A stretch of DNA of 62,995 nt from Azovibrio restrictus (GTDB taxonomy: Bacteria; Bacteroidota; Bacteroidia; Chitinophagales; Chitinophagaceae): positions 1 to 62,995 of the forward strand of contig JANLJF010000049.1 in the NCBI GenBank assembly GCA_029255605.1. The letters run 5' to 3'. Positions within the stretch are counted from its first letter, which is position 1. Every line of letters begins with the position of its first letter. This document shows positions 1 through 62,995 of the stretch, one piece after another. Below the pieces are notes generated by a model that did not search any database, was not told the origin of the DNA, and saw nothing but the letters and a program-made list of their open reading frames with translations. The position numbers were made by a program, and so were the translations under genes.

Positions 1-34
1 CTTGCACTGATAAACAGCAACCACTACGCATAAT

Positions 35-61
35 TAAAGCCGGTTATTATCCGGCCTTTAA
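35..61 (-). terminator. Weak terminator-like hairpin
   Basis: TAAAG-CCGG pairs with CCGGCCTTTA around a TTATTAT loop, with one bulged base. It lies downstream of the minus-strand gene ending at 95 and reads into TTTAATTA on that strand. The U-tract is poor, so the terminator role is only likely. Confidence 0.4.
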
Positions 62-94
62 ATCAATATAGACCTTAAAGGTCTGCAATCACTT

Positions 95-742
95 CTAAAA
101 TTTATTCTTTCGGAAATCTCCACGCTTCCAGGCCTCAAAAAATTCTGCCCAGGCAAGCGGGCTAAATACATTCATCGGCTTTTGCTGACCATAGTAAACA
201 GCATTTTGAGACTGGATATTTTGGTAGGCCGACTGATTCTCGCGTCCGTCTCTCGGTAAAGTATAGGCTAATGCACGTAACATTAAAGCATTGGTGTTTT
301 TACGTGCTATCTCATATTTATCATCGGGTATCCGCCAATGCTTAAAAGCATAATCAAACTGCTCTCTTGACGGTAATGGGCGGATAATAGTTTCCGGCAA
401 GTAAAAGGTATCCTGCACCATTAATTGAATCAATGAAAAATAGTGGCCTTTAATATCTTTGGGTATCACGTACTCTTTGCCCCTAAAACCCAACTGAGAA
501 AACTGCAGGGTATCACCTTTATAAGCAACAATAGAAAAAACACCCAGATTGCTCGATTCTACACCACGGTTTTTGTTTTTCACAAGTACGGTAACATTAG
601 GCACAGCACGCAGGCTATCAGCTGTCATAGTAACACCATTTATCTGCACAATATTCTCATATGGGTCTTGCGCCGATGCTGTTTTTGTAAGGGCTATACA
701 ACACATGGTTGCGATACAGAGGGAACGGAATTTACTATGCAT
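95..742 (-). CDS. Secreted carboxypeptidase-regulatory-like domain protein
   Basis: 215-residue exported protein. The start at 742 is chosen because it opens directly into a signal peptide (MHSKFRSLCIATMCCIAL, cut near the SAQ at about 25); an in-frame upstream extension to 805 has no ATG and no signal-like character. Residues about 30-110 (GVTMTADSLRAVPNVTVLV, then VFSIVAYKGDTLQFSQLGFR) look like the carboxypeptidase-D regulatory-like fold that is common in Bacteroidota outer-membrane and periplasmic proteins. The C-terminal half has no recognised domain. It is divergent from mrp with about 160 bp between them. Function beyond a periplasmic or surface role is unknown. Confidence 0.7.
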   Translation of the reverse strand: MHSKFRSLCIATMCCIALTKTASAQDPYENIVQINGVTMTADSLRAVPNVTVLVKNKNRGVESSNLGVFSIVAYKGDTLQFSQLGFRGKEYVIPKDIKGHYFSLIQLMVQDTFYLPETIIRPLPSREQFDYAFKHWRIPDDKYEIARKNTNALMLRALAYTLPRDGRENQSAYQNIQSQNAVYYGQQKPMNVFSPLAWAEFFEAWKRGDFRKNKF

Positions 743-836
743 GTTGCTCAAAGTTAAGCTCTTTGCACAATACTCTTTGTGCAAGGCTTCAATCAATATT
801 ACCAATAAAACTATTAATAACTCTATCAGTATTTAG

Positions 837-869
837 TTTCACAAAGAAAGCAGGTATAACGTATTTTTG
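837..869 (+). promoter_or_regulatory. Bacteroidota-type promoter of mrp
   Basis: A perfect -7 element TATTTTTG lies at 862-869. A TTTC, one mismatch from the -33 TTTG, lies at 837-840 with a 21-bp spacer. The predicted transcript start near 876 gives a leader of about 28 nt before the ATG at 904. Confidence 0.6.
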
Positions 870-903
870 CGGCACTTTACAGTCACTTTAACAAAGGTTT
901 AGT

Positions 904-1998
904 ATGATAACAAAAGAAGCGGTAATAAAGGCATTGAGCAATGTTCAGGAGCCAGATCTGGGTAAGGACCTTGTTACGCTGAATATGGTGCACGATGTGG
1001 TAGTTGAGGGTAAGAATATATCGTTTACAGTTGTGCTTACCACACCTGCATGCCCACTAAAAGACATGATAGAAAAGGCATGTATCAATGCGGTAAAACT
1101 ACTGGTGGATAAAGAAGCTGTGGTAACTGTGAACCTGACGGCTAATGTAAATACCAATCGTACAGATAGCAAATCGGTATTGCCGGGTGTTAAGAATATC
1201 ATTATGGTAGCATCGGGTAAGGGTGGTGTTGGTAAGTCTACGGTAGCCGTAAACCTTGCACTGGGCCTTGCTCAGGAAGGTGCAGCTGTTGGGTTACTGG
1301 ATGCGGATATATATGGCCCGTCTATACCTATTATGCTGGGCATGCGCGATGAGCGCCCGATGATGACACAGGTAGATGGCAAGGGTAAAATAGTACCTAT
1401 GGAGCGCTTTGGTATAAAGGCTATGTCTATAGGCTTGCTGATAGATGAAAAACAAGCTGTGATATGGCGCGGCCCGATGGCCAGCTCTGCTTTAAAGCAA
1501 TTTATTACAGACGTACACTGGCAAGAGCTGGATTACCTGGTGATAGACCTGCCACCGGGTACGGGTGATGTGCACCTTACACTGGTACAGGCTGTGCCGG
1601 TAACAGGCGCGGTTATCGTATCTACGCCACAGGCAGTAGCAGCAGCCGATGCCAGAAAGGCTATTATGATGTTCAAGCAGGAAAACATTAAAATACCTAT
1701 ACTGGGTATTGTTGAAAATATGGCCTACTTCACACCTGCTGAATTACCGGAGAATAAATATTATCTCTTTGGCAAAGGAGGTGCGAAACAAATGGCGGAG
1801 CAATTTGAATTGCCATTCCTGGGCGAAATACCATTGGTGCAAAGTATACGCGAAGGTGGCGATAAAGGTATTCCGGCCATTCTTGATGATGAATCTATCA
1901 CACAGGAAATATTCAAGGAACTGGCCCAGAATGTTGCCCGCAACGTATCTATCCGCAACGCCAACCTGGAGCCAACTAAGGTGTTACAGGTAAGCTAA
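904..1998 (+). CDS. mrp: Mrp/ApbC-family Fe-S cluster carrier ATPase
   Basis: 364-residue cytosolic P-loop ATPase of the Mrp/NBP35 family, which carries Fe-S clusters to apo-proteins. Residues about 5-80 are a MIP18/DUF59 domain with the TTPACPLKD signature. The deviant Walker A SGKGGVGKST is at 104-113, the switch region DADIYGPS at 133-140, and IDLPPGTGD at 214-222. The ENM motif (271-273) is followed by AYFTPAELPENKYY, so the CxxC cluster-binding pair seen in many Mrp proteins at this position is absent; from memory this variant is usual in Bacteroidota. The stop overlaps by 4 bp the stop of the convergent gene at 1995. Confidence 0.93.
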   Translation: MITKEAVIKALSNVQEPDLGKDLVTLNMVHDVVVEGKNISFTVVLTTPACPLKDMIEKACINAVKLLVDKEAVVTVNLTANVNTNRTDSKSVLPGVKNIIMVASGKGGVGKSTVAVNLALGLAQEGAAVGLLDADIYGPSIPIMLGMRDERPMMTQVDGKGKIVPMERFGIKAMSIGLLIDEKQAVIWRGPMASSALKQFITDVHWQELDYLVIDLPPGTGDVHLTLVQAVPVTGAVIVSTPQAVAAADARKAIMMFKQENIKIPILGIVENMAYFTPAELPENKYYLFGKGGAKQMAEQFELPFLGEIPLVQSIREGGDKGIPAILDDESITQEIFKELAQNVARNVSIRNANLEPTKVLQVS

Positions 1999-2333
1999 GC
2001 CTCGGGAAAATTATAACGAACACCATTACTGCTGATATAGTCGCCTATAGTTTGAGTGATTATATCAGCATTGTTCTTTAAGTTGTGTGCAATGATCAGC
2101 ACATCATAAGTATCACCTTTATATTGCTGCAGCGCATCGGCCGGATTTCCGCTTTCTTTATACGATTGCATGAAAGTATATTTGTCCTCTTCTGCATAGG
2201 GTACGATCACTACATGCTCTATTACACAATCTATCAGCTCGTCGTTAGATGATATACGAAGGTCGGTATCAACGAGGTCTTCAAAATCTTCACAAATTTC
2301 AGATGCTTGTTCGTATGTAAATCCGGTATTCAT
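1995..2333 (-). CDS. Conserved hypothetical protein, acidic
   Basis: 112 residues, soluble, acidic (EDFEDLVDTDL near the N-terminus), with no signal peptide or membrane segment. I recognise no family. It ends tail to tail with mrp, sharing 4 bp, and starts 16 bp upstream of the symporter gene's stop, so it is encoded just downstream of the PIG-L/symporter trio on the same strand and may be the last gene of that unit. Confidence 0.6.
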   Translation of the reverse strand: MNTGFTYEQASEICEDFEDLVDTDLRISSNDELIDCVIEHVVIVPYAEEDKYTFMQSYKESGNPADALQQYKGDTYDVLIIAHNLKNNADIITQTIGDYISSNGVRYNFPEA

Positions 2334-2349
2334 AGGCGCAAAATTAATA

Positions 2350-4029
2350 CTAATTCGCAGTTCGTTTTATCAGGGTTAAAAGGCTGATGAATACAACCAG
2401 CAATGCCCCTATCACATTCAGCCACAGGAAGGAGATAACATCCATATTGTAGATAAGCACCACAATAGCCTCTGTAATGATAGCCGCAAAGAATACCCCC
2501 GTACCATTTACACGTTTTATATAAAAAGCCACAAGGAAAATACCCAATATGGTTCCGTAAAATAAAGAGCCCAATATATTCACCGCTTCTATCAAAGAGC
2601 CCATACGTGTAGCAAACATAGCTACTGCAATACAAAAGATGCCCCAGCCAAGCGTATGCAGCCTGCAAAGCCTCAACTCCTGCTTTTCATCTATTTCTTT
2701 TTTGCTGTTCAGTAGCTGTATATCCATCAGCGAAGAAGACGCCAGAGAATTCAATGCAGCAGATATAGAACCCCATGATGCCAGGAATATCACGGCAAAC
2801 AAAAGGCCTACCAAACCTTTTGGCAGGTTGTGTTTTACAAAATATAGAAAGATATAGTTGGTGTCGTTATTATCGCTGCTGTAGCCGTAGGTCACTATAC
2901 GTTTCTTTACTGTATCGTGCAGTGCATCCAGTTGTTTCTGGTTGGCTTTAAATGTTTGTACCAGGGCATCGGGCACAGTTTGCGATGAACCTCTATAACC
3001 GGCAATGTTATTGGCCGACTGCATATGGATGGCATGCAACGAATCATACTGCGTTTGTATCTCAGCTACTTCCTGCGGGCGTGCATTTTTATACTTTTCA
3101 TAGGCCGCATCATTAAAATAAACCGGCGCAGGCTGATAGCAATAAAACGCAAATAGCAACGCACCTAATAGCAGGATGGCAAACTGCATCGGCACTTTTA
3201 CCAGTCCGTTCATTAACAGGCCCAGCCTGCTTTCGGTAGTGTCTTTCGCGGTAATGTACCTGCCTACCTGGCTTTGGTCGGTGCCAAAATAAGAGAGTGC
3301 CAGGAAGAAACCACCTATCACGCCGCTCCATATATTATATCGGTCTTTCCAGTTAAATTCGGTGGTTATAACATTCAGCTTACCCGATTTTCCTGCCACA
3401 TATAATGCATCGCCCAAGCCTATGCCATTGGGTAGTTCATCTACTACAAGATAGCCGGCTATCAGCATGGCCCCCAATATTATCAGGAACTGCAGTTTTT
3501 GTGTATGTGCTACAGCCTTTGCGCCGCCCGTATAGGTATAGATGATAAGCAGCCCGCCGGTTATAATGTTGGTGAAATAAATATTCCAACCCATAATGGA
3601 TGACAGGATGATAGACGGCGCATATATACTGATACCGGTAGATAAACCTCGTGATAGCAAGAACAGTACAGAAGTAAGCAGTCTCGTTTTCCTGTCAAAT
3701 CTTGTTTCCAGGTATTCGTATGCGGTATAAACATTCAGCCTTTGAAATATAGGGATGAAGGTGATGCTGATAACCACCATGGCTATAGGTAGGCCAAAAT
3801 AGTATTGCACAAAGCGCATACCATCTGTATAGGCCTGCCCCGGTGCAGATAGAAAGGTAATAGCACTGGCCTGTGTAGCCATTATACCCAGCAACACTAC
3901 ATACCATGGCATATTCTTACCTGCCAGCAGGTACGTGTCAGACCCATGTTGGCCACGCCCTTTATACACGCCATAGGCTATGATGCCCGCAAGTGTTGCA
4001 AATAATATGATCCAGTCTAGCGTACTCAT
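2350..4029 (-). CDS. Sodium:solute symporter (SSS family)
   Basis: 559-residue polytopic inner-membrane transporter of the solute:sodium symporter superfamily, with the typical 13 or so helices. It opens with MSTLDWIILFATLAGIIAYG, then the family-typical DTYLLAGKNMPWYVV stretch and ASAITFLSAPGQAYTDG, which matches the Na+-site region of TM1/TM2. A long hydrophilic insertion (about residues 320-400, including DSLHAIHMQSANN) separates two helices. The start at 4029 is chosen because its ATG overlaps the stop of the upstream 35-residue gene (ATGA). An extension to 4101 would swallow that small gene. The substrate is unknown; coupling to a PIG-L deacetylase suggests uptake of a sugar or amino-sugar product (inference). 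Confidence 0.85.
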   Translation of the reverse strand: MSTLDWIILFATLAGIIAYGVYKGRGQHGSDTYLLAGKNMPWYVVLLGIMATQASAITFLSAPGQAYTDGMRFVQYYFGLPIAMVVISITFIPIFQRLNVYTAYEYLETRFDRKTRLLTSVLFLLSRGLSTGISIYAPSIILSSIMGWNIYFTNIITGGLLIIYTYTGGAKAVAHTQKLQFLIILGAMLIAGYLVVDELPNGIGLGDALYVAGKSGKLNVITTEFNWKDRYNIWSGVIGGFFLALSYFGTDQSQVGRYITAKDTTESRLGLLMNGLVKVPMQFAILLLGALLFAFYCYQPAPVYFNDAAYEKYKNARPQEVAEIQTQYDSLHAIHMQSANNIAGYRGSSQTVPDALVQTFKANQKQLDALHDTVKKRIVTYGYSSDNNDTNYIFLYFVKHNLPKGLVGLLFAVIFLASWGSISAALNSLASSSLMDIQLLNSKKEIDEKQELRLCRLHTLGWGIFCIAVAMFATRMGSLIEAVNILGSLFYGTILGIFLVAFYIKRVNGTGVFFAAIITEAIVVLIYNMDVISFLWLNVIGALLVVFISLLTLIKRTAN

Positions 4030-4133
4030 TTCCAGTATTGGGTAAACAGGTAATACAATACTATCTGCAGCAACAGCACTATTAGCACTACTGCATACCA
4101 CGTATTCCAGTTATGTTTCTTGCTGTTATCCAT
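4026..4133 (-). CDS. 35-residue single-pass membrane peptide
   Basis: A short frame reading MDNSKKHNWNTWYAVVLIV and on to ILYYLFTQYWK-like residues, with a charged N-terminus followed by one hydrophobic helix (about residues 12-31) and an aromatic end. Its ATG overlaps the PIG-L stop (TAATG at 4131-4135) and its TGA overlaps the symporter start (ATGA at 4026-4029), so it sits exactly between two genes with start/stop overlaps on both sides. That arrangement strongly argues that it is translated by coupling. The most natural role is an accessory subunit of the symporter (inference). It is too short for usual gene-finding cut-offs. Confidence 0.7.
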   Translation of the reverse strand: MDNSKKHNWNTWYAVVLIVLLLQIVLYYLFTQYWK

Positions 4134-6601
4134 TATGGCTTTCCTACGTTCAGCATGTTTATCAGTAATCGTATCGCCCCTTTATTGCCGGCTGGCAGCT
4201 GCCTGAAAAATGCCAGCGGTGTATATACATAATGACCCTTGCCATATTGGGCATACAATGTTCCACCTTCCAACGGTTGCTCACCTGTGTCATTCATTCT
4301 GAATAACGGGGTGTATTTGCTGTCCCATTTTGATGGGAAGTACAGGCCACGTTCCTGTACCCAGTCTTTCAGGTCTTCCTGGGTTATTTTGTTGGGGCTG
4401 TTCAGTATTTTATGGCCGGGTTGCAAAAAGGTGATGGCAGCATCTTCTTCCGTTACACGTTGGCTCGATAGCGTGATAGGATATGGGCCGATGTTCGCGG
4501 TAGCCATATCCTGCAGCGTATTATACTGCATCACCAGCGTACCGCCGTTCTGCACATATTGTAGTAATACATGCATCCAGTAATTCATCCGCTTTTCTGT
4601 ATTGATGGCACGTATGCCTGTCAGTACGGCATCATATTTCTTCAGCTTCTCTGTAGTGATGTCTTCCGCTTTCAACACGTCTACCTGCAATCCTGCAAGG
4701 CGTAGTATACTGGCTACATGATCGCCTGCACCTTCTATATAACCTATACGTTTAGCCGTGTTCTTCCAGTTGCGCTTCAGCACCTTGGTATCGGCGGTAG
4801 TAAAATATTGCAGGGTAGGCAAGTGTTCATATTGAATTACATGTTGTGTGCGGTTGTTATACAGGTTTTTACCGGCCAGTCCTGCATACAGGTAAAAGTC
4901 GCCGCTATCGGTATTGGTACGTTTCAGGTAGTCGCTATTGAAAGTAGCTTTTACTACAGTGTCTATGCCTTTTTTCAGGTTCAGTTTTTTTATGAAATAG
5001 GTCATACGCTCGCTGTAAACCATCAGGCTTACACTATCCATATCTTTAAACGGATGTATGCGAACTTCCGTTTCTACACTTCCATCAGGCTGCACAATGA
5101 TCAGTCCCGTTGTAAAATCAATACTCGCATCCGGCACAATGCGCAATTGTTGTATCACATCGCCATGCGTAGGGTCCAGCTTTTTAAAAGAAAGCGGCAC
5201 TGGTATAGTAAAGGCTAAATCAGCTATGGTCACGGCTACATTTGCGTTTAGTGTATTCGGTGTTTGTGGGTACCCCAGCACGGTATCGTTCGGTATGTTG
5301 AACTGGCCGGCATTCGTATTCGGGTACTTCATCCAGTATGGCTCTGTATATTCGGCTGAGTCCGGTATTTTCACTGTATGGCTCAATGATAACAGCGTAT
5401 CACGTTTCAGCACGATGCTGGTGCTGCTGTCTGCATCCGGCCATTGTATATTCGATATTTCCACCGGTATACCTGAACGCGAGATGACACGCAATGTAAA
5501 TGGTAATTTACTGCCGCGCGTAGCTTCCGCCTGCGCTGTATAAGCTTCCAGCATCAGCCCACTGCAGTGTAGTATTACCTGGTCCAGCTCTTGCAGCTTT
5601 TGGGTGCGCCAGTATTTATTCTTTACAGTTTCTATTTCCTTACGCAGTTCCAGCAAAGCAGGCAGGCTTTTCTCGGGGTTGTTGAATTGGTAGCGTTTCA
5701 GTATCTGCTCTATTTTATCACCTATCTCCGGCCTGTCCACACGTCCCCATGTTATATCTATACCATCGAATAAAGATGCAGATAAACTATCGCCTGCCAC
5801 CAGTTTGAAATATTCTGTTTGTATGCCCGGCGTGCTGGGTGTACCGGCACCCTGGCTTCGGTGTATACTGCGGCTGATGCCCGCCAGCTCACCATATCCC
5901 ATACCTATCCCTGCACTATATTGTCCTACCGCCAGTTTAAATTGGTCTTCCGATGTGGTATTCCTGTCGCCAAAGCGGAAAGAGTTGAACAGCACTCGCT
6001 TGGGTTGCCATGCCTTATAGTATTGCAGTTGCTCAGGGTATTTCGATTTATCGCCGCTCACTTTGTAAGCTTCGTCAGCCAGTATGGCCGATGCGGCATG
6101 CTGCCCGTGCCCCGCATTGGCATTCGGTGGAAAGCGGCATATCACTACATCGGGGCGAAACTTGCGGTATATCCATACCACATCGCCCGTTAGCCTGTCT
6201 TTATCCCAGTGTTTAAAGGTTTCTTCATAGTTTTTGGAAAAACCAAAGTCTATAGCACGGCTGAAGTACTGGCCTGCACCGTCCAGCTTACGTGCTTCCA
6301 GCAATTCATGGGTACGTATCAGCCCCAGTGCTGCACCTTGTTCGGTGCCCAGTATGTTTTGTCCGCCATCACCACGCGTCAGCGATAGGTAGGCGGTGTT
6401 GATATGCTGGTCATTCACCAGCCATGCCAGCAGGCGGGTATTCTCATCATCGGGGTGGGCCGCCAGGTACAGCACATTGGCCAGGTTCTTCAGTTGCGAT
6501 ATTTCGTGGTATATCTGTGTAGATGTAGCAGGGCGCACCTGTTGTGCAGATATGTTATAAACGCAGCCCGCTAAGGCCAGCGACAGTAATAGTTTTTTCA
6601 T
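4133..6601 (-). CDS. Secreted PIG-L (LmbE-like) family deacetylase
   Basis: 822 residues with a signal peptide (MKKLLLSLALAGCVYNISA, cut before about 20), so the enzyme acts in the periplasm. The Zn-dependent N-deacetylase fold occupies about 40-260: HPDDE at 49-53, the LTRGDGGQN loop at 74-82 and GHGQH at 164-168 supply the usual metal ligands and catalytic Asp. The remaining roughly 550 residues are not part of the catalytic core and include a late domain (about 610-815) resembling a glutamine-amidotransferase-like beta/alpha fold (inference from patterns such as YDAVLTGIRA and GGTLVMQYN). It is the first gene of a coupled trio with a micropeptide and a sodium symporter. Family members remove acetyl groups from N-acetylglucosaminyl substrates; the substrate here is unknown. 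Confidence 0.85.
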   Translation of the reverse strand: MKKLLLSLALAGCVYNISAQQVRPATSTQIYHEISQLKNLANVLYLAAHPDDENTRLLAWLVNDQHINTAYLSLTRGDGGQNILGTEQGAALGLIRTHELLEARKLDGAGQYFSRAIDFGFSKNYEETFKHWDKDRLTGDVVWIYRKFRPDVVICRFPPNANAGHGQHAASAILADEAYKVSGDKSKYPEQLQYYKAWQPKRVLFNSFRFGDRNTTSEDQFKLAVGQYSAGIGMGYGELAGISRSIHRSQGAGTPSTPGIQTEYFKLVAGDSLSASLFDGIDITWGRVDRPEIGDKIEQILKRYQFNNPEKSLPALLELRKEIETVKNKYWRTQKLQELDQVILHCSGLMLEAYTAQAEATRGSKLPFTLRVISRSGIPVEISNIQWPDADSSTSIVLKRDTLLSLSHTVKIPDSAEYTEPYWMKYPNTNAGQFNIPNDTVLGYPQTPNTLNANVAVTIADLAFTIPVPLSFKKLDPTHGDVIQQLRIVPDASIDFTTGLIIVQPDGSVETEVRIHPFKDMDSVSLMVYSERMTYFIKKLNLKKGIDTVVKATFNSDYLKRTNTDSGDFYLYAGLAGKNLYNNRTQHVIQYEHLPTLQYFTTADTKVLKRNWKNTAKRIGYIEGAGDHVASILRLAGLQVDVLKAEDITTEKLKKYDAVLTGIRAINTEKRMNYWMHVLLQYVQNGGTLVMQYNTLQDMATANIGPYPITLSSQRVTEEDAAITFLQPGHKILNSPNKITQEDLKDWVQERGLYFPSKWDSKYTPLFRMNDTGEQPLEGGTLYAQYGKGHYVYTPLAFFRQLPAGNKGAIRLLINMLNVGKP

Positions 6602-6620
6602 AAAGTAAGGAAAATAAAAT

Positions 6621-6646
6621 AGCCCACGGTGTGGACACCGTGGGCT
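6621..6646 (-). terminator. Perfect 12-bp hairpin between DUF2911 and PIG-L genes
   Basis: AGCCCACGGTGT pairs perfectly with ACACCGTGGGCT around a 2-nt centre and is followed on the minus strand by ATTTTATTTT. It is a good terminator for the DUF2911 gene, yet it lies only 20 bp before the PIG-L ATG. Confidence 0.75.
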
Positions 6647-6703
6647 GAAATTAAGTAAAGAACTACTAACAGCGTATTACATCTGTTTATAGCACTTAAA
6701 AAC

Positions 6704-7549
6704 TTATGATTTTTTGTTATAAGAATTGATGATGCGGGTCATATTGTTTACATACTCTGCTTCGAAGGCTGAACCTTTTGCAGCATCCATCGATTTTTGA
6801 GCAGCTTCAATAGCTACCGCTTTGTTGTTTTGTTTTTGTGCTATGCGTGCTTTCAGGCTCCACATCCAGAAAGCTTTAGGGTTTGATTCCAGCGCTTTGT
6901 CAACATAAGTCATAGCTTTATCCAGGTGCTGGTCTGTTTCGTAATAGTAGTTAGCCGCCTGGAAGTAAGGAATGTTCGGGTTGTTGATAGCTTTATCGAT
7001 AGAAGCGCTCAGGCGTTCTTCGTTATTAGCTTTTACAGGGATGATCACTTTAGTTTTCTCCCACATCATTTCCAGGTTGCAACTGTTGAAAGTGATGTTG
7101 CCGATATTCATTGTGAAAGTGTTCACGTTTTTATCCAGTGCTTTAGGTGCTACTTTAAAACGTGCTACATCGTCTGCTTTGTCATAACCTGCAGTACCCC
7201 AGTTGCCCAGGCCTTTGTTCAGGATGATCTCCCATTCTGTAGCACCGGGTATCGTGTATATTGCATACTCACCCGCTTTTACAGGTTGTCCGCCTACTGT
7301 TACATCTTCACCAAATTTTAATTTGGTAGCAGAGTTGGCACCTGTGCGCCATACATTACCATAAGCCACCAGCTCACCAAATATTTTACGGCCACGCATA
7401 GATGGGCGGCTATAGGTTATCTCAATGCTCGAAGTAGAGAAGTCTTGAGAAATCTTAGCATTGGGGCTCAATGCAGGCAATTTCAGGTCTTGTGCAAATA
7501 CGCTTGTGCTCAGCGCCGCAGCGAACAGAAGAAGTGAAAGTTTTTTCAT
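6704..7549 (-). CDS. DUF2911 domain protein with C-terminal TPR-like helices
   Basis: 281-residue exported protein. The ATG at 7549 opens a clear signal peptide (MKKLSLLLFAAALSTSVFA, cut before QDLKLP). Residues about 22-170 match the Bacteroidota DUF2911 family by the ITYSRPSMRGRKIFG, VWRTGANSATKL and AGEYAIYTIPG stretches. The last 95 or so residues form TPR-like helical hairpins (NYYYETDQHLDKAMTYVDKAL and KAFWMWSLKARIAQKQNNK). The biochemical function of DUF2911 is not established. A perfect promoter lies 23 bp upstream, so it is transcribed on its own and ends at the hairpin at 6621-6646. Confidence 0.85.
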   Translation of the reverse strand: MKKLSLLLFAAALSTSVFAQDLKLPALSPNAKISQDFSTSSIEITYSRPSMRGRKIFGELVAYGNVWRTGANSATKLKFGEDVTVGGQPVKAGEYAIYTIPGATEWEIILNKGLGNWGTAGYDKADDVARFKVAPKALDKNVNTFTMNIGNITFNSCNLEMMWEKTKVIIPVKANNEERLSASIDKAINNPNIPYFQAANYYYETDQHLDKAMTYVDKALESNPKAFWMWSLKARIAQKQNNKAVAIEAAQKSMDAAKGSAFEAEYVNNMTRIINSYNKKS

Positions 7550-7571
7550 ATGAATGTTGTTTTCCGAATTG

Positions 7572-7601
7572 CAAAAGTACAGGTATTCATTTAGGCACAA
7601 A
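7572..7601 (-). promoter_or_regulatory. Bacteroidota-type promoter of the DUF2911 gene
   Basis: On the minus strand, TTTG (7598-7601), an 18-bp spacer and TACTTTTG (7572-7579) form a perfect -33/-7 pair. The expected start near 7565 leaves a leader of about 16 nt to the ATG at 7549, supporting that start. Confidence 0.7.
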
Positions 7602-7668
7602 AACTAATTATCTATAGGCACTTAAGCATTTTTAGCTTTTACTTTGCACCCCAAATACAGTTACATAT

Positions 7669-7965
7669 ATGAGCCATCAAGTCAATCTTGCCATACAAGT
7701 GCTACCATTGCATCTGCCGCAGCCCGAAGCCTATGCTATAGTAGATGCTGCCATAGAGCGCATTAAGGCATCGGGTTTGCACTATGTAGTATGCCCTTTT
7801 GAAACCGTAATAGAAGGGCCCTATGAGCAGGTAATGCAATTGATAACAGATATACAGGATGCTTGTAATGCTGCCGGTGCCGATGCGATGCTTATCAATA
7901 TGAAGCTGCACCGTTCTTTTGCTAAAGACCTGGCTATTGATGATAAGATAGGCAAATACAAATAA
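7669..7965 (+). CDS. Thiamine-binding / MTH1187-family protein
   Basis: 98-residue soluble ferredoxin-like protein of the DUF77 (MTH1187/YkoF) family, members of which bind thiamine or a related pyrimidine. The family pattern is VNLAIQVLPL at the start, then YAIVDAAIERIKASGL, PFETVIEGPYEQVM and ACNAAGADAMLINMKLH. It is followed after 31 bp by pyrF on the same strand, so the two may share a transcript. A TTACTTTG box at 7639-7646 resembles a -7 element. The specific ligand here is not demonstrated. Confidence 0.8.
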   Translation: MSHQVNLAIQVLPLHLPQPEAYAIVDAAIERIKASGLHYVVCPFETVIEGPYEQVMQLITDIQDACNAAGADAMLINMKLHRSFAKDLAIDDKIGKYK

Positions 7966-7996
7966 TGTAATTTTACCGCCCAATAATTTGATATAT

Positions 7997-8797
7997 ATGG
8001 ATCGCGCGCAACTTGTTAGTGAAATAAAGAAGAAGAAATCTCTTTTATGTGTAGGGTTGGATACGGATACAGAAAAAATACCCAAACATCTTTTTTCTGA
8101 AGAAGACCCGGTATTCGAATTCAACAAAGCGATTATCGATGCTACTAAAGACTATACAGTTGCGTATAAAATAAATACCGCTTTCTACGAGGCGCAGGGT
8201 ATCAAGGGCTGGTTGAGTATGGCCAAAACGCTCGATTATATTCCTAAAGATATCTTTACCATTGCAGATGCCAAGCGCGGAGATATAGGCAATACGGCAG
8301 AGCAGTATGCGCGCACTTTCTTCCACACTTATCCTTTCGATAGCGTAACGGTAGCGCCCTATATGGGTAAAGACAGCGTAGCGCCGTTTCTTCAGTTTGA
8401 AGGTAGCTGGGCTATTGTATTAGGTCTTACTTCTAATGCAGGCAGTGCCGACTTCCAACTACAACCCAGTGGAGATGAGTTGCTATATGAAAAAGTACTG
8501 AAGACAGTAGCCACATGGGGCACGCCCGAAAACCTGATGTTTGTAATAGGTGCTACCCGCAAAGAGCAATTGCAGCATGTACGCAAAATGCTACCCGACC
8601 ATTTCTTCCTGATACCCGGCGTAGGTGCGCAGGGTGGCGATGTGCCCACCGTGTGCAGCAATGCTATGAATAAAGATGGTGGCATCCTCATCAATGTATC
8701 GCGCGGGGTAATATATGCAGGTAGTGATATGGACTTTGCCGAAAAAGCAGGCGAAGCAGCCAAAGAATACCAGCAGCAAATGGCCGCTTATTTGTAA
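7997..8797 (+). CDS. pyrF: Orotidine-5'-phosphate decarboxylase (type 2)
   Basis: 266 residues. The enzyme decarboxylates OMP to UMP in the last step of de novo pyrimidine synthesis, in the cytosol. The catalytic DAKRGDIGNT is at residues 91-100. Substrate-barrel motifs LLCVGLDTD (near 17) and PGVGAQGGD (near 210), together with the roughly 270-residue length, place it in the longer type 2 group. The ATG at 7997 is preferred to an in-frame TTG at 7988. No other pyr genes are nearby, so the pathway is scattered in this genome. Downstream, the DUF2851 gene starts 28 bp after the stop. Confidence 0.93.
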   Translation: MDRAQLVSEIKKKKSLLCVGLDTDTEKIPKHLFSEEDPVFEFNKAIIDATKDYTVAYKINTAFYEAQGIKGWLSMAKTLDYIPKDIFTIADAKRGDIGNTAEQYARTFFHTYPFDSVTVAPYMGKDSVAPFLQFEGSWAIVLGLTSNAGSADFQLQPSGDELLYEKVLKTVATWGTPENLMFVIGATRKEQLQHVRKMLPDHFFLIPGVGAQGGDVPTVCSNAMNKDGGILINVSRGVIYAGSDMDFAEKAGEAAKEYQQQMAAYL

Positions 8798-8825
8798 TTG
8801 TTTACAGATAAAAGCCTTGCTCCCC

Positions 8826-10094
8826 ATGAATGAAAATCTATTGCAGTTTATCTGGCAATACAGCCTGTATCAGCCTGCCGGGCTGCTAACAGCCGATGGC
8901 CAGCCGGTAACGGTGGTGCATCCCGGTATGCGTAATACACATGCAGGCCCCGATTTTCTTCAAGCAAAGGTGAGGGTAGGCGATACGCTATTGGCAGGTC
9001 ATGTAGAACTGCACGTAAATGGCAGCGACTGGCATCGCCACGGCCACCAGCACGATGATGCTTATGGCAATGTGATACTGCATGTGGTGTATAACGATGA
9101 TGATAAAATAGGCCTGCCCAATATCCCTGTTCTTGAATTAGCGAAAGCCATTCCCACACATGTATTGACCAAATACGATAGCCTGATGCAGGCATCTTAT
9201 GCCATACCCTGCGCTTCGCAATTGGGTTCGGTAACAGACATTACGAAAGAGAGCTGGCTTAGCAGGTTACTGGCAGAAAGATGGGAAGAGAAGCAAAGTG
9301 GCTGGCAATCGTTACTCGATGATTCCAAAGGCGATTGGCGCAATGTCCTGTATTGGCGTATGGCTGCCAATTTCGGCTTCAAGGTAAATGCCGATGCCTT
9401 CCTGCAACTGGCACGCTCTATACCGCTAAATGTATTTACCAAAGGCGGCAGCCTCTTGCAGGTAGAAGCTATCCTTTTCGGACAGGCAGGAATGCTCGAG
9501 GCTGATTTTACAGATGACTATCCCAAACAGCTAAAACAGGAATACAATTACCTGCGCGGGAAGTATAAGTTGCAACCGATGCTTGTCCATCTATGGAAAT
9601 TCCTGCGAATGCGCCCGGCCAATTTTCCAACGATACGTATCGCACAGTTTGCCGCGCTTATCCATAAGTCATTCCACCTCTTTTCGCAGATAACGGAAAC
9701 GCATACGGTAAAGGAAATAACACCGTTACTGGATGTTACGGCCAGCAGCTATTGGGATGACCATTATCGTTTTGATGAATCATCGGATGTAAGCAGCCCC
9801 AAGCATTTAGGCAAGTCTTCTATCCAGAACATTATTATCAATACTATTGCCCCGGTACAGTTTCTCTACGCCAGCCTGCAGGGCACAGCTACCCAGCAGG
9901 AACGGGCTTTGCAATGGCTCGATACTATTCCCGCCGAGCGCAATAATATCATTAGTATATGGGAGTCGTGCGGATGGAAACCGACTAATGCCGGCCAGTC
10001 GCAGGCTATGATACAGCTATACAACAGCTACTGCACCGGTAAGAAATGCCTTTCCTGTGCCATCGGCCTCAGGCTGCTCAAATCAATTCCATAG
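8826..10094 (+). CDS. DUF2851 family protein
   Basis: 422 residues, cytosolic, with no signal or membrane segment. Recognised as the Bacteroidota DUF2851 family from the conserved N-terminus LLQFIWQYSLYQPAGLLTADG, the GRMRNTHAGPDFLQAKVRV-like block and HVELHVNGSDWHRHGHQHD, which is rich in His and Asp and could bind a metal (inference). Its C-terminus has a Cys pair (TGKKCLSCAIGLRLL). The start at 8826 is chosen because the in-frame extension upstream lies inside pyrF. It ends with a 12-bp overlap into the convergent OsmC gene. Function unknown. Confidence 0.8.
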   Translation: MNENLLQFIWQYSLYQPAGLLTADGQPVTVVHPGMRNTHAGPDFLQAKVRVGDTLLAGHVELHVNGSDWHRHGHQHDDAYGNVILHVVYNDDDKIGLPNIPVLELAKAIPTHVLTKYDSLMQASYAIPCASQLGSVTDITKESWLSRLLAERWEEKQSGWQSLLDDSKGDWRNVLYWRMAANFGFKVNADAFLQLARSIPLNVFTKGGSLLQVEAILFGQAGMLEADFTDDYPKQLKQEYNYLRGKYKLQPMLVHLWKFLRMRPANFPTIRIAQFAALIHKSFHLFSQITETHTVKEITPLLDVTASSYWDDHYRFDESSDVSSPKHLGKSSIQNIIINTIAPVQFLYASLQGTATQQERALQWLDTIPAERNNIISIWESCGWKPTNAGQSQAMIQLYNSYCTGKKCLSCAIGLRLLKSIP

Positions 10095-10490
10095 GAATGA
10101 TACCGTCTTTTTAATATCCGGGTGCAGGCTTTCTATCACCGGGCAGGTCATAGCCGCATATTCCAGTATCTTCTTTTCCTTATCGGTATAGCTTTCCGTC
10201 TGGGGGAAGTGCATGTTTATCTTCACCTCGCCTATGCGCCTCGGGTCGGCCACCATTATCTTTTCCACCTCGCACTCCGTGCCGGTAATGTTAATGTTGT
10301 GTGTGCGTGCTGCTATCCCCATGATAGTCAACATGCAGCTGGCCAGTGCTGTAGCTACCAGGTCGCTAGGCGAAAAGCGTTCGCCTTTGCCGTTATTATC
10401 CAGCGGTGCATCCGTTTCTATCACGGTTCCACTGCGCAAATGGGTAGCTTCTGTCCTTAATTCGCCTTTATATATAACTTTCGATGTCAC
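10083..10490 (-). CDS. OsmC family peroxiredoxin-like protein
   Basis: 135 residues of the OsmC/Ohr fold, thiol peroxidases that reduce organic hydroperoxides. The two redox cysteines are C52 (ALASCMLTI) and C116 (MTCPVIESL), with the ERFSPSDLVATALASC block around the first. It belongs to the YhfA-like branch rather than true Ohr (inference from the RTEATHLRSG start). It is divergent from the barrel gene at 10537 and convergent with DUF2851. A second OsmC protein lies at 45755. Confidence 0.88.
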   Translation of the reverse strand: MTSKVIYKGELRTEATHLRSGTVIETDAPLDNNGKGERFSPSDLVATALASCMLTIMGIAARTHNINITGTECEVEKIMVADPRRIGEVKINMHFPQTESYTDKEKKILEYAAMTCPVIESLHPDIKKTVSFLWN

Positions 10491-10536
10491 GTATCAGATT
10501 TTGTGTTAAATTTACGATGATCTCACTATTTTATTC

Positions 10537-11379
10537 ATGAAAGGAATATTTCATATATGCCTATGCTGTATACTGTCGCTGTTAGCTTCAGATGCAGTTG
10601 CCCAATCAGGAACCAATAGCGTTAACCCCGCTACGCCTCAACTTAAAGCAGTACAGAAGCCTAAGATTAAAAAGCCCAAACCGCTACGCACAGAGCTGAG
10701 TGGTGGTTTGCGCCTGAATACCGATGGCTGGAGCATATTTGTAGATAAAGGGTGGGTACGCAGCGAAGAGCGCTATAGCGACCTGTTTTATAACGTTCGC
10801 CTGCTGCAGGTAGAGTTTACAGAGAAAAAACATCCGCAGGAGATCAAAAGGACAAATACAATTGGCGCTTATACGGAGGATAAACCGCGACCTTTTATTT
10901 ATGGTAAGATAAATAACTTCTATGCGTTGAAGATTGGTTACGGTGGCCGCAAAATGCTGGCCGGTAAACCCGAACCAACCAATATTTCATTGCATTGGGT
11001 ATATGTGGGCGGCTTGTCTATTGGCTTTCAGAAGCCTTACTACATAGATGCTTATGTAGTGCAAGACCAGAATGGCACTATCGTACAGGAAACCATTAAG
11101 TACACAGACTCAACCAAACAACCATTCCTTACCAAGTCGCAAATCATAGGTAGCGCCGGCTTTTCAAAAGGCATAGGCGAGGTGAAGATAATACCCGGTA
11201 TACACGCCAAAACGGGCCTCCATTTTGACTTTGCAGCCACCAAGCATGGTAAGGTAGCCATAGAAACAGGTGTAGGTTTTGAATACTATACAAGCAAGGT
11301 AGAACTGATGGCTAATAAAGAAGCGAAACCTATGTTTGTAAATGTATATGCGTCTATACAATTTGGGAAACGTTGGTGA
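10537..11379 (+). CDS. Exported hypothetical protein, probable outer-membrane barrel
   Basis: 280 residues with a signal peptide (MKGIFHICLCCILSLLASDAVA). After a Lys/Pro-rich linker (KPKIKKPKPLR, residues about 41-51) the protein alternates hydrophobic and polar residues in amphipathic strands and ends with an aromatic/basic strand (FVNVYASIQFGKRW), typical of an outer-membrane beta-barrel. I recognise no named family. The Lys/Pro stretch would lie on the periplasmic side and could contact peptidoglycan (inference). lipA follows after 21 bp on the same strand but is unrelated in function. Confidence 0.65.
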   Translation: MKGIFHICLCCILSLLASDAVAQSGTNSVNPATPQLKAVQKPKIKKPKPLRTELSGGLRLNTDGWSIFVDKGWVRSEERYSDLFYNVRLLQVEFTEKKHPQEIKRTNTIGAYTEDKPRPFIYGKINNFYALKIGYGGRKMLAGKPEPTNISLHWVYVGGLSIGFQKPYYIDAYVVQDQNGTIVQETIKYTDSTKQPFLTKSQIIGSAGFSKGIGEVKIIPGIHAKTGLHFDFAATKHGKVAIETGVGFEYYTSKVELMANKEAKPMFVNVYASIQFGKRW

Positions 11380-11400
11380 TGGTTGTAATTTGCAGGCATT

Positions 11401-12333
11401 ATGCAGGAATTACCGGTAATTAGTTCAGTAGCAAACAGTACGGAAACAAGGGTAAAAAAGCCGAATTGGCTTAGGGTTAAATTGCCTACCGGCGAGGGCT
11501 ACCGCCATGTGCGCAACCTTGTTGATACACACAAACTTCATACAATATGCGAGAGTGGCAACTGTCCCAACATGGGTGAATGTTGGGGCGAGGGTACTGC
11601 TACTTTCATGATATTGGGCAATATATGCACACGCTCCTGCGGCTTCTGCGCCGTAGCTACGGGCCGTCCCGAACCGGTGGATTGGGATGAGCCGCAACGT
11701 GTAGCAGAGGCGATACACCTGATGAGTGTAAAGCATGCCGTTATCACTTCCGTTGACCGCGATGAACTGAAAGACGGGGGCTCTATCATCTGGGCCAATA
11801 CCATTAAGGCCGTTCGTGCTTTAAATCCTGATACTACTTTAGAAACACTGATACCGGATTTTCGCGGCCAATGGGAAAACCTGGAACGCATCATAGAAGT
11901 AGCGCCCGAGGTAGTTTCTCATAACTTGGAAACAGTAGAACGCATGACGCGCAAAGTGCGCATACAAGCTAAATACCACCGCAGCCTTGAAGTAATACGC
12001 CGCCTGAAGGATGGTGGTATGCGCACCAAGAGCGGCATTATGCTGGGCATTGGCGAGGAGAAAGAAGAAGTGCTGCAATCTATGCGCGACCTGGTAGAAA
12101 ATGGTTGCGATGTGCTGACACTGGGCCAATACCTGCAGCCTACACAAAAGCACTTACCGGTAATGCGCTTTGTGCATCCCGATGAGTTTGCATTTTACCG
12201 TGAAGAAGGCTATAAAATGGGCTTCGACTATGTAGAAAGTGGCCCGTTGGTTCGCTCTTCTTACCACAGCGAGCGCCACCTTATAAAAGGCGAGGGCCGC
12301 AGGGTGTGGGAAGAGCAAAGTGCTATTGCATAA
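11401..12333 (+). CDS. lipA: Lipoyl synthase
   Basis: 310-residue radical-SAM enzyme that inserts two sulfurs into protein-bound octanoyl groups to make lipoyl cofactor. The auxiliary cluster ligands are C50, C55 and C61 ([12 protein letters not shown]). The SAM-binding cluster is C76, C80 and C83 (CTRSCGFC). The C-terminal RSSY (285-288) supplies the serine ligand of the auxiliary cluster. All key residues are intact. lipB is not in the window. The 3' end overlaps the convergent membrane-protein gene by 11 bp. Confidence 0.96.
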
Positions 12334-12775
12334 TTTTTCTGAAAATAAAATAATCTTTTACGAACAGGGTGTCATAGTACACCCTGTTGCTTTTATAGTT
12401 GAAGCTCTGTTGCACCACCTGCTTCAAATCACCTTCTTTTCGTAAAACCAATACATCTCTACCTGGCGAAGCAGAATCAATTGGCTTTATATTGATGTAT
12501 GAATTGCAGGATGCAAATAGAAAACAAATGATACCTAGGCTGATGAGCATTTTAGGTTCTTTGTATCTTATGTAGAATAGCAATGGAATAAGGCTGAAAT
12601 AAAGAAATGGCATTAAGATAATGGATGCCACCCGAAGTTCGTAATAAGAAAAAGTCCAACTACTTATGATCGATTTACCTATAATCAGAAGTAGTATCAA
12701 TACACAAATAATAATCGGAATTCGTGTCTTCGAAGCACTGTTTGTTTTTATAGTATTAGTCTTAGGTCGTATCAT
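12323..12775 (-). CDS. Hypothetical membrane protein
   Basis: 150 residues. After a polar, Thr/Lys-rich N-terminus there are three hydrophobic segments (about 18-37, 48-70 and 75-92; [52 protein letters not shown]), then a roughly 55-residue soluble tail that is probably extracytoplasmic. The third segment ends in a lipobox-like FASC, probably by chance since it is internal. No family recognised. Convergent with lipA, 43 bp upstream of nothing on its own strand except the barrel gene at 12819. Confidence 0.55.
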
Positions 12776-12818
12776 GGAAAAATCCGTACCCTAATATAAG
12801 CAACATGTATGGTATTCT

Positions 12819-13517
12819 TTAAAATAACCTATACGCAACCCCAATGCCCGTATTGCGCATGCTAAGGGTAGAAGGGCCTGCTTCATCTGTTTTTACGCGC
12901 ATATCATACAGGCTGTGTTCATGATAAACGCTTACCGTATACCTGTCTTTCCATATATACCGGAGTTGAAACTTACATGCCACATCCAGCGCATCCACAT
13001 CGTACACATCAATGGCCGGACCATACTTTGATGGAGCTATACGTCCTTTCACTCTATAAGTAATGGTTGTCCGCTCTACCAATACGTCCCCTTTGTAGTT
13101 TGAATAGTCATGCACTGTTTTACCACCCACGAATATGCTATAGTTCATCCCGCCATCTATCCACAGTTTGCTTTTCCCCCATTCCATGGCTTTAAACGAT
13201 AACATCAGTGGTATCGATAAATACTGCAAACGTGTTCTGGTATCGTAGCTGTATTTAGTATCCCCATAATCTTCACCTTCCGTTGTATTATAGCCTCTGA
13301 ATGAATAGCCGATGCCGCTTTGTATAGAAAAACGTTTGGCAATAGGTGCTTCCAAATACACTATGGCATTGGGAACGATAATGGGATGATATGAGGAACG
13401 GATGTGGCGGCTTTGCACATAAGAAACACTGCTTCCGGCACCCACATTCAGGCTTATCTGCGCCCATGATAACATAGGCAGGATAGCGTTTAATAGTATC
13501 AGCAACAGTCTTTTCAT
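12819..13517 (-). CDS. Outer-membrane beta-barrel protein (PorT-like fold)
   Basis: 232 residues with a signal peptide (MKRLLLILLNAILPMLSWA, then QISLNVGAG). The rest is amphipathic strand with the Bacteroidota barrel pattern: RFSIQSGIGYSFRGYN, TRLQYLSIPLMLSFK, LWIDGGMNYSIFVGGK, and a terminal strand ending in a Phe (GIGVAYRLF). The block QYLSIPLML is typical of the outer-membrane PorT/OMP_b-brl_2 group. Probably a small surface or pore protein; ligand unknown. Confidence 0.7.
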   Translation of the reverse strand: MKRLLLILLNAILPMLSWAQISLNVGAGSSVSYVQSRHIRSSYHPIIVPNAIVYLEAPIAKRFSIQSGIGYSFRGYNTTEGEDYGDTKYSYDTRTRLQYLSIPLMLSFKAMEWGKSKLWIDGGMNYSIFVGGKTVHDYSNYKGDVLVERTTITYRVKGRIAPSKYGPAIDVYDVDALDVACKFQLRYIWKDRYTVSVYHEHSLYDMRVKTDEAGPSTLSMRNTGIGVAYRLF

Positions 13518-13633
13518 TTACGTCGGGCTCTTCCGTTTCGTCATACAATATTAAAACGATGCCAACACAATAATCTGCATATGTCTAAAAGCAACAATTA
13601 TTTTACATTCACCAGACAGTTGGCTGGCACGCC

Positions 13634-15241
13634 CTACAATCCACCGTAAACATGTAATATATCTATCAGGTCTGCCTTGGTATTGGCTTCTTTCGCCGGC
13701 TTATCCTTCCGCCATCTTAGTATGCGCGGAAACCGCAGCGCTACTCCCGATTTATGCCGCGACGAAGCATTGATTCCCTCAAACCCTATCTCAAACACCA
13801 ACTCGGGCGTTACGCTCCTTACAGGGCCAAATTTATCTGTGGTATGCTTTTTTATCCAGCGGTCCACTTCCAGCAGTTCTTTGTCTGTTAACCCCGAATA
13901 TGCTTTAGCAAATGGCACCAGTTCATCACCATCCCACACCGCAAAGGTGAAGTCAGTGTATAGGTCTGCACGCCGCCCATGCCCGCGTTGTCCGTATATC
14001 AGCACGCCGTCTATCGATAGCGGGTCTACTTTCCATTTCCACCAGTCGCCGCGTCGCCGCCCTGTTTTATACTCGCTGTCTTTACGTTTCAGCATCAGCC
14101 CTTCGCAATTATATTCGCGCGACTTCAGCCTTTGCGCCGCTACTTCTTCCCAGTTTTGGCATATCAGTACGGGCGATAGCCATAGCGGAATGTTGGCTTC
14201 TTTTTCTTTCACCGTTTCAATCAATTGCACCAGCAATTCCCTGCGTTGCATCAGCGATAGGTGCCTGATGTCCACCCCGTCATGCTCCAGCAGGTCGTAG
14301 CATACCATTACCAGCGGCGCTTCCGTCAGCGATTTTTTGGTCACATTCTTTCGTCCTATCCTCGTTTGCATTACATGGAAGGGCAGGAAATTTTCATCTT
14401 TTGCCGGGATGATTTCTCCGTCTATCACGGTGCCACTTGGCAGCAGCTTTGCCAATGGTTCAAATTCAATGAATTTCTCTGTCAGCAGGTCTTCACCGCG
14501 GCTCCATACAAAGAGCTGGTGATCGCGTACGATGATTTGGCCGCGTATCCCATCCATCTTCCGTTCTATTTGCCAGTCTTTTACATCGCCCAGTTCCTCG
14601 GGTGCAGTTTCCAATGCATAGGCCAGGTAAAAAGGGTAGGGCCGTGATATATCTGCCGCATCATGTGTTGCGCTCATCAGGGTATCCAGCAAGGTTTCAT
14701 TGGCCTGCCAGTTGCCTGTCAGCCTGTGCGCTACTATGTTCTCGTCTATGCTATATCGTTTCGCCAGTGCCTTTATGGTTATCTTGTCCGATACACCCAT
14801 ACGGAAGCCACCGGTTATCAGCTTGTTGAAAACAAATAACTCCTGTTGGCTTAGTTGCCGCCACATTCCAGTGATGTAGGCTTTACGCTGGTCATCTGTT
14901 TTATTTTCAAGGGCTATCAGGCTATTGATAACTTCATGTAGTGTATGCGATGTCTCGCCATCACTGCCTTTTAGCAGCAGGCTGATAGTTTCGGCCAGAT
15001 CGCCTACTACATGATACGATTCTTCCAACAGCCATACCGGTGTGCCGCTTGTTTCAGCACACCAGTCTCTTAGCTCACCCGATTTTATGGTGCGCCTGGG
15101 TGTTTTACCTGTTAATAGTGCAACGCACCATATCGCGTCTCTAGGGTCTGCATGCTCAAAATAGTCGGCCAATGCATCTATCTTCTCGTTGGTAGATGTC
15201 GTTTGATCTATGTGTGTAAACAGTTCACTAAATGCCCGCAT
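13634..15241 (-). CDS. ATP-dependent DNA ligase (exonuclease-associated type)
   Basis: 535-residue DNA ligase that seals nicks using ATP. Residues 1-200 are the N-terminal DNA-binding domain, the nucleotidyltransferase core follows with the adenylated lysine K228 in KMDG (228-231), and the OB domain fills the C-terminal 130 or so residues (motif V-like LMLKRKDSEYKTGRRRGDWWKWK). Length and N-terminal domain match the ligases that occur next to a metallo-beta-lactamase exonuclease. It overlaps that partner gene by 14 bp, so the two are coupled. The chromosome must also have the usual NAD-dependent LigA, not seen here, so this enzyme is likely for repair. Confidence 0.9.
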   Translation of the reverse strand: MRAFSELFTHIDQTTSTNEKIDALADYFEHADPRDAIWCVALLTGKTPRRTIKSGELRDWCAETSGTPVWLLEESYHVVGDLAETISLLLKGSDGETSHTLHEVINSLIALENKTDDQRKAYITGMWRQLSQQELFVFNKLITGGFRMGVSDKITIKALAKRYSIDENIVAHRLTGNWQANETLLDTLMSATHDAADISRPYPFYLAYALETAPEELGDVKDWQIERKMDGIRGQIIVRDHQLFVWSRGEDLLTEKFIEFEPLAKLLPSGTVIDGEIIPAKDENFLPFHVMQTRIGRKNVTKKSLTEAPLVMVCYDLLEHDGVDIRHLSLMQRRELLVQLIETVKEKEANIPLWLSPVLICQNWEEVAAQRLKSREYNCEGLMLKRKDSEYKTGRRRGDWWKWKVDPLSIDGVLIYGQRGHGRRADLYTDFTFAVWDGDELVPFAKAYSGLTDKELLEVDRWIKKHTTDKFGPVRSVTPELVFEIGFEGINASSRHKSGVALRFPRILRWRKDKPAKEANTKADLIDILHVYGGL

Positions 15242-16253
15242 CTTCCCCTCCTGTTGTTTCCGGTTCGTCCAGTTGCTCGCCTGTATATAGTGTTTCTACC
15301 TCCGTAGCATTCAGCCCATAGGCATCCTGCAGCCATTTTGCATAAACCGATTTATAACCGTGCGTTACATAAATATGCTCTGCTCCTGTTTCCTTTATCG
15401 CCGTGTTCAGTTGCCCCCAGTCTGCGTGGTCCGACAAAACAAAGCCCCTGTCTGCACCACGCCTGCGGCGCGTGCCGCGTAGCTGCATCCAGCCGCTGCA
15501 AATGCCCAGCTTATAAGGCTGCAGTTTGCGCAGCCACGGCGTGTTTTCTGCCGATGGAGGGGCAATGATGATATCGCCCTTTATATCTTTCGGGTTGATG
15601 CTGCTGTCAATACGCCTTGCAACTGGCAGCGGCTCAATTGCTGCCTCATACAGTTTGTTTATGTTATCTACTGCGCCATGTGTATATATGTTGCCGATAC
15701 TGGGGTCCAGGTGTTTATGTGTACGTTGTGCTTTACCTAGTGCATATCCCAGTATCACAGAGTTCTTGCCTTCTTCCCTGTTTTTACGCCACCAGTCATT
15801 AATATCATGGTGCACGGTTGCAGGGTCAGGAAAGTTATACACCGGTAGCCCAAAGGTGCTTTCGGTTATAAAATGATGACATCGCATCGGTTCAAATGGC
15901 ACAGAAATGCCATCTTCTCCCAATTTATAGTCACCGCTTACTACCCATATCTCTCCCTTGTATTCCAGCCGTACCTGTGCGCTGCCCCATATATGGCCGG
16001 CAGGGTGCAGGCTTATCTTCACGCCATTGATGGTAACAGGTTCATTATAGTCTGCTGTCTGCACCTCAATATCCTGCCCCAGGCGGTAACGCATTACAGG
16101 TGCTGCATGTATATGTGCCAGGTACTTCTTCATACCCCATCGGGCATGGTCGCTGTGCGCATGGGTAATGATGGCATTATCCACGGGTTTCCACGGGTCT
16201 ATATACACATCGGCCTGTGCGCAATAAATGCCGTTCTGGTTAAAAGTGAGCAT
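15228..16253 (-). CDS. Ligase-associated DNA exonuclease (metallo-beta-lactamase fold)
   Basis: 341 residues of the beta-CASP/SNM1-like metallo-beta-lactamase group. The metal motif HAHSDHARWG is at 31-40, with later ligands in PAGHIWGSAQV, VSGDYKLGED and HADWG/THGYKS. This family is known from a conserved repair cassette with an Lhr-type helicase, a ligase and a metallophosphoesterase. Here it is directly upstream of the ligase with a 14-bp overlap. The helicase and phosphoesterase are not in this window. Expected role: end trimming before sealing. Confidence 0.9.
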   Translation of the reverse strand: MLTFNQNGIYCAQADVYIDPWKPVDNAIITHAHSDHARWGMKKYLAHIHAAPVMRYRLGQDIEVQTADYNEPVTINGVKISLHPAGHIWGSAQVRLEYKGEIWVVSGDYKLGEDGISVPFEPMRCHHFITESTFGLPVYNFPDPATVHHDINDWWRKNREEGKNSVILGYALGKAQRTHKHLDPSIGNIYTHGAVDNINKLYEAAIEPLPVARRIDSSINPKDIKGDIIIAPPSAENTPWLRKLQPYKLGICSGWMQLRGTRRRRGADRGFVLSDHADWGQLNTAIKETGAEHIYVTHGYKSVYAKWLQDAYGLNATEVETLYTGEQLDEPETTGGEDAGI

Positions 16254-16388
16254 GTTATCGTCTCTTGGTTTATGCTATAAAAAAGCCTGCCGCCATACAA
16301 CAAGAAAAAAAATAAAAAGTTTATCATTCCTGCTGACACAGGGCTGTCACTACCTGCATGTTTCTTTGTATCATAAAACCACATACAT

Positions 16389-16919
16389 ATGCAAAACGTA
16401 CTTTCAAACACAGCACACGAAACACTTCATAGCTTAGCTAAAGATTATGCGGCCTATAACCTCTGGGCTGTCAATCAAATGGTTAACTGGCTGCGCGCAC
16501 ATCCGCAGGATATGATGGACACTGCCGTGCTTTCCAGTTTTAAAGGCATCAGGCAAACCATTACGCATATCATGAATACTCAGGACTGGTGGCAGGGTGT
16601 GCTGCAACACAATGCCGATGATAGTTTATATGGTCGCGAACATACCGGTAGTATGGAAGATTTGTATAACGATATCATTGGTCATTCACAGGCGTTTTTA
16701 GAATATGTTAATGCCCTTACCGAAGCAGAATTGAACGAAGTAGTGCCTTTCCGCATACCTTATGTGGGCGATTTTAAAGCGCCGCGCTACCAGATGATAC
16801 AGCATGCCGTCACACATGGTACTTACCATCGCGGGCAGGTTGTTACGATCGCGCACCATTTGGACATACACGATGCGCCGATGACAGATTACATGTTTTA
16901 TCTATTGATGGCAAAGTAA
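16389..16919 (+). CDS. DinB family protein
   Basis: 176 residues, four-helix-bundle DinB/YfiT fold with a three-His metal site: H60 (TITHIMNTQDWW), H143 and H147 (HAVTHGTYHRGQV). Such proteins include thiol-dependent S-transferases; the substrate here is unknown. The spacing H-x3-H in THGTYHRGQ is exactly that of the family. It is divergent from the exonuclease gene and ends at a strong hairpin (16936-16969), so it is its own transcription unit. Confidence 0.85.
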   Translation: MQNVLSNTAHETLHSLAKDYAAYNLWAVNQMVNWLRAHPQDMMDTAVLSSFKGIRQTITHIMNTQDWWQGVLQHNADDSLYGREHTGSMEDLYNDIIGHSQAFLEYVNALTEAELNEVVPFRIPYVGDFKAPRYQMIQHAVTHGTYHRGQVVTIAHHLDIHDAPMTDYMFYLLMAK

Positions 16920-16935
16920 AGCACGTCTCTTTGAT

Positions 16936-16969
16936 ATAAAAGCACTGGTGTTTTCACCGGTGCTTTTAT
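16936..16969 (+). terminator. Rho-independent terminator after dinB-like gene
   Basis: ATAAAAGCACTGGTG pairs with CACCGGTGCTTTTAT (one wobble pair) around a TTTT loop, 17 bp after the stop. The U-rich arm supports a terminator. Confidence 0.8.
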
Positions 16970-17040
16970 GTTGGTTATTATCGTAATTTTATAAGACAAA
17001 GGGGAAAGCGGGCGAAACCATATTTTAAAACACTTGAATA

Positions 17041-18048
17041 ATGGACAAGCCGGCACACGATTATTCTTATCTTAAAATGACCGAAGAGGCCTATACCCGG
17101 GCGTTGGTCGATGCCTTATCAGGTGATATATGCCTCGTAGATGGCAAGGGTTTTTTCTTAGGTGCGGTAGCCGATTTTAATAACGAAATATGCGCACCCC
17201 GCTATGTCAAATCCATAAAGGACCTGTATCCGGATGACCCTGAACTGGTCAAGTCCTTCCTGGAGAATATTAAGACCACCCTTGAAACAAAGAATACCCA
17301 CGTTTACCAGTACGAGGTAAAAACGCCGCTCAAAACCCGGCACAACGAAGCGCAGTTTTCATACCTGGGCGATGATAAGGTGCTGATAGTAAACAGGAAC
17401 ATTACGCCTATTATGGAATTGTCCTCTCGTGTATATGCCAACCAGGCTATCCTGAAGGCTATCATCGAGAATAACAACGATATGATTTTTGCGCTCGACC
17501 TGGAGATGCGCTATATCCTTTTCAATCCCGCACACAAACGCTCTATGAAGACAAGGTATGGTGTCGATATAAAAATAGGGACGCCTATGACCCGCTATGT
17601 GCGTGTTAATGAAGATGTAGGGTTAGGAATGAGTGTTTTTCAAAGGGTTATAAAAGGAGAAAGGGTCATTTTTGAAAGCGATTTTGGCACAGAGAGTATG
17701 TTTCGCGGGCATACACAATTGCATGTCTTCCCCCTGCTGGATGAAAGCAAAAAGATATTCGGTATCGCCGTATTTGCCAAAGATGTAACCGCACAGCACG
17801 AATTGCAGCAGCAGAAGGAGAATTATATAAAAATGATGGAATACCTCGTTTCCGACCTGTCGCACAAACTGAGGAAACCGGTAGCCACCATACTGGGCCT
17901 GGTGCAATTGGTAGATGAGGAGAAAAATATAAAAGACCTGCAGAAAATACTCTCTTACCTGCACGAATCTACTGCCGAATTGGATGAATGCATCCGGCAG
18001 ATGACGCAGTTTCTTGAAGATCATACGCGTACAGACGATACGAAATAG
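17041..18048 (+). CDS. Tandem PAS sensor ending in an H-box, no ATPase domain
   Basis: 335-residue cytosolic protein with no membrane segment. The two PAS-like sensor folds are at about 15-120 and 138-255 (the second starts AIIENNNDMIFALDLEMRYI and ends IFGIAVFAKDVTAQHE). A coiled linker leads to a helical-hairpin dimerisation domain with an H-box-like SHKLRKPVATILGL (H275) and a second helix through TAELDECIRQM. The protein stops there: no N-, G1- or G2-box, so no HATPase domain. It cannot autophosphorylate unless another kinase acts on it. The C-terminal 60 residues align with those of the protein at 27998. A role as sensor or phosphotransfer scaffold is inference. It overlaps nothing; the next gene starts 23 bp on. 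Confidence 0.75.
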   Translation: MDKPAHDYSYLKMTEEAYTRALVDALSGDICLVDGKGFFLGAVADFNNEICAPRYVKSIKDLYPDDPELVKSFLENIKTTLETKNTHVYQYEVKTPLKTRHNEAQFSYLGDDKVLIVNRNITPIMELSSRVYANQAILKAIIENNNDMIFALDLEMRYILFNPAHKRSMKTRYGVDIKIGTPMTRYVRVNEDVGLGMSVFQRVIKGERVIFESDFGTESMFRGHTQLHVFPLLDESKKIFGIAVFAKDVTAQHELQQQKENYIKMMEYLVSDLSHKLRKPVATILGLVQLVDEEKNIKDLQKILSYLHESTAELDECIRQMTQFLEDHTRTDDTK

Positions 18049-18070
18049 CTACATTCCTTATCTTAGGGTT

Positions 18071-18619
18071 ATGGAAACAACAACCTTAGGAATAGGCTCA
18101 CGTGTAGAACATCCGCACTTTGGCAAAGGCGTAGTGGTAGATGTATCAAGCGAAACATATACTATCTGGTTCAAATCGCAGAATGCAGCCAAAAGCATCA
18201 ATAAAGATTACGACTTGAAAATAATACAGGCTACAGAAGCCACTGCCGAAGGGCAGGCGTCCGGCATTACGTTATCTGATATTGAACAGGCACTGGATAA
18301 TATCCTGGAACGCCGCCTGCACGAAATGCAGATAGTGCCTATGGGCAACCGCTGGAATAATGGTACGCTCATACTGAAGCCCGGCGATGATACCCAAAGC
18401 AAAGAAGTGCCGCTTGAAACCTTCTTTCACAAAATAGTAATGGTACGCGACCGCATGCGCCTGATAGAACAAAAGATAAATGCGCATAAGGTGCTGACAC
18501 CTGAAGAAAAGGTAGACTTGCAGCAGTACGTCAGTGGCGTATATGGGTCGCTCACTACTTTTAATGTGCTATTCAAAGAAACACACCACCAGTTCAAAGG
18601 CGCAGGTGCAAAAGAATAA
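18071..18619 (+). CDS. Hypothetical protein with UvrD/PcrA-like Tudor start
   Basis: 182 residues. The first 55 residues (TLGIGSRVEHPHFGKGVVVDV, then YTIWFKSQNAAKSI) resemble the small beta-barrel Tudor-like domain found at the C-terminus of UvrD/PcrA helicases, which binds RNA polymerase. The remaining 125 or so residues are helical (TLSDIEQALDNILERRLHEMQ; LSDIEQ to DRMRLIEQKI) with no named family. The ATG at 18071 is chosen; an in-frame start 57 bp earlier overlaps the PAS gene and lacks the GxRVxHPxFGxG context. Soluble, probably nucleoid- or transcription-associated (inference). Confidence 0.65.
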   Translation: METTTLGIGSRVEHPHFGKGVVVDVSSETYTIWFKSQNAAKSINKDYDLKIIQATEATAEGQASGITLSDIEQALDNILERRLHEMQIVPMGNRWNNGTLILKPGDDTQSKEVPLETFFHKIVMVRDRMRLIEQKINAHKVLTPEEKVDLQQYVSGVYGSLTTFNVLFKETHHQFKGAGAKE

Positions 18620-18621
18620 AA

Positions 18622-18650
18622 AACAGCCTATCCAAAACGGGTAGGCTGTT
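18622..18650 (-). terminator. Terminator of the CsbD gene
   Basis: AACAGCCTATCC pairs with GGGTAGGCTGTT (one wobble) around AAAAC. On the minus strand it runs into TTTTTTATTC, so it mainly stops the CsbD transcript. Confidence 0.8.
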
Positions 18651-18671
18651 TCCGGTGACCCCTTATAGAGG

Positions 18672-18860
18672 CTATCCTAAAGATTTAAGCCATGTTACCA
18701 CTTCATCACGTGTTTTTCCAAGCTTCTGTTGCAGGCGGCCCAGCAGTTCGTCATCTTTACCTTCTTCATATCGCAAGTCATCGTCCGTCAGGTCGGCATG
18801 TGCTTGTTTTACCTTTCCTTTCAGTTCGTTCCATTTTCCTTTTAATTCCAGCTTGTCCAT
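18672..18860 (-). CDS. CsbD family stress protein
   Basis: 62 residues, highly charged and helical. The family signature is the start [26 protein letters not shown], then the [22 protein letters not shown] helix. CsbD proteins are small general-stress proteins, sigma-B dependent in Bacillus; the molecular function is unknown. It has its own terminator. The intergenic region to the divergent lipoprotein gene is 128 bp. Confidence 0.85.
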
Positions 18861-18988
18861 AGCAGTTAGTTTTCCCTATACTTTAAAATACTGTGCCACT
18901 ACCCGTTATCAATATTGTTATAACCTTGTTAATACATGTTTACGTCATTTAGCTATGGCATACTTGTTGCCCTTACCTGTTTAACAAG

Positions 18989-19639
18989 ATGACGACGATG
19001 AAACAACTTAAGACATTAGCACTGGTATTGGCAGGTAGCCTGTTACTTACTTCCTGTATAAAAAATGAATATTACGAAACCAACCCTAATACCCAGCAAC
19101 CCATAGGGTATCAGAATATATTTGATGATAATTTCGACTACGATGCGCACAACTGGTCTTTCAGTGATGCATCGAATGACGCGTATGTAAGTGTAGGTGG
19201 TGGCCGGCTGAAGTATGAATACAACCCTCCCGGTGAAGGCACCAATACGGTAGCCATCAATACGGGTGTGAATGTGAACCGCGACTTTTTAATACAGTCA
19301 CGCATTAGCTCCAACAATGCTATGGGTATCGCCTTTGGAGTATCCAACAGCGATTACGGTTACTCTTTCTTTATAGACGACCAGGGATACTTTGCGGTGT
19401 ATAGGGAAGGCAACGCCAGCACGCCTGTAAAGACGATTATCGACTGGCAGTATAATGCTGCCATCCTCACCGGCTGGAATAATATAGAATTTGAACAGGT
19501 GGGTAATTATTGGCTGGGATATGTAAACGGCACCAAACTTTTTGAAATACCCGCACAGAATTTATACGGCTCGAAGACAGGATTTATAACACTGGCAGGC
19601 ACTACCGGCTATGCCGATTACCTGACAGTGCAATGGTAA
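18989..19639 (+). CDS. Lipoprotein with a concanavalin-like sandwich
   Basis: 216 residues. The signal sequence ends in the lipobox LLLTSC, so the mature protein is a lipid-anchored Cys followed by KNEYYETNPN. The rest (NIFDDNFDYDAHNWSFSD, DFLIQSRISSNNAMGIAFGV, YADYLTVQW) has the layout of a jelly-roll, Laminin G/concanavalin-like domain seen in many Bacteroidota surface glycan-binding proteins. A second ATG at 18998 would also give a proper signal peptide. Ligand unknown. Confidence 0.7.
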   Translation: MTTMKQLKTLALVLAGSLLLTSCIKNEYYETNPNTQQPIGYQNIFDDNFDYDAHNWSFSDASNDAYVSVGGGRLKYEYNPPGEGTNTVAINTGVNVNRDFLIQSRISSNNAMGIAFGVSNSDYGYSFFIDDQGYFAVYREGNASTPVKTIIDWQYNAAILTGWNNIEFEQVGNYWLGYVNGTKLFEIPAQNLYGSKTGFITLAGTTGYADYLTVQW

Positions 19640-19677
19640 TCATAGCATATTAGAAAGTTTTAGTTTAGTACAATGAC

Positions 19678-19713
19678 AAAATCCCTTGTATCTTAGATAT
19701 CAGGGATTTTTTT
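19678..19713 (+). promoter_or_regulatory. Terminator-like hairpin whose U-tract ends at the next gene's ATG
   Basis: AAAATCCCT pairs with AGGGATTTT across a 15-nt loop that contains its own TATC/GATA pairing, then seven Ts run directly into the ATG at 19714. A TAGTTTAG -7-like box lies just upstream at 19661-19668. It can be a terminator for the lipoprotein gene, a 5' structure of the LOG mRNA, or both. Confidence 0.6.
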
Positions 19714-20481
19714 ATGGACAAAGAATTAAATGGCAAGAATTTTACCCCGGTAGGCTCAAAACAGGAAGCGGTTTTTTTAGATGGTCCCAGTTCGCGGTGG
19801 AAAGAGTTGATGTTCCTTTTCAAGGTAATGAAGCAGTTTATCCATGGTTTCAGGAAGCTGCATTTTGTGGGGCCGTGTGTCACCGTGTTCGGTTCCGCCC
19901 GTTTCGACGAGTCGCACCCTTATTATCAATTGGCACGCGAGGTAGGGGCCGAGGTTTCTAAAATCGGTTTTGCTGTAATGACCGGTGGCGGCCCCGGTAT
20001 TATGGAAGCGGCCAACCGTGGCGCGCAGGAAGCCGGTGGTTTTTCATTGGGCTGCAATATTGTGCTGCCTAAAGAGCAAAAGCCAAACCCATACCTCGAT
20101 CATTGGGTCGATTTCGAATACTTCTTTGTGCGCAAAACACTGCTCAGCAAATATTCCTACGCCTTCATCGTAATGCCCGGCGGCTATGGCACACTCGATG
20201 AGTTTTTTGAAGCGATCACCCTGATACAAACAGGCAAGTTTCAGAAGTTTCCCATTGTACTGATGGGGAAAGAATATCACCGCGACCTGTATGTGCATGT
20301 GCAGAATATGGTAAAGAATAAAACGATTGCAGATAAGGACCCCGAGCTGTTCCTGTTTACCGATTCGGTTGAAGAGGCTATAGCGCATATTCAGAAGCAT
20401 GCGATAGAGGGCTTTGGGCTTAAAAAGACCAAGCGCTACAGGCCGGTACGCATACTGGGCGAGCGCAGAATGTGGAGATAA
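19714..20481 (+). CDS. LOG family (TIGR00730-type) phosphoribohydrolase
   Basis: 255 residues, Rossmann-like fold. The LOG signatures are GGGPGIMEAANRGA (91-104) and PGGYGTLDE (155-163), with the RK pair in FFVRKTLL at 140-141. Family enzymes hydrolyse N6-substituted AMP (cytokinin-type) or plain nucleoside monophosphates to base plus ribose phosphate. The N-terminal 50 residues precede the core and resemble no special domain. A hairpin ends at the stop at 20484-20509. Confidence 0.9.
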   Translation: MDKELNGKNFTPVGSKQEAVFLDGPSSRWKELMFLFKVMKQFIHGFRKLHFVGPCVTVFGSARFDESHPYYQLAREVGAEVSKIGFAVMTGGGPGIMEAANRGAQEAGGFSLGCNIVLPKEQKPNPYLDHWVDFEYFFVRKTLLSKYSYAFIVMPGGYGTLDEFFEAITLIQTGKFQKFPIVLMGKEYHRDLYVHVQNMVKNKTIADKDPELFLFTDSVEEAIAHIQKHAIEGFGLKKTKRYRPVRILGERRMWR

Positions 20482-20483
20482 AA

Positions 20484-20509
20484 ACAAGGCTTGCATATAC
20501 AAGCCTTGT
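20484..20509 (+). terminator. Hairpin after the LOG gene
   Basis: ACAAGGCTTG pairs perfectly with CAAGCCTTGT around CATATA, 2 bp past the stop. The T-run after it is weak. The 166 bp from here to the next gene hold no clear gene; a 43-codon open frame at 20539-20670 has no support. Confidence 0.6.
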
Positions 20510-20675
20510 ATGGATGGTTTGGAAATGTTTTAAGGCAAATGGGCTACGGAATGAGTGATATGATTCTCTGTATGCCACACAAAGGTGCCGGCTCAATATT
20601 AAGCCGCAGTTACGGGAATATTAATTCAACGTTTTCATATAACAATAATCCAATTTCCTCTGCGTTTTAAAATGT

Positions 20676-21068
20676 ATGAAGATTTTTAAAAGCATTGCAC
20701 TAATTGCAGGAGTGGTATTTGTATTGGCTATAGCCTTGCTGCTTACCAGCTTTGTTACTTCCATGATTCCCGGCAAAAGCAAGCGCGAACGCTCCACTAA
20801 AGTCACCGGTATACTCCATCATGCCTTTGGCGGCGAATCAACTCATGATATATCTCTCTACACATCAGTCGATAGCGGCAATAGTTATTATATCAATCGG
20901 GGCTTAGAGTATATCGCCTTAGCCGATATAACAGCGCTTAAAGGTAAACCCGTAGATATCTATTACTACAGGCATGGTTTTAGCTTGCTCGATTTTAATG
21001 ACAAGCTGCGTCATGTTACGGAGATTCGTGTAGGTGATAAAGTGATTTACACCGAACTGGTAGATTAA
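20676..21068 (+). CDS. Membrane-anchored hypothetical protein
   Basis: 130 residues with one N-terminal helix (about 4-30, SIALIAGVVFVLAIALLLTSFV) and a soluble region that is probably periplasmic. The sequence KREKRSTKVTGI-like linker leads to mostly beta residues (HDISLYTSVDSGNSYYINRG and KGKPVDIYYYR). No family recognised. It overlaps the pentapeptide gene by 4 bp tail to tail. Confidence 0.55.
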   Translation: MKIFKSIALIAGVVFVLAIALLLTSFVTSMIPGKSKRERSTKVTGILHHAFGGESTHDISLYTSVDSGNSYYINRGLEYIALADITALKGKPVDIYYYRHGFSLLDFNDKLRHVTEIRVGDKVIYTELVD

Positions 21069-21640
21069 TTCTCTATTTCGATGTGATATTTGAATAGCAG
21101 CCCCGGTAAGCCATACATCGAAAACTTAGCATTGCGTATGCGGTTTATTTCCGGGTCTATCATATAGTTCGCGGCCGTTCTCAGGTCGGCATTTTCAAGC
21201 AGGGTATTTTCAAATACGGCACCATTCAGGTTGCACCCTTCAAAGCTGGCATCTTTCAATTCTGCTGATACAAAATCTACTTCTTCCAGGTTGCAGTTGA
21301 TAAAATGGGTGCCATGTATTTTTAGCTGGTAGAAGGATGAAAAATTCAATTGGCAATTTGTAAAACGAAAGGATAAAAGGAAATCATTACAGTTGCTGAA
21401 TTGCAATCCTAATAGTTTACACCCGTTGAACTGTATATTGCTCAATGTAGTTTTCACCAGCTTGCAGTTACTCAGGTCGCAATTCTCAAAGCTGCAATCG
21501 CGAAACAGGTAGCCCGATAGGTCTGCACCGGAAAATTGGCAATCGGTAAAGCTACAGCCCTCATATTCGCCCTTAGGCAATGGTTCTGCCCTGTAGTCGG
21601 TACCTGTAAATGTTTCATTTTCTGTAAATACGTCCTTCAT
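21065..21640 (-). CDS. Pentapeptide-repeat protein
   Basis: 191 residues. Repeats of the form A(D/N)Lxx, with Leu or Phe at the centre, run from about 25 to 165: GCSFTDCQFSGADLSGYLFRDCS, FENCDLSNCKLVKTTLSN, CNLEEVDFVSAELKDASFEGCNLNGAVF. They form a right-handed quadrilateral beta-helix. Some family members mimic DNA to protect topoisomerases (Qnr), but no Qnr features were checked. Cys is used unusually often at the repeat positions. Its function is unknown. Confidence 0.85.
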   Translation of the reverse strand: MKDVFTENETFTGTDYRAEPLPKGEYEGCSFTDCQFSGADLSGYLFRDCSFENCDLSNCKLVKTTLSNIQFNGCKLLGLQFSNCNDFLLSFRFTNCQLNFSSFYQLKIHGTHFINCNLEEVDFVSAELKDASFEGCNLNGAVFENTLLENADLRTAANYMIDPEINRIRNAKFSMYGLPGLLFKYHIEIEN

Positions 21641-21682
21641 ACATTTGCTTTCTGCATTAAAGCTAACGATTTACATACAATG

Positions 21683-21710
21683 CTAAAGGCAGGAGATATC
21701 CTGCCTTTAG
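21683..21710 (-). terminator. Perfect 12-bp hairpin between pentapeptide and L,D-transpeptidase genes
   Basis: CTAAAGGCAGGA pairs with TCCTGCCTTTAG around GATA. It lies just past the L,D-transpeptidase stop (21734) on the minus strand. The U-tract is weak on both strands. Confidence 0.6.
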
Positions 21711-21733
21711 TTTATGAAGGGTTAAGCGAATTA

Positions 21734-22597
21734 TTATTGTTTATTAGCAGTAAGGGCATCACGTTGTTTCTGTTTTTTTAGTATTTCCTGCTTGTGCGGG
21801 CTTACCAGTTGCGCTATTGTTTCCTTGCTGATGTCTAATGCATCGGGGTTATTAGCCAGTGCATACCAGGGCTTCGGCCCGCCAAACGGGTAGCTGCCGA
21901 ATACGATAACAGGTGTGCCATATGCTTTAATATGATCATTACCTTCCAGCTTCCATTCATCGGCCCAGCCATACAGGTATTTCGCATCATCTATCAGCAG
22001 GCGCAGGCAAGAGTGTGATGCCGGGTAGCCCGGCATATCATACAGGTGCCAGCCCACACCTTCTTTATTAGCTATATTGAAATTCCATTTTAGTATCCAC
22101 TCATCATCCACTGTGCTCACGGTTTCCTCTGCCTTCCAGTTGGTAAAGAAAAGCCCGGTAGGTGTCTGGTCTCTTTCGCGGCCCATATTGGTAGGCCCCC
22201 AGCGTACCAGCTTGCCGTTTTCATACGCACCGAATGCCTGTACCGGATAAGAAAAGAATACGATCTTATGAATATCGCTAAGCGCTGCCACATAGTAAGG
22301 GAAAGGGGAGTAGTGGTTCAGGTTGCTCTCAAACTTATCAGGCACCACCAGGCTATCCACCCTTAGCATATGGTTCTTATCCACGCGGTTCACGGCCATG
22401 ATTACCGACAGTTGCGCATCTGTAAATAATTGCTTTATGCTGTCCGGTGCTACTCCTTTCACCGGTTGTATATGATACCGGATGGCTATCTTCTCAAACT
22501 TTGGTTCTTGTTCCGTTTGTTGCTGCGCGCTGTTCTCAGTACAGCTCATAGCTGTCATCGATAAAGCAGCAACAAGGGCTAATGTTCTTATCTGCAT
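21734..22597 (-). CDS. L,D-transpeptidase (YkuD) lipoprotein
   Basis: 287 residues. The N-terminus has a lipobox SMTAMSC (lipid-anchored C19). The YkuD catalytic motif is YPASHSCLRL with H195 and nucleophile C197; the more common glycine of SHGC is a serine here (S196), as in a family branch I recall in Bacteroidota. Such enzymes cross-link peptidoglycan or attach lipoproteins to it. A long N-terminal region (about 25-130) is not assigned. Placement next to a terminator suggests a single-gene unit. Confidence 0.8.
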   Translation of the reverse strand: MQIRTLALVAALSMTAMSCTENSAQQQTEQEPKFEKIAIRYHIQPVKGVAPDSIKQLFTDAQLSVIMAVNRVDKNHMLRVDSLVVPDKFESNLNHYSPFPYYVAALSDIHKIVFFSYPVQAFGAYENGKLVRWGPTNMGRERDQTPTGLFFTNWKAEETVSTVDDEWILKWNFNIANKEGVGWHLYDMPGYPASHSCLRLLIDDAKYLYGWADEWKLEGNDHIKAYGTPVIVFGSYPFGGPKPWYALANNPDALDISKETIAQLVSPHKQEILKKQKQRDALTANKQ

Positions 22598-22643
22598 GAT
22601 TTACACCCATATAAATTCATGCCAGCAGTTGTTATGGAAAACA

Positions 22644-23126
22644 TTAGGTAGTAGCTACATAGCCACTCCTGCGTATGCGCAGGTAGCTGTACACCAGCAT
22701 CAAAAGCAGCAGTACATCTCTGCCTTCTGTATAGTTGTCGTCGGTTTCTATATCATATTCAAAACTCATGTTCGACCAGCTGAAGTCCGACTGTAGGGTG
22801 ATGATGCCAAACTCTTCGCGCGTATAAAGTGTGTATTTGGTATGCCAGAAGTTGGGGCGCAGCAAGTATTGCCCGCCATCTGTCATTTCTATAATGATAT
22901 TGCCTGCCCAATTAAATTTTAATTCGGCACATACTACATCTTCACGGCTCACTTCTATTTTGTTCTGCCAAAAGTTTACAGGGTGTATTTCATAGTGCGC
23001 ATCGGCTATATTGATGCTTACTTTTTTCCTGAAAAAACCATCAAAGTCCAGCCTTCCTAATACATTATCCTGCTCATCAAAAAGCTCGAAATACTCCATG
23101 CGTTTTCCCCGTGCTACATATCTCAT
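22644..23126 (-). CDS. Hypothetical protein, LURP/tubby-like barrel
   Basis: 160 residues, soluble, largely beta. The pattern KRMEYFELFDEQDNVLGRLDFDGFF with repeated EIHPVNFWQNKIEV and GGQYLLRPNFWHTKY strands is reminiscent of the closed beta-barrel of scramblase/LURP-type proteins, but this is only a structural guess. The C-terminus has a hydrophobic stretch (GRDVLLLLMLVYSYLRIRR) of one possible helix. It is divergent from the DUF5995 gene. A perfect -7 box lies 18 bp upstream. Confidence 0.55.
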   Translation of the reverse strand: MRYVARGKRMEYFELFDEQDNVLGRLDFDGFFRKKVSINIADAHYEIHPVNFWQNKIEVSREDVVCAELKFNWAGNIIIEMTDGGQYLLRPNFWHTKYTLYTREEFGIITLQSDFSWSNMSFEYDIETDDNYTEGRDVLLLLMLVYSYLRIRRSGYVATT

Positions 23127-23143
23127 AGGTCTGTGGTTTTAGC

Positions 23144-23151
23144 CAAATGTA
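23144..23151 (-). promoter_or_regulatory. -7 element of the gene at 22644
   Basis: Minus-strand TACATTTG. The expected start near 23137 leaves a leader of about 11 nt. The plus-strand TTAATTTG at 23153-23160 could serve the divergent DUF5995 gene, so the two promoters nearly abut. Confidence 0.5.
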
Positions 23152-23176
23152 TTAATTTGTATCAATAATCTGCCTT

Positions 23177-23989
23177 ATGCCATCACAAACCATAGATGAA
23201 GTAATTGCCGAACTGGAAGGTATCATTCAGCAATGTATAGATACCAATAACAGGGCAGGGTATTTTGCTGCATTGTATCATCGCGTTACCTGCCGCATAA
23301 AGGATGGCATTGCGAATGATGAGTTTGAAGATGGCACACGTATGGAGCGGCTCGATGTATTGTTTGCCAATCGCTACATAGATGCATGGAAGCAATGGTG
23401 TGCAGGACAGCAACCAACAGCCTCCTGGCGCATTGCTTTTGAGGCCGCACAACACAAAGGCATCATCATGCAGCACCTGCTGCTGGGTATCAATGCACAC
23501 ATCAACCTCGATCTTGGCATTGCGACTGCAGAAACGATGTATGGCTATCCTATTGCCGGCATTCAAAAAGACTTCAATACCATTAACACAGTACTCGCTT
23601 CATTGATAAGCGTGGTGGAACAGGAAATATTTAAACTGTCGCCACTGATGTTTCTGCTCGATACCGTTGGCAAAAATTTTGATGAAATGCTGGTGGAATT
23701 CAGCATCCATACTGCCCGGCAGGGAGCATGGCAGTTTGCGGTAGAATTATCGGGTAAAACAGGTGCAGATTACACTACTTGCATATCCGTGCGCGATGCA
23801 GCAATAGCCAACCTCGCCACCAATCTCGCTACACCCAAAGGAAAGTTTTTCGCATTCATCATAAAGGTCATTGGTTGGTTTGAATGGAAACAACCGGGTA
23901 AATGTATAGAAACACTACGCTACGTAACAAAGAAAGCCGCGGAAAACATAGCACCACCAATCACCATAACAAAAGCCGTCACATCGTAA
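23177..23989 (+). CDS. DUF5995 family protein
   Basis: 270 residues, mostly helical and soluble. Recognised as DUF5995 by the combination YFAALYHRVTCRIKDGI, ERLDVLFANRYIDAW and HKGIIMQHLLLGINAHINLDLGIA; the conserved His/Asn/Asp residues of the last stretch (HINLDLG) look like metal ligands or catalytic residues (inference). Function unknown. Its stop is about 50 bp before a GC-rich repeat and the convergent topoisomerase gene. Confidence 0.75.
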   Translation: MPSQTIDEVIAELEGIIQQCIDTNNRAGYFAALYHRVTCRIKDGIANDEFEDGTRMERLDVLFANRYIDAWKQWCAGQQPTASWRIAFEAAQHKGIIMQHLLLGINAHINLDLGIATAETMYGYPIAGIQKDFNTINTVLASLISVVEQEIFKLSPLMFLLDTVGKNFDEMLVEFSIHTARQGAWQFAVELSGKTGADYTTCISVRDAAIANLATNLATPKGKFFAFIIKVIGWFEWKQPGKCIETLRYVTKKAAENIAPPITITKAVTS

Positions 23990-24040
23990 CGGCTTTTGGT
24001 ACCAAATAATATATATATCATAAACATAACCCCAAACACA

Positions 24041-24074
24041 CCTCCTCCCCTTGGGGGAGGCCGGGAGGGGCCCC
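24041..24074. repeat. GC-rich palindromic intergenic repeat
   Basis: CCTCCTCCCCTTGGGGGAGG followed by CCGGGAGGGGCCCC. CCTCCCC (24044-24050) pairs with GGGGAGG (24054-24060), and a second arm carries GGGGCCCC. The sequence lies between convergent genes and touches the parE stop. From memory, near-identical sequences recur between genes in many Bacteroidota genomes. I saw only one copy here. Confidence 0.6.
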
Positions 24075-25961
24075 TTAAGCTGTCAGCTCTTCCGCCAGAT
24101 CTTTTTCCACCCTCAGCCCGGCAATAATATCCTGCTGGCGTTGTGGCGTGTTCTTACCCATAAAGTATTCCAGCAACTCTTTTATTTTCGTTTCCTGCCC
24201 CAGCAATACCGGTTCTTTACGCATATCGTCGCCTATAAACTGTGCAAACTCTTCCGGGCTTATCTCACCCAACCCTTTAAATCGTGTTATCTCCGGTTTG
24301 CTGCCCAGTTCGGCTATGGCGTTCCTGCGTTCTTCATCCGTATAGCAGTATATGGTCTTCTGCTTATTCCGCACACGGAATAGTGGTGTTTCCAGTATAT
24401 ACACATGCCCGTTCTTCACCAGGTCGGGGAAGAATTGCAGGAAGAAAGTCATGATAAGCAGGCGTATGTGCATACCATCCACATCGGCATCGGTGGCAAT
24501 TACTATGTTATTGTAGCGCAGGCCATCCAAGCCTTCTTCTATATTCAGTGCATGCTGTAGCAGGTTGAACTCTTCATTCTCGTACACTATTTTCTTCGTC
24601 AGCCCGTAGCAGTTCAGTGGTTTACCCCGCAGGCTGAATACTGCTTGCAGTTCCACGTTGCGGCTCTTGGTAATGCTACCGCTCGCACTATCACCTTCGG
24701 TTATGAAGATGGTGCTTTCCAGTTGCTTCTGCTGAAATTCTTCTTTGCCTTTGTTGGGTGGTTCTGCATTCAGGTGTATGCGGCAGTCGCGCAGTTTCTT
24801 GTTGTGCAGGTTGGCTTTCTTCGCGCGTTCATTGGCCAGCTTGCGTATGCCCGATAGTTCCTTGCGTTCACGCTCGCTTTGTTCTATACGTTTTTTCAGT
24901 GCATCGGCTACGCTGCTGTTTTTGTGCAGGTAGTTATCGAGCTCTTTGGCCAGGAAGTCCAGCACAAAAGATTTCATGCTCGGCCCGCCTTCCGATACAT
25001 ATTGCGAACCCAGCTTGGTTTTCGTTTGCGATTCAAACACCGGTTCTTGTACCCGTACAGATATCGCCGCGCAGATGCTCTGGCGGATGTCTGTAGCATC
25101 ATAGTCTTTCTTGTAGAAGTCACGTACTACTTTCACAAATGCCTCGCGAAATGCTGCCTGGTGGGTACCGCCCTGCGTAGTATGTTGCCCGTTCACAAAA
25201 GAGTACAGGTCTTCGCCATAGTCGCCCGTGTGGGTGATGGCTACTTCTATATCATTCCCTTTCAGGTGTATGATAGGGTAGCGGCATGTTTCGGGATTGG
25301 TTTTGCGTTGCAGCAGGTCCAGCAGCCCGTTTTTCGATACATAGTTCCGGCCGTTCAGGTTTATCTGCAGCCCTGCATTCAGGAAGCAGTAGTTCCATAC
25401 CTGGTTCTCTATGTAGTCATTTATAAAATGATAATGCTTGAAGACGCTGTCATCGGGTGTAAAGGTCACCAGCGTACCGTTGTTTTCGGTAGTAGCGGTT
25501 TCTTTGTGCTCTTTTATCAGTACGCCTTTTTCAAACTCCGCTTCTTTCATCTTGCCATCCCTGAAGGCGGCCACTTTAAAATAGCTGCTCAGCGCATTCA
25601 CTGCCTTCGTACCTACCCCGTTCAAACCCACCGATTTCTGGAAGGCTTTGCTATCATACTTCGCACCGGTGTTTATCTTGCTCACCACGTCCACCACTTT
25701 ACCCAGCGGTATGCCACGGCCATAGTCGCGTATGGTTACACTGCCTTTGTCTATTTTTACCTCTACGCGTTTGCCATAGCCCATCGTGTATTCATCAATA
25801 CAGTTGTCTATCACCTCCTTTATCAGTATGTAGATGCCGTCATCCATACTGCTGCCGTCGCCCAGCTTTCCTATATACATACCGGGACGCAGCCTGATGT
25901 GCTCGCGCCAGTCCAGCGACCGTATACTATCTTCCGTGTATTGATTCAATTGTTCTGCCAT
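24075..25961 (-). CDS. parE: DNA topoisomerase IV subunit B
   Basis: 628-residue ATPase subunit of topoisomerase IV, which decatenates and relaxes DNA with ParC. The GHKL domain motifs are DNCIDE (52-57), DYGRGIPLG (79-87) and [13 protein letters not shown] (112-124). The TOPRIM domain has EGDSASG (422-428) and [10 protein letters not shown] (491-500). The start at 25961 ([18 protein letters not shown]) is preferred because residues before it are low-information, and a perfect -7 box sits 21 bp upstream. parC is not adjacent here, unlike in many Bacteroidota. It could be a GyrB paralogue, but length and insert-poor TOPRIM fit type IV. Confidence 0.9.
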
Positions 25962-25981
25962 CTCTGTTCCTGCTTTGGCTG

Positions 25982-25989
25982 CAAAGATA
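25982..25989 (-). promoter_or_regulatory. -7 element of parE
   Basis: Minus-strand TATCTTTG followed by CAGCC, the canonical Bacteroidota -7 context. Transcription would start near 25975, 14 nt before the ATG at 25961, which supports that start. No -33 TTTG at good spacing. Confidence 0.55.
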
Positions 25990-26069
25990 GCCGCTGCGAT
26001 CAAAATCAGGTACTTAACTTCTCTAAACCCAACCCCGAATGTGGATATGTAGAAAAAATAGAATAGGTA

Positions 26070-26627
26070 TTACCCGCAGGAAACCCGCTCAAATAACTGG
26101 TTATAATATGTGACGGTCATATCATCATCCACCGTTATGTCTGCCATAAAACTGCCATCTTCGGTGCTAAAGCGGTAGGTGTCTTCCGTCAGCCGGGTGT
26201 AATGCTGGGTGGTAGCATAGAGTGTACATGCCTGTATATCTGCATATAATACTTTTATTTCACCTGTTTCTCCCGGCTGCAAGGCCAGTTTACGGATGGC
26301 CAGTGTATTCGTAAAAGGCGTCAGCGATATATCTATAGCTTCGCAGCCTGCTGCTACTATGGTGTTATCGGCGCTGTTATACCAGTTGCCGTTATCATCG
26401 GTCACAAATGTTTGCAGGTCCAGCTGTGGCGAAAGGTTGTTTTGAATACTGAAGGAGCCTATTTGGCGGCTTGCTTGCAGGTCTATGGCATAGTCTATGT
26501 TAAAGGGTTGTCCTTCCTCGCAGCCCACTATAGTGCCCCGCACTGTAATGCCACTTTCGCCATAGGCAATACAGCAACACTCCATTGATGGGTACATCAA
26601 TCCCTTCCAGACGATCGTTTGTGTCAT
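26070..26627 (-). CDS. Putative glycolipid-binding domain protein (PF06475-like)
   Basis: 185 residues. Matches the putative glycolipid-binding family (former DUF1089) by its ordered blocks: an opening TIVWKGLMYPSMECCCI, VRGTIVG, then GCEAIDISLTPFTNTLAIRKL, QPGETGEIKVLYAD, QHYTRLTEDTYRF and a C-terminal TVDDDMTVTYYNQLFERV. No signal peptide. Three adjacent cysteines (ECCC, residues 16-19 or so) are unusual and could bind a metal. The start abuts the stop of the small membrane gene with no gap (TAAATG), so the two are coupled. Confidence 0.7.
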   Translation of the reverse strand: MTQTIVWKGLMYPSMECCCIAYGESGITVRGTIVGCEEGQPFNIDYAIDLQASRQIGSFSIQNNLSPQLDLQTFVTDDNGNWYNSADNTIVAAGCEAIDISLTPFTNTLAIRKLALQPGETGEIKVLYADIQACTLYATTQHYTRLTEDTYRFSTEDGSFMADITVDDDMTVTYYNQLFERVSCG

Positions 26628-26843
26628 TTATGATTTGTTTCTCGCCCCGAGTATCAGCAGGCCCACACCTGCTACGGCCACTACACCACCTATATACATA
26701 GGCCAGTTTACGCTGTGCTCTTTTTCTTTGTTTATTTCTATGGGGCCAAGCTGGGCCACTTCTTCTTTCGTCGTGAAGTTGAATCCATTAATTATCAGCA
26801 TCAAAATGCCTATTGCTAATAATATACCACCTAAAATTTTCAT
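26628..26843 (-). CDS. Small two-helix membrane protein (DUF3185-like)
   Basis: 71 residues with helices at about 3-22 (ILGGILLAIGILMLIINGF) and 48-67 (WPMYIGGVVAVAGVGLLILGA) joined by a polar linker with QLGPIEINKEKEHSV. This helix, GPIE-(I/V)-xKE, helix layout is that of the DUF3185 family. Directly upstream of and touching the glycolipid-binding-family gene. Function unknown. Confidence 0.65.
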   Translation of the reverse strand: MKILGGILLAIGILMLIINGFNFTTKEEVAQLGPIEINKEKEHSVNWPMYIGGVVAVAGVGLLILGARNKS

Positions 26844-26932
26844 TATAACTTCTTTTTATAATGCCTCAATAAAATAGTGCCATGATGCTGCGCACCTGTT
26901 TGGCATCAAGTTTTTAACGAACTTTAAGTATT

Positions 26933-27589
26933 ATGAAGTTGATAGTAACAGGAGCTACGGGAACTACAGGTTCAGAGGTGATAAGGCAGGCGTTGAAAGA
27001 TGATACGGTCACGGCCGTTACTGCTATCTGCCGCCGACAGCCCGATGTGGCACATCCCAAGCTCACTACGGTCATTCATAAAGACTTTCTCGATTATACC
27101 GGGCTCGATAGTATTTTCAAATCGCACGATGCCTGCATCTGGTGCCTGGGTGTTTCTTCACAACAGGTAAATGAAGAACAGTATGAGGTAATTACACACA
27201 TGTATACCGTAAAGGCAGCGCAGGCTATGTTGCATGCCAACCCCGGTATCGACTTTATATTTCTTAGCGGCGAGGGTGCTGATGTATTGGAGAAAAGCCG
27301 GCAAATATTTGCCCGTATAAAGGGTAAAACCGAGAACGACCTGTCTAAACTATCATTTGGCAGCCTGCATATGGCAAGGGCGGGTGCCATATGGCCCGTA
27401 AACGATAATCCAGGTCAGCATTTTCTCTACAAATTATTTCGTCCGTTATTACCTGTTATCGACTTGCTTTCGCCTTCCGCTGTCATCAGGGCCGATATAT
27501 TGGCACGGGCCATGATAAACCTGGCGAAGAATGGCCACATGCAACGAGTGCTTGAAAATGAAGATTTGAAAAAACTGGGTGCGGAATAG
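26933..27589 (+). CDS. NAD(P)-binding atypical SDR
   Basis: 218 residues with a Rossmann fold. The nucleotide loop TGATGTTG is at 6-13. There is no classical YxxxK catalytic pair; KGKTENDL near 130 and the hydrophobic FLSGEGAD strand resemble the atypical HTATIP2/TIP30-like NAD(P)H-binding group. Substrate and partner unknown. It ends 5 bp before the stop of the convergent SemiSWEET gene. Confidence 0.75.
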   Translation: MKLIVTGATGTTGSEVIRQALKDDTVTAVTAICRRQPDVAHPKLTTVIHKDFLDYTGLDSIFKSHDACIWCLGVSSQQVNEEQYEVITHMYTVKAAQAMLHANPGIDFIFLSGEGADVLEKSRQIFARIKGKTENDLSKLSFGSLHMARAGAIWPVNDNPGQHFLYKLFRPLLPVIDLLSPSAVIRADILARAMINLAKNGHMQRVLENEDLKKLGAE

Positions 27590-27593
27590 CTGT

Positions 27594-27863
27594 TTATTTT
27601 TGTTTATAGTAGATGGTCATTACTATAATGGCACTATTCGTAACCAGTGAAAAAGCATTGGTGATAATGATAGGCCAGTCTTCTTGCAATATGCCATACC
27701 ATACCCAGCAGGCCAACCCGCAAAGCAGGCATAACAACATCATGATGGAAATGTCGCCGCCTTTCTTCTCTTTTAATATTTTAACGAGTTGTGGTAGCAA
27801 CGATGACCCGGTAAGTACCCCGGCAATTATACCTATCAGCTTTGCAAATACAATCAGCAACAT
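27594..27863 (-). CDS. SemiSWEET sugar transporter
   Basis: 89 residues, one triple-helix bundle (THB), i.e. half of a eukaryotic SWEET. The motif SSLLPQLVKILKEK carries the PQ at 24-25, followed by DISIMMLLCLLCGLACWVWYGI and ITNAFSLVTN, the expected Trp and Asn of the substrate pocket. It would work as a homodimer for sugar transport across the inner membrane. The ATG at 27863 is preferred; an upstream extension adds 20 polar residues that family members lack. Confidence 0.85.
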   Translation of the reverse strand: MLLIVFAKLIGIIAGVLTGSSLLPQLVKILKEKKGGDISIMMLLCLLCGLACWVWYGILQEDWPIIITNAFSLVTNSAIIVMTIYYKQK

Positions 27864-27997
27864 AATAGCTAAGTACTTAAAACTTAAGCCAAGCGCAGTA
27901 TTATGTGTTTTTTGGTATTGCACGTGTTATTTATTCTTGTTATTTTGTTCAGGAAGATCAACACTTAATGCAAAGTAAAAGACCGCGTAGATAAGAG

Positions 27998-29677
27998 ATG
28001 AATACAAAGATCCTTTTACTTGAAAACGACGAAGGCACCTTCGCGCGTTTAGCGAACTATTTGGAAACAGCGGGGTATCCGCCTGATAATATCATCCGTG
28101 TTACTAACATGACGGATATACACCGTTATGGGCGGGAGCCATTGTATCTCATACTTGCTGATATTAATAATTGTTCGGTATCAAAAGAGGAATGCCTTAA
28201 AACCATACAGGATGCTTTCCCGTACACACCCATTATTGTGCTTACGGCATACGATGATGCTACAGCTGCCTACGCTATAAAACAAGGTGTGCAGGATTGC
28301 CTGGTGAAAGAAGAGATAGATGCACGCAGCCTGCGCAAAGCAATGACATTTGCTGTCGAAAGGCAACGCGTGGCTGCAAATTACTCGCGTTTGTTCAGTG
28401 AAAATCCCGTTCCGATATACATATACGACACTGAAACTTTCCGTTTCCTGGCTGTGAATAATGCTGCGTTGAGCCAATACATGTACACCCGCGATGAAAT
28501 GTTGTCAAAGACTGCGCTGGATATACGGCCCGAAGAAGATTGGGAAAGATTCAAATTCCTGTCCGGCAACCTTCCCGATGCTTATTTCGATGCCGGCACC
28601 TGGCGACACATCCGTAAGAATGGGGAGATATTTCATGTGCATATCTACGCCCATGCCACTACGTTTGAAGGAAAGAATGCAAGCATGGTAATGGCCATAG
28701 ATGTAGAGAATAAGATAAGGGCAGAAGCGGAGGCCAGCCGTAAAGCCAGGCAGATGCAGAAAGTTTGGGAAAGCATTACAGATGGCTTGTATGTATTGAA
28801 CAGTAATTGGGAATTTACTTTCGTAAATAAAGAATCGGAACGCATATTAAGGCACCCGAAAGAAGAGCTCCTGGGAAAAAAAGCATGGGACTTTTTTCCA
28901 AATGCAAAAAGCCTGAAACTGTATCATGAGTATCATCGTGCGGTTGCCGAAAAAGTAAGCGTGCATTTTGAAGAATACGTTCCTACTTACGACCTCTGGG
29001 CTTCTATCAATGCCTATCCTACCAGCGAAGGCTTGGTCGTTTATTTGCTGGATGTCACGGCGCAGAAAAAAGCAGGCGAAAAACTTCAGAACGAACAGGA
29101 AAAGCTGCGTGCTATCATTAATAATACACAAGATATCATATGGTCGATAGATAAAAACATGCAGATCATTGATGCTAATAAGCCCTTTTGGGATTACATA
29201 TATGCCATGACAGGCAAAACACAGCAGGAAGTGACGGAAAGCGATTTCAGTAAAGACCTGATGAAATCGTGGGAAGGCTATCTCCAACCTGCATTTGAAG
29301 GCAAGGCATACCGCAGCACTATCAAAAATGAAACACACGGCCACATCACCTATTCTGAGATCAATTTCAGTCCGATATACGATAAGGATAAAAATATAGT
29401 GGGTGTCAGTTGCTTCTCTCGCGATATTACGGAAGAACGGCAGCACCAGGAAATGGTAGAACATCAGAACAGGCAGCTAAAAGAAATAGCCTGGCTGCAA
29501 TCGCATAAGGTGCGCAATCACGTTACAACCATACAGGGGCTGGCACAGTTGTTCAATTATGATGACCCTAACGACCCTACCAACAAGCAAATACTGGACG
29601 GCATACAAGCCACCACTGCCGAGCTAGACCATGTGATAAAAGAAATAAACAGTAAAGCACAAAAGCTGGGCGAATAA
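27998..29677 (+). CDS. Receiver-PAS-PAS-PAS protein ending in an H-box, no ATPase domain
   Basis: 559 residues, cytosolic. Residues 1-122 are a receiver domain with phosphoacceptor D55 (LILADINN), acidic pair E9/D11 and the conserved Lys in DCLVKEEI. Three PAS-like domains follow (about 130-250, 258-372 and 378-490; the last two are typical, with FNSSWEFTFVN-type and IWSIDKNMQIIDANKPFW starts). The C-terminal 58 residues are a helical hairpin with H503 in SHKVRNHVTTIQGL and TAELDHVIKEI. There is no HATPase domain. The hairpin aligns with that of the sensor at 17041. A phosphorelay or scaffold role is inference. The preceding promoter box is degenerate (TTATTTTG). Confidence 0.75.
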   Translation: MNTKILLLENDEGTFARLANYLETAGYPPDNIIRVTNMTDIHRYGREPLYLILADINNCSVSKEECLKTIQDAFPYTPIIVLTAYDDATAAYAIKQGVQDCLVKEEIDARSLRKAMTFAVERQRVAANYSRLFSENPVPIYIYDTETFRFLAVNNAALSQYMYTRDEMLSKTALDIRPEEDWERFKFLSGNLPDAYFDAGTWRHIRKNGEIFHVHIYAHATTFEGKNASMVMAIDVENKIRAEAEASRKARQMQKVWESITDGLYVLNSNWEFTFVNKESERILRHPKEELLGKKAWDFFPNAKSLKLYHEYHRAVAEKVSVHFEEYVPTYDLWASINAYPTSEGLVVYLLDVTAQKKAGEKLQNEQEKLRAIINNTQDIIWSIDKNMQIIDANKPFWDYIYAMTGKTQQEVTESDFSKDLMKSWEGYLQPAFEGKAYRSTIKNETHGHITYSEINFSPIYDKDKNIVGVSCFSRDITEERQHQEMVEHQNRQLKEIAWLQSHKVRNHVTTIQGLAQLFNYDDPNDPTNKQILDGIQATTAELDHVIKEINSKAQKLGE

Positions 29678-29704
29678 AAGAACGTCCTAAATATAGGGGC
29701 GGGT

Positions 29705-29747
29705 AAGTGACTATACTGCCTCAAAGACGGATGCAGTATGGTCACTT
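29705..29747. terminator. Hairpin between convergent genes
   Basis: AAGTGACTATACTGC pairs with GCAGTATGGTCACTT (one wobble) around a 13-nt loop. It includes the TGA stop of the ABC permease gene and follows the receiver-PAS gene. No strong U-tract on either side. Confidence 0.5.
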
Positions 29748-30938
29748 AATGGTACGCGTAATAGCTCTGCTTACGAAGGCTATCAAAACAAGGGCACTCA
29801 CACCTAGTGCTGCCCACACCTGCCAACCCGGCACATGCGGCAACGTTAAATTCATCTTCTTCAGCTTATCGGCAGCCATATACTGTGCTATCATCACCAG
29901 CCACATCGCCAGTGCCAGTGCAGCCAGCATCAGCGGCAAAAAACGGCGCAGCATAAAGCGGCCCAGGTAGCGCGGGCTATAGCCCAGTTGCATCAGCAGT
30001 GCCATCGATTCCTGCGCGCGTGCAATAGTCAGTTCTATGAAAAGGATGAATACCAGCGTGCCGATACCCATCAGCAATATGGCCAGCAATCCCGTTGCCG
30101 ATGCTACGGCATCCACCACGGTGCGCAGCTTGCTCCAGCGCAGTTGCTCGGCATTAGTAGTATAGTCGCGGGTTTCTAAATAGTTGATGAATAATTTATC
30201 CGATGGGTCTTTTACTTTCAGTATCAGCCTTGATGGCGGAAAGGTCTCGCGGCCTGTAAATAGTTTATTGCCATAGTCTACAAATGTTTGCGGCACCAGT
30301 ACAGATGTGATGCGGTCTGAAAAACCTACCACCCGCGCGCTATAGGTTTCTTCCAATTGGCCGCGGCCTATCTTCAAATCAAATGCCAGCGACTGTATGG
30401 ATGCCTGCGATAGTTGCGGCAATCCCTGGCTCAGTGCAAAACCATAGTTATACAGGTTCAGAAATTCAGATGATACAATGATAGGTACCGTCCGGTTCCC
30501 CGGTGTCCATATCCAGTCTACAGGGCGGTTGTCGATAAACCTGTCCGGTACTGCTTCCAGGAACATCTCGGTAGAAAACGCAACTGTTGTATTCAGCGTA
30601 GCCCATACGGGAAAACGGTTCGATACCAGCACGCCTACATCCTGCACCTGTGGTGCGCCTTGCATGGCATCTATTTCCTGCGGGGTGAACAAGGTCATTT
30701 CCGGGCGTCCCATCTTTTCATTGGTCACTTTCTTACCCACTGTAAGGAAAGTGCCGCCAAGGCTATCGTTACTGCCACGCCCGCTCAGTATTTCCCGGAA
30801 GTTCCACCATATCAATACGGATAGCAATAGCAGGGTAGTGCCTATGCATAATGCAATCAATGCCGCCCACAGGCGGTTGTTGCTGCGGTGGCGTAGCAAT
30901 AGCTTTCGTAATAATGTCTTTTGTTGTAATGATTTCAC
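29742..30938 (-). CDS. ABC transporter permease (FtsX/MacB-like)
   Basis: 398 residues, inner-membrane. One helix at about 22-45 is followed by a large periplasmic domain (about 50-280), then three helices at the C-terminus (ATGLLAILLMGIGTLVFILF, MLAALALAMWLVMIAQY, AALGVSALVLIAFV). This 1+3 helix layout matches FtsX/MacB/LolC permeases for lipoprotein or macrolide-type export rather than solute uptake. It overlaps its ATPase by 4 bp. Cargo unknown. Confidence 0.82.
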   Translation of the reverse strand: MKSLQQKTLLRKLLLRHRSNNRLWAALIALCIGTTLLLLSVLIWWNFREILSGRGSNDSLGGTFLTVGKKVTNEKMGRPEMTLFTPQEIDAMQGAPQVQDVGVLVSNRFPVWATLNTTVAFSTEMFLEAVPDRFIDNRPVDWIWTPGNRTVPIIVSSEFLNLYNYGFALSQGLPQLSQASIQSLAFDLKIGRGQLEETYSARVVGFSDRITSVLVPQTFVDYGNKLFTGRETFPPSRLILKVKDPSDKLFINYLETRDYTTNAEQLRWSKLRTVVDAVASATGLLAILLMGIGTLVFILFIELTIARAQESMALLMQLGYSPRYLGRFMLRRFLPLMLAALALAMWLVMIAQYMAADKLKKMNLTLPHVPGWQVWAALGVSALVLIAFVSRAITRTIK

Positions 30939-31579
30939 AGCAGTAGTTTCCGGCTATAGGTGAAAAAATCATTGTCTTCCAGGTCGGCAAGGATGATGCC
31001 CGCCCTGTGATGGTCGGCCACTTCACGTATCAGTGCTATAGCACGCTGGCGGTTGGCATGGTCCAGGTGGCTGAAAGGTTCATCCATTATCAGCCATTCA
31101 AAGGGCTGCAGCAATGCCCGCACTATAGCCACCCGTTGCTGCTCACCGTACGATAGCGTGCGCGCCGGCCTGTCTAGCTTATCTTTCAGCCCCAGTCGTT
31201 CTATCCATTTCTCTGCATCATATTCCGATACCGTATTGGTCAGTCTGCGTTTCACTTCCAGGTTCTCCCATGCCGTCAGTTCGGGAAACAGGCGCATATC
31301 CTGGAATATCACACTCACATATGATGCGCGTATCTGAGATAACTGTTCTGCATTAATGGCCGACATGTTAAAGGCACTCCAGTATATCCTGCCCTCATAG
31401 TCTTTTCGCAGCCCGTACAGGAAGTGTATCAGTGTAGTCTTCCCTGTTCCCGATGGGGCCTGTATACTTATCCGCTCACCGCTGTTGAATACCAGTTCCT
31501 GGTTCCATATCCAGGAATTGTATTCGTTTATGCGGTCTTTAAGTGGTACGGGTATCAGCTTCTCTAAGCTTAAACGCAT
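30935..31579 (-). CDS. ABC transporter ATP-binding protein
   Basis: 214 residues. Walker A APSGTGKTT (41-49), Q-loop IFQDMRLF (91-98), signature TLSYGEQQR (141-149; a variant of LSGGQ) and Walker B WLIMDEPFSHLD (162-173), then a weak switch (ILADLEDNDFF in place of the usual His). The first gene of the pair; its stop is in a 4-bp overlap with the permease start. The missing switch histidine is odd for an exporter and should be compared with homologues. Confidence 0.88.
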   Translation of the reverse strand: MRLSLEKLIPVPLKDRINEYNSWIWNQELVFNSGERISIQAPSGTGKTTLIHFLYGLRKDYEGRIYWSAFNMSAINAEQLSQIRASYVSVIFQDMRLFPELTAWENLEVKRRLTNTVSEYDAEKWIERLGLKDKLDRPARTLSYGEQQRVAIVRALLQPFEWLIMDEPFSHLDHANRQRAIALIREVADHHRAGIILADLEDNDFFTYSRKLLL

Positions 31580-31727
31580 AGTTGTTTCAAAATTCTAATT
31601 CTGCAGCATGCCACTATTCAATTCCTCCATCATCGCAACAAGGATGCCAAAAACAAATATAATTGTATAAAACAGGAATTAACATTCCGATGATGCACTA
31701 ATCGCTAAATTTTATTAAATTTAGTAT

Positions 31728-33503
31728 ATGGTCGAACGTCTTTTTGATATAGTGGCCAAACGCGCCCAGGAAGAGCCCGATGCAGAGATGCTGGCGGCAA
31801 AGGAAAACGGTACATGGAGAGCATATACTTGCAGGGAAGTGTGGGATACCGCCGGTAAGCTTTGCGGCGGGCTGCTATCGCTGGGTATCAGCAATAACGA
31901 CCTGCAACCCGAGGCACAGGAAAAGATAGCCATCATTTCGCCCAACAGACCGGAATGGATCATAACCGACCTTGCGGTGCAGCAAACAGGCGCCGTACTT
32001 ACACCTTTATATCCTACAATTAGCACGCACGATATGGTATATGCGCTCAACGATGCGCAGGTGCATATCGTATTTGTGGGCAATGCTGAACTGTACGAGC
32101 GTTTTAAAGATGCCTTTGCGCAGGTACCGTCTGTTAAGCATGTATTCTGTTTCGATGAAGTGCCTGGCGTGCAAAACTGGAAAACACTAATAGCGAAAGG
32201 CCTCAATCCCGACCCTGCTGTAATCAGTCGCATTACTAAAGATACTTTAACCACCATCATCTATACATCGGGCACCACCGGCAACCCCAAAGGTGTGATG
32301 CTCACCCACGATAATATTGTGAGCAATGTGATGGACTGCATGTGCGAATTCTGGTTTGCAGCCAAAGGGGATAAAGCCTTGAGCTTCCTGCCACTCAACC
32401 ACATCTTCGAAAAGATGGTGACTTATGTGTACCTCAATGCAGGTGTAGCAATCTACTATGCCGAAAGCATGGATACCATCGGTGAGAACCTTCGAGAGGT
32501 AAAGCCTATGGTTTTCACCACTGTGCCCCGCCTGCTCGAAAAAGTATATGAGCGTATTTTTGAAAAGGGCCTCGAATTAAAAGGTATTAAGCGGGCGCTT
32601 TTCTTCTGGGCATTAGGCCTCGGGTTCAAATACGACAATGTAGAAAAAGGCAGTCTGTGGTACCGTTTGCAATTAGCTATTGCCAATAAGCTCATATTCA
32701 GCAAGTGGCGCGAAGCGTTGGGAGGCAATGTCAAAGCCATCGTTACCGGCTCTGCCGCCTGCCAGGTAAGGCTCATACGCATCTTCACTTCGGCTAAAAT
32801 AGTGATAATGGAAGGCTACGGCCTTACCGAAACATCACCCGTAATATCGGTAAACAAATATGAGAGTGAAGACCGCCGCATCGGCACCATCGGCCCTGTG
32901 ATACAAAATGTGCAGGTAAAGCTGGGTGAAGATGGCGAGATACTCTGCAAAGGCCACAATGTAATGAAGGGCTATTATAAGAACCCCGAACTCACTGCTG
33001 AGGCATTCACGCCCGATGGCTGGCTTAAAACCGGCGATATAGGCGAATGGGTAGAAGGCCGCTTCCTGAAGATAACCGACCGTAAGAAGGAGATATTCAA
33101 AACATCGGGTGGTAAATACGTAGCACCGCAGGTGATAGAGAATAAGATGAAGGAAAGCATGTTCATCGAGCAGTTATTGGTGATAGGTGCTGGCCGCAAA
33201 TTCGTAAGTGCGCTGATAGTGCCCGCTTATGTGCATGTGCGCAAATACCTGGAAGACCATGGCACTACACCGCCTGCAGATAATGCCGCGCTGATAAAAC
33301 TGCCGCAGGTAATAGAACTGCTGCAAAAGCAGGTAGATAAATACAATGAGGACTTCAGCCACGTAGAGCAGATAAAGAAATTTCAACTGATGCCTGCCGA
33401 ATGGACGATAGATACGGGTGAATTGACCCCATCTATAAAAGTGAAACGCAAGTTTATAGAACAGAAGTATGCGAAGGAAATAGATGCGATGTATGAAGGA
33501 TAG
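31728..33503 (+). CDS. Long-chain fatty acid-CoA ligase (AMP-forming)
   Basis: 591 residues, adenylating enzyme of the FadD15-like bacterial group that activates fatty acids to acyl-CoA. The P-loop TSGTTGNPKG is at 180-189. The adenylation motifs YGLTETSP and the later WLKTGDIGEW and DRKKEIFKTSGGK, with the catalytic Lys near the C-terminus (TPSIKVKRK), are all intact. No membrane segment. A weak TAAATTTA -7-like box sits just upstream. Next gene after 66 bp is unrelated by sequence. Confidence 0.92.
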   Translation: MVERLFDIVAKRAQEEPDAEMLAAKENGTWRAYTCREVWDTAGKLCGGLLSLGISNNDLQPEAQEKIAIISPNRPEWIITDLAVQQTGAVLTPLYPTISTHDMVYALNDAQVHIVFVGNAELYERFKDAFAQVPSVKHVFCFDEVPGVQNWKTLIAKGLNPDPAVISRITKDTLTTIIYTSGTTGNPKGVMLTHDNIVSNVMDCMCEFWFAAKGDKALSFLPLNHIFEKMVTYVYLNAGVAIYYAESMDTIGENLREVKPMVFTTVPRLLEKVYERIFEKGLELKGIKRALFFWALGLGFKYDNVEKGSLWYRLQLAIANKLIFSKWREALGGNVKAIVTGSAACQVRLIRIFTSAKIVIMEGYGLTETSPVISVNKYESEDRRIGTIGPVIQNVQVKLGEDGEILCKGHNVMKGYYKNPELTAEAFTPDGWLKTGDIGEWVEGRFLKITDRKKEIFKTSGGKYVAPQVIENKMKESMFIEQLLVIGAGRKFVSALIVPAYVHVRKYLEDHGTTPPADNAALIKLPQVIELLQKQVDKYNEDFSHVEQIKKFQLMPAEWTIDTGELTPSIKVKRKFIEQKYAKEIDAMYEG

Positions 33504-33569
33504 GCATCTATTACAGATGCTTGCATAATAATAAAGCGCCCTGTACGTTTTATTTCCAAAACCACTTCT

Positions 33570-33872
33570 ATGAATATCCGTCTCCTTGCATTGTTATTAC
33601 CTGCTGTTTGCTTTACGGCCTATGCTGGCGATAAGGGAAAGAAGCAAATTAAGAGCGATAAGAAAGTCACGCTCAGTGATGGAAATACGCTGTATCACGG
33701 TCATGTCATGTACACCCGCGATAGGGATACCGTTTCCAGCGATTCCTTATTGGTGCATCAGCATACCGGGCAAATGACATTTACCGGAAATGTAAACATG
33801 AAAACCTATAAGGTTACTAAAACCACCACCAGCATGACTACCGATAAGCTGGTCATAGAGAAAGAGGATTAA
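33570..33872 (+). CDS. Secreted OstA/LptA-like small protein
   Basis: 100 residues with a signal peptide (MNIRLLALLLPAVCFTAYA). The mature part has the beta-repeat look of the OstA/LptA lipopolysaccharide-transport fold: TLYHGHVMYTRDRDTVSSDSLLVHQHTGQMTFTGNVNMKTYK, i.e. strands of the DxLxxxxxTGxxxxxGNV type. It is too short for a full LptA and could be a periplasmic partner or an orphan beta-jellyroll piece. A TACGTTTT -7-like box lies at 33544-33551. Confidence 0.55.
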   Translation: MNIRLLALLLPAVCFTAYAGDKGKKQIKSDKKVTLSDGNTLYHGHVMYTRDRDTVSSDSLLVHQHTGQMTFTGNVNMKTYKVTKTTTSMTTDKLVIEKED

Positions 33873-33990
33873 TCCTCAGCTTGTTATAGCCTGCGACTAT
33901 ACATGTATATACATCTTTTTTCGTCGAAGGGTAAAATATTGCCGAAATTCGCATGACTGCCCCGGCAGCAGAAGCGGGCTATTGGTAAGT

Positions 33991-34878
33991 ATGCAAAGGA
34001 AAGATTTTTTAAAACTGGCGGCGGCAGCAGCTATTATGACGAGTTTATCAGGTTTCAGGAAATTTGCCGAAGGCCTTAATGAACAGGATGAGTTAATGCC
34101 CATCCTCTTTGTGGGCCACGGTTCTCCCACCAATGCTATCGAAGACAATGAGTTCAGCCTTCGCTGGCAGAAGATGGCAAAGGAAATACCGGTGCCTAAA
34201 GCGGTCATCATCGTGTCGGCTCACTGGCTTACACGCGGCACGTATATCACGGCCATGCCGCAGCCCAAAACCATTCACGATTTCGGGGGCTTCTCGCGCG
34301 AATTGTTTGAGGTACAATATCCAGCACCCGGCAGTCCCGCGTTGGCTAAAGAAACAGCATCGCTCATCACCACTACCAATGTAGGGCTCGATCATGATTG
34401 GGGGCTCGACCACGGTGCGTGGAGTGTCATCAAGCATATGTACCCCGATGCCAATATACCCGTATTGCAGTTGAGCATCGATTATCATAAGCCACCCATT
34501 TATCATTACGAATTGATAAAAGAATTAGCAGCGCTCCGCAAAAAAGGCGTGCTGATATTGGGCAGTGGTAATATGGTGCACAACCTCGGCATCATGCACC
34601 TGCCTAAGGGTTTTGAAGACATCAATAAAGAATATGGCTACGACTGGGCTATAGAGATGAACGAGATATTCAAGCAAAAGATTGCCAATGGCGACCATAT
34701 GGCACTGGTCAATTACGAAAAGCTGCATAAAGATGCGAACCTGGCCATACCTACGCCCGACCATTACTATCCGCTGCTTTATATCCTTGGCCTGCAGCGA
34801 AAAAATGAAGAACCAACTTTCTTCAACGATAAGGCTATTGCAGGCTCCCTTACCATGACATCGGTCAAGTTTAGCTAA
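33991..34878 (+). CDS. Extradiol dioxygenase, DODA/LigB family
   Basis: 295 residues. Four metal/catalytic histidines characteristic of the 4,5-DOPA dioxygenase (YgiD) family are present: H43 (VGHGSPTNAI), H78 (VSAHWLTRG), H197 (GNMVHNLG) and H258 (TPDHYYPLLY). The N-terminus MQRKDFLKLAAAAA followed by a hydrophobic core looks like a Tat or Sec signal, so the enzyme is probably exported; a single Arg (not RR) makes Tat uncertain. The ATG at 33991 is chosen over an in-frame TTG at 33982. Ends at a strong terminator. Confidence 0.85.
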   Translation: MQRKDFLKLAAAAAIMTSLSGFRKFAEGLNEQDELMPILFVGHGSPTNAIEDNEFSLRWQKMAKEIPVPKAVIIVSAHWLTRGTYITAMPQPKTIHDFGGFSRELFEVQYPAPGSPALAKETASLITTTNVGLDHDWGLDHGAWSVIKHMYPDANIPVLQLSIDYHKPPIYHYELIKELAALRKKGVLILGSGNMVHNLGIMHLPKGFEDINKEYGYDWAIEMNEIFKQKIANGDHMALVNYEKLHKDANLAIPTPDHYYPLLYILGLQRKNEEPTFFNDKAIAGSLTMTSVKFS

Positions 34879-34898
34879 ACGTTGTACATACATATTTT

Positions 34899-34940
34899 CA
34901 ACAGGCTTGTTATCAATGCGATAGCAAGCCTGTTGTCGTT
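34899..34940 (+). terminator. Terminator after the dioxygenase gene
   Basis: CAACAGGCTTG pairs with CAAGCCTGTTG (34925-34935) over a 15-nt loop and is followed by TCGTTTTT. Confidence 0.8.
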
Positions 34941-34989
34941 TTTAACCACATACCTACGGCTCTAAAATCCGTACTGGCTACATATGCTT

Positions 34990-35036
34990 TTGCGTAGTTC
35001 TACGCGTTGGCAACTCCGCCCGACAATGTTCCTTTG
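34990..35036 (+). promoter_or_regulatory. Palindromic operator plus -7-like box before the T9SS gene
   Basis: TTGCGTAGTTCTACGC (34990-35005) contains a 14-bp perfect palindrome (GCGTAG-TT-CTACGC, centre 34998.5). TTCCTTTG at 35029-35036 resembles the -7 consensus TAnnTTTG (7 of 8). The distance from TGCG to the box is 38 nt, identical to that at 54961-55006. The predicted centre lies near -44 relative to the transcript start, as for an activator. Confidence 0.6.
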
Positions 35037-35068
35037 CATCATATTCTTCAACACAAAAACGATAGCGT

Positions 35069-35569
35069 ATGAGAGCAATAACATTAACACTAAGCCTGCT
35101 GCTGGCCGCAGGTGCACTGCATGCACAGAGCATCGATCGCCGGGTCGTATCCTCCGCAGGCGGATATAGCAGCACCGCTTCGGTATCGGTAAGCAGCACG
35201 GTGGGCGAGGTAGCCATAGCTACCGTTACATCCGGCAGCTTCACCATCACACAGGGTTTTCAGCAGCCCGATGGCCTTTTCCCCAATGATGTAAAAAGTA
35301 CGGCATCCGTTGTGGTGGGTTATGAGTTGTATCCGAATCCGGCACAAAACAGCATCACCCTCAGCCTGAAAACGGATAACAACGCACTGCTGCATTTCTC
35401 CATTTACGATGCTGCTGGCCGCCTCATGCACAGGCAGCGCAATGTAACGGTAGAAAAGCAGTATAAACGCAGCATAGACCTTACGGGGTATAGCAGTGGC
35501 AATTACCTGCTACAAATTACAGATAGTAACGGCACACTGGCAAAAACCATCTCATTTACCAAACAATAA
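35069..35569 (+). CDS. Short T9SS sorting-domain protein
   Basis: 166 residues. A signal peptide (MRAITLTLSLLLAAGALHA) is followed by about 60 residues of Ser/Val-rich sequence and a C-terminal type A sorting domain (about 84-166: YELYPNPAQNSITLSL, FSIYDAAGRLM, YSSGNYLLQI). Such domains direct export through the type IX secretion system and are cleaved or anchored at the surface. The cargo part is only some 60 residues, so it may be a small surface protein or a decoy of the sorting machinery. The palindromic site at 34990 lies upstream. A tail-fibre-like gene follows after 45 bp. Confidence 0.82.
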   Translation: MRAITLTLSLLLAAGALHAQSIDRRVVSSAGGYSSTASVSVSSTVGEVAIATVTSGSFTITQGFQQPDGLFPNDVKSTASVVVGYELYPNPAQNSITLSLKTDNNALLHFSIYDAAGRLMHRQRNVTVEKQYKRSIDLTGYSSGNYLLQITDSNGTLAKTISFTKQ

Positions 35570-35614
35570 CCACAAAAAAACAATTAAACATTCATATTTA
35601 TTAAAACTAAAATT

Positions 35615-36784
35615 ATGAACAAGAAACTGAACATACTGGCGGCAGCGGCACTTAGCTGCATACTTTCTTTCTCCGCATCGGCGCAGGTACCTGCGGGTTT
35701 CAACTACCAGGCGGTAGTGCGCAATTCCGGCGGCACTTTGATAGCTTCTCAGAATGTAGGTGTTAAAATAACGGTGCAGGATGGTGCATCTGCAGCTTTG
35801 TACACAGAAGAACGCACGGTGATGACCACACCACAAGGCCTCCTGAATGTGCAGGTAGGTGATGGTACTGCTACTACAACAACAGGCAACCTTAGCAGTA
35901 TAGACTGGGGAAAAAGCGCTGCGAGCATGAAAGTAGAAATAGACCCTGCAGGTGGCACCAGCTATACAGATATGGGTACTTCTCCTTTTGCAAGCGTTCC
36001 GTATGCAAGGTTTTCCAATGGCCTGCAAGCAACCAGCAATGGTGGCCTGGGTGTAAGGGGTAGTAGTACATCAAACCTGTGGCTGGGCTTTTATGAAGCT
36101 GATGTTTATCGCGGTTATATAGGTAGCTATGCCGGTAAAAATGAAGACATGGACTTTGGTACCGGCGGTGGCAACACCTTGGGTAGCGTACACCTTACCG
36201 TAGCTGCAGTGCCTAAGGTTACAATAGACTCTATTGGTAACGTAGGTGTGGGCACCCGCTTTCCTAAATACAGGTTCCAGGTAGATGGTGTCACAGGTTC
36301 TTTTAATGATAATGGTATTCGTATTCAGAATACTTCGGTAAGCAGCGGATGGAGCTTATACGCATCAGCATCAGGTGCGTTGATAATAGGCCGTAGCGGC
36401 AACCTTGGCCAGTTTGACGGAGTATCGGGTGTTTATACTTCTTTGTCCGACCGCAGGGCTAAAACCAATATACAGGATGTAACGCCGGTATTGAGCAAGG
36501 TGATGACACTGGCGCCTAAAACATATCAATACAAAGTGCAGGGCAACCAGGAGTCAAAACAATACATCGGTTTCATTGCGCAGGATGTATATGATGTGTT
36601 CCCTCAGTTTGTAAGCGTAAATACTAACAATGATGGTAATGCTATGTTTGAAAACCAGATGGGTGTAGACTATGCCAGTATGAGCACTATCGCTATCAAG
36701 GCCATACAAGAGCAGCAGGCTATTATCGAGCAGTTAAAGGCACGCATCACAGCGCTGGAACAACAAGTAGCTAACCAGAAGTAG
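35615..36784 (+). CDS. Secreted tail-fibre/Peptidase_S74-domain protein
   Basis: 389 residues with a signal peptide (MNKKLNILAAAALSCILSFSASA). The N-terminal portion is beta-rich and repetitive. Residues about 277-360 are an intramolecular chaperone domain (SDRRAKTNIQDV, YIGFIAQDVYDVFPQFV), typical of phage tail spikes and of Bacteroidota surface proteins; the catalytic Ser/Lys dyad of S74 autoproteases is plausible at S278 and K283 but not proven. A coiled coil (AIQEQQAIIEQLKARITALEQQ) ends the protein, so it is probably trimeric. It lies directly after the T9SS gene and may be its partner (inference). Confidence 0.75.
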   Translation: MNKKLNILAAAALSCILSFSASAQVPAGFNYQAVVRNSGGTLIASQNVGVKITVQDGASAALYTEERTVMTTPQGLLNVQVGDGTATTTTGNLSSIDWGKSAASMKVEIDPAGGTSYTDMGTSPFASVPYARFSNGLQATSNGGLGVRGSSTSNLWLGFYEADVYRGYIGSYAGKNEDMDFGTGGGNTLGSVHLTVAAVPKVTIDSIGNVGVGTRFPKYRFQVDGVTGSFNDNGIRIQNTSVSSGWSLYASASGALIIGRSGNLGQFDGVSGVYTSLSDRRAKTNIQDVTPVLSKVMTLAPKTYQYKVQGNQESKQYIGFIAQDVYDVFPQFVSVNTNNDGNAMFENQMGVDYASMSTIAIKAIQEQQAIIEQLKARITALEQQVANQK

Positions 36785-36821
36785 TAATTACATATAGAAG
36801 GCCTGATGTTCCCATCAGCAA

Positions 36822-36854
36822 AAAAGGCATACTATCGCGTATGCCTTTTGTTTT
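36822..36854 (+). terminator. Terminator after the tail-fibre gene
   Basis: AAAAGGCATAC pairs with GTATGCCTTTT around TATCGC and runs into TTTTGTTTT, classic Rho-independent form. Confidence 0.85.
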
Positions 36855-36870
36855 ATAATAACTTAGATTC

Positions 36871-37320
36871 TTAATAAAACGGTCTTTCTAAAAAAAATAC
36901 TTTTATATTCTTTTTGAAATGGCGAGAACGTCTAATGTATCCGATAATTCCGGAAATGATTATAATCGCATGTAACCATATTTCAGGCCAATCAACAACC
37001 ATCATGTAGCACAAGAAAGCCATGACAATCAAAAGTATAAAAATAGCAAAGTTGTCAGGCCTGATATATCCCTTAATAACAGAGTTGGTGTCATCTACTT
37101 CTTTCAAATTAAACTCAAATACAAATGTCGATTCTACAGAAGAAGAAAACTGCAAAGGGGCGCGTTTAAAATATACTTTGTAGCCTTTCCGTCTTTTTTT
37201 TAAAATTACATTAGGGTGTATGTAGTCAAAAACAACCCGTTCATGTTTGGTGTGCGATTTGTAGTATGATTCTAACCTCTCCGTGATTTCTTTATAGCCT
37301 ATTCCGATGCTAAATTCCAT
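36871..37320 (-). CDS. Hypothetical two-helix membrane protein
   Basis: 149 residues. A soluble N-terminal half (about 1-85, with KKRRKGYKVYFKRAPLQFSSS) precedes two helices (about 91-109, NFAIFILLIVMAFLCYMM, and 115-130, WLHAIIIISGIIGYI). The C-terminus has a basic stretch then FFLERPFY. No family recognised. It lies on the minus strand, 26 bp from the DUF5362 gene's stop, and may be co-transcribed with it. Confidence 0.5.
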   Translation of the reverse strand: MEFSIGIGYKEITERLESYYKSHTKHERVVFDYIHPNVILKKRRKGYKVYFKRAPLQFSSSVESTFVFEFNLKEVDDTNSVIKGYIRPDNFAIFILLIVMAFLCYMMVVDWPEIWLHAIIIISGIIGYIRRSRHFKKNIKVFFLERPFY

Positions 37321-37346
37321 TGGGTTCCATCTTTAATCAATGCAAA

Positions 37347-37805
37347 TTACTGCGCTAATCCCGATGCCAGCCCCACTGTCAGTGCAAATATGATGACCAA
37401 TGCATAGATGCAGATGATAACTATCGTCCATATCCCCATGTATTTTAGCATGCCTTTCAGGTACCCCGTAGCTTGTGCAAAAATGTTGTGGTCATTTGCC
37501 TGCAGTGCCCTTTTAGTTAAGTTTGAAAATTTTAATAACGCATACACAGGGTAGAAGTAAATAGCTGCCAGGATAACATAAGAAACAGCAAAGAACGCAG
37601 GCGAAAGCGGGTAGCCCCCTTGTGCCGCCGAAATGGTAGCCATGAAGGCACCCATAAATAACCCGGCAGCAATCATTAGGCCCATCGTAACAAAGCCCAC
37701 CACCGCCAGGAATTTCCCCCAGCGGGCAGCTTCCAGCAGGTTATATTTAGCCGTCTCATTGATTACGGTTCCTTGGGTCGGTTGGTCATTCGGGTAGTTT
37801 AGCAT
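37347..37805 (-). CDS. DUF5362 family membrane protein
   Basis: 152 residues with four helices. The DUF5362 pattern is a short polar start (NYPNDQPTQG), helix GKFLAVVGFVTMGLMIAAGLFMGAF, helix AFFAVSYVILAAIYFYPVYAL, the conserved KFSNLTKRALQANDHNIFAQATGYLKGMLKYMG linker and a last helix. The ATG at 37805 is chosen because upstream codons run into the proS terminator. Function unknown. Confidence 0.7.
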   Translation of the reverse strand: MLNYPNDQPTQGTVINETAKYNLLEAARWGKFLAVVGFVTMGLMIAAGLFMGAFMATISAAQGGYPLSPAFFAVSYVILAAIYFYPVYALLKFSNLTKRALQANDHNIFAQATGYLKGMLKYMGIWTIVIICIYALVIIFALTVGLASGLAQ

Positions 37806-37848
37806 AGTAATTTGTTTGCCGAAAAATAGGCAACTCCTATTAAAAACA

Positions 37849-37875
37849 AAAGCCACAGCACTATGCTGTGGCTTT
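37849..37875 (-). terminator. Terminator of proS
   Basis: AAAGCCACAGCA pairs perfectly with TGCTGTGGCTTT around CTA, followed on the minus strand by TTTTGTTTTTA, 21 bp past the proS stop. Confidence 0.85.
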
Positions 37876-37895
37876 ATCAGTATGTTATACATTGA

Positions 37896-39377
37896 TTAGT
37901 ATGCCCTTGCAAACAGTACCCTTTGGGTAGAAGGGTTACCTGTCAATATACACTTGCCGGCTTCCTGCTTATTGTTCAGCGGTATGCAACGGATAGTGGC
38001 CTTTGTCAGCTCTTTTATCTTCTCTTCCGTTTCAGGTGTGCCATCCCAGTGTGCCGATATAAAGCCCGGTGTTTCGTCCAATGCTTTTACAAATTCGTCC
38101 CATGTATCTATGCTGCGCGTGTTCTCCTCGCGGAAAGCCAGCGCACGGTTAAACAGGTTGCTTTGTATTTCTTCCAGCAGTTGTGCTACATGGTCTATGA
38201 TGCCATCCAGGGAAACAGGCGCTTTCTCCTTTGTGTCCCTGCGTGCTACTTCCACCTGGTTGTTTTCCAGGTCGCGGGCACCCAATGCTATGCGCACGGG
38301 TACGCCTTTCAGTTCATACTCTGCAAACTTCCAGCCCGGGCGTGTGCTGTCATCATTGTCATATTTCACGCGTATGCCCTTAGCACGCAATTCTTTTATC
38401 AGTTGCGCAGCCTTATCGTCTATCTTCTGCCTGGCTTCCGCATCTTTATTGAAGATGGGTACGATAACCACCTGCAACGGCGCTATGCGTGGTGGCATTA
38501 CCAGCCCTTCATCATCGCTATGCGCCATCACCAGTGCGCCTATCAGGCGAGTAGATACCCCCCACGATGTGGCCCATACATATTCCATCGTATTGTCCTT
38601 GCTGGCAAATTTCACATCAAATGCCTTCGCAAAGTTCTGCCCCAGGAAGTGAGATGTGCCTGCCTGCAGGGCTTTACCATCCTGCATCAGTGCTTCTATG
38701 CAGTAGGTGTCTTCCGCACCGGCAAAGCGTTCGTTAGGTGTTTTTACACCACGTATCACCGGCAGCGCCATATACTCTTCAGCAAAGCGGGCATACACAT
38801 CCAGCATTTGTTCTGTTTCGGCTATCGCTTCTTCTTTGGTAGCGTGTGCCGTATGGCCTTCCTGCCACAGGAATTCGGCCGTGCGCAGAAACAGGCGTGT
38901 TCGCATTTCCCAGCGCACTACGTTGGCCCATTGGTTGATGAGCAACGGCAGGTCGCGGTAGCTTTGTATCCAGTTTTTATACGTATTCCAGATGATGGCT
39001 TCCGATGTGGGGCGCACCACCAGTTCTTCATCCAGTTTGGCCGCGGGGTCCACTATCAGTTTGCCTTTATTGTCCGGGTCGGTTTTCAGGCGGTAGTGGG
39101 TTACCACGGCGCACTCTTTGGCAAAGCCTTCTGCGTTTTTCTCCTCGGCTTCAAACAGGCTCTTGGGTACAAACAGGGGAAAGTAGGCATTCTGGTGCCC
39201 GGTTTCCTTAAACATGCGGTCGAGTACATCGCGCATGTTTTCCCAAAGTCCATACCCATATGGTTTAATCACCATGCATCCGCGCACGGCAGAATAGTCT
39301 GCCAAACCGCCCTTGAGAACCAGGTCATTGTACCATTGGGAATAATCCTGTTTACGAGATGTTAAAATATTGCTCAT
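37896..39377 (-). CDS. proS: Prolyl-tRNA synthetase, archaeal/eukaryotic-like short type
   Basis: 493 residues; class II synthetase that charges tRNA-Pro. Motif 2 region RPTSE (122-126) and the ATP/His loop [16 protein letters not shown] (163-178) are clear; the C-terminal anticodon-binding domain ([23 protein letters not shown]) is followed by a Zn-type C-terminal extension (RCIPLN...[20 protein letters not shown]). It lacks the bacterial editing insertion, so it belongs to the ProS type 3 group. Its terminator (37849) and the -7 box at 39426 bracket it as one unit. Confidence 0.95.
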
Positions 39378-39425
39378 ATTAAACCTGGCATACTTTTAGA
39401 AGTCTATATCATTGGTCAGGTGGCG

Positions 39426-39433
39426 CAAAAGTA
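39426..39433 (-). promoter_or_regulatory. -7 element of proS
   Basis: Minus-strand TACTTTTG followed by CGCC. The predicted start near 39419 gives a leader of about 42 nt before the ATG at 39377. The -33 element is unclear. Confidence 0.55.
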
Positions 39434-39473
39434 CTAATTTCACTAAGCAATCTCACTCTAAAATCCACAAATA

Positions 39474-40724
39474 ATGAAACGTTTCGTTATAACCGGTCTG
39501 ATGCTCTTAGGGCTTGGATATACCCCGTCGTTTGCACAGAATAAAAACTACGACGATATATACTACAGCACCAAAGATGCACAAAGAGATGCGGCAGAAC
39601 AGAAGAAAATAGACGAAGAGAACGAACGTAAACGCCAGGAGCGCGAAGCTGCGCGCAGGGCACAGGAAGATGCAAATGGCAACTATTCCTACAACGGCAG
39701 CAGCAACGAAGACGATGCCTATATCGATTACGATGACGATAGTTACTACAGTAATCGTTTCCGTCGTTTCGGCTACGGTTCGTTCTACAATCCATATTGG
39801 GGCTACGACCCATGGTACGGCTATGGTGGTGCCTGGGGCTATGGCGCCGGCTGGGGTTGGGGCTACCAACCGGGCTGGAGTGTGAGCGTAGGCTGGGGTG
39901 GCCCTTACTGGTCATCGTACTGGGGCTGGAGCAACTGGTACGGTTATCCCGGCTTCTATAGCTACTGGAACTATCCTGGCTATGCCTGGGGTGGCTGGGG
40001 CGGCTATGGCGGCGGCTATTACAATGGCTACTGGGATGGCTACTACAACGGTATGTATGGTGGCGGCGCCGGTTATGTGCGCCCGGTATCTTACGGCCCG
40101 CGCACATCGCTCAACAGGTACACTACAAGCCCTCGTTCAAGCAGCGGCTTAAGGCAAAGCATGAATACAGCACCGGGGGGCAATACGCGCAGTGGCCTGC
40201 GCGAAGCACCGGCAAATACAAATAGCGGTGTACGCAACGGCAATACAGAGCCTATGCGCAGCGGAGACCGCAATATCGGCACGCAGCGCGATGGCAACCG
40301 TACGATAACGGCACCACGCAGTGGCTTGCCCGAAAACAGGGGTACCATACAAACAGCCCCTGCAGGCGACAGGGCACAACCGGTGCAACCGGCACAGCCA
40401 CAACGTGGCCGCTTCTTCAACAGCAATGAGAATGGCACGATAGAAAGCCGTCCGCAGCAAACCATGCCTTCACAGCAAATGGAGCAGCAGCGTTATGAAG
40501 CACCACGCCAGCAACAGCCGCCGCAGCAACAACAACGCTACGAAGCGCCGCGCCAGCAGCAACAACCGCAGCAGCGCTACGAACAGCCTCGTTACGAGCA
40601 GCGTTCAGCACCTACCCGCAGTTACGATAATGGCAATCGTGGCGGTTTTGGTGGTAGCCGTAGTGGTGGTGGTTTCAGTGGTGGTTCAGGTGGTGGCAGC
40701 CGCAGCAGCGGTGGCCGCAGGTAA
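39474..40724 (+). CDS. Secreted low-complexity Tyr/Gly/Trp- and Arg/Gln-rich protein
   Basis: 416 residues. Signal peptide (MKRFVITGLMLLGLGYTPSFA), then a charged helix (EQKKIDEENERKRQEREAAR), then about 110 residues made almost only of Gly, Tyr, Trp, Ser, Pro and Asn (about 95-205, such as YGYGGAWGYGAGWGWGY), then an Arg/Asn/Thr/Pro linker with repeats of SGLR/SGVR/NTEPMRSG, then Gln/Arg blocks QQRYEAPRQQQ, and a Gly/Ser/Arg tail (RGGFGGSRSGGGFSGG). The layout resembles prion-like or FUS-type phase-separating domains. A similar protein is annotated in other Bacteroidota next to proS (from memory, not verified). Divergent from proS; ends at a strong terminator. Confidence 0.7.
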   Translation: MKRFVITGLMLLGLGYTPSFAQNKNYDDIYYSTKDAQRDAAEQKKIDEENERKRQEREAARRAQEDANGNYSYNGSSNEDDAYIDYDDDSYYSNRFRRFGYGSFYNPYWGYDPWYGYGGAWGYGAGWGWGYQPGWSVSVGWGGPYWSSYWGWSNWYGYPGFYSYWNYPGYAWGGWGGYGGGYYNGYWDGYYNGMYGGGAGYVRPVSYGPRTSLNRYTTSPRSSSGLRQSMNTAPGGNTRSGLREAPANTNSGVRNGNTEPMRSGDRNIGTQRDGNRTITAPRSGLPENRGTIQTAPAGDRAQPVQPAQPQRGRFFNSNENGTIESRPQQTMPSQQMEQQRYEAPRQQQPPQQQQRYEAPRQQQQPQQRYEQPRYEQRSAPTRSYDNGNRGGFGGSRSGGGFSGGSGGGSRSSGGRR

Positions 40725-40753
40725 TGATGGTTTATGTTTATCTTTATAAAAGA

Positions 40754-40785
40754 AAATATCCTGCTTTATGGCAGGATATTTTTTT
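40754..40785 (+). terminator. Terminator after the low-complexity gene
   Basis: AAATATCCTGC pairs with GCAGGATATTT around TTTATG and continues as TTTTT. Confidence 0.9.
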
Positions 40786-40888
40786 AACATCTCATTTTTA
40801 ACATAGGTATAGAAATTGATTGCAGATATTTGTTAGCAATTGATTAAACATTAACACTATTTTTTTGTCATAGTTGAAAGCACTCATT

Positions 40889-42394
40889 ATGAATATCCGC
40901 CCTTACTTATTATCCGCTATATTATTGGGCGCAGGCGCAGCCGCCTTCGCACAGGATGAAACCGATGCATTGCGTTACTCGCACCTGTCGCCGCAGGGCA
41001 CGGCCCGCTCTATGGGCATAGGTGGGGCGCTGGGTTCCATAGGTGGCGATTTTTCTTCGCTCAGTGTCAATCCCGCAGGTATTGGTGTCTATCGCGGTTC
41101 CGAATTTACATTCACTCCTTCGCTGAAGCTGAACAATAGCAGTAGTACCTATACCGGCAGTGCTGCCGATGATAATGCCACGCGCTTCACTATCAATAAC
41201 CTGGGCCTGGTGCTTACCAGCGCCGCCCGCGGCAAGCGTTATGAAAAAAGTAAATGGAAATCTGTTTCCTTCGGCTTTGGCCTCAACCGCATTGCCGATT
41301 TCAGCAACAACTATACCTACAGCGGCTTCAATAATACCAGCAGCGCCAGCGAAATATTTGCTATCGATGCCAATAATTACCCGCTGGATACCTCAAATCT
41401 CAGCACCTTGGCAGGGTTGGGCTATGAGTCATTTCTTATAGATAAGTTTCAGGGTAATGAATGGGGAACCGTAGCCGACTGGCAGGGTGGCCTCAACCAG
41501 CAGCGCAGTGTCATTCAGAAAGGGGGCATCACAGATATGGCCATATCTTTTGGTGGCAACTATATGGAAAAGCTGATGCTGGGCGCTACGCTAGGTATTC
41601 CCGTTATCCGCTACAAACGCGAGGTGACCTATACCGAAAGCGATGCTTCTGGCAACACCAACAATTACTTTGATAATTTCCAGTACCGCGAAACGCTCAC
41701 GACTACCGGTAGTGGTGTCAACCTGAAACTGGGTGCTATCTATAAGCCTGCCGATGCCTTCCGCATAGGTTTGGCAGTGCACACACCTACCTATTTCGGG
41801 CTGAAGGATGTGCAAAACAGGACGGTAACTTCTAATACCGAAAACTTCAAGCGCGACCTGGGCTATGGCGATAATCCCGTCACCCGTGTAGATGCGCCCG
41901 AAAATATCTATGAATACAACTTGCTGACACCATGGCGCGGTGTAGTAAGTGCCACCGGCCTGTTTGGTAAATATGGTTTTATCACTGCCGATTACGAGTT
42001 TGTAAACTATGCTTCGGCCAGGTTCAATTTCGATGGCAACAACCGCGATTATCAAACCCTCATCAATCAAAGCATTAAGAATACATACAAGGCAGCCTCT
42101 ATACTGCGCGTAGGTGCAGAAGGCCGTATCGATGCCTTTTCTATCCGCCTGGGCTTTGGCTATTATGGCAACCCGTATAAAAATTCGGCTATTGATGGCA
42201 GCAGTATGACCTTCTCCGGTGGTGTAGGCTTCCGTTCAGAAAGCTGGTTTCTCGACCTCGGCTTCATGCACACCCAAAGCGAAAGCCAGGAAACACCATA
42301 TACACTGTCTTACATACCGCCTGTTACAGTACCTACTGCTACTATCAAAAACAGTTTCAATAACGTAGCACTTACATTAGGTTTCAGGTTCTAA
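40889..42394 (+). CDS. OmpP1/FadL-like outer-membrane transport protein
   Basis: 501 residues. A signal peptide (MNIRPYLLSAILLGAGAAAFA) precedes the FadL-type N-terminal hatch: GTARSMGIGGALGSIGGDFSSLSVNPAGIGVYRGSEF is the NPAG signature of the family. The rest is a 14-stranded-like barrel ending in a terminal Phe (LTLGFRF). Such proteins import hydrophobic substrates such as long-chain fatty acids; a link to the acyl-CoA ligase at 31728 is inference. The ATG at 40889 is chosen over an in-frame TTG at 40874. Confidence 0.88.
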   Translation: MNIRPYLLSAILLGAGAAAFAQDETDALRYSHLSPQGTARSMGIGGALGSIGGDFSSLSVNPAGIGVYRGSEFTFTPSLKLNNSSSTYTGSAADDNATRFTINNLGLVLTSAARGKRYEKSKWKSVSFGFGLNRIADFSNNYTYSGFNNTSSASEIFAIDANNYPLDTSNLSTLAGLGYESFLIDKFQGNEWGTVADWQGGLNQQRSVIQKGGITDMAISFGGNYMEKLMLGATLGIPVIRYKREVTYTESDASGNTNNYFDNFQYRETLTTTGSGVNLKLGAIYKPADAFRIGLAVHTPTYFGLKDVQNRTVTSNTENFKRDLGYGDNPVTRVDAPENIYEYNLLTPWRGVVSATGLFGKYGFITADYEFVNYASARFNFDGNNRDYQTLINQSIKNTYKAASILRVGAEGRIDAFSIRLGFGYYGNPYKNSAIDGSSMTFSGGVGFRSESWFLDLGFMHTQSESQETPYTLSYIPPVTVPTATIKNSFNNVALTLGFRF

Positions 42395-42434
42395 AAAAAT
42401 ATTTTAATGCAGCACACGCTAATTAATTCATAAC

Positions 42435-42462
42435 AAAAAGGCACCGCATAGGTGCCTTTTTT
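42435..42462. terminator. Bidirectional terminator
   Basis: AAAAAGGCACC pairs with GGTGCCTTTTT around GCATA. The A/T arms make it work for both the barrel gene (+) and the 38-residue gene (-). Confidence 0.85.
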
Positions 42463-42473
42463 GTAAATAATGA

Positions 42474-42590
42474 CTAACACGGAACTTTCTCCCTTATAGT
42501 AGTCCTTGGATGTTTCATAGCGTATTCTTTTTTAACATATTGACCTGTTACAGAATCACGGTATACATACCGGAAACATGGCTTTTTCAT
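42474..42590 (-). CDS. 38-residue basic protein with KEYA motif
   Basis: Frame reading MKKPCFRYVYRDSVTGQYV then KKEYAMKHPRTTIREKVPC. The pattern Y-R-D-S-x-T-G-x-(F/Y)-V-x-K-E-Y-A-x-x-x-P-x-T-T-x-x-E is one I recall from a widespread family of tiny proteins of unknown function, often mis-annotated or skipped. It is flanked by a terminator at its 3' end and is divergent from the terminase-like gene. In this 362-bp stretch without a longer gene it is the only coding signal; the rest (42591-42727) shows no clear element. Confidence 0.6.
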   Translation of the reverse strand: MKKPCFRYVYRDSVTGQYVKKEYAMKHPRTTIREKVPC

Positions 42591-42727
42591 AAATAATAGT
42601 TTTTTCAAGAATGAATATCCATGTTTAAATATGCTGATTATTAGGTGTGAAAAAGAACTGCGGCAATTTTGCCGAATTTCTTTTTCAAGTTTAGCGATTT
42701 GGGGTGCACTTATTTATTTTATTATTG

Positions 42728-42735
42728 TATATTTG
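42728..42735 (+). promoter_or_regulatory. -7 element before the terminase-like gene
   Basis: TATATTTG, a perfect match to TAnnTTTG, with the next base C. A TTTG at 42698-42701 is 26 bp upstream, longer than the usual spacer. The predicted start near 42742 gives a leader of about 15 nt. Confidence 0.5.
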
Positions 42736-42756
42736 CTATAATAAACCTATCACCAA

Positions 42757-43467
42757 ATGAAACAAGGTCACCTCCACTTTGCCAATGCCTATTTGCAGCA
42801 TGGCGATAAATTCAGAGCCTACAGAGAAGCCTATCCTGACATTGAAGAAGGCGACAGCCTGCGTGTAGCTGCCAATCGCCTGTTTCGCCAGCCACACATA
42901 CAGCAGTATATTAATGAGGTGGAAGCACCCCTGCGCGCTGAAGCTATGGCACAAGTACATCATGCCGCGCAACAGCGTATAGGCGATGAAGTATGCACCC
43001 TGCAGCAAAAGCGCTTGGTACTGGCGCAAATGATACTGGGCCACTGGCAGGTGCGCCGCCATGTAAAGCTGAAAGATACCATTGTAGAAGTGGTGGACGA
43101 CCTGGCACCGCATGCCGTATTGCGGGCTATAGAGCTCGATTGTAAGCTGGAATCCGGCAAGTATGCCGCTAAAGACATCAAACCGGTTGAAACGCAAAAC
43201 GCAGCGCCACCGCCACCCGAAAAGCCCGCACTGCCACGTTACGAACCACGCGGCTTCGAAAACATCCCCGGCGACGACCCGCTATGGAAAGGGGTGATAC
43301 TGGTACCTTCCGCAGCAGTCACCAAAGAAACCGGTTTGATTAAGATAGTAGAGGGCGTGCCTGTGTACGAAGACCGCCCCGATATCATTCCCTGGAACCC
43401 GCCGCGGAATGTTCCGGCAAAACCGGAAACAAACGGAAACAATTTACCACCCGCGCTTACAGGTTAA
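42757..43467 (+). CDS. Orphan phage terminase small-subunit-like protein
   Basis: 236 residues. The N-terminal 60 or so residues (FANAYLQHGDKFRAYREAYPD then AANRLFRQPHIQQYINEVE) resemble the helix-turn-helix of terminase small subunits (Terminase_2), which recognise packaging DNA. The middle (KRLVLAQMILGHWQVRRHVKL to AIELDCKLESGKY) fits the second half of that family. The C-terminal 90 residues are Pro-rich and unlike it. No large terminase, portal or capsid gene is nearby, so it is either a domesticated remnant or a chromosomal DNA-binding protein. Function unknown. Confidence 0.5.
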   Translation: MKQGHLHFANAYLQHGDKFRAYREAYPDIEEGDSLRVAANRLFRQPHIQQYINEVEAPLRAEAMAQVHHAAQQRIGDEVCTLQQKRLVLAQMILGHWQVRRHVKLKDTIVEVVDDLAPHAVLRAIELDCKLESGKYAAKDIKPVETQNAAPPPPEKPALPRYEPRGFENIPGDDPLWKGVILVPSAAVTKETGLIKIVEGVPVYEDRPDIIPWNPPRNVPAKPETNGNNLPPALTG

Positions 43468-43542
43468 TGGCATCCGGATAGTGGAAACGCATCACCCCCT
43501 TGGCATAAATTTTAGGCATAGTCAATATAGCCACACTCAATG

Positions 43543-43572
43543 CTTGCAGCCCGTTAAATGCTCGTAGCTTTG
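43543..43572 (+). promoter_or_regulatory. Promoter of the NADH dehydrogenase gene
   Basis: CTTG (43543-43546, one mismatch to TTTG), an 18-bp spacer and a perfect TAGCTTTG (43565-43572). Predicted start near 43579, leader about 30 nt before the ATG at 43609. Confidence 0.65.
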
Positions 43573-43608
43573 CGGCGCAATCAATGCCCCCACATAAAAA
43601 TCAACCGT

Positions 43609-44946
43609 ATGAGATCACAAACGACCAACAAGAAGATAGTGATACTGGGTGGTGGGTTCGCCGGCCTGCAATTGGCCAAGAACATCAGGAATAGTGAATA
43701 CGAGATCACACTGATAGACCAATACAATTTTCATCAGTTTCAGCCGCTGTTTTACCAGGTAGCTACGGCCCGCCTTGAGCCGAGTGCCATATCCTTTCCT
43801 CTGCGCAAGGTCTTCCAGCGAAAGCATAATGTGCATGTACGGGTAGCGCGGATAACGGGTGTAGATATGGATAGCAAACAGGTGCTGACCGATGATGAGA
43901 CATTTCATTACGATTACCTGGTAATAGCCACCGGCTGCACTACCAATTTCTTTGGCAATAAGAATATAGAGCGCTATGCCTTCCCTATGAAGTCGACCCC
44001 CGAAGCTATTACGCTGCGCAATCGCATCCTGCTCAATTTTGAAGATGCCATCAACGCATCGCCCGAAGAGCTGGAACGTATTATGAACATTGTAGTAGTG
44101 GGTGGTGGCCCTACGGGTGTAGAGCTTTCCGGTTCGCTGGCCGAAATGAAAAGAAACGTATTACCGCGCGATTATCCTGATATGGATTTCTCGCGCCTCA
44201 ATATATACCTGCTGGAAGGCAGCAATGCTACACTGGCAGTCATGAGCCCCGTATCGCAGCGCAAATCGCAGGAATACCTGGAACGCCTGGGCGTAAAGGT
44301 ATGGACCAATGCACTGCTCAGCGATTATGATGGTAAGGTAGCCACGCTGAAAGATGGCCGTACCATTCCTACCCGCAACCTGGTATGGGCGGCCGGTGTG
44401 ATGGGCAATGTGCCGAAGGGTGTGCCCGAAAGCCTGCTGGTAAGGGGCAATCGTATTAAGGTAGATGCATACAGCCGCCTTATGGGCAGCGATAGTGTCT
44501 TTGCCCTGGGCGATGTGTCTTATATGGAAACGCCGGAATGGCCTAAAGGCCACCCGCAACTGGCCAATGTTGCCAACAACCAGGCGAAACATTTGGCAAC
44601 AAATCTCAAGCGTTTGCTGGATGGCGGCGAAATGCGTCCCTTCAAGTATAAATCGCCCGGCACTATGGCCACGGTAGGTAAGCGTAAAGCCGTGGTCGAT
44701 CTGCCCTTTATGAGCTTCCAGGGTGTGTTTGCATGGCTTACATGGATGTTTCTGCACCTGATGCTGATACTGAATGCCAAGAACAGGCTGTTCACCTTCA
44801 TCAACTGGGCCATCAGCTATATTACCAACGATACCACCTTGCGCCTGATACTCTTACCCACCCGCAAGCAGGTAGAAATGGCAATAGAGCACCATGAATT
44901 AAGTGTAGATGCGAATAAACCTGCAGAAGTTAAGCAGCCTTCGTAG
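43609..44946 (+). CDS. ndh: Type II NADH dehydrogenase (NDH-2)
   Basis: 445 residues; single-subunit, non-proton-pumping NADH:quinone oxidoreductase on the inner membrane face. FAD loop GGGFAG (14-19), then the second Rossmann motif IVVVGGGPTGVELSG for NADH, and the GDVSYM FAD-contact near the end of the dinucleotide domains. The C-terminal region (PFKYKSPGTMATVGKRKAVVDLPF and ILLPTRKQVEMAIEHH) is the membrane-binding part of the family. The ATG at 43609 is chosen; 17 residues upstream in frame are not family-like. A 17-bp overlap with the convergent gene at its 3' end. Confidence 0.92.
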   Translation: MRSQTTNKKIVILGGGFAGLQLAKNIRNSEYEITLIDQYNFHQFQPLFYQVATARLEPSAISFPLRKVFQRKHNVHVRVARITGVDMDSKQVLTDDETFHYDYLVIATGCTTNFFGNKNIERYAFPMKSTPEAITLRNRILLNFEDAINASPEELERIMNIVVVGGGPTGVELSGSLAEMKRNVLPRDYPDMDFSRLNIYLLEGSNATLAVMSPVSQRKSQEYLERLGVKVWTNALLSDYDGKVATLKDGRTIPTRNLVWAAGVMGNVPKGVPESLLVRGNRIKVDAYSRLMGSDSVFALGDVSYMETPEWPKGHPQLANVANNQAKHLATNLKRLLDGGEMRPFKYKSPGTMATVGKRKAVVDLPFMSFQGVFAWLTWMFLHLMLILNAKNRLFTFINWAISYITNDTTLRLILLPTRKQVEMAIEHHELSVDANKPAEVKQPS

Positions 44947-45646
44947 CTATGTGTTTTACAAGGGCCCGCTTGGCTATCGGTAACAGTGTTTCATTCAGAG
45001 GTATGGTTAGCGGGTATTCTATACTATACACCGCGGGGTAGGGCAGGGTTCGTATCTTACGTATGATGTCGCGCTTGATGTTTTCATACGTATTCACGAT
45101 GTTCTTCTGCCAGCTATCTATATACTCCATACGGATGCCTTTATAATTGGCGTCCTTATGTTCAAATAAAGTGATGGTATAGCTGTATGCATGTATCTCG
45201 CCGTGGTTGCCATAGCGCAGCAGCATATAGCCTTCGTTCTTGTATAGCGGTATAATGCCCACGGGCGCTATCTCCAGTTGTTGTTCCACCAGCTCATAGA
45301 TACCCGCACCATTATCCAATGTCCCTTTCATCTGCTCTATGGCATATTGGGTAATGCTTTCCAGTTCTTTCATCAGTTCATCATCCTGCAGCATCTGCTC
45401 ATATACCAGTGTCACTTTCTGCATGTCCACATGCGTCAGTTGCCTTGGAAAGTTGTCTTGCAGGAAACGCTTATTATCCCTGAAAGATACCAGGTTGTTA
45501 TAGTGGAAAACCACATCGGCCAGTTGGGGGTATAGCTTCGTTTGATTGAAGCAGTTATTCACCTCTTTCAGGTAAGCCAGCAGGCGGTATTTCTGCAGTT
45601 CAAAATCAATGTACCCTTCTAAAAACCATGTTTCGCTCAGTGTCAT
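44930..45646 (-). CDS. Conserved Bacteroidota hypothetical protein
   Basis: 238 residues, soluble, mostly helical, no signal peptide. The beginning MTLSETWFLEGYIDFELQKYRLLAYLKEV is a recognisable Bacteroidota-restricted pattern (from memory), followed by QLADVVFHYNNLVSFRDNKR. The C-terminal part contains Thr/Arg motifs (IKRDIIRKIRTLPYPAVYSIEYPL). The start at 45646 is chosen over an upstream extension that has no ATG and no family similarity. Function unknown. Confidence 0.7.
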   Translation of the reverse strand: MTLSETWFLEGYIDFELQKYRLLAYLKEVNNCFNQTKLYPQLADVVFHYNNLVSFRDNKRFLQDNFPRQLTHVDMQKVTLVYEQMLQDDELMKELESITQYAIEQMKGTLDNGAGIYELVEQQLEIAPVGIIPLYKNEGYMLLRYGNHGEIHAYSYTITLFEHKDANYKGIRMEYIDSWQKNIVNTYENIKRDIIRKIRTLPYPAVYSIEYPLTIPLNETLLPIAKRALVKHIATKAA

Positions 45647-45754
45647 AGCCTTTGATTTTTTGCTTATTCTAAATATAACAAAACAAAGACAATGCCACAA
45701 GCACCCATGCTACATATGGCTGCAGGATGACACATAGAAGATGGTGTTAAAAAT

Positions 45755-46150
45755 TTAACCCAATGTGGTTTGTATATATATAGGGTGGGTGAGCATCTCG
45801 TGTACAGGGCATTTATTAGCTATGGCTAACAGTCGGGCTATCTGTTGTTCGTCCAGCAGGCCGGTAAGTAATATCCGGCGCGTCATTTGGGTTTCGTTCT
45901 TTTCTTTATCGCGCTCTATGGTGATGTGTGCTTCTACTTTATCCAGCGGCCATTGTTTACGGTCGGCATACATACGCAGCGTGATGCAGGTGCAAGCCCC
46001 AAGCGATGCTGCTAACAGTTCTTCCGGCGCAGGGCCCATATCTGCACCACCCACAGCTTCCGGCTCATCAGAAAAAAGGTTTTTGCCTGTGGGTGTTACG
46101 ATGTGTGTGATGTAGTGGTCTTTCCCTATCGTCGCTGTTACCTGTTTCAT
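45755..46150 (-). CDS. OsmC family protein (second copy)
   Basis: 131 residues, OsmC/Ohr fold. Redox-like cysteines are C53 and C55 (GACTCITL) and C114 (NKCPVHEML); the CTC pair is an odd doubling at the peroxidatic position. It is a more distant relative of the protein at 10083. A TATCTTTA -7-like box on its own strand (46155-46162) predicts a start almost at the ATG, so its leader could be very short. Divergent from the metal-efflux unit. Confidence 0.82.
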   Translation of the reverse strand: MKQVTATIGKDHYITHIVTPTGKNLFSDEPEAVGGADMGPAPEELLAASLGACTCITLRMYADRKQWPLDKVEAHITIERDKEKNETQMTRRILLTGLLDEQQIARLLAIANKCPVHEMLTHPIYIQTTLG

Positions 46151-46213
46151 AGTCTAAAGATAGGCGTGTAAAAATGGATATAAAATAAGCAATTGCAATC
46201 TGTAATATATTAT

Positions 46214-46246
46214 TTTGGCAGATAATAAAGTATAACACTAACTTTG
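46214..46246 (+). promoter_or_regulatory. Perfect promoter before the metal-efflux unit
   Basis: TTTG (46214-46217), a 21-bp spacer and TAACTTTG (46239-46246). The start near 46253 falls just after the ATG at 46251, so the ATG at 46263 (leader about 10 nt) is the preferred start of the first gene. Confidence 0.7.
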
Positions 46247-46262
46247 CGTTATGCCACGGGCT

Positions 46263-46634
46263 ATGGTCATATTGCTGCTTAGTTCGCTCATCTGGGTGCA
46301 TACCCCGATAGCCCAGCTCCTGAAGGTATATACCCTGGTAGAGCACTATCACGAGCATAAAGACGAGAACAAAGACCTGGGTGTATGGGATTTCCTGGCC
46401 ATGCACTATACGCAAGACACTGATGGCCATCCCGGCCACGACAGGGATATGCAATTGCCCTTTAAGCAATGCAGCCACTTGGTATCTTTTGCGCTGATAT
46501 TCTTCGAACAGGTGCGGGTGGAGATACCACAACAAGCCGCCTACACATTGCTGGCAAAACCATTGTCCCGCTACAATGCTCCACACCATGCTGCTGAGGC
46601 CCTTTCCAAAATATGGCAGCCGCCACGCGCCTGA
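46263..46634 (+). CDS. His/Asp-rich exported protein of the metal-efflux unit
   Basis: 123 residues. The hydrophobic start (MVILLLSSLIWVHTPIA) acts as a signal. It is followed by VEHYHEHKDENKDLGVWDFLAMHY then DTDGHPGHDRDMQLPFKQCSH, a dense His/Asp/Glu cluster plus a Cys. Short proteins of this LPFK-C/H type sit before CzcA/CusA genes in Bacteroidota (from memory). A periplasmic metal sensor or chaperone is likely (inference). The ATG at 46251 is in frame but precedes the predicted transcript start. Confidence 0.7.
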   Translation: MVILLLSSLIWVHTPIAQLLKVYTLVEHYHEHKDENKDLGVWDFLAMHYTQDTDGHPGHDRDMQLPFKQCSHLVSFALIFFEQVRVEIPQQAAYTLLAKPLSRYNAPHHAAEALSKIWQPPRA

Positions 46635-46734
46635 TTTTCTATTCTGATAATACAGGGCTTTTAGCCACTATTCATTTATAAAATCTTTTATCGGTGTGTA
46701 TATAAGCGCCCGGTACTGAAAATATGCGATACTT

Positions 46735-49700
46735 ATGCTAAATAAGATCATTGAGTTTTCTGTGAAGAATAAACTCATTATTATGCTATTCGTGCTGGCA
46801 TTGATAGGTTATGGCAGCTACGAACTAACCCGGCTGCCCGTGGATGCGGTGCCGGATATTACAGATAACCAGGTGCAGGTACTCACCGTAACCCCCGCTC
46901 TTGGTGCGCCCGATGTGGAACGCCTTATCACCTTTCCGATAGAGCAGGCCAATAGTAATATACCCGGCCTTAAGGAAATACGCAGCTTTTCCCGTTTTGG
47001 GTTGTCGGTGGTCACAATCGTTTTCAGTGATGATGTGGATGTGTACTGGGCAAGGCAACAGGTGTCTGAACGGTTGCAACTGATACAGGCCGACCTACCC
47101 CCGGGTATAGGTACACCTTACCTGGCACCGGTTACCACCGGGCTGGGAGAAATATACCAGTATGTGGTACGTGCACAGCCGGGTTATGAACATAAGTACG
47201 ATGCCATGCAGCTGCGTACCATACAAGACTGGATAATACGCCGGCAGCTATTGGGCGTACCGGGGGTGGCAGATGTAAGCAGCTTTGGTGGTTACCTGAA
47301 GCACTATGAAGTGGCCGTAAATGCATCGAAGCTGGCATCTTATAATGTTACCATCAGCGATGTATTCAACGCGCTGGAAAAGAACAACAATAACACCGGC
47401 GGTGCTTACATAGAAAAAGGGCCTACCGTATTGTATATACGAACGGAAGGCCTGGCTACAAGTATCAGTGATATTGAGAACAGTGTTGTAAAACAATTAT
47501 CTGATGGTACCCCGGTATTGATAAGGGATGTAGCAGATGTTCATCTGGGTTCGGCAACACGCTATGGCGCTATGTGCTATAATGATGAAGGCGAAGTAGC
47601 AGGGGCCATCGTGATGATGCTGAAAGGCGAAAATAGCGGCAAGGTAATAAAGGCCATCAAGCAGCGGATAGAGCAGGTACAAAAAACACTGCCTAAAGGC
47701 GTAGTGATAGAGCCATTCCTGGACCGTACCAAAATGGTGAATAATGCCATAGGCACCGTTGAGAAAAACCTGCTGGAAGGTTCGCTGATAGTAATATTTA
47801 TATTAGTGCTCTTCCTGGGCAATGTGCGGGCAGGGTTGCTGGTAGCTTCCATTATCCCGCTTTCTATGCTGTTCGCCATTATTATGATGAACTTGTTTGG
47901 CGTAAGCGGCAATTTGATGAGCCTCGGGGCGCTCGATTTTGGTTTAATAGTAGATGGTGCCGTGATAATAGTAGAAGCTGTGATGCACCGCTTCAGCCAT
48001 TCCAAACAGTTTAGAGATAAAACCCGCCTCAGCCAGGCAGAAATGGATACCGAAGTAAAAACATCTGCATCGAACATGATGAATAGTGCCGTTTTCGGGC
48101 AGATCATCATACTCATTGTGTACCTGCCTATTTTCACATTGCAGGGCATTGAGGGTAAGATGTTCCGGCCTATGGCGCAGACGGTGGCCTTTGCACTACT
48201 GGGCGCATTCCTCCTTTCGCTGACGTATATACCCATGATGAGTGCGTTGGTAATCAGTAAACGCATCAGCCATAAACCCTCCTTTTCAGACAGGATGATG
48301 GAAAAGCTGGAAACCGTATTTCACAAGGCACTGGCAAAAGTGCTGCAGCATACAAAGGTGATGATAGCCGCTGCTTTTTCATTGTTTGTTATAGCCGTTA
48401 TGTTGCTCATGTCACTTGGCGGAGAATTCATACCGCAGTTGGAAGAAGGCGATTTTGCTGTTGAAACCCGCGTATTGACGGGTAGCAACCTGCATACTAC
48501 TATTGAAGCTACACAGAAGGCCGCCGGTATCCTGCTGAATAAATTTCCTGAAATAGAAAAAGTGGTGACCAAGATAGGAAGCGGCGAAATTCCTACCGAC
48601 CCCATGCCTATGGAAGCCAGCGATATGATGGTGATACTGAAAGACAAAAAAGAATGGACATCTGCCAAAACATTTCCTGAAATGGCGGAGAAGATGAGCA
48701 CTGCCTTAGAGGAGGTGCCCGGCATTACAGCCGGTTTTCAGTTCCCTGTGCAAATGCGTTTCAACGAATTGATGACAGGGGCGCGGCAAGATGTAGTATG
48801 TAAAATATTTGGTGAAAACCTGGATACCCTGGCCCATTATGCCAATGAATTGGGCAAACTGGCCGGTTCGGTAGAGGGCGCAAAGGATATATACATAGAA
48901 ACAGTAACCGGGCTGCCACAGATAATCATAACGCATAACCGCGCCGCTATTGCACAATACGGCTTGAGTATAGAGGAAGTGAACCGTGTTGTCAATGCGG
49001 CATTTGGCGGACAAAGTGCCGGCATGGTATATGAAGATGAAAAAAGGTTTGCCCTTGTGGTGCGTTTGGCCGGCAACCAGCGTCAAAGCCTGGCAGACGT
49101 GCAGAATTTGTTAGTGCCTACACCATTGGGTGCACAGGTGCCGTTGAACCAACTGGCTACGGTAGCTATAAAAGACGGGCCTAACCAGATACAGCGTGAA
49201 GATGCCAAACGCAGGATAATGGTGGGCTTCAATGTGCGCGGTAAAGATGTGCAGACCATTGTAAATGAACTGCAGCAAAAGACAGATAAAATAAAACTGC
49301 CGCCGGGCTATTACATCACTTATGGTGGGGCGTTTGAAAACCTTATTGAGGCTAAAAAACGTTTGTCTATCGTCGTGCCTTTAGCATTGGGGTTGATATT
49401 CCTGATGCTGTATTTCGCATTCCATTCCCTTAAGCATAGCCTTATTATTTATACCGCCATCCCCCTATCGGCCATTGGTGGTGCCTTTGCGCTGGCATTG
49501 AGGGGTATGCCATTCAGCATCAGTGCGGGTATCGGTTTCATAGCCTTATTTGGTGTGGCGGTATTGAATGGTATTGTATTGATAGCCGAGTTCCGGCGGT
49601 TGAAAGCGCAGGGTATTACCGACCCCGCAGAAATTGCGCTGCAGGGTACACGCGCCAGGCTGCGCCCTGTATTGATGACGGCTACTGTAGCCTCGCTTGG

Positions 49701-51078
49701 CTTTCTGCCTATGGCCCTCAGCAACGGTGCCGGTGCCGAGGTGCAGCGCCCGCTGGCCACGGTGGTAATAGGCGGCTTGCTTACCGCAACATTTTTAACC
49801 CTGTTCCTGCTGCCGGTACTTTATTTACTGTTTGAAAAAAGAAATATTAAAATGAAACCACAGGCAACTGTGATATTATTGCTGTTAAGCCTTTCGCCCA
49901 TGCTGGCCCATGCACAGCAGCAAATATCGCTAAAGGCAGCTATCGACTCGGCCCTGCACAATAACCTGAAACTAAAAGCCCAAAGGCTAAACACCGATTA
50001 TTATAAAAAGATGCAGGGAAGCGGATGGGATATTAATAAAACCAACGTTACTGCCGAATGGGGGCATGTAAACAGTGCCTATACCGATACCCGCTATGGT
50101 GTTACCCAAAGTATATCCTTTCCGCTTGTATATGTGAAGCAGCGCGCCGTTCTGCACAATGAATGGAAAGCGGCACAGTTGCAAACAGCACTGAATGAAA
50201 AGGAGATCACCCGGCAGGTATCCATGCTTTATAATGCCATCAATTGCCTGTACCAGAAACAGGCATTGCTGGTAGAAGCAGACAGCCTGTATGCAGCGTT
50301 TGAGTATAAAGCTCAATTGAGATATAAACTGGGTGCATCTAATACGGTAGAGAAAGCAACGGCTGAAAACCAGCGTGGGCAAATTCATTTGCAACTTGAA
50401 CAATTGCAGGCCGACCTGAAGATACTGCTCAACCAGTTTGACTACTGGCTAAACACTGATACCACATATATCCCCACCCGGGCATTGCTGAAACCCGATG
50501 TGCCGGTTCTGTCCAATACTACCGGGGGGCATCCATACCTTACCCACCTGCAGTTGCAACAGCAACTGGCCAAAAATCTACACCAGCTGGAGCAGGCCAA
50601 ACTGCTGCCGGATATAACCGGCGGGTATTATAACCAGAGCTTCAGCGGCTGGCAAAAAGTAGATAATACAGAGCGCCTCTATACTTCATCGCAGCGGTTC
50701 AGTTCCGTACAGTTGGGCGTAGGCATACCATTGATATTTGCATCGCAGGCGGCAAGGATAAAAGCTGCAGCAATAAACAGGAAGATGGCAACAACGCTGG
50801 CAGAGGATGGTAAGCATATGCTGGATATGCAGTATGATAATGCCCTTGTAGCTTATAAAAAGCAAGCAGATGCCGTAGTGTATTATGAGCAGGCAGGCAA
50901 CAAAAATGCAGCTGAAATAATTGAGGCTACGGGCAGCCAATATATGCAGGGCGATATCAGCTACCTGGAATATACCATGCTGCTAAACCAGGCATTTGAT
51001 ATCTACAACCGTTATTATGATGAATTAAAGAAACTGAACGAATCCATTTTTGAGATCAACTACCTCATAAAAAATTAA
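46735..51078 (+). CDS. CusA/CzcA heavy-metal RND pump fused to a TolC-type outer-membrane channel
   Basis: 1447 residues. Residues 1-1039 are an HME-RND exporter: N-terminal helix, porter domains, the proton-relay helix (GALDFGLIVDGAVIIVEAV), and 12 helices; they pump cations driven by protons. Residue 1040 (MKPQATVILLLL, cleavable-looking up to MLAHAQQ) begins a full TolC/OEP protein to 1447 (ISLKAAIDSALHNNLKLKAQ, ending in KLNESIFEINYLIK). The ATG of that part at 49852 could also be an internal start. Fused CusA-CusC proteins are known in Bacteroidota. Metal specificity cannot be read from the sequence. It is followed 3 bp later by the CusB gene. Confidence 0.88.
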   Translation: MLNKIIEFSVKNKLIIMLFVLALIGYGSYELTRLPVDAVPDITDNQVQVLTVTPALGAPDVERLITFPIEQANSNIPGLKEIRSFSRFGLSVVTIVFSDDVDVYWARQQVSERLQLIQADLPPGIGTPYLAPVTTGLGEIYQYVVRAQPGYEHKYDAMQLRTIQDWIIRRQLLGVPGVADVSSFGGYLKHYEVAVNASKLASYNVTISDVFNALEKNNNNTGGAYIEKGPTVLYIRTEGLATSISDIENSVVKQLSDGTPVLIRDVADVHLGSATRYGAMCYNDEGEVAGAIVMMLKGENSGKVIKAIKQRIEQVQKTLPKGVVIEPFLDRTKMVNNAIGTVEKNLLEGSLIVIFILVLFLGNVRAGLLVASIIPLSMLFAIIMMNLFGVSGNLMSLGALDFGLIVDGAVIIVEAVMHRFSHSKQFRDKTRLSQAEMDTEVKTSASNMMNSAVFGQIIILIVYLPIFTLQGIEGKMFRPMAQTVAFALLGAFLLSLTYIPMMSALVISKRISHKPSFSDRMMEKLETVFHKALAKVLQHTKVMIAAAFSLFVIAVMLLMSLGGEFIPQLEEGDFAVETRVLTGSNLHTTIEATQKAAGILLNKFPEIEKVVTKIGSGEIPTDPMPMEASDMMVILKDKKEWTSAKTFPEMAEKMSTALEEVPGITAGFQFPVQMRFNELMTGARQDVVCKIFGENLDTLAHYANELGKLAGSVEGAKDIYIETVTGLPQIIITHNRAAIAQYGLSIEEVNRVVNAAFGGQSAGMVYEDEKRFALVVRLAGNQRQSLADVQNLLVPTPLGAQVPLNQLATVAIKDGPNQIQREDAKRRIMVGFNVRGKDVQTIVNELQQKTDKIKLPPGYYITYGGAFENLIEAKKRLSIVVPLALGLIFLMLYFAFHSLKHSLIIYTAIPLSAIGGAFALALRGMPFSISAGIGFIALFGVAVLNGIVLIAEFRRLKAQGITDPAEIALQGTRARLRPVLMTATVASLGFLPMALSNGAGAEVQRPLATVVIGGLLTATFLTLFLLPVLYLLFEKRNIKMKPQATVILLLLSLSPMLAHAQQQISLKAAIDSALHNNLKLKAQRLNTDYYKKMQGSGWDINKTNVTAEWGHVNSAYTDTRYGVTQSISFPLVYVKQRAVLHNEWKAAQLQTALNEKEITRQVSMLYNAINCLYQKQALLVEADSLYAAFEYKAQLRYKLGASNTVEKATAENQRGQIHLQLEQLQADLKILLNQFDYWLNTDTTYIPTRALLKPDVPVLSNTTGGHPYLTHLQLQQQLAKNLHQLEQAKLLPDITGGYYNQSFSGWQKVDNTERLYTSSQRFSSVQLGVGIPLIFASQAARIKAAAINRKMATTLAEDGKHMLDMQYDNALVAYKKQADAVVYYEQAGNKNAAEIIEATGSQYMQGDISYLEYTMLLNQAFDIYNRYYDELKKLNESIFEINYLIKN

Positions 51079-51081
51079 GAA

Positions 51082-52212
51082 ATGAAACGAGTATTATTTA
51101 TAGCCATATTGGCTTTGGCTGCATGCGGTAGTGACAAGCAACCGGCCGCCACCCAAGAGCCTGAAGTATTAAGCGGCACAACGGTAGTGCTTACGGAAGC
51201 ACAGCAAAAAAATGCCAGTATAGCAACCGGGCTGGCCAGCCTGCAGGATATTAAATCTGTAATAAAAGTAGCGGGCAAGATAGATGTGCCGCCGCAAAAC
51301 ATGGTATCTGTAAGTTTTCCGCTGGGCGGGTACTTGAAATCTACCCGCCTGCTACCCGGCATGCATATACGCAAAGGAGAAGTAATAGCTATTATGGAAG
51401 ACCAGCAGTATATACAATTGCAGCAGGATTACCTGACCGCCAAAGCAAAACAGGATTACCTGGAAAGTGAATACCTGCGCCAGAAAGAGCTTAACCAGAA
51501 TAAGGCCAGCAGCGATAAAACCTTCCAGATGGCAGCGGCGGAGTATAAAAGCAATAAGATACTTATAAGCGGCCTGCAACAAAAACTGCAACTGATAGGC
51601 ATCAATCCCGAAAGGCTGCATGAAGGCAGCATTTCAAGAACCATAAATGTGCATGCACCTATAGATGGCTTTGTATCGGCAGTGAATGTGAATATCGGTA
51701 AATATGTTACCCCTTCCGATGTATTGTTTGAACTGGTGAACCCCACAGATGTGCACCTGGCGCTTGCCATTTTTGAGAAAGACATTGATGCATTATATAT
51801 AGGGCAGAAGCTGGTGGCTTATACCAATAACAACCCGGATAAGAAATATCCCTGCGAGATCATACTGATAGGTAAAGATGTGAGTGCCGAGCGTACACTG
51901 CAAGTGCATTGCCATTTTGAAAAGTATGATCATACATTGGTGCCGGGCATGTATATGAATGCGGAAATAGCATTGGGTAATGCAAATGCCTTTGTGCTGC
52001 CTGAAGATGCAGTGGTGCGCTATGGCAATAAACAATACATCTTTGTAGCAAAAACCGGTAATCAATATGAAATGAAGGAAGTGCAGACCGGTGCTGCGGA
52101 AAATGGCGTTATCGCTATCAGTAAAGCTGACGGCATCGACCTGAAAACCGAAAAGGTAGTTACTAAGAATGCGTACACGCTGCTGATGAAGCTTAAGAAC
52201 ACAACTGAATAA
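51082..52212 (+). CDS. Efflux periplasmic adaptor (CusB/CzcB-like) lipoprotein
   Basis: 376 residues. The signal sequence ends in the lipobox LALAAC, giving a lipid-anchored C15. The HlyD/membrane-fusion layout is: beta-barrel start (SVSFPLGGYLKSTRLLPGMHIRKGEVI), a coiled hairpin (about 115-175, with QQDYLTAKAKQDYLESEYLRQKEL), then lipoyl and barrel domains (INVHAPIDGFVSAVNVNIGKYVTPSDVLF). It links the RND pump to the channel. Only 3 bp separate it from the fusion gene, so it is co-translated with it. Confidence 0.9.
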   Translation: MKRVLFIAILALAACGSDKQPAATQEPEVLSGTTVVLTEAQQKNASIATGLASLQDIKSVIKVAGKIDVPPQNMVSVSFPLGGYLKSTRLLPGMHIRKGEVIAIMEDQQYIQLQQDYLTAKAKQDYLESEYLRQKELNQNKASSDKTFQMAAAEYKSNKILISGLQQKLQLIGINPERLHEGSISRTINVHAPIDGFVSAVNVNIGKYVTPSDVLFELVNPTDVHLALAIFEKDIDALYIGQKLVAYTNNNPDKKYPCEIILIGKDVSAERTLQVHCHFEKYDHTLVPGMYMNAEIALGNANAFVLPEDAVVRYGNKQYIFVAKTGNQYEMKEVQTGAAENGVIAISKADGIDLKTEKVVTKNAYTLLMKLKNTTE

Positions 52213-52260
52213 AGAAGCGGATTTTCTTATTAGTGCTTGTTCCCGGAAAAAACAACATAG

Positions 52261-52290
52261 AACATGACAATCATCATTGATTGTCATGTT
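52261..52290 (+). terminator. Perfect 13-bp hairpin after the efflux genes
   Basis: AACATGACAATCA pairs perfectly with TGATTGTCATGTT around TCAT. No T-tract follows (CATATAATTG), so it may be a terminator or a protein-binding palindrome just before the thioesterase gene at 52325. Confidence 0.5.
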
Positions 52291-52324
52291 CATATAATTG
52301 AATTTTATACGCACAAGCGTTGAA

Positions 52325-52798
52325 ATGGAAAAGCTTAATAAGAAGCGCAAGAATAAGACCCCTGCCATGTCTGAAACGATTATGACGGAGGTCGTTTATC
52401 CCAATGATGCCAACCCTATGGGAATGTTGCAGGGTGGGCGATTGGTGCAATGGATGGATACCGCCTCTGCCATATGTGCCCAAACACATGCCGGACGAAT
52501 AGCCGTTACAGCGTCTATCAATAAGGTGGAATTTAAGAGCCCGGCTAAGGTGGGCGACATTATATCCATAAATGCTAAAGTAACGCGGGCTTTCGACCGG
52601 TCGATGGAGATATATGTACATGCATCATCGCGGAAGGTAATAAGCGGACAGATATACCCCGTTTGCGAGGCATACTTTGTTTTTGTAGCGCTGGATGACA
52701 ACGCCAACCCCACTACAGTGCCCGGCATAAAACCTGAAACAGCGACAGAAAAAACATTCTATAAAAATGCTTTGGTGAGGAGAAAAGGTAAGGACTAA
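52325..52798 (+). CDS. Acyl-CoA thioesterase (hotdog fold, YciA/BFIT-like)
   Basis: 157 residues, hotdog fold. The signature region PNDANPMGMLQGGRLVQWMDTASAICA has the conserved Asn/Asp and GG of acyl-CoA thioesterase family members that hydrolyse fatty acyl-CoA; RIAVTASINKVEFKSPAKVGDIIS is the second-strand motif. The ATG at 52325 is chosen over an in-frame TTG at 52298. The next gene starts 11 bp on. Confidence 0.85.
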   Translation: MEKLNKKRKNKTPAMSETIMTEVVYPNDANPMGMLQGGRLVQWMDTASAICAQTHAGRIAVTASINKVEFKSPAKVGDIISINAKVTRAFDRSMEIYVHASSRKVISGQIYPVCEAYFVFVALDDNANPTTVPGIKPETATEKTFYKNALVRRKGKD

Positions 52799-52809
52799 TA
52801 AGATAGCAT

Positions 52810-53256
52810 ATGGGAATGCAAAGGGAGATACGGGAGTTTTTGTGCGAGTGCAAGGTAGCAACCATATGCTATGTGAAGGATGGATTGCCCTATTGCTTTA
52901 ACTGCCTGTATGCTGTTATCCCTGAAATGGATGGTATCGTATTTAAATCATCAAAGTCATCATTGCACAGCCGGATGCACAACGGAGCGCCTGTTTCCGG
53001 CACCATATACCAGGCTTCAAAAAGCGGGTATGATAACACAGGCATACAGCTTGGCGGAAAGCTGGCTGTTGTTGGTGAAATGCCTGATATAGATGAAGCC
53101 GCTGAAAAGGCTTATTACAGGCGTTTCCCTATTGCATTAACCATTCCCGGCAAGTTATTCAGCATAATGTTCCGTACCATAAAATATACGCAAACCAGGA
53201 ATGGCATAAGGCATAAGCTGGAGTGGGAAGGACTGGAGTTAGATGTTATCCGTTAA
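52810..53256 (+). CDS. Pyridoxamine-phosphate-oxidase-like FMN-binding split-barrel protein
   Basis: 148 residues of the PNPOx-like split barrel: REIREFLCECKVATICYVKDGLPYCFNCLYAV, then VFKSSKSSLHSRMHNGAPVSGTIYQ. These proteins bind FMN, F420 or heme and often reduce small electrophiles. Two Cys near the N-terminus (CEC) are notable. It follows the thioesterase gene by 11 bp and ends at a bidirectional terminator. Substrate unknown. Confidence 0.72.
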   Translation: MGMQREIREFLCECKVATICYVKDGLPYCFNCLYAVIPEMDGIVFKSSKSSLHSRMHNGAPVSGTIYQASKSGYDNTGIQLGGKLAVVGEMPDIDEAAEKAYYRRFPIALTIPGKLFSIMFRTIKYTQTRNGIRHKLEWEGLELDVIR

Positions 53257-53281
53257 GAACTATTTTATACTATGGTATCAA

Positions 53282-53308
53282 AGAGGGGCTCCGTTAAGAA
53301 GCCCCTCT
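53282..53308. terminator. Terminator between flavin-barrel and VOC genes
   Basis: AGAGGGGCT pairs with AGCCCCTCT around CCGTTAAGA, between the convergent genes ending at 53256 and 53315. It carries no strong T-run but is well placed. Confidence 0.6.
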
Positions 53309-53314
53309 CTACAT

Positions 53315-53749
53315 TTACCCATTATAATTGGGGGCAAATTCCACAATCCATTCAATGCCATACTTGTCTCTGAACATTCCGGCATAAGTGCCCCAGGGAC
53401 TATCGCCAATGGGGCCTTCAACATCTCCACCTACAGATAGCCCGTTAAATATTTTGTCTGCTTCTTCACGGCTTTCTGCACCGATTACAATTTTAGAGCG
53501 GTTTTCGTTTTCGTTTACCCTGCCCATAAATTCGGGAACATCATTGGCCAATAACACATTGCCTTTACCGATGGACAAAGCAATCGTCATTATCTTATTG
53601 GCCTCATTTTCCGGCACGGGAAATTCAGCGCTCGACAAGTCTTTAAAACGGACGATCTTAGTAAACTCGCCGCCCAAAACTGATTTATAAAAAGTGAATG
53701 CGTCTTCGGCATTGCCGTTGAAATTGATCCAGGGGTTCATTGTTCTCAT
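53315..53749 (-). CDS. VOC family protein (PhnB-like)
   Basis: 144 residues, vicinal-oxygen-chelate fold: MNPWINFNGNAEDAFTFYKSVLGGEF is the typical start of the PhnB/YjdN group and GPIGDSPWGTYAGMFRDKYGIEWIVEF the end. The metal ligands are not certain. It is the third gene of the arsR-SRPBCC-VOC unit (37 bp downstream of the SRPBCC gene). Proteins of this type often act with an AHSA1-type partner. Confidence 0.85.
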   Translation of the reverse strand: MRTMNPWINFNGNAEDAFTFYKSVLGGEFTKIVRFKDLSSAEFPVPENEANKIMTIALSIGKGNVLLANDVPEFMGRVNENENRSKIVIGAESREEADKIFNGLSVGGDVEGPIGDSPWGTYAGMFRDKYGIEWIVEFAPNYNG

Positions 53750-53786
53750 AATTTTATTTTTAGAGTGATTGTAAGTTTTTTATTAT

Positions 53787-54287
53787 TTACGATTTTATGG
53801 ATAAGGTGGCCAGCAAGTCTTCCAGGTTTTTCAAGGTTAGGGTGAAGCCTATCTTGAAGCCTTCCAATAATTTTTCCAACCGCTCAAACGATTCGTTGAA
53901 AATGATAATGTGTACTTTTGTTATGCCATTTTGTTCACTAAAAGTGTAATCCCATTCAGAGCCCGGCAGCTCACGGTTTTCATCTTTATCGGCAAACGTG
54001 TTGTACATCTTGAAATTGGTTTTCGGTGTGATGGATGTAAATTCCTGCACTGCCCATCGCTCTTGTCCATCGGGGCTTATCATGGCATAAAATCGTCGCC
54101 CACCTACTTCAAAATTCATATACTTTGTTTTGGCGCGCATAGGTGCAGGTGCCCCCCATTGATCCAGTAGTTCGGCTTTAGTAAAGGCATCCCATACTAA
54201 AGAAAGCCCGGCATTGAACTCCCTGGTTATATAAACCGTTTTCGCGGTTTTGTCAACGTTAAAATCAAATAGCAAATCGTTGTTCAT
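53787..54287 (-). CDS. SRPBCC (AHSA1-like) protein
   Basis: 166 residues; START/SRPBCC hydrophobic-pocket fold. The family start [30 protein letters not shown], then [19 protein letters not shown] and a C-terminal helix ([19 protein letters not shown]) define it. Ligand unknown. Its ATG overlaps the arsR stop by 1 bp (TAATG), so translation is coupled to the regulator. Confidence 0.85.
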
Positions 54288-54604
54288 TATTTCTGTTCTT
54301 TAATTGTTGATAATAGTTGATCAAGTTGATTGAATTGCGTTTCCCAGCTTTGCCTGAATTGTGCTAGCCAATGGTCAAACTCCTGCATTTTTTTCGCGTT
54401 GAAATGGTAATAGATCTCTCTGCCGCGATGCTCAGGTTTAATCAATTCGCATTCGTGCAATACTTTAATATGTTTTGACACCGCCTGACGGGTCATATCA
54501 AATTTTTCCGCCATTGCATTGGGTGTTAATGCCTGTATAGCAACTAACGTTAAAATAGCCCTGCGTGTCGGGTCGGCTATAGCTTGAAATATATCTTGTT
54601 TCAT
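54287..54604 (-). CDS. ArsR family transcriptional regulator
   Basis: 105 residues, winged helix-turn-helix dimer. [17 protein letters not shown] and the recognition helix [19 protein letters not shown] are typical. There is no metal-binding Cys set (no Cys-pair in helix 3; one Cys at ECELI), so it probably senses an organic ligand or the SRPBCC product rather than metal. Three palindromes around its promoter (54622-54677) strongly suggest autoregulation. It is the first gene of a coupled unit with SRPBCC and VOC proteins. Confidence 0.9.
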
Positions 54605-54621
54605 TCTTGAGTATTAAATGA

Positions 54622-54677
54622 GCAACTTTCAGGTTGCAAATATACATGCAACTTTTGAGTTGCGCAAATGTATTTGC
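54622..54677 (-). promoter_or_regulatory. arsR promoter with interleaved palindromic operators
   Basis: On the minus strand TTTG (54665-54668), a 20-bp spacer and TATATTTG (54637-54644) form a perfect promoter. Operator 1, GCAACTTTTGAGTTGC (54648-54663, 6-4-6 palindrome), fills the spacer. Operator 2, GCAACTTTCAGGTTGC (54622-54637, 5-6-5), covers the transcription start. Centres are 26 bp apart. A further GCAAAT-GT-ATTTGC palindrome (54664-54677) contains the -33 box. Confidence 0.8.
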
Positions 54678-54775
54678 ATTTTTTTTCTGGTATGATAACG
54701 GAATTGGTAGTGGTGGGAACTTTATGACTTTATTATTGAGTTGAAGATTATTATGAAGCAGGTGCTTCAAAAAAA

Positions 54776-54811
54776 AATAGCCTGCTAAAACTAATATTTC
54801 AGCAGGCTATT
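54776..54811 (-). terminator. Terminator of tRNA-Ser
   Basis: AATAGCCTGCT pairs with AGCAGGCTATT across a 14-nt loop and continues on the minus strand as TTTTTTTTTG, downstream of the tRNA. Confidence 0.85.
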
Positions 54812-54822
54812 GTATGGTAAGG

Positions 54823-54909
54823 CGGAGAGAAAGGGATTCGAACCCTTGATACCTTTGACAGTATACACACTTTCCAGGCGTGCCTCTTCAACCACTCGAG
54901 CACCTCTCC
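54823..54909 (-). tRNA. tRNA-Ser (anticodon GGA)
   Basis: 87-nt tRNA with acceptor GGAGAGG/TCTCTCC (last pair G-T), T-arm GGGTTCGAATCCC, anticodon loop CTGGAAA reading GGA (UCC/UCU Ser codons), and the long variable arm of serine tRNAs. Discriminator G; CCA is not encoded. Confidence 0.95.
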
Positions 54910-54959
54910 GTGAATGCGGGCGGCAAAAATAGGGATTTTTTCTAATCATATGGTGTGCA

Positions 54960-55006
54960 TTGCGTAGTTCTACGCATATATTTCCATCTGCAGCATCGTA
55001 CATTTA
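54960..55006 (+). promoter_or_regulatory. Palindromic operator plus -7-like box before the DUF2235 gene
   Basis: TTGCGTAGTTCTACGC (54960-54975), extended to a 16-bp palindrome TGCGTAG-TT-CTACGCA centred at 54968.5. TACATTTA at 54999-55006 is the -7-like box, 38 nt from the TGCG start, exactly as at 34991-35036. Confidence 0.6.
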
Positions 55007-55050
55007 TATGAGAGAATAATGTTGCATGTTCACCATTAAACTATTTTAAC

Positions 55051-56097
55051 ATGAAGAGGATAATAACATGTAGTGATGGTACCTGGAACCGGCCTAACAT
55101 AGATGAGAAGACCAATGTGCAGAAGATGTTCGACTTTATAAAAAGGCGCGATGCCAATGGCATAGAGCAGGTGAAAATATATGATGAAGGCATCGGGTCG
55201 AGCGGAAATGCGCTGGTACGCATGTTTAACGGCGCGACGGGAAAGGGTATCGATGAAAACATCCGTGATATTTACAAGTTTATTTGCTGGAATTACGAAG
55301 CGGGGGATGACCTGTTCCTGTTTGGTTTTAGCAGGGGCGCCTACACTGCACGCAGCCTTGCGGGGCTGATACGCAAGTGTGGTATCATCAGGCATAATGA
55401 TATAGACCTGGTGGCAAAGGCATACGAACTGTACCGTAATAAGAGTGTGCTATCGGGTGATGAAAAAGCGGTGCAATTCAGGAAAGAAAATAGCTATGAA
55501 GCGGCCACCATCAAGCTGATAGGCGTATGGGATACGGTGGGTAGCCTGGGCATACCGCTGCATTTCCTGCAGTGGTATAACAAACGTCGCTACACCTTTT
55601 ACGATACCAGGCTGAGCAGTATTATAGAACATGCCTACCATGCCCTGGCGGTGGATGAGCGCAGGAAGACCTTTGTGCCTACGCTATGGGAAAGAAGTGC
55701 GGAAGAACCCAAAGGGTTTAAACAGGTATTGGAGCAGCGCTGGTTTCCGGGCGTACATTCCAATGTTGGTGGTGGCTACCCGGATACGGGGCTGAGCGAT
55801 ATAGCACTAAAGTGGCTATTCAGAAAGGCAGCAGCAGTAGGGCTTGAAATGGATCAGCGCATACATGAGCTACCTGATAAGTATGATGCAACGATCTATG
55901 ATTCTACCAAAGGGTTATTCTCTTTATTGCCTAAGGCTACACGCAAAATAGTGGTAGATAATGTAGAATCTTTTATAGATGAGTCTGTGTACAGGCGTAT
56001 GGAAATAATGGGCGATAAATACCGCCCGGCGAATGTGTTGAATGCAGAAATAAAAAGACTGGCTAATAAGGAAATAGCTGAGCCGCAGTTGCTGTAG
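55051..56097 (+). CDS. DUF2235 (Tle1-like) alpha/beta hydrolase
   Basis: 348 residues, no signal peptide. The nucleophile elbow GFSRG is at 92-96 (S94), the catalytic Asp at D161 (GVWDTVG) and His at H236 (PGVHSNVGGG): the alpha/beta-hydrolase triad of DUF2235, whose best-known members are phospholipase effectors of type VI secretion. No VgrG, PAAR or adaptor gene is nearby, so an effector role is not supported here; a housekeeping lipase is as likely. The palindrome at 54960 lies 75 bp upstream of the ATG. A 35-bp overlap with the convergent tatD. Confidence 0.85.
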   Translation: MKRIITCSDGTWNRPNIDEKTNVQKMFDFIKRRDANGIEQVKIYDEGIGSSGNALVRMFNGATGKGIDENIRDIYKFICWNYEAGDDLFLFGFSRGAYTARSLAGLIRKCGIIRHNDIDLVAKAYELYRNKSVLSGDEKAVQFRKENSYEAATIKLIGVWDTVGSLGIPLHFLQWYNKRRYTFYDTRLSSIIEHAYHALAVDERRKTFVPTLWERSAEEPKGFKQVLEQRWFPGVHSNVGGGYPDTGLSDIALKWLFRKAAAVGLEMDQRIHELPDKYDATIYDSTKGLFSLLPKATRKIVVDNVESFIDESVYRRMEIMGDKYRPANVLNAEIKRLANKEIAEPQLL

Positions 56098-56830
56098 TAG
56101 CCTGTGCTACAACTGCTATATCAACACCCAATACCTCCGCTACCTTAGCTGCTATCAGCGGTATGTAGCTGCTTTCATTGCGCTTGCCACGGTAGGGCAT
56201 GGGAGCCAGGTAAGGGGCATCGGTTTCCAATACGATATGCTGCAGGCCTATTTCTTTAATAATATCGGGTAGCGTGCTTTTTTTGAAAGTAACCACACCG
56301 CCGATACCTAAGCAGAAACCAAGCGCCGCCACCTGTCTTGCTTCTTCTATAGTGCCACTGAAGCAGTGAAAGATACCTTTCAGCTTTCCGTTTTGTTTGC
56401 TGCCTACTATATCTATACAATCTTGTGTAGACTCACGACTGTGTATGACAATGGGCAGATCATACTGCAGCGCCCAATCTATCTGCTGCTCAAATGCCTG
56501 TTTTTGCTGGGCTACATGTGTCTTGTCCCAATAGTAATCGAGGCCAATTTCGCCAATGGCTGCAAACTTTTCCTTTTCCAGCCATTGTTTTACTATGGCC
56601 AGTTCAGCCTCGTAATTATCTTTTACATATACCGGATGCAGGCCCATCATAGGCAGGCAATGCAGAGGCCATGCTGCTGCAATACGCATCATACCCTCTA
56701 TGGTGGTGCTATCGCAATTGGGCATATACATTTTATGTACACCGGCATCAATAGCGCGCTGTATCATTTCCTTTTCGTCGGCGTTCAGTTGCTCTTCGTA
56801 CAGGTGTGTATGTGTATCTATAAATGTCAT
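56063..56830 (-). CDS. tatD: TatD family metal-dependent hydrolase
   Basis: 255 residues, TIM-barrel Mg/Mn DNase family. HTH (7-9), GEIGLDYYWDKTH (first Glu/Asp ligands), PIVIHSR, GIFHCFSG and LETDAPYLAP are the five ligand blocks, all intact. The start at 56830 is chosen (MTFIDTHTHLY); upstream codons belong to the deacetylase gene region. It starts 2 bp after the stop of the deacetylase gene, so the pair is probably coupled. A 35-bp overlap with DUF2235 at its 3' end. Confidence 0.93.
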   Translation of the reverse strand: MTFIDTHTHLYEEQLNADEKEMIQRAIDAGVHKMYMPNCDSTTIEGMMRIAAAWPLHCLPMMGLHPVYVKDNYEAELAIVKQWLEKEKFAAIGEIGLDYYWDKTHVAQQKQAFEQQIDWALQYDLPIVIHSRESTQDCIDIVGSKQNGKLKGIFHCFSGTIEEARQVAALGFCLGIGGVVTFKKSTLPDIIKEIGLQHIVLETDAPYLAPMPYRGKRNESSYIPLIAAKVAEVLGVDIAVVAQATTATAAQLFPY

Positions 56831-56832
56831 AA

Positions 56833-57465
56833 CTATTGAGGCAATGCTTTTAGTTGCCAGTTTTGCTGTTTGCAATATGCCAGCACTGCGGGTAAGGCAT
56901 GCTGCATGCGTGGCCAGGCTTTCTCGCTATCGTGAAAGACCACTATAGACCCCGGCTGTATATTATTCAAAACATTTTCGGTGCATTTTTCTGCTGTGAT
57001 GCCGGTATCGAAGTCGCCGCTCAGTACATCCCACATATATATATGCCATTGCGGATGCGCCTGTAAAAGCCTGCCGGCCTGGCTGCGTTTGATGCGGCCA
57101 TAGGGCGGGCGGAAAAGGCGACTATTGATGTGCTTTGCAGCCTGCTGCACATTACTGATATAGGCATCTGTTTTTGTATGCCAGCCATTCAGGTGGTTGT
57201 GCGTATGGTTGCCAACAGTGTGCTGCGCCTCCAGTATCTGCTTATATATACCGGGATGGTCAACAACATTCTTTCCTATGCAAAAGAAGGTAGCCTTCGC
57301 ATCATATTGCTTCAACTGTTGTAATACAAAGGGGGTAATGGTGGGGTGGGGGCCATCATCGAATGTAAGGTATACAGCAGGGGCCTCACCGGCAGGCATA
57401 CTCCACGTCAGCCGCGGATATACGAGCCTGCTGAGCCACCAGGGTGTTTTAACTGCATACGCCAT
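56833..57465 (-). CDS. Polysaccharide deacetylase (NodB fold)
   Basis: 210 residues. The motif TFDDGPH (34-40), HTHNH (87-91) and the later RPPYGR and HDS (catalytic His near 180) fit the carbohydrate esterase family 4, which removes acetyl from N-acetylglucosamine-containing glycans such as peptidoglycan. A hydrophobic but short N-terminal region (PWWLSRLVYPRLTW) may be a signal anchor. The start at 57465 is chosen over an in-frame TTG at 57480. 2 bp before tatD. Confidence 0.9.
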   Translation of the reverse strand: MAYAVKTPWWLSRLVYPRLTWSMPAGEAPAVYLTFDDGPHPTITPFVLQQLKQYDAKATFFCIGKNVVDHPGIYKQILEAQHTVGNHTHNHLNGWHTKTDAYISNVQQAAKHINSRLFRPPYGRIKRSQAGRLLQAHPQWHIYMWDVLSGDFDTGITAEKCTENVLNNIQPGSIVVFHDSEKAWPRMQHALPAVLAYCKQQNWQLKALPQ

Positions 57466-57501
57466 TGTGCAAACCAACAAAAAGATAACGGAACTTGAGC
57501 A

Positions 57502-58251
57502 CTAAATTTTAGAAAGGCCATCGGTGCGCATCCATCCGGTGCGGCCATCGGGCAGGGTTACTTCTATCCAGCCTTGCTGCTCTTTACTGCAATGTACAGT
57601 AGTGCCTTCCGGTACCGAAGCTGTCGATTTAGTAGGCGAGGGAGTAGAATATAGTGGGGTATCATTCTGCATTACAACGGCTTTGCCTCCATCAGCACGG
57701 TTGGCTGCGGCAATAAATGCCAGTATGATGCAGCAGGTGCAGATGACCCAGCCAATGCTGGTAGCTTGTATGGGCAAACGGAATGATATGAAATGCATAC
57801 GCCTTGCTATGGCATAGCCTATCAGTGCAAGGAAGAGCACCAGGCTGATAACCGCCCATGTAGTAGCATTGCTGCCGGATGTCCACGACTTCCACCATTT
57901 TACAAAGAAGATATCCTGCGTGGTAGCTATACGGTTGATGATGCGGCTTTGGGCCAGTGAAAGATTGTCCTGCGCTTCTTTATAACCGGGTTGCAAGGCC
58001 AGGGCACGTTCGTAATTCAACACCGCAGGGCCTACCTGGTTTAGTTTATAATATGCATTGCCCAAATTATAATAGACCACTGCATCGGCGGGCTTCAGTG
58101 CGGCTACCTGTTCGTAATAATATGCAGCACTGTCATAGTTCTTTTGCTCGTAGTGCTTATTGGCCTGCTGCCACCATGCTTCATATTGCGGGGCGGCAAA
58201 AGAAATGGTGCTGGACAATAAAAGGAGTAACAAGTTGACTACGGTTTTCAT
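57502..58251 (-). CDS. batE: BatE aerotolerance-type TPR/SH3 protein
   Basis: 249 residues. Signal peptide (MKTVVNLLLLLLSSTISFA), TPR helices (about 25-105: YEQKNYDSAAYYYEQVAALKPADAVVYYNLGNAYY), two central helices in the membrane (about 132-152 and 165-185) and a C-terminal SH3-like domain (TPLYSTPSPTKSTASVPEGTTVHCSKEQQGWIEV). This order is that of BatE in the Bacteroides aerotolerance operon. It overlaps batD by 4 bp. Confidence 0.82.
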   Translation of the reverse strand: MKTVVNLLLLLLSSTISFAAPQYEAWWQQANKHYEQKNYDSAAYYYEQVAALKPADAVVYYNLGNAYYKLNQVGPAVLNYERALALQPGYKEAQDNLSLAQSRIINRIATTQDIFFVKWWKSWTSGSNATTWAVISLVLFLALIGYAIARRMHFISFRLPIQATSIGWVICTCCIILAFIAAANRADGGKAVVMQNDTPLYSTPSPTKSTASVPEGTTVHCSKEQQGWIEVTLPDGRTGWMRTDGLSKI

Positions 58252-60251
58252 GCTTTGAAAGATTCCTCCAGTTTACTGATGATGTCTACTGCATCATTAT
58301 ATGTTTCGTTCATCTGCCTGCTGCCTGTATATCCTGCATACAGGGCAGTTTCGCACTGGTTGATAACAGCCTGCGCCTTTTGTTGTAAAGCCAGTGGTAC
58401 TTTACGGGCCGTAAATATTTCCTGCGCTTTTTCGTGCGATAGTTCGGACAATGGTATGCTCAGCTTATCGCTCAGGTACAGCCATATCGCTTTAGATACT
58501 TCATCGTAAAAAGCTTTTTCATTTTTGCCCTGCAGCAGCTTTTGTGCAGTGGCCAGGCGTTTCAGGGCTATTTTATTGGCACGCTTGCTGCGGGTGCCTG
58601 CTACATCACGCAGTTCCTCATCTTCGCGGCGGCGCCAGAAGGCTACGGCAACAAAGGCCATCAGCGGTGCTGCATACATAGACCAGTAGCCTACTGTAAA
58701 GAACAGTGGTTTACTATGATAAGTAAGTTCTTTCAGCGGTTTTTTATCAATGCCATGAATATCTGTAAGTGCCAGGCCGCCTTTATCCGGCCTGCTGCCC
58801 TTGCCTTGTTTTACATTCAGCTTTATGGGCTGCGTTTGCAGTGTTACGTATTTGCCGGTTGCAGCATTGAAATAACTGAAGCTGGCAGGCGGTATGGTAT
58901 AGTCGCCTTCATTATTGGGGGTAATGGGGTAGGTAATGATCTTAGAACCGCTGATGGTAGTGCTGCGGCCTGTAACCGTATCTACAATCAACGGGTCGAG
59001 GCTGGTGAGCCCGTTGGGCAGGTTCAGCTTTGGGGCTTCTATCAGTTTCAGGTTGCCACTGCCGGTAATGGTCAGTTTCAGGTTGGCCACATCATCGGTA
59101 GTAAGCGATGCTTTATCTATAGATGCGGTGATATTAAAATTGCCGACAGCGCCGCCATAGTCGGCAGGCTTGCCTTCCTCCGGTACGGGTGTCACGGTTA
59201 TTTTGACGGGTGTACTTTTCAGGTGCACCTTCACATCTTTATAAGCCATGCCGCCAAAGAAGTCATCATTGAAGAAGGGGTCATTCATCATCAGGCTGCC
59301 GAAGAAATTCTGAATGGCAGGGTCGTCAAACATATCGGCAAAAGAACTGGTACGGCGTTGCTGCACCATTACGCGGGCTATGCCTTCTGCCTCTGCAGGG
59401 TCCAGCTCCAGGTTGCCTGTCTGCTGTGGGAAAAGGGCAGATTTCTTCAGTACGAATACCTGGTAAGGCTTACCATCCACCATTTCCTTCGTTGGTTTGA
59501 TATTGGCCTTAGGCAATTCAAAATCCTGTGTCCAGAAGCCATTGAGCGATGGCAGCTTAGATATATTTACCTGCATAGGCACGCGCGAATACAGTTTATA
59601 TGTGGCCGTTATCTGTTCGCCCACACGCACTTTGCTTTTATCTACCGTTACGCGGATGAACAGGTCTTTGCTGAGGTCGACATTGGCAGGTTCGGGTGCT
59701 TGCTGCTGTTGCTGCATTTGCCGACGCATGGCCTGCAATTGTTGCTGGCGCTGGCGTTGTATAGCTTCAAACGGATCATCGCCCCAGGGGTCGTATGCAT
59801 TTCGTTGTTGCTGTTGCTGCTGCGCGGCCAAACTCCCTTTTACTACCTGTATGTTTAATGGATTCGACTGGAATGTATGGCCATCTGCATCTTTAGCGGT
59901 AGCAGGCGGTAAGGAAAAATTGCCTACTTGTTTAGGCCGGATAACATACGTGATCCGGATGCTGGATGACTGCATCATTTTGCCATTTACAATAGATACG
60001 TTGCTGCTCGTGCTCTGGTATGGACCGCCCACTACCTGGAAGTCTTTTTGAAGTACAGGCGGAGGGGTGATTGAACGGAGATTATTGGCGTTCTGAACAG
60101 TATATACCAATTCCATCTGGTCTTGAATACCCAGTTTGTTGGCGGCTACTTCTGCAATAAAAACAACATTTTGCGCCAACACCTCTACACATCCTGCCAT
60201 TGCCAGCAGGCATACAATACAATAGCGCCACATATTATTAATGCGTATCAT
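58248..60251 (-). CDS. batD: BatD family protein
   Basis: 667 residues. Signal peptide (WRYCIVCLLAMAGCVEVLA, then QNVVFIAEV), three to four beta-sandwich (Ig-like) domains in the periplasm (about 30-470), with a Gln-rich linker at about 145-180 (QQQQQQRNAY; QRQRQQQLQAMRRQMQQQQQ), a membrane helix near 545 and a helical tail inside. BatD is part of the aerotolerance complex with BatA-C/E; batA-C are absent from this window. The ATG at 60233 gives a tidier signal peptide and a 25-nt leader from the -7 box at 60265, so it may be the true start. Confidence 0.85.
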   Translation of the reverse strand: MIRINNMWRYCIVCLLAMAGCVEVLAQNVVFIAEVAANKLGIQDQMELVYTVQNANNLRSITPPPVLQKDFQVVGGPYQSTSSNVSIVNGKMMQSSSIRITYVIRPKQVGNFSLPPATAKDADGHTFQSNPLNIQVVKGSLAAQQQQQQRNAYDPWGDDPFEAIQRQRQQQLQAMRRQMQQQQQAPEPANVDLSKDLFIRVTVDKSKVRVGEQITATYKLYSRVPMQVNISKLPSLNGFWTQDFELPKANIKPTKEMVDGKPYQVFVLKKSALFPQQTGNLELDPAEAEGIARVMVQQRRTSSFADMFDDPAIQNFFGSLMMNDPFFNDDFFGGMAYKDVKVHLKSTPVKITVTPVPEEGKPADYGGAVGNFNITASIDKASLTTDDVANLKLTITGSGNLKLIEAPKLNLPNGLTSLDPLIVDTVTGRSTTISGSKIITYPITPNNEGDYTIPPASFSYFNAATGKYVTLQTQPIKLNVKQGKGSRPDKGGLALTDIHGIDKKPLKELTYHSKPLFFTVGYWSMYAAPLMAFVAVAFWRRREDEELRDVAGTRSKRANKIALKRLATAQKLLQGKNEKAFYDEVSKAIWLYLSDKLSIPLSELSHEKAQEIFTARKVPLALQQKAQAVINQCETALYAGYTGSRQMNETYNDAVDIISKLEESFKA

Positions 60252-60264
60252 TATTAGGGTATAG

Positions 60265-60272
60265 CAAAAATA
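60265..60272 (-). promoter_or_regulatory. -7 element of the batD-batE unit
   Basis: Minus-strand TATTTTTG followed by CTAT. With a start near 60258 the leader would be 7 nt for the ATG at 60251 but about 25 nt for the ATG at 60233. Confidence 0.55.
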
Positions 60273-60326
60273 AAATATCGGCTTGCTTTATGAAGGCCGC
60301 CACGGTTAAAGCAAAGTTAAAATGTG

Positions 60327-61031
60327 TTATAAATCACCCTGTTGCGGCCGGATGACAAGAATGTCAATATTAGCCTGCGGTGATAATTTATACGCGCTCC
60401 ATACCGTATCGGCAATATCTTGTGTGGTCATGAGCCTATCGGGCGATACTCCGCTCTGCGACCACGAGCGGCTGTAAGTAGCACCGGGGCAGATGGAAGT
60501 GACTTTAATATTATCGGGTATCAACTCCAAACGCAGGTTGTCTGAAAAACCTAAGAGGGCATATTTGGTAATGCTGTAAGCACCACCATTAGGATAAGCG
60601 CGCAGGCTGGCGATGGAGCACATATTAAATATATGTCCTGCTTTTGCCTTCTTCATACCTGGCAGCAAGTGGCGGGTAATGTGATAGGCGCTATACAGAT
60701 TCACAGCCATGAGCTTTTCCAGTTGTCCATCAGGTTCTGTAGAAAGTAAGCCCGGAAAGTATAGGCCTGCATTGTTTACCAATACCTCTGCAGTTGGGAA
60801 TTGTTTCAGCACCGCTTCTGCAAAGGCGATGGCCTCTTCTTTTACAGACAGGTCGGCTTGATGGGTGATAATAGTGGCATTGGGATATTGTGCTTTCCAT
60901 TCTTGTTCAACAGCCAGCAAATCATCTTTGCTGCGGGCGCAGATGGCTACCGAAAATCCTTCTGATAAAAACTTTTCTGCAATGGCTTTACCTATTCCCT
61001 GTGTGGCGCCTGTAACAATAGCGTGTGGCAT
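60327..61031 (-). CDS. Short-chain dehydrogenase/reductase
   Basis: 234 residues. TGATQGIG (7-14) NAD(P) loop, NNAG (86-89), S139, Y152 and K156 (YSITK) are the classical SDR active-site set. The Arg in CARSKDD favours NADP (inference). The ATG at 61031 is chosen (MPHAIVTGA); the upstream 16 codons run toward the divergent gene. Substrate unknown. Confidence 0.92.
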   Translation of the reverse strand: MPHAIVTGATQGIGKAIAEKFLSEGFSVAICARSKDDLLAVEQEWKAQYPNATIITHQADLSVKEEAIAFAEAVLKQFPTAEVLVNNAGLYFPGLLSTEPDGQLEKLMAVNLYSAYHITRHLLPGMKKAKAGHIFNMCSIASLRAYPNGGAYSITKYALLGFSDNLRLELIPDNIKVTSICPGATYSRSWSQSGVSPDRLMTTQDIADTVWSAYKLSPQANIDILVIRPQQGDL

Positions 61032-61083
61032 ATAAATATGGTGTGCTGATAATTGCGTGTAAAATACGTTCATTTGCACATAA

Positions 61084-61791
61084 ATGAACAGGATACCTAC
61101 GGTGCTGAACTGGAGCAGCGGTAAAGATGCCGCGCTGGCTTATTATATGTTGCTGCATAGCGACTATGAAGTGAAGACCCTGCTCACCACTATAAATGAT
61201 GAGCACGACCGCATAGTGATGCACGGCGTAAGAGAAGCACTGCTGGATGCACAGGCCGCAGCTATAAACATAGCACACCGCAAAATAAGGCTGCCTGCAT
61301 CGCCTAGTGATGATACGTATAAACGTGCGATGGAAGATGCATTGACGGCGTTGAAAAAAGAAAACATACATACCGCAGCCTTTGGCGATATTTTTTTGGA
61401 AGACCTGAAGGCCTACCGTGAGCAGCAATTGGCAACGGTAGGCGTTGAAGCTGTGTTCCCATTATGGAAGCGGGATACGCGAGAGTTAATAGAAGTAATA
61501 GAGCAAACAGGCATAGAAGCGATAATCGTATGCCTGAATGAAAAGTTTTTAGACAAAAGTTTTTTAGGCAGGAAGATTGATAAAAGCTTTTTGAATGATT
61601 TGCCTGAAGGGGTTGACCCGTGTGGCGAAAATGGGGAGTTTCATACCTATGTATATAATGCGCCTTATTTTACAGCGCCTATAGCGGTAAAGAAAGGTGA
61701 AGCAGTGTATAAGAACTATACGCCTGCCAAAAATGATACTGATAAATGGAACACCGGGTTTTGGTTTCTCGACCTTTTGCCGGATAAATAA
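61084..61791 (+). CDS. Diphthine-ammonia-ligase-type PP-loop ATPase
   Basis: 235 residues, ATP_bind_4 (DUF71) family. The PP-loop SSGKDA is at 11-16 and the family signature EGVDPCGENGEFHT at 175-188. In eukaryotes Dph6 amidates diphthine; bacterial members lack that pathway and act on other substrates, for example small-molecule amidation or corrinoid-related steps. A duplicated DKSFL (157-161 and 166-170) is odd. A TTCATTTG -7-like box at 61069 predicts a start very near the ATG, so the leader may be missing. Confidence 0.82.
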   Translation: MNRIPTVLNWSSGKDAALAYYMLLHSDYEVKTLLTTINDEHDRIVMHGVREALLDAQAAAINIAHRKIRLPASPSDDTYKRAMEDALTALKKENIHTAAFGDIFLEDLKAYREQQLATVGVEAVFPLWKRDTRELIEVIEQTGIEAIIVCLNEKFLDKSFLGRKIDKSFLNDLPEGVDPCGENGEFHTYVYNAPYFTAPIAVKKGEAVYKNYTPAKNDTDKWNTGFWFLDLLPDK

Positions 61792-61815
61792 AGGGCTGCA
61801 ATTTGCAGCCCTTTA
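61789..61815. terminator. Bidirectional terminator overlapping a stop codon
   Basis: TAAAGGGCTGCA pairs perfectly with TGCAGCCCTTTA around ATT. The first three bases are the TAA stop of the gene at 61084. T/A arms serve both converging genes. Confidence 0.85.
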
Positions 61816-61835
61816 TTTATGAATGTATTTATCAG

Positions 61836-62995
61836 TTAGAATTTTACCCAGGCAACCTTTGCCATTTTTTTTCTGCCATCCCTGTCAACAACTAATGTAG
61901 CGTAAGTATTGCTGCTTTGCTGGAAGTTAGAAGATTCGATGTAGCAGAATTTGCTGTGGTCATCATCTTTCGGTTGGCCGAACAGGTAAAATGGTTCGGG
62001 TTTGTTGCTGCCTAATTTATATGCCATAGTATTGGCATTGCTTATCTGTATGACTGTTTTCAGGTCTTTTACTTTTTTTACGGTCAGATTTTCAGGATAA
62101 TCATTATAGATAACATACCTGCCATTAGATGCAGGGATATAATCAAAAGACATGAAAGCATTGTTGTTAAGTGCACCAATAGACCAGCCACTTTGCATGC
62201 CTGTTCTAAAAGACCAGAAGCCTTTGGTTTTGTGGTTTATATACAAAGGCGAAATAACACCATTAGCCATTTGCCTTTTAGGAAATGTAATGCCATTGGT
62301 TTCATTCCCTTTATTATCAAAATCACACACAGCCATATTGTAGAGATAGGTACGGTCTGATGATGATGATGCATTATTATATTTCTGGTACATTTCCATT
62401 TCTTCCATTAGCAGCGTAGTACTATTGTCCGGGTTGATTACCATATTCTGGGGCACACCTTTAAATCCTTCTGAATAATTCAAGCTTGATTTTGCATATT
62501 GGTTGGCCATTTGTGCCTGCACCGGTTTAGATGCTACCACTGTTAATGATTCAGGGTCTATATAATTAAGAAGGGTAGTGTAGTAAGTAGTGGCGCTGCC
62601 ACCTAGTCCATGAAGTTTACGTCCGGCAAGTGATAGAGTAAGCAGTTGAAGCATGCCACTGTCCGGGTTATAAGCCATTACGGCTTTCGTATTTTTAAAA
62701 TCGTCTGTATATTCAAGTTGTTTGTGCGTAAATGTAGTATCCCCTGTTTTAATGCGTGATACGATTACCCTTGAGTCTTTGCCGCCAGATGCTTGTGTGT
62801 TATACCCATATGTACAAACAAAAGCCTGTTTATCGCCGTCTACTACCATGCCAATGACAGTTATGTACTTAAATCCTTGTGCATCATCTAGTGCACGAGG
62901 TATTTCTGTATGGCTCCCGTTGTAGTGAGCAATTTCTATTCTCTTAGCATTGTCTGTGGCACTCGACTTGAAATTGTGATCAGCATCGCGCTCAG
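61836..62995 (-). CDS. Partial hypothetical protein, cut by window edge
   Basis: At least 385 residues; the frame stays open to the window edge (upstream codons read ERDADHNFKSSATDNAKRIEI and so on), so the 5' end and any signal peptide are missing. The visible part is beta-rich with short, repeated strand patterns (GKLGGSATTYYTTLLNYIDPESLTVV, NGRYVIYNDYPENLTVKKVKDL, KPEPFYLFGQPKDDDHS) like a propeller or T9SS-cargo repeat domain. No family recognised, and no sorting domain at the C-terminus (ends MAKVAWVKF). Confidence 0.6.
   Translation of the reverse strand, partial: ERDADHNFKSSATDNAKRIEIAHYNGSHTEIPRALDDAQGFKYITVIGMVVDGDKQAFVCTYGYNTQASGGKDSRVIVSRIKTGDTTFTHKQLEYTDDFKNTKAVMAYNPDSGMLQLLTLSLAGRKLHGLGGSATTYYTTLLNYIDPESLTVVASKPVQAQMANQYAKSSLNYSEGFKGVPQNMVINPDNSTTLLMEEMEMYQKYNNASSSSDRTYLYNMAVCDFDNKGNETNGITFPKRQMANGVISPLYINHKTKGFWSFRTGMQSGWSIGALNNNAFMSFDYIPASNGRYVIYNDYPENLTVKKVKDLKTVIQISNANTMAYKLGSNKPEPFYLFGQPKDDDHSKFCYIESSNFQQSSNTYATLVVDRDGRKKMAKVAWVKF

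Follow-up and report, generated by a model that had tools for sequence, protein, structure and literature searches.

The locus and its genes

The window, by which we mean the whole stretch of 62,995 nucleotides that was analysed, is contig C49 of a 3.27-Mb genome that is 99% complete. The gene under study (the target) is an uninterrupted open reading frame of 335 codons, from ATG to TAG and free of frameshifts, and in this respect the gene is intact, as a sequence-only reading of this DNA had stated. The target, its parts, its surroundings and a second, related gene in the window are listed here:

16936-16969 (+): inverted repeat, a terminator-like hairpin with 15-nt arms between the DinB gene and the target
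17041-18048 (+): the target, a 335-aa sensor gene with the order (degenerate PAS?)-PAS-DHp and no HATPase (ORF and Pfam)
17083-17415 (+): possible first PAS, residues ~15-125 (sequence reading only)
17470-17802 (+): PAS_4 domain, residues 144-254 (Pfam, 34.1 bits; cut-off 23.1)
17836-18009 (+): HisKA/DHp hairpin, residues 266-323 (Pfam, 32.9 bits, and two-helix model)
17863-17865 (+): codon of the predicted phospho-acceptor His275, in the H-box (sequence; His invariant in the family)
18071-18619 (+): downstream 182-aa gene after a gap of 22 bp, with weak PcrA/UvrD-tudor similarity; not a two-component protein
18621-18651 (+): inverted repeat, a possible terminator after the two-gene unit
27998-29677 (+): second family member, with a REC-like domain, three PAS and a DHp (SHKVRNHV); the chain ends 57 aa past the H-box

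The target is preceded by the DinB gene and followed by the 182-aa gene, a core gene, and no REC, kinase or regulator gene lies beside it. Because a hairpin precedes the target and an inverted repeat follows the 182-aa gene, these two genes may be transcribed together as a unit. The 182-aa gene, whose UvrD/PcrA-tudor-like similarity is at its start and which is conserved across the order, was considered as a partner of the target and dropped, as 33 of 39 relatives carry it and hardly any of these have the target. Elsewhere in the window, an ATP-dependent DNA ligase gene overlaps a metallo-beta-lactamase-fold gene by 14 nt (13634-16253, minus strand), and the two resemble a ligase-associated exonuclease pair.

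The target is accessory within the genus: among 15 members, its own genome included, a close ortholog was found only in its own genome and in one other (G011). A search of genome contigs for related loci gave a near-identical contig only. It is also under strong purifying selection. The two orthologs differ at 34 synonymous and 2 nonsynonymous positions (dS 0.158, dN 0.0025, dN/dS about 0.016), both nonsynonymous changes fall at residues 36 and 38 and none in the DHp, and the stop codon is at the identical position in both genomes.

Domain anatomy of the target

The sequence-only reading had described two PAS domains followed by an H-box hairpin with His275, a second helix and the stop codon. 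The second PAS was confirmed by the PAS_4 match. The first one can be given as a possibility only, since it had no match in the Pfam scan and the single-sequence AlphaFold model of the full-length protein was too poor to judge it (pLDDT 38). The hairpin was borne out by both sequence and model. HisKA (PF00512) matches over profile positions 2-59 of 66, with 32.9 bits against a gathering score of 26.9, and His275, the predicted phospho-acceptor, is followed by Lys276, Leu277, Arg278, Lys279 and Pro280 (HKLRK). In a shallow AlphaFold model, residues 245-335 form a two-helix hairpin (mean pLDDT 82; helices at about 246-295 and 298-330) with His275 in helix 1, and the chain stops 60 residues past this His. 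The HisKA match lies far beyond chance, because curated cut-offs are passed and the module recurs, with its His invariant, in 98 short-tailed ORFs. When the hairpin model was used as a Foldseek query, CpxA structures ranked first, at E 0.075 and above (not significant) and interspersed with unrelated helical hairpins, so that this ranking is consistent with a DHp and does not prove one. Sequence searches against solved structures gave a weak histidine kinase match for the target and moderate ones for the family profile; Spo0B was absent from the matches of both. Pfam reported no Hpt domain (PF01627) in the target at E<=1.

No HATPase was detected in the target ORF by Pfam, even at E<=1, which agrees with the reported lack of N, G1 and G2 boxes. 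To cover an ATPase half in another frame, the flanks were searched with a profile built for this analysis from the HATPase domains of sensor kinases against ORFs of at least 60 aa in all six frames, and none was found within about 5 kb (window positions 12000-23500) or in positions 24000-34000. Pfam finds HATPase_c only once in the window, in a gyrase/topoisomerase B (GyrB/ParE) gene 6 kb off (24075-26003, minus strand). Elsewhere in the genome there are 36 HATPase matches, a count that is unsorted by chain type, and none adjoins the target. With its end so close to the His, the chain does not hold a degenerate ATPase-like C-terminal domain either. The target thus has neither the HATPase with its N, G1 and G2 boxes nor the acidic residue after the His (H-E/D-x-x-T/N) of a histidine kinase, and the earlier statement that it cannot be a normal one is correct. 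What it does have, a sensor domain and a C-terminal HisKA with its His but no HATPase, places it in the class of HisKA proteins without HATPase.

A Bacteroidota-wide family of DHp-only proteins

To look for a family of such proteins, we built a profile (A2) of the C-terminal module from 15 sequences. The target is one of its rows and scores 95.2 bits against it by construction. At E<=1e-8 the profile matched in 125 of 395 sampled genomes of the phylum, some of the weak matches being ordinary kinases, and at E<=1e-15 in at least 37 genomes among the matches listed. Members were defined by a profile match, the His and an Arg at H+3, and a tail under ~80 aa; the target, with a tail of 60 aa, has all of these. 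Loci were sampled as 94 fetched stretches. The His was present in 94 of 94 profile matches and then in 108 of 108 in the combined set, so a family lacking the His, which would have spoken against the sequence-only reading, was not what we found. HATPase was absent from all 98 of these 108 ORFs that have a tail shorter than 95 aa and present in all of the remaining ten, which are long-tailed. Short-tailed members end about 51-80 aa after the His (median 60 aa). In 79 aligned full-length members only H275 and R278 are invariant, and S274, P280 and D315 are almost so. Pfam assigned HisKA to 47 of the 79, individual PAS types to up to 46 each, Response_reg to 19, GAF to 14 and TPR to a few; HATPase_c is not among their 25 commonest Pfam families.

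In a tree of the DHp, which is coarse as it is built on 82 columns only, the 96 family rows form one branch (support 100/93) that also holds two doubtful, long-branched kinases, and the target falls in a subclade of about 20 (support 95/97). The target's own genome encodes eight family ORFs, all of which stop 54-61 residues past the H-box: two on C49, both in the window, one each on C63, C104 and C85, and three on C61. Profile and tree both place the second member in the window within the family; its HisKA is below the Pfam cut-off (22.6 vs 26.9 bits), as is its divergent REC-like domain. The family is therefore large and Bacteroidota-wide, and the target is no one-off. It is also poorly described: we found no account of the family, its H-box signature or the gene cassette reported below in the open-access literature, a restriction that makes this absence weak evidence.

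Several members or near-members are unusual. The ORF at L179:4123-5952 (+) has a family-like H-box, SHYMRKPVASLLGL, and carries a HATPase in a tail of 353 aa; it lies on a long branch inside the family and may be a kinase that was retained or has been regained, or its position may be an artefact of the tree. At L167:6607-7632 (+) the N-terminal half consists of about nine tandem repeats of ~24 aa (NKELxFQNxEKxKRAAEL-like), presumably a coiled-coil rod that replaces the sensor domain. At L106 (G000:C61:1-6000) two members lie in tandem at 1-315 and 380-1219, the first cut by the contig end.

H-box residues

In tested HisKA domains an acid at H+1 is needed for autokinase activity and a Thr or Asn at H+4 for phosphatase activity, independently of each other (PMC3510030). 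The H+1 acid is present in 25 of 96 family rows, against 38 of 43 HATPase-bearing histidine kinases of the same loci (p = 3e-12). At H+4, Asn is found in 4 of the 96 rows and Thr in none. The target has Lys at both positions. Judging from these two residues, kinase and phosphatase functions appear to be mostly lost in the family. With the His and Arg kept under strong constraint, the remaining known chemistry would therefore be phosphate exchange between the His and the Asp of a receiver.

Receiver genes beside family members

Same-strand REC genes occupy 34 of 164 slots immediately next to family members, compared with 12 of 458 other slots of the same loci; the corresponding p = 3e-12 is generous because related genomes were counted. 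About four in five family neighbour slots are not REC. In 19 of 85 members a REC is part of the same chain, and the phospho-Asp and Lys columns are each kept in 72 of 72 aligned receivers. A recurrent operon consists of a complete kinase, a REC of ~140 aa, a REC-PAS-DHp protein of ~340 aa and a REC of ~130 aa. It is full at seven loci (L126, L140, L144, L147, L152, L157 and L158) and partial at six (L122, L128, L131, L139, L166 and L143), in genomes of several Bacteroidota taxonomic families. At L126:93-5369 (+) Pfam identifies all four genes, as HisKA+HATPase, Response_reg, Response_reg+PAS+HisKA and Response_reg; the DHp-only protein of this cassette is encoded at 3867-4925. This layout is what a His-Asp-His-Asp relay would look like if the DHp-only protein supplied the second His. 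Three relatives with the order GAF-PAS-DHp in the subclade of the target (L110-L112) have a REC 48-49 bp upstream. As the target has no REC neighbour, its partners would have to be encoded elsewhere; its genome has 42 REC matches, several of them in ORFs of 125-156 aa, and single-domain RECs lie on C27, C57, C61, C75 and C137.

A proposed phosphotransfer module and its alternatives

Three roles had been suggested from the sequence: a phosphotransfer module, a dimeric scaffold, or a protein phosphorylated in trans by another kinase. The first is the best supported, because relatives have receiver genes as neighbours and occur in the HK-REC-[REC-PAS-DHp]-REC operon. We give a probability of roughly 55% to the reading that the target is a dimeric phosphotransfer module of the Asp->His->Asp type, which is gated by its PAS domain and draws its phosphate from phospho-receivers instead of ATP. 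The target would be a soluble PAS sensor whose C-terminus pairs two hairpins into a dimeric four-helix DHp bundle. A separate, complete kinase would charge a stand-alone REC, the aspartate of which would give its phosphoryl group to His275; His275 would hand it to another receiver, or back, and the PAS domain would set the efficiency or the direction of the transfer. We assume here that the target behaves like its relatives, though it has no receiver neighbour. Besides this missing neighbour and the many neighbour slots of the family that are not REC, it counts against transfer that the invariant His might in principle serve folding or docking of the REC, and that the ATPase-like domain of Spo0B and ChpT is missing here.

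A non-enzymatic scaffold or decoy is an unlikely, if still serious, alternative. The DHp would dimerise and bind receivers, or hetero-dimerise with complete kinases, and so sequester or tune them on a PAS signal while carrying no phosphate. The absent CA domain, the lost catalytic neighbours of the His and the many orphan members with varied sensor domains would all fit; such a protein would not need its His, yet the His is invariant across a highly diverged, phylum-wide family.

We consider it improbable that the target is half of a split kinase, with His275 phosphorylated in trans by the ATPase domain of another protein in the way that CheA4 phosphorylates CheA3. Such kinases exist, 3.66% of HisKA proteins in a SMART count are without HATPase (PMC3591291), and complete histidine kinases are encoded near some members. 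However, trans phosphorylation is made less likely by the Lys that replaces the H+1 acid in the target, a position that is non-acidic in 71 of 96 members (for the requirement, see PMC3510030). Furthermore, few members are flanked by a HATPase ORF that has no REC (6 of 148 and 1 of 40 slots), and in the cassettes that were checked the kinase upstream is complete and has a HisKA of its own. To much the same degree we doubt that the target is a phosphatase whose DHp by itself removes phosphate from a receiver, an activity proposed for archaeal HisKA proteins without HATPase (PMC5847659). HisKA domains can have phosphatase activity and the idea is already in the literature, but the target has Lys in place of the Thr or Asn that is required at H+4, and these residues are nearly absent from the family, as given above. 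Finally, the target does resemble a kinase cut after the DHp, and close orthologs of it are confined to 2 of the 15 members of the genus that were searched, but a decayed or truncated kinase (pseudogene, frameshift or assembly error) is most improbable given the purifying selection, the stop shared by two genomes, the similar tails across the family and the lack of a HATPase remnant downstream; purifying selection and the six-frame search together rule out a pseudogene, a frameshift or a HATPase in another frame.

Extending the phosphotransfer reading to the phylum, we suggest tentatively, and with less than even odds, that a DHp lost the ATPase half together with the two catalytic side activities in a single early origin in Bacteroidota and became a sensor-controlled phosphotransfer domain (a "signal-gated HPt"). 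This domain would serve both in relays of the kinase-REC-[REC-PAS-DHp]-REC layout and in many orphan PAS, GAF or TPR sensors that tap phosphate from shared receivers or inject it into them. Many Bacteroidota genomes encode several such proteins, which are easily mistaken for histidine kinases despite having no ATP-using part, and counting them as kinases misstates the wiring of signalling. If these proteins are phosphotransferases gated by a sensor, a phosphorelay takes in information at its middle step as well as at the kinase. The four-gene cassette supplies ready cognate partners, and the role of HATPase-less HisKA proteins can therefore be tested in vitro.

Comparison with known systems

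Both the class of HisKA proteins without HATPase and DHp phosphotransferases such as Spo0B and ChpT are already known. HPt domains, usually monomeric four-helix bundles with a different motif, have the role proposed here, a His relay between receivers; the target matches HisKA and not Hpt (PF01627). Spo0B, the phosphotransferase of Bacillus sporulation, has an extra, degenerate ATPase-like C-terminal domain and no PAS sensor, and differs from the target in both. As in our proposal, it is a dimeric phosphotransferase built on DHp hairpins, and it takes phosphate from a REC Asp (PMC5231405, Table 6). ChpT of Caulobacter is likewise a DHp-based phosphotransferase, incapable of autophosphorylation; unlike the target, it keeps an atypical Bergerat-fold domain (PMC3433190) and has no sensor. 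In CheA3/CheA4 of R. sphaeroides, which are of the CheA type, the His and ATPase domains are on separate chains and ATP-dependent phosphorylation in trans was shown, whereas the target is without the residue needed for it.

The target also resembles the "possible incomplete histidine kinases" of archaea and P2CS, which have, like the target, N-terminal PAS or GAF domains and a C-terminal HisKA with its His but no HATPase. In P2CS, HisKA proteins that have neither a HATPase nor a receiver are counted among the phosphotransfer proteins (PMC2716373), and for the archaeal ones, in which the His is conserved, phosphotransfer or phosphatase activity was suggested without experiment (PMC5847659). The archaeal census also lists REC-(PAS)n-HisKA forms, as found in the Bacteroidota family (PMC5847659). 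The archaeal class is mainly from Archaeoglobi and Methanomicrobia, and receiver-linked operons are undescribed in its census (PMC5847659), whereas the family reported here is Bacteroidota-wide, has an H-box signature of its own and occurs in such operons.

Follow-up and report, generated by a model that had tools for sequence, protein, structure and literature searches.

P0001, a protein of 559 residues with the architecture REC-PAS-PAS-PAS-DHp, ends in what is, in its predicted structure, a whole DHp with no remnant of an ATPase (CA) domain after the hairpin. It is encoded in a contig of 62,995 nucleotides (the window; JANLJF010000049.1 of assembly GCA_029255605.1), deposited as Azovibrio restrictus and placed by GTDB in the Chitinophagaceae (Bacteroidota). 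We propose, with a probability of roughly 0.6, that P0001 is a phosphoacceptor-only half-kinase or relay module that would obtain its phosphate from elsewhere, from a kinase acting in trans or from a receiver. This role is assigned from membership of a family of CA-less DHp proteins, followed here by sequence comparison in the genome of P0001 and across its phylum. If it is correct, Bacteroidota possess a large layer of phosphoacceptor-only sensors that are unable to use ATP themselves.

Domain architecture and predicted structure of P0001

The reading frame, D55 and H503 are as the preliminary description gave them (Table 1). An AlphaFold2 model built on 30 sequences (mean pLDDT 87.2; pTM 0.38), reliable for the domains and not for their mutual placement, contains a receiver, three PAS folds linked by long helices and a C-terminal two-helix hairpin (block pLDDT 81–92) with H503 in helix 1. 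The stop follows 56 residues past H503. Pfam searches find no HATPase_c domain in P0001 or in P0002, the second CA-less protein of the window, and neither is an orthodox histidine kinase by that measure. The HisKA profile (PF00512) matches P0001 with an E value of 1.1 × 10−4, below its cut-off of 26.9 bits, and P0002 at 32.9 bits, above it; an HPt domain (PF01627) is not matched in P0001 at any E value up to 1. P0001 thus has the architecture REC-(PAS)n-HisKA without HATPase, although its REC match is also below the Pfam cut-off. In a fold search, PAS proteins dominate the best 50 matches listed, which makes it uninformative on the DHp.

Table 1. Positions in the window of P0001, P0002 and their domains and key residues
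Feature	Position	Strand	Description	Evidence
P0001	27998..29677	+	REC-PAS-PAS-PAS-DHp, 559 aa, without ATPase domain	ORF, Pfam, AlphaFold2
P0001 receiver domain	28010..28357	+	Residues 5–120, weak	Pfam (25.9 bits, below cut-off), alignment, model
P0001 D55 codon	28160-28162	+		Alignment
P0001 PAS 1	28415..28702	+	Residues 140–235	Pfam, model
P0001 PAS 2	28784..29053	+	Residues 263–352	Pfam, model
P0001 PAS 3	29135..29425	+	Residues 380–476	Pfam, model
P0001 CA-less DHp module	29429..29671	+	Helices 478–517 and 527–558	HisKA match (22.6 bits), module search, AlphaFold2 hairpin
P0001 H503 codon	29504-29506	+	Putative phosphoacceptor	Sequence
P0002	17041..18048	+	Second CA-less protein of the window, PAS-DHp, 335 aa	Pfam, module search, tree
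P0002 H275 codon	17863-17865	+		Sequence

Eight related modules in one genome

The preliminary description held that the last 58 residues of P0001 (502–559) match those of P0002 and that both tails run directly into a stop. The likeness is real: the P0001 tail alone finds P0002 at an E value of 1.4 × 10−4 with 38% identity, ahead of all CA-bearing kinases in the whole genome, and the two proteins align at 1 × 10−16 over 269 residues of PAS and tail. The aligned part, however, ends at about residue 550, leaving 9 residues before the stop in P0001 and about 14 in P0002; what stands is that no ATPase domain follows in either.

The likeness goes beyond chance and beyond this pair. Searched with a 74-residue P0001 tail, the assembly (3.27 Mb in 163 contigs) yields eight matches at E values up to 1.4 × 10−4 and then a gap, the next matches lying at 0.35 and 0.39. 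Profile searches place HisKA at 33 positions and HATPase_c at 37; by coordinates, a HATPase_c domain comes next at 26 of the HisKA positions and at seven it does not, and one further case from the module search brings the CA-less DHps to eight, among 34 HisKA-type DHps in all. The eight module matches are exactly these eight, P0001 and P0002 included, and all 26 CA-bearing HisKA kinases fall outside. The modules are carried on varied sensory parts: REC-PAS, PAS and, as judged by eye, membrane segments.

From H−12 to H+16, the first-helix segment has a mean identity of 54.6% among the CA-less DHps of this genome, against 28.3% among 24 of its 26 CA-bearing kinases. An EIA-x-x-QSH or DIA-x-x-QSH segment occurs in seven of the eight, and R at +3, G at +11 and L at +12 in every one, a sharing that would be expected if their partners are common. 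Single-domain receivers on contigs C27, C57, C61, C75 and C137 could take part with P0001; the one at G000:C75:31649-31999 (L284) looks, by eye, like the receivers found downstream in the operons described below and is a candidate partner.

A Bacteroidota-wide family with one main clade

The family is not narrowly lineage-specific, as first suggested, but extends across Bacteroidota. A 12-row tail profile matches 92 of 118 Bacteroidota genomes at an E value of 1 × 10−4, an upper bound in that the weaker matches include ordinary kinases; among the matches read, all those above 48 bits stop within 90 residues of the histidine. When the query is cut down to residues 1–480 of P0001, so that it is blind to the tail, 103 of 394 genomes of the family match at 1 × 10−25. 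Nearly all of the matches read end in the module, and every one with the module keeps the histidine; the exceptions are four proteins that have an ATPase domain (L213, L219, L221 and L240), one that lacks the module (L231) and three truncated where the stretch stops (L216, L218 and L227). A pattern scan of named genomes returned 551 stretches, of which 530 were confirmed; the 80 kept of these are all Bacteroidota by title, among them Flavipsychrobacter, Mucilaginibacter, Pedobacter, Cyclobacterium, Dyadobacter and Flavobacterium. The scan pattern fixed the histidine and restricted H+1 to K, E or V, and its stretches are left out of the counts at these two positions. In two genomes of one family, the gene for the CA-less protein is convergent with that for a CA-bearing kinase (L056, G167:C1 near 2408000; L061, G079:C125 near 128000).

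On a tree of 111 DHp segments (57 CA-less and 54 CA-bearing; 70 columns, the CA columns left out), in which many forks are open, the CA-less label changes twice, compared with a shuffled mean of about 37. One clade (SH-aLRT 84) takes 56 of the 57 CA-less rows, and 50 of these lie in a core clade supported at 99; P0002 belongs to the wider clade, outside this core. With 70 columns the tree is suggestive, and not proof, of one main origin of the CA-less DHps. Because 56 of the 57 rows fall in one clade, an old family of Bacteroidota is supported over a broken kinase; that the proteins form a signalling family had been proposed in the preliminary description, and the eight paralogues and the conservation of H503 agree with it.

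Operons pair CA-less proteins with kinases

In other families, the CA-less protein takes a short form of about 340 residues, REC-PAS-DHp, encoded in operons. Among 345 genomes of the class, profile A4 finds ten full-length cases, all ten with a CA-bearing kinase directly upstream; with an extension to families f8 (148 genomes) and f40 (64 genomes) and the earlier loci, 51 distinct operon loci were assembled. Among them is the order kinase, single-domain receiver and REC-PAS-DHp protein, with or without a further receiver. The DHp histidine and the receiver aspartate are each present in 51 of 51 (the aspartate 48 times by pattern and three times by eye). A CA-bearing ORF lies upstream in at least 44, and a single-domain receiver upstream in at least 35 and downstream in at least 20; most loci carry 1.5 kb of upstream sequence, so that these neighbour counts are lower bounds and 11 of the 51 kinases are unreadable.

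Of the 40 readable kinases, 33 have their own histidine and seven another residue (L315, a duplicate of L176, was dropped, reducing these from eight): arginine in three from f40 (L291, L292 and L348), asparagine in two from Cyclobacterium (L164:5521-6513 and L176:5526-6566), glutamine in L342 and lysine in L325. These amount to some four substitutions rather than to seven independent ones. The arginine, asparagine and glutamine kinases, from three lineages, retain the N box and both G boxes; hence in 6 of the 40 readable operons a CA domain without its own histidine stands beside a histidine without a CA domain, the sequence signature of a split kinase, which P0001 does not display. The L325 kinase (G863:C4, upstream of 177728), in which the CA motifs are also gone and a receiver of the single-domain type is fused, would seem to be an inactive kinase retained as a scaffold. 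Among 35 related kinases chosen regardless of neighbours, a set that includes kinases in such operons (at least L243, L245, L252, L253, L260 and L261), the histidine is present in all 34 that are readable, one being unreadable, and the published figure for HisKA domains that have lost it is 0.9% (722 of 76,471; PMC12632262). As A4 was built with two Cyclobacterium proteins, the change to asparagine is seed material; the arginine, glutamine and lysine cases were found with A4 later. Judged from these sequences, the kinase histidine appears to have been lost in a way that complements the CA-less partner, as though a single enzyme had been split over two genes.

The operon link is not a general rule: of 68 named CA-less loci with flanking sequence, 5 have a single-domain receiver as neighbour, and none in the lineage of P0001 does. 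In some lineages (L299, L300, L301 (L276) and L303), a REC-PAS protein that itself carries an ATPase domain occupies the slot of the CA-less protein; the DHp of L276 looks HisKA_3-like by eye.

Proposed routes to the phosphoacceptor histidine

The DHp hairpin of P0001 would most likely dimerise into a four-helix bundle. H503 could then be phosphorylated either directly, in trans, by another kinase's ATPase domain, or by a phosphorylated receiver in a relay step like that of Spo0B or PhyT, and the phosphate would pass on to receiver proteins, with the three PAS domains tuning the transfer. Trans phosphorylation of the CA-less DHp is the simplest account of operons in which the kinase has a CA domain and sometimes no histidine while its partner always has the histidine and no CA domain. 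It is not required in 33 of the 40, because there the kinase has its own histidine. Where such a kinase is accompanied by an intervening single-domain receiver, the trans route and a relay like the one described for Pak, SdrG, PhyT and PhyR (PMC5898713) appear equally possible; either would make the CA-less DHp a phosphoacceptor.

It is nearly an even bet that relay is the only route, the CA-less DHp being a Spo0B- or PhyT-like phosphotransferase fed by a phosphorylated single-domain receiver and never directly by an ATPase domain. The operon order of kinase, single-domain receiver and REC-PAS-DHp protein agrees with this, as does PhyT, whose conserved histidine serves to move phosphate from SdrG~P on to PhyR (PMC5898713), but in the operons of L291, L292 and L348 (His to Arg) and L342 (His to Gln) no receiver gene lies between the gene for the histidine-less kinase and that for the DHp protein. 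More tentatively, and at somewhat less than even odds, we suggest that Bacteroidota contain natural split HisKA kinases, in which a phosphoacceptor REC-PAS-DHp protein and a catalytic DHp-CA protein whose own histidine has repeatedly been lost would act on single-domain receivers; orphans such as P0001 would form a pool of alternative sensory phosphoacceptors that share kinases and receivers in a many-sensor network. The operons supply pairs for testing, His-less kinases beside His proteins without a kinase domain, and make the HisKA-type split kinase, predicted but hardly studied, testable with two or three purified proteins.

For P0001 itself, a trans or relay step is extrapolated from these relatives, as it has no kinase or receiver neighbour and all 26 HisKA kinases of its genome have the phosphoacceptor histidine. 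None of the results points to phosphotransfer between P0001 and P0002 in particular. Pfam searches of ten window proteins found no kinase or receiver gene beside it; a local two-component partner was rejected, the neighbours encoding an NAD(P)-binding protein, a SemiSWEET-type protein, an ABC ATPase and an AMP-binding enzyme.

Conserved and relaxed residues of the DHp

In a phylum sample of 69 loci read from the top of the listed matches (L025–L093; 29 tool-chosen and 40 in score order), the histidine is present in 43 of 44 CA-less rows and R at +3 in all 44. The invariance of H503, put forward for checking in the preliminary description, is thereby upheld, the operon proteins included (51 of 51). 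The one exception, L084 (G166:C8:236682-236867), has tyrosine; L041, a close relative in another genome, has histidine.

The neighbouring positions are relaxed. At H+1, D, E or N occurs in 15 of the 44 CA-less rows and in 30 of the 30 nearest CA-bearing rows; in the genome of P0001, an acid is found in two of the eight CA-less and 25 of the 26 CA-bearing DHps. Loss of the acid is not a clean marker against all CA-bearing relatives, since in the phylum sample it is present in 13 of 44 CA-less and 11 of 30 CA-bearing rows. At H+4, N or T occurs in none of the 44 rows, and in three of the eight CA-less as against 16 of the 26 CA-bearing DHps of the own genome (three motifs in the own-genome counts at both positions were read by eye). 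In CrdS, as reported, the H+1 acid is needed for kinase activity only and N or T at H+4 for phosphatase activity only, and the H371A mutant retains most phosphatase activity (PMC3510030). An invariant histidine fits phosphoacceptor use because phosphatase activity in CrdS mostly survives its loss. A kept histidine with relaxed H+1 and H+4 is the pattern that phosphoacceptor use would predict, and a phosphoacceptor or phosphotransfer role is the likeliest.

A DHp that strips phosphate from receivers has been proposed for archaeal HisKA proteins without HATPase (PMC5847659), and N507 at H+4 allows for phosphatase action in P0001. As the function of the family it is unlikely, given how rarely H+4 is N or T and that the feature hardly needed for this activity (PMC3510030) is the most conserved one.

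Degenerate receivers

The P0001 receiver match, short of the 30.2-bit Pfam cut-off, is the second weakest of 42 in the genome. Its aligned key residues are E9, N10, D55, T83 and K104, with asparagine at the second acidic-pocket position, one of the two metal-binding acids of receivers. The domain looks impaired from its sequence and is probably a weak or pseudo-receiver for docking or control. The aspartate is retained in 28 of 47 REC-bearing module proteins and absent in 19; the proposed invariance of D55 therefore fails, and with N10 in P0001 a conserved intramolecular relay between D55 and H503 is weakened. Published pseudo-receivers (PMC12632262) resemble the 19 module-fused receivers without the aspartate and, at the second acid, P0001, which differs in having D55, T83 and K104.

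Such degeneration would suit a non-catalytic partner, a DHp that heterodimerises with kinases or binds and blocks receivers with H503 unphosphorylated, and so would the seemingly dead kinase linked at L325; we consider this improbable, as the histidine is invariant while H+1 and H+4 drift. A recently broken kinase or an assembly error, for which a stop after the DHp in MAG contigs is what loss of a CA domain would look like, is rejected as highly improbable, since an orthologue 96% identical to P0001 in a second genome of the genus has the same end point, as do relatives, relatives number in the hundreds (530 confirmed stretches), and the CA-less DHps form essentially one clade.

Relation to known systems

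The closest counterparts in architecture are archaeal proteins with an N-terminal REC, PAS and a C-terminal HisKA-like DHp that has its histidine and no HATPase; REC-(PAS/GAF)n-HisKA response regulators are among them, and the same functions have been guessed for them (J Bacteriol 2018, PMC5847659). Those are from Archaea, whereas the present proteins are from Bacteroidota and come with a single-clade test, operons and His-less neighbour kinases. The archaeal proteins are described as mostly misannotated as kinases (PMC5847659), and by analogy the same is likely in Bacteroidota.

Proteins with HisKA and without HATPase have been counted as potential split kinases (1556 of 42417 in SMART; PLoS Comput Biol 2013, PMC3591291). 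In the CheA3/CheA4 split kinase of Rhodobacter sphaeroides, too, phosphoacceptor and ATPase reside on separate proteins, but these are of CheA type with a P1 acceptor domain (PMC3591291); in the present case each half is a HisKA-type DHp protein, the catalytic partner in the operons retaining its DHp with the histidine replaced. Spo0B, ChpT and PhyT likewise use a DHp-like histidine to shuttle phosphate between receivers, single-domain receivers being intermediates (PMC5898713, PMC11210211). In the literature they figure as kinases whose catalytic domain has degenerated (PMC5898713), unlike P0001, in which nothing follows the hairpin. No account of CA-less DHp proteins as a Bacteroidota family came up in a full-text search of the open-licence literature; what appears to be new, as read from sequences, is the expansion within a single clade, the pattern of residue conservation, an operon conserved among relatives and the loss, repeated and complementary, of the kinase histidine.

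Other features of the window

A 398-residue ORF between P0001 and the ABC ATPase has no Pfam match. Between P0001 and the upstream gene for the NAD(P)-binding protein lies that of a small PQ-loop/MtN3 (SemiSWEET-type) membrane protein (27594-27923, minus strand). At 13634-16253 (minus strand), an ATP-dependent DNA ligase gene adjoins one for a metallo-beta-lactamase-fold protein; the two probably act together in DNA repair.

What the first reader, a model, noticed from the sequence alone, without database searches (positions are those of the whole stretch)
34990..35036. Identical palindrome at identical distance from a -7 box: first site
TTGCGTAGTTCTACGC occurs 79 bp upstream of the T9SS sorting-domain gene and again 20 kb away at 54960. 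In both places the palindrome GCGTAG-TT-CTACGC starts 38 nt before a TAnnTTTG-like box. Two exact 16-mers with the same spacing are very unlikely by chance; this looks like the site of an activator centred near -44. The regulator is not in the window. It may define a small regulon of surface or envelope genes.
Basis: partly seen in the sequence, partly recalled or inferred. Interest (0 to 1): 0.85.

Follow-up and report, generated by a model that had tools for sequence, protein, structure and literature searches.

The report
Operator of an undescribed two-component system
The repeated palindrome is very probably a switch site in front of genes, bound by an uncharacterised signal-responding regulator that also controls its own operon and several secreted-protein genes; I located that regulator elsewhere in the same genome.

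Summary
Observation confirmed: GCGTAG-TT-CTACGC lies at 34992-35005 and 54962-54975, each 37 nt upstream of a TAnnTTTG-like -7 box. A shared 16-mer alone would not be remarkable in 63 kb, but wider data make it real. The genome has only three perfect copies, all intergenic with the same TT spacer. Across 50 unrelated Bacteroidota promoters carrying the site, 14 have the -7 box at offset 36-39 (2.3 expected by shuffling; 0 of 2000 shuffles reach 14). That operon's own promoter has the palindrome, with a perfect TATTTTTG at offset 37. The site is conserved before this operon across the family, and before a paralogous operon in other genus members. The three genus genomes lacking both operons have no intergenic site. 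Other targets are small T9SS-secreted proteins with S74/fibre-like partners and a Tle1-like hydrolase. Binding, activation and signal are untested. New member of a known kind: NarL-type autoregulated operator with a small envelope/secretion regulon.

The parts
34992..35005 (+). Site 1: operator palindrome GCGTAG-TT-CTACGC, dyad centre about -42.5
   Evidence: conserved in G011
35007..35009 (+). possible -33 TTG, 19 nt before the -7 box (site 1 only; site 2 has TAT here)
   Evidence: sequence; weak
35029..35036 (+). -7-like box TTCCTTTG (5 of 6 to TAnnTTTG), offset 37; predicted transcript start about 35041
   Evidence: kept in G011 while its flanks vary
35069..35569 (+). 166-aa secreted protein with C-terminal T9SS sorting domain (Por_Secre_tail, 6e-14)
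35615..36784 (+). 389-aa secreted fibre-like protein with S74 chaperone domain (Peptidase_S74, 1.2e-16), probably same operon; a paralogous pair follows the C128 site
54962..54975 (+). Site 2: operator palindrome GCGTAG-TT-CTACGC
   Evidence: conserved in G011
54999..55006 (+). -7-like box TACATTTA (5 of 6), offset 37; predicted transcript start about 55011
55051..56097 (+). 348-aa T6SS Tle1-like hydrolase (PF09994, 4e-85), presumed target of site 2
54821..54909 (-). tRNA-Ser(gga), divergent neighbour of site 2
54924..54931 (-). perfect TATTTTTG box reading towards tRNA-Ser, offset 44 from site 2 on the minus strand: alternative or additional target

Best explanation
Both palindromes are operators of a NarL/LuxR-type two-component response regulator. 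A regulator dimer sits on the 7-2-7 dyad (T)GCGTAG-TT-CTACGC(A), centred at about -42.5, and recruits the Bacteroidota sigma-A RNA polymerase to the TAnnTTTG box 37 nt downstream (class II-type activation, with little or no -33 element). Shown here: the site, its spacing, its intergenic placement, its conserved presence before the operon for the regulator, and its co-occurrence with that operon. Inferred: binding, phosphorylation dependence, and activation rather than repression. The likely cognate regulator in this genome is the 223-aa regulator at G000:C48:22386-23054. It is the last gene of the operon lipoprotein (171 aa) - membrane protein (214 aa) - HisKA_3 kinase (249 aa) - regulator, which is itself preceded by ACGTAGAAATACGC with TATTTTTG at offset 37 (autoregulation). 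The other own-genome sites precede: the window's T9SS/S74 pair; a paralogous T9SS/fibre-like pair (C128); a third T9SS-domain protein (C124); the window's Tle1-like hydrolase; a TPR-kinase plus second NarL-type regulator operon (C116); and an AraC-type gene (C38).
For: Genome and genus census. Spacing test on 50 unrelated promoters, window and G011 sites excluded: 14 with a box at 36-39, shuffle mean 2.3, 0/2000. Own operon with perfect box at 37. Family search with the operon's membrane protein: 106/296 genomes have it, and the six closest orthologues all carry RCGTAGTTCTACGY, against 33/296 overall; overall association p = 5e-4. Promoters of 29 such operons: motif score >=10/12 in 16 (0.5 expected), best motif 60-85 nt before the start codon in 22, box at 36-38 in 13 of 22. 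Genus: the operon or its paralogue is preceded by RCGTAKWWMTACGY in G000, G011, G005 and in G002, G003, G004, G006, G008, G009, G012, G013; in G001 the regulator's contig is cut off, but the same lipoprotein gene carries the site. G007, G010 and G014, which have neither operon, have no intergenic site: 3 (all inside genes), 0 and 0. The same gene class (T9SS small protein, NYQG fibre-like protein) is preceded by the site in G005, at different loci. The regulator has Response_reg + GerE and the kinase HisKA_3 + HATPase; nearest solved relatives are VraR and NarL. NarL itself binds 7-2-7 inverted repeats and activates from -44.5 (PMC7419079).
Against: Only 3 of 7 own-genome sites have a box of 5/6 or better at 36-39 (C48, both window sites). 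C124 has its perfect box at 82, and C116, C38 and C128 have poor ones. Some sites lie between genes without an obvious downstream start (G005:C54). Family- and phylum-wide, the number of RCGTAGTTCTACGY sites is close to chance; it is placement and spacing, not count, that stand out. Nine GerE-domain proteins exist in this genome, so another one, for example C116, could bind the same site. No binding or expression data.
Confidence: 0.8

Rival explanations
1. The site is an operator of NarL-type regulators, but of a different or of several paralogous ones (for example the C116 TPR-kinase/regulator pair), not specifically of the C48 system.
For: C116 regulator operon is itself preceded by ACGTAGAAATACGT. 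Paralogous regulators with HTH 'RTVEGIR' have the same site before their operon. Nine GerE proteins in the genome.
Against: The six closest orthologues of the C48 operon all come from genomes with the exact site, and site number is highest in genomes with the 'EGYR' regulator: 7, 7 and 5. The C116 promoter lacks a good box at 37.
Confidence: 0.2
2. Repressor operator: the dimer blocks the polymerase instead of recruiting it.
For: Autoregulation is compatible with repression; the dyad lies next to the -33 position. ErdR, a regulator of the same family, was reported as mostly repressing (PMC9927353).
Against: A fixed 37-nt distance to the -7 box over many unrelated promoters and absence of a conserved -33 TTG are what activator-dependent promoters show; repressor sites scatter.
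Confidence: 0.13
3. At site 2 the palindrome serves the divergent tRNA-Ser gene, not the Tle1-like gene.
For: Perfect TATTTTTG towards the tRNA at offset 44.
Against: Offset 44 is off the preferred 36-39; the box towards the hydrolase is at exactly 37.
Confidence: 0.1
4. The palindrome is an RNA or DNA structural element (terminator, attenuator, mobile-element end, REP) and not a protein-binding operator.
For: GC-rich dyad able to form a 5-bp stem with GTTC loop; some copies lie downstream of genes.
Against: It lies upstream of the -7 box and so outside the transcript, has no U-run, no conserved flanks beyond near-identical species, and tracks the presence of one regulator operon.
Confidence: 0.04
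5. Coincidence: two chance copies of a short palindrome.
For: Repeated 16-mers do occur in a 63-kb window.
Against: All genome, genus and spacing tests above.
Confidence: 0.01

Closest known systems
Escherichia coli NarL/NarX regulon (7-2-7 sites; ogt, yeaR promoters)
   Same: NarL-family regulator with receiver and GerE domains, inverted repeat with 2-bp spacer, activation from a site abutting the core promoter (-44.5; also -67.5 and -77.5; PMC7419079)
   Different: Different half-site sequence, Bacteroidota sigma-A promoter, no nitrate sensor; kinase has no recognised sensing domain and is encoded with a lipoprotein and a membrane protein of no Pfam family
VraR/LiaR-type cell-envelope regulators
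   Same: Closest solved structure by sequence (VraR 5hev, 4gvp; E about 1e-30); an autoregulated operon with lipoprotein and membrane partners resembles vra/lia logic (from general knowledge)
   Different: Gram-positive; different DNA motif; membrane partner has no Pfam match; envelope-stress role not tested
CrbR/ErdR and its ACTU motif (Pseudomonas)
   Same: LuxR-type regulator with a short imperfect inverted repeat before acs/actP promoters (PMC5715377)
   Different: Different motif (TACTACCATCGTCGAAT-like), different kinase (SLC5/STAC), acetate genes
PorXY-SigP control of T9SS in Porphyromonas gingivalis
   Same: Two-component control connected with T9SS
   Different: PorXY acts on secretion-machine genes via SigP (PMC4800418). 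Here the regulator has a GerE DNA-binding domain and the targets are T9SS cargo proteins

Membership tests
NarL/FixJ (LuxR-type) response regulator with operator | Regulator with receiver plus GerE HTH domain | tested here: met
   Response_reg 5e-29, GerE 4e-15
NarL/FixJ (LuxR-type) response regulator with operator | HisKA_3-type kinase encoded next to it | tested here: met
   HisKA_3 5e-10 and HATPase_c 1e-10 in the preceding gene
NarL/FixJ (LuxR-type) response regulator with operator | Inverted-repeat operator, two heptamers with 2-bp spacer | tested here: met
   (T)GCGTAG-TT-CTACGC(A); conserved arms in 22 operon promoters
NarL/FixJ (LuxR-type) response regulator with operator | Direct binding by the phosphorylated regulator | not testable with these tools
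   needs EMSA or footprint
Class II-type activator promoter | Site at fixed distance just upstream of the core promoter | tested here: met
   offset 36-39 peak:
Class II-type activator promoter | Transcription depends on the site and the regulator | not testable with these tools
   no expression data
PorXY-SigP system | PorX-type effector architecture (CheY-like receiver without GerE; from general knowledge) | tested here: not met
   candidate regulator has receiver plus GerE
CrbR/ErdR ACTU operator | ACTU motif before acetate genes | tested here: not met
   motif and targets differ

The most novel reading that the evidence does not exclude
A family-wide, so far undescribed Chitinophagaceae signalling module (lipoprotein + multi-pass membrane protein + sensor-less HisKA_3 kinase + 'RTVEG' NarL-type regulator) senses something at the envelope through the first two proteins. 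It switches on a small secreted-effector regulon: T9SS cargo with S74 fibre partners, a papain-like lipoprotein and a Tle1-like hydrolase, perhaps for contact or competition.
Probability: 0.3. Interest if true: 0.7.

Novelty: new member of a known kind. Interest (0 to 1): 0.57.

Why it matters
Few operators are known for two-component systems in the Bacteroidota outside the gut polysaccharide regulators (general knowledge). I found no paper in the searched library that reports this site in Bacteroidota. Here sequence alone yields an operator, its promoter geometry, its probable regulator, autoregulation conserved across a family, and a short target list that includes T9SS cargo. It also gives exact predictions (transcript starts near 35041 and 55011) that one experiment can test, and suggests that class II-type geometry applies to the unusual TAnnTTTG promoters.

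Tried and rejected
Phylum-wide enrichment by count: rejected, because counts of RCGTAGTTCTACGY are near chance over 395 genomes. The claim that equal 16-mers are by themselves improbable: rejected. An exact conserved site before orthologues of the T9SS gene in the rest of the genus: not found, only GGTAGTTTTAC-like elements. A fixed orientation of the TT spacer relative to the gene: not general, since the C48 operon has the AA form. CrbR/ErdR as the same system: rejected on motif. Literature searches for the motif gave only unrelated matches.

Full report
Observation. The window holds GCGTAGTTCTACGC at 34992-35005 and 54962-54975, with TTCCTTTG and TACATTTA starting exactly 37 nt after its first base. 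Site 1 is 77 nt before the start codon of a 166-aa T9SS-tail protein, and site 2 is 89 nt before a 348-aa Tle1-like hydrolase. Among 35 perfect 6-2-6 palindromes in the window this is the only one that recurs; a repeated 16-mer as such is not rare.

Own genome. The window is G000:C49 of a 3.27-Mb assembly. GCGTAGNNCTACGC occurs three times without mismatch: the two window copies and C124:17480. All three have the TT spacer, and all are intergenic before a gene. The wider form RCGTAKWWMTACGY occurs seven times, all intergenic: C38, C48, C49 twice, C116, C124 and C128.

Genus and family. In 15 genomes of the genus, 10 of 10 GCGTAGNNCTACGC sites (7 distinct loci) have the TT/AA spacer and lie between genes; the Poisson chance of 7 or more given 0.4 expected is 2e-7. 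In the family and phylum the count of RCGTAGTTCTACGY is near chance, but 47 of 57 distinct examined sites are intergenic by a crude gene call.

Spacing. From 53 non-redundant downstream stretches leading to a gene start I scored TAnnTTTG (at least 5 of 6). Leaving out the window and its near-identical species, 14 of 50 have a box at offset 36-39, against 2.3 in shuffles (0 of 2000 reach it) and 2.6 in other windows of the same width. Weaker secondary peaks lie near 60 and 84, about 23 bp apart. NarL at ogt activates from -44.5 and -67.5, also 23 bp apart (PMC7419079); this parallel is only suggestive. With the box at -12 to -5 (PMC9723704) the dyad centre is at -42.5.

Regulator. Requiring the loose dyad and a perfect box at the right distance leaves one site in the genome: C48:20418. 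It lies 64 nt before a four-gene operon: lipoprotein 171 aa, membrane protein 214 aa, HisKA_3 kinase 249 aa, NarL-type regulator 223 aa. The same operon in another genus (G319) has GCGTAGAACTACGT with TATCTTTG at 37. Searching the family with the membrane protein found it in 106 of 296 genomes. The genomes of the six best orthologues all carry RCGTAGTTCTACGY, which only 33 of 296 genomes have, and the overall association has p = 5e-4. In 29 operon promoters the motif scores at least 10/12 in 16 (0.5 expected). The best motif is 60-85 nt before the start in 22, and 13 of those 22 have the box at 36-38 (shuffle mean 0.7, largest of 5000 shuffles 5).

Presence and absence in the genus. G000, G011 and G005 have this regulator (at least 73% identical) and 7, 7 and 5 sites. 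Most other members have a paralogous operon (regulator HTH 'RTVEGIR', 43-46% identical) preceded by GCGTAGAAATACGC or close variants. G007, G010 and G014 have neither operon; G010 and G014 have no site, and the three in G007 are inside genes.

Targets. In this genome: the window's T9SS-tail protein with its S74 partner; a paralogous T9SS-tail protein with a 654-aa fibre-like partner (C128); a third T9SS-tail protein (C124); the Tle1-like hydrolase; the regulator operon itself; a TPR-kinase/regulator operon (C116); and an AraC-type gene (C38). In G005 the site again precedes a T9SS-tail/fibre pair, another fibre-like gene and a 401-aa secreted protein, at loci that are not the same. In G011 the C38-type site also faces a papain-like lipoprotein gene, whose relative lies next to the regulator operon in G319.

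Reading. The best account is a NarL-type, autoregulated operator acting from about -42.5. Shown: site, spacing, placement, conservation before the regulator operon, co-occurrence. Inferred: binding, phosphorylation dependence, direction of control, signal. The promoter geometry is that of known class II activators and the dyad that of NarL 7-2-7 sites. By family the regulator is an ordinary NarL/FixJ member. The operon's lipoprotein and membrane protein have no Pfam family, and I found no published description of the motif in Bacteroidota in the library searched.

Limits. Four of seven own-genome sites lack a good box at 36-39; exact conservation of the window sites reaches only the nearest species; other NarL-type regulators could share the site; gene calls on loci are crude ORF calls.

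Noticed in passing
L017, L057, L065, L067, L073: The same 14-mer occurs intergenically in Proteobacteria next to cstA-like genes, Cache-type kinases and a NarL-type regulator followed by a dctA-like gene: possibly an independent NarL-type system with the same operator.
   Followed up: partly
54911-54975: Site 2 lies between divergent tRNA-Ser (perfect TATTTTTG at offset 44 on the minus strand) and the Tle1-like gene; either or both could be controlled.
   Followed up: partly
L262-L266, L270, L272: Orthologues of the window's T9SS gene in genus members without the exact site mostly have a conserved GGTAGTTTTAC element about 65 nt before the start, perhaps a drifted version of the operator.
   Followed up: partly
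window 35069-36784; L224; L349: Small T9SS-tail protein plus NYQ(A/G)-type fibre-like protein recurs as a two-gene pair, several per genome in the genus.
   Followed up: no
L227:3100-3200: Upstream of the G017 regulator operon there is an additional outward-facing repeat CTAAACTACGCAATTTGCATGCGTAGTTTAG made of the same half-sites.
   Followed up: no
L044: A Bacteroidia genome has several tandem copies of the dyad (TACGTAGTTCTACGTA and variants) about 20-30 nt apart in one intergenic region.
   Followed up: no
G011 = contigs CABHOP010000020.1/096.1 (L062, L029): The nearest relative of the window's genome is deposited as 'uncultured Bacteroides sp.' although it groups here with the Chitinophagaceae-like genus: probably a mislabelled MAG.
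   Followed up: no
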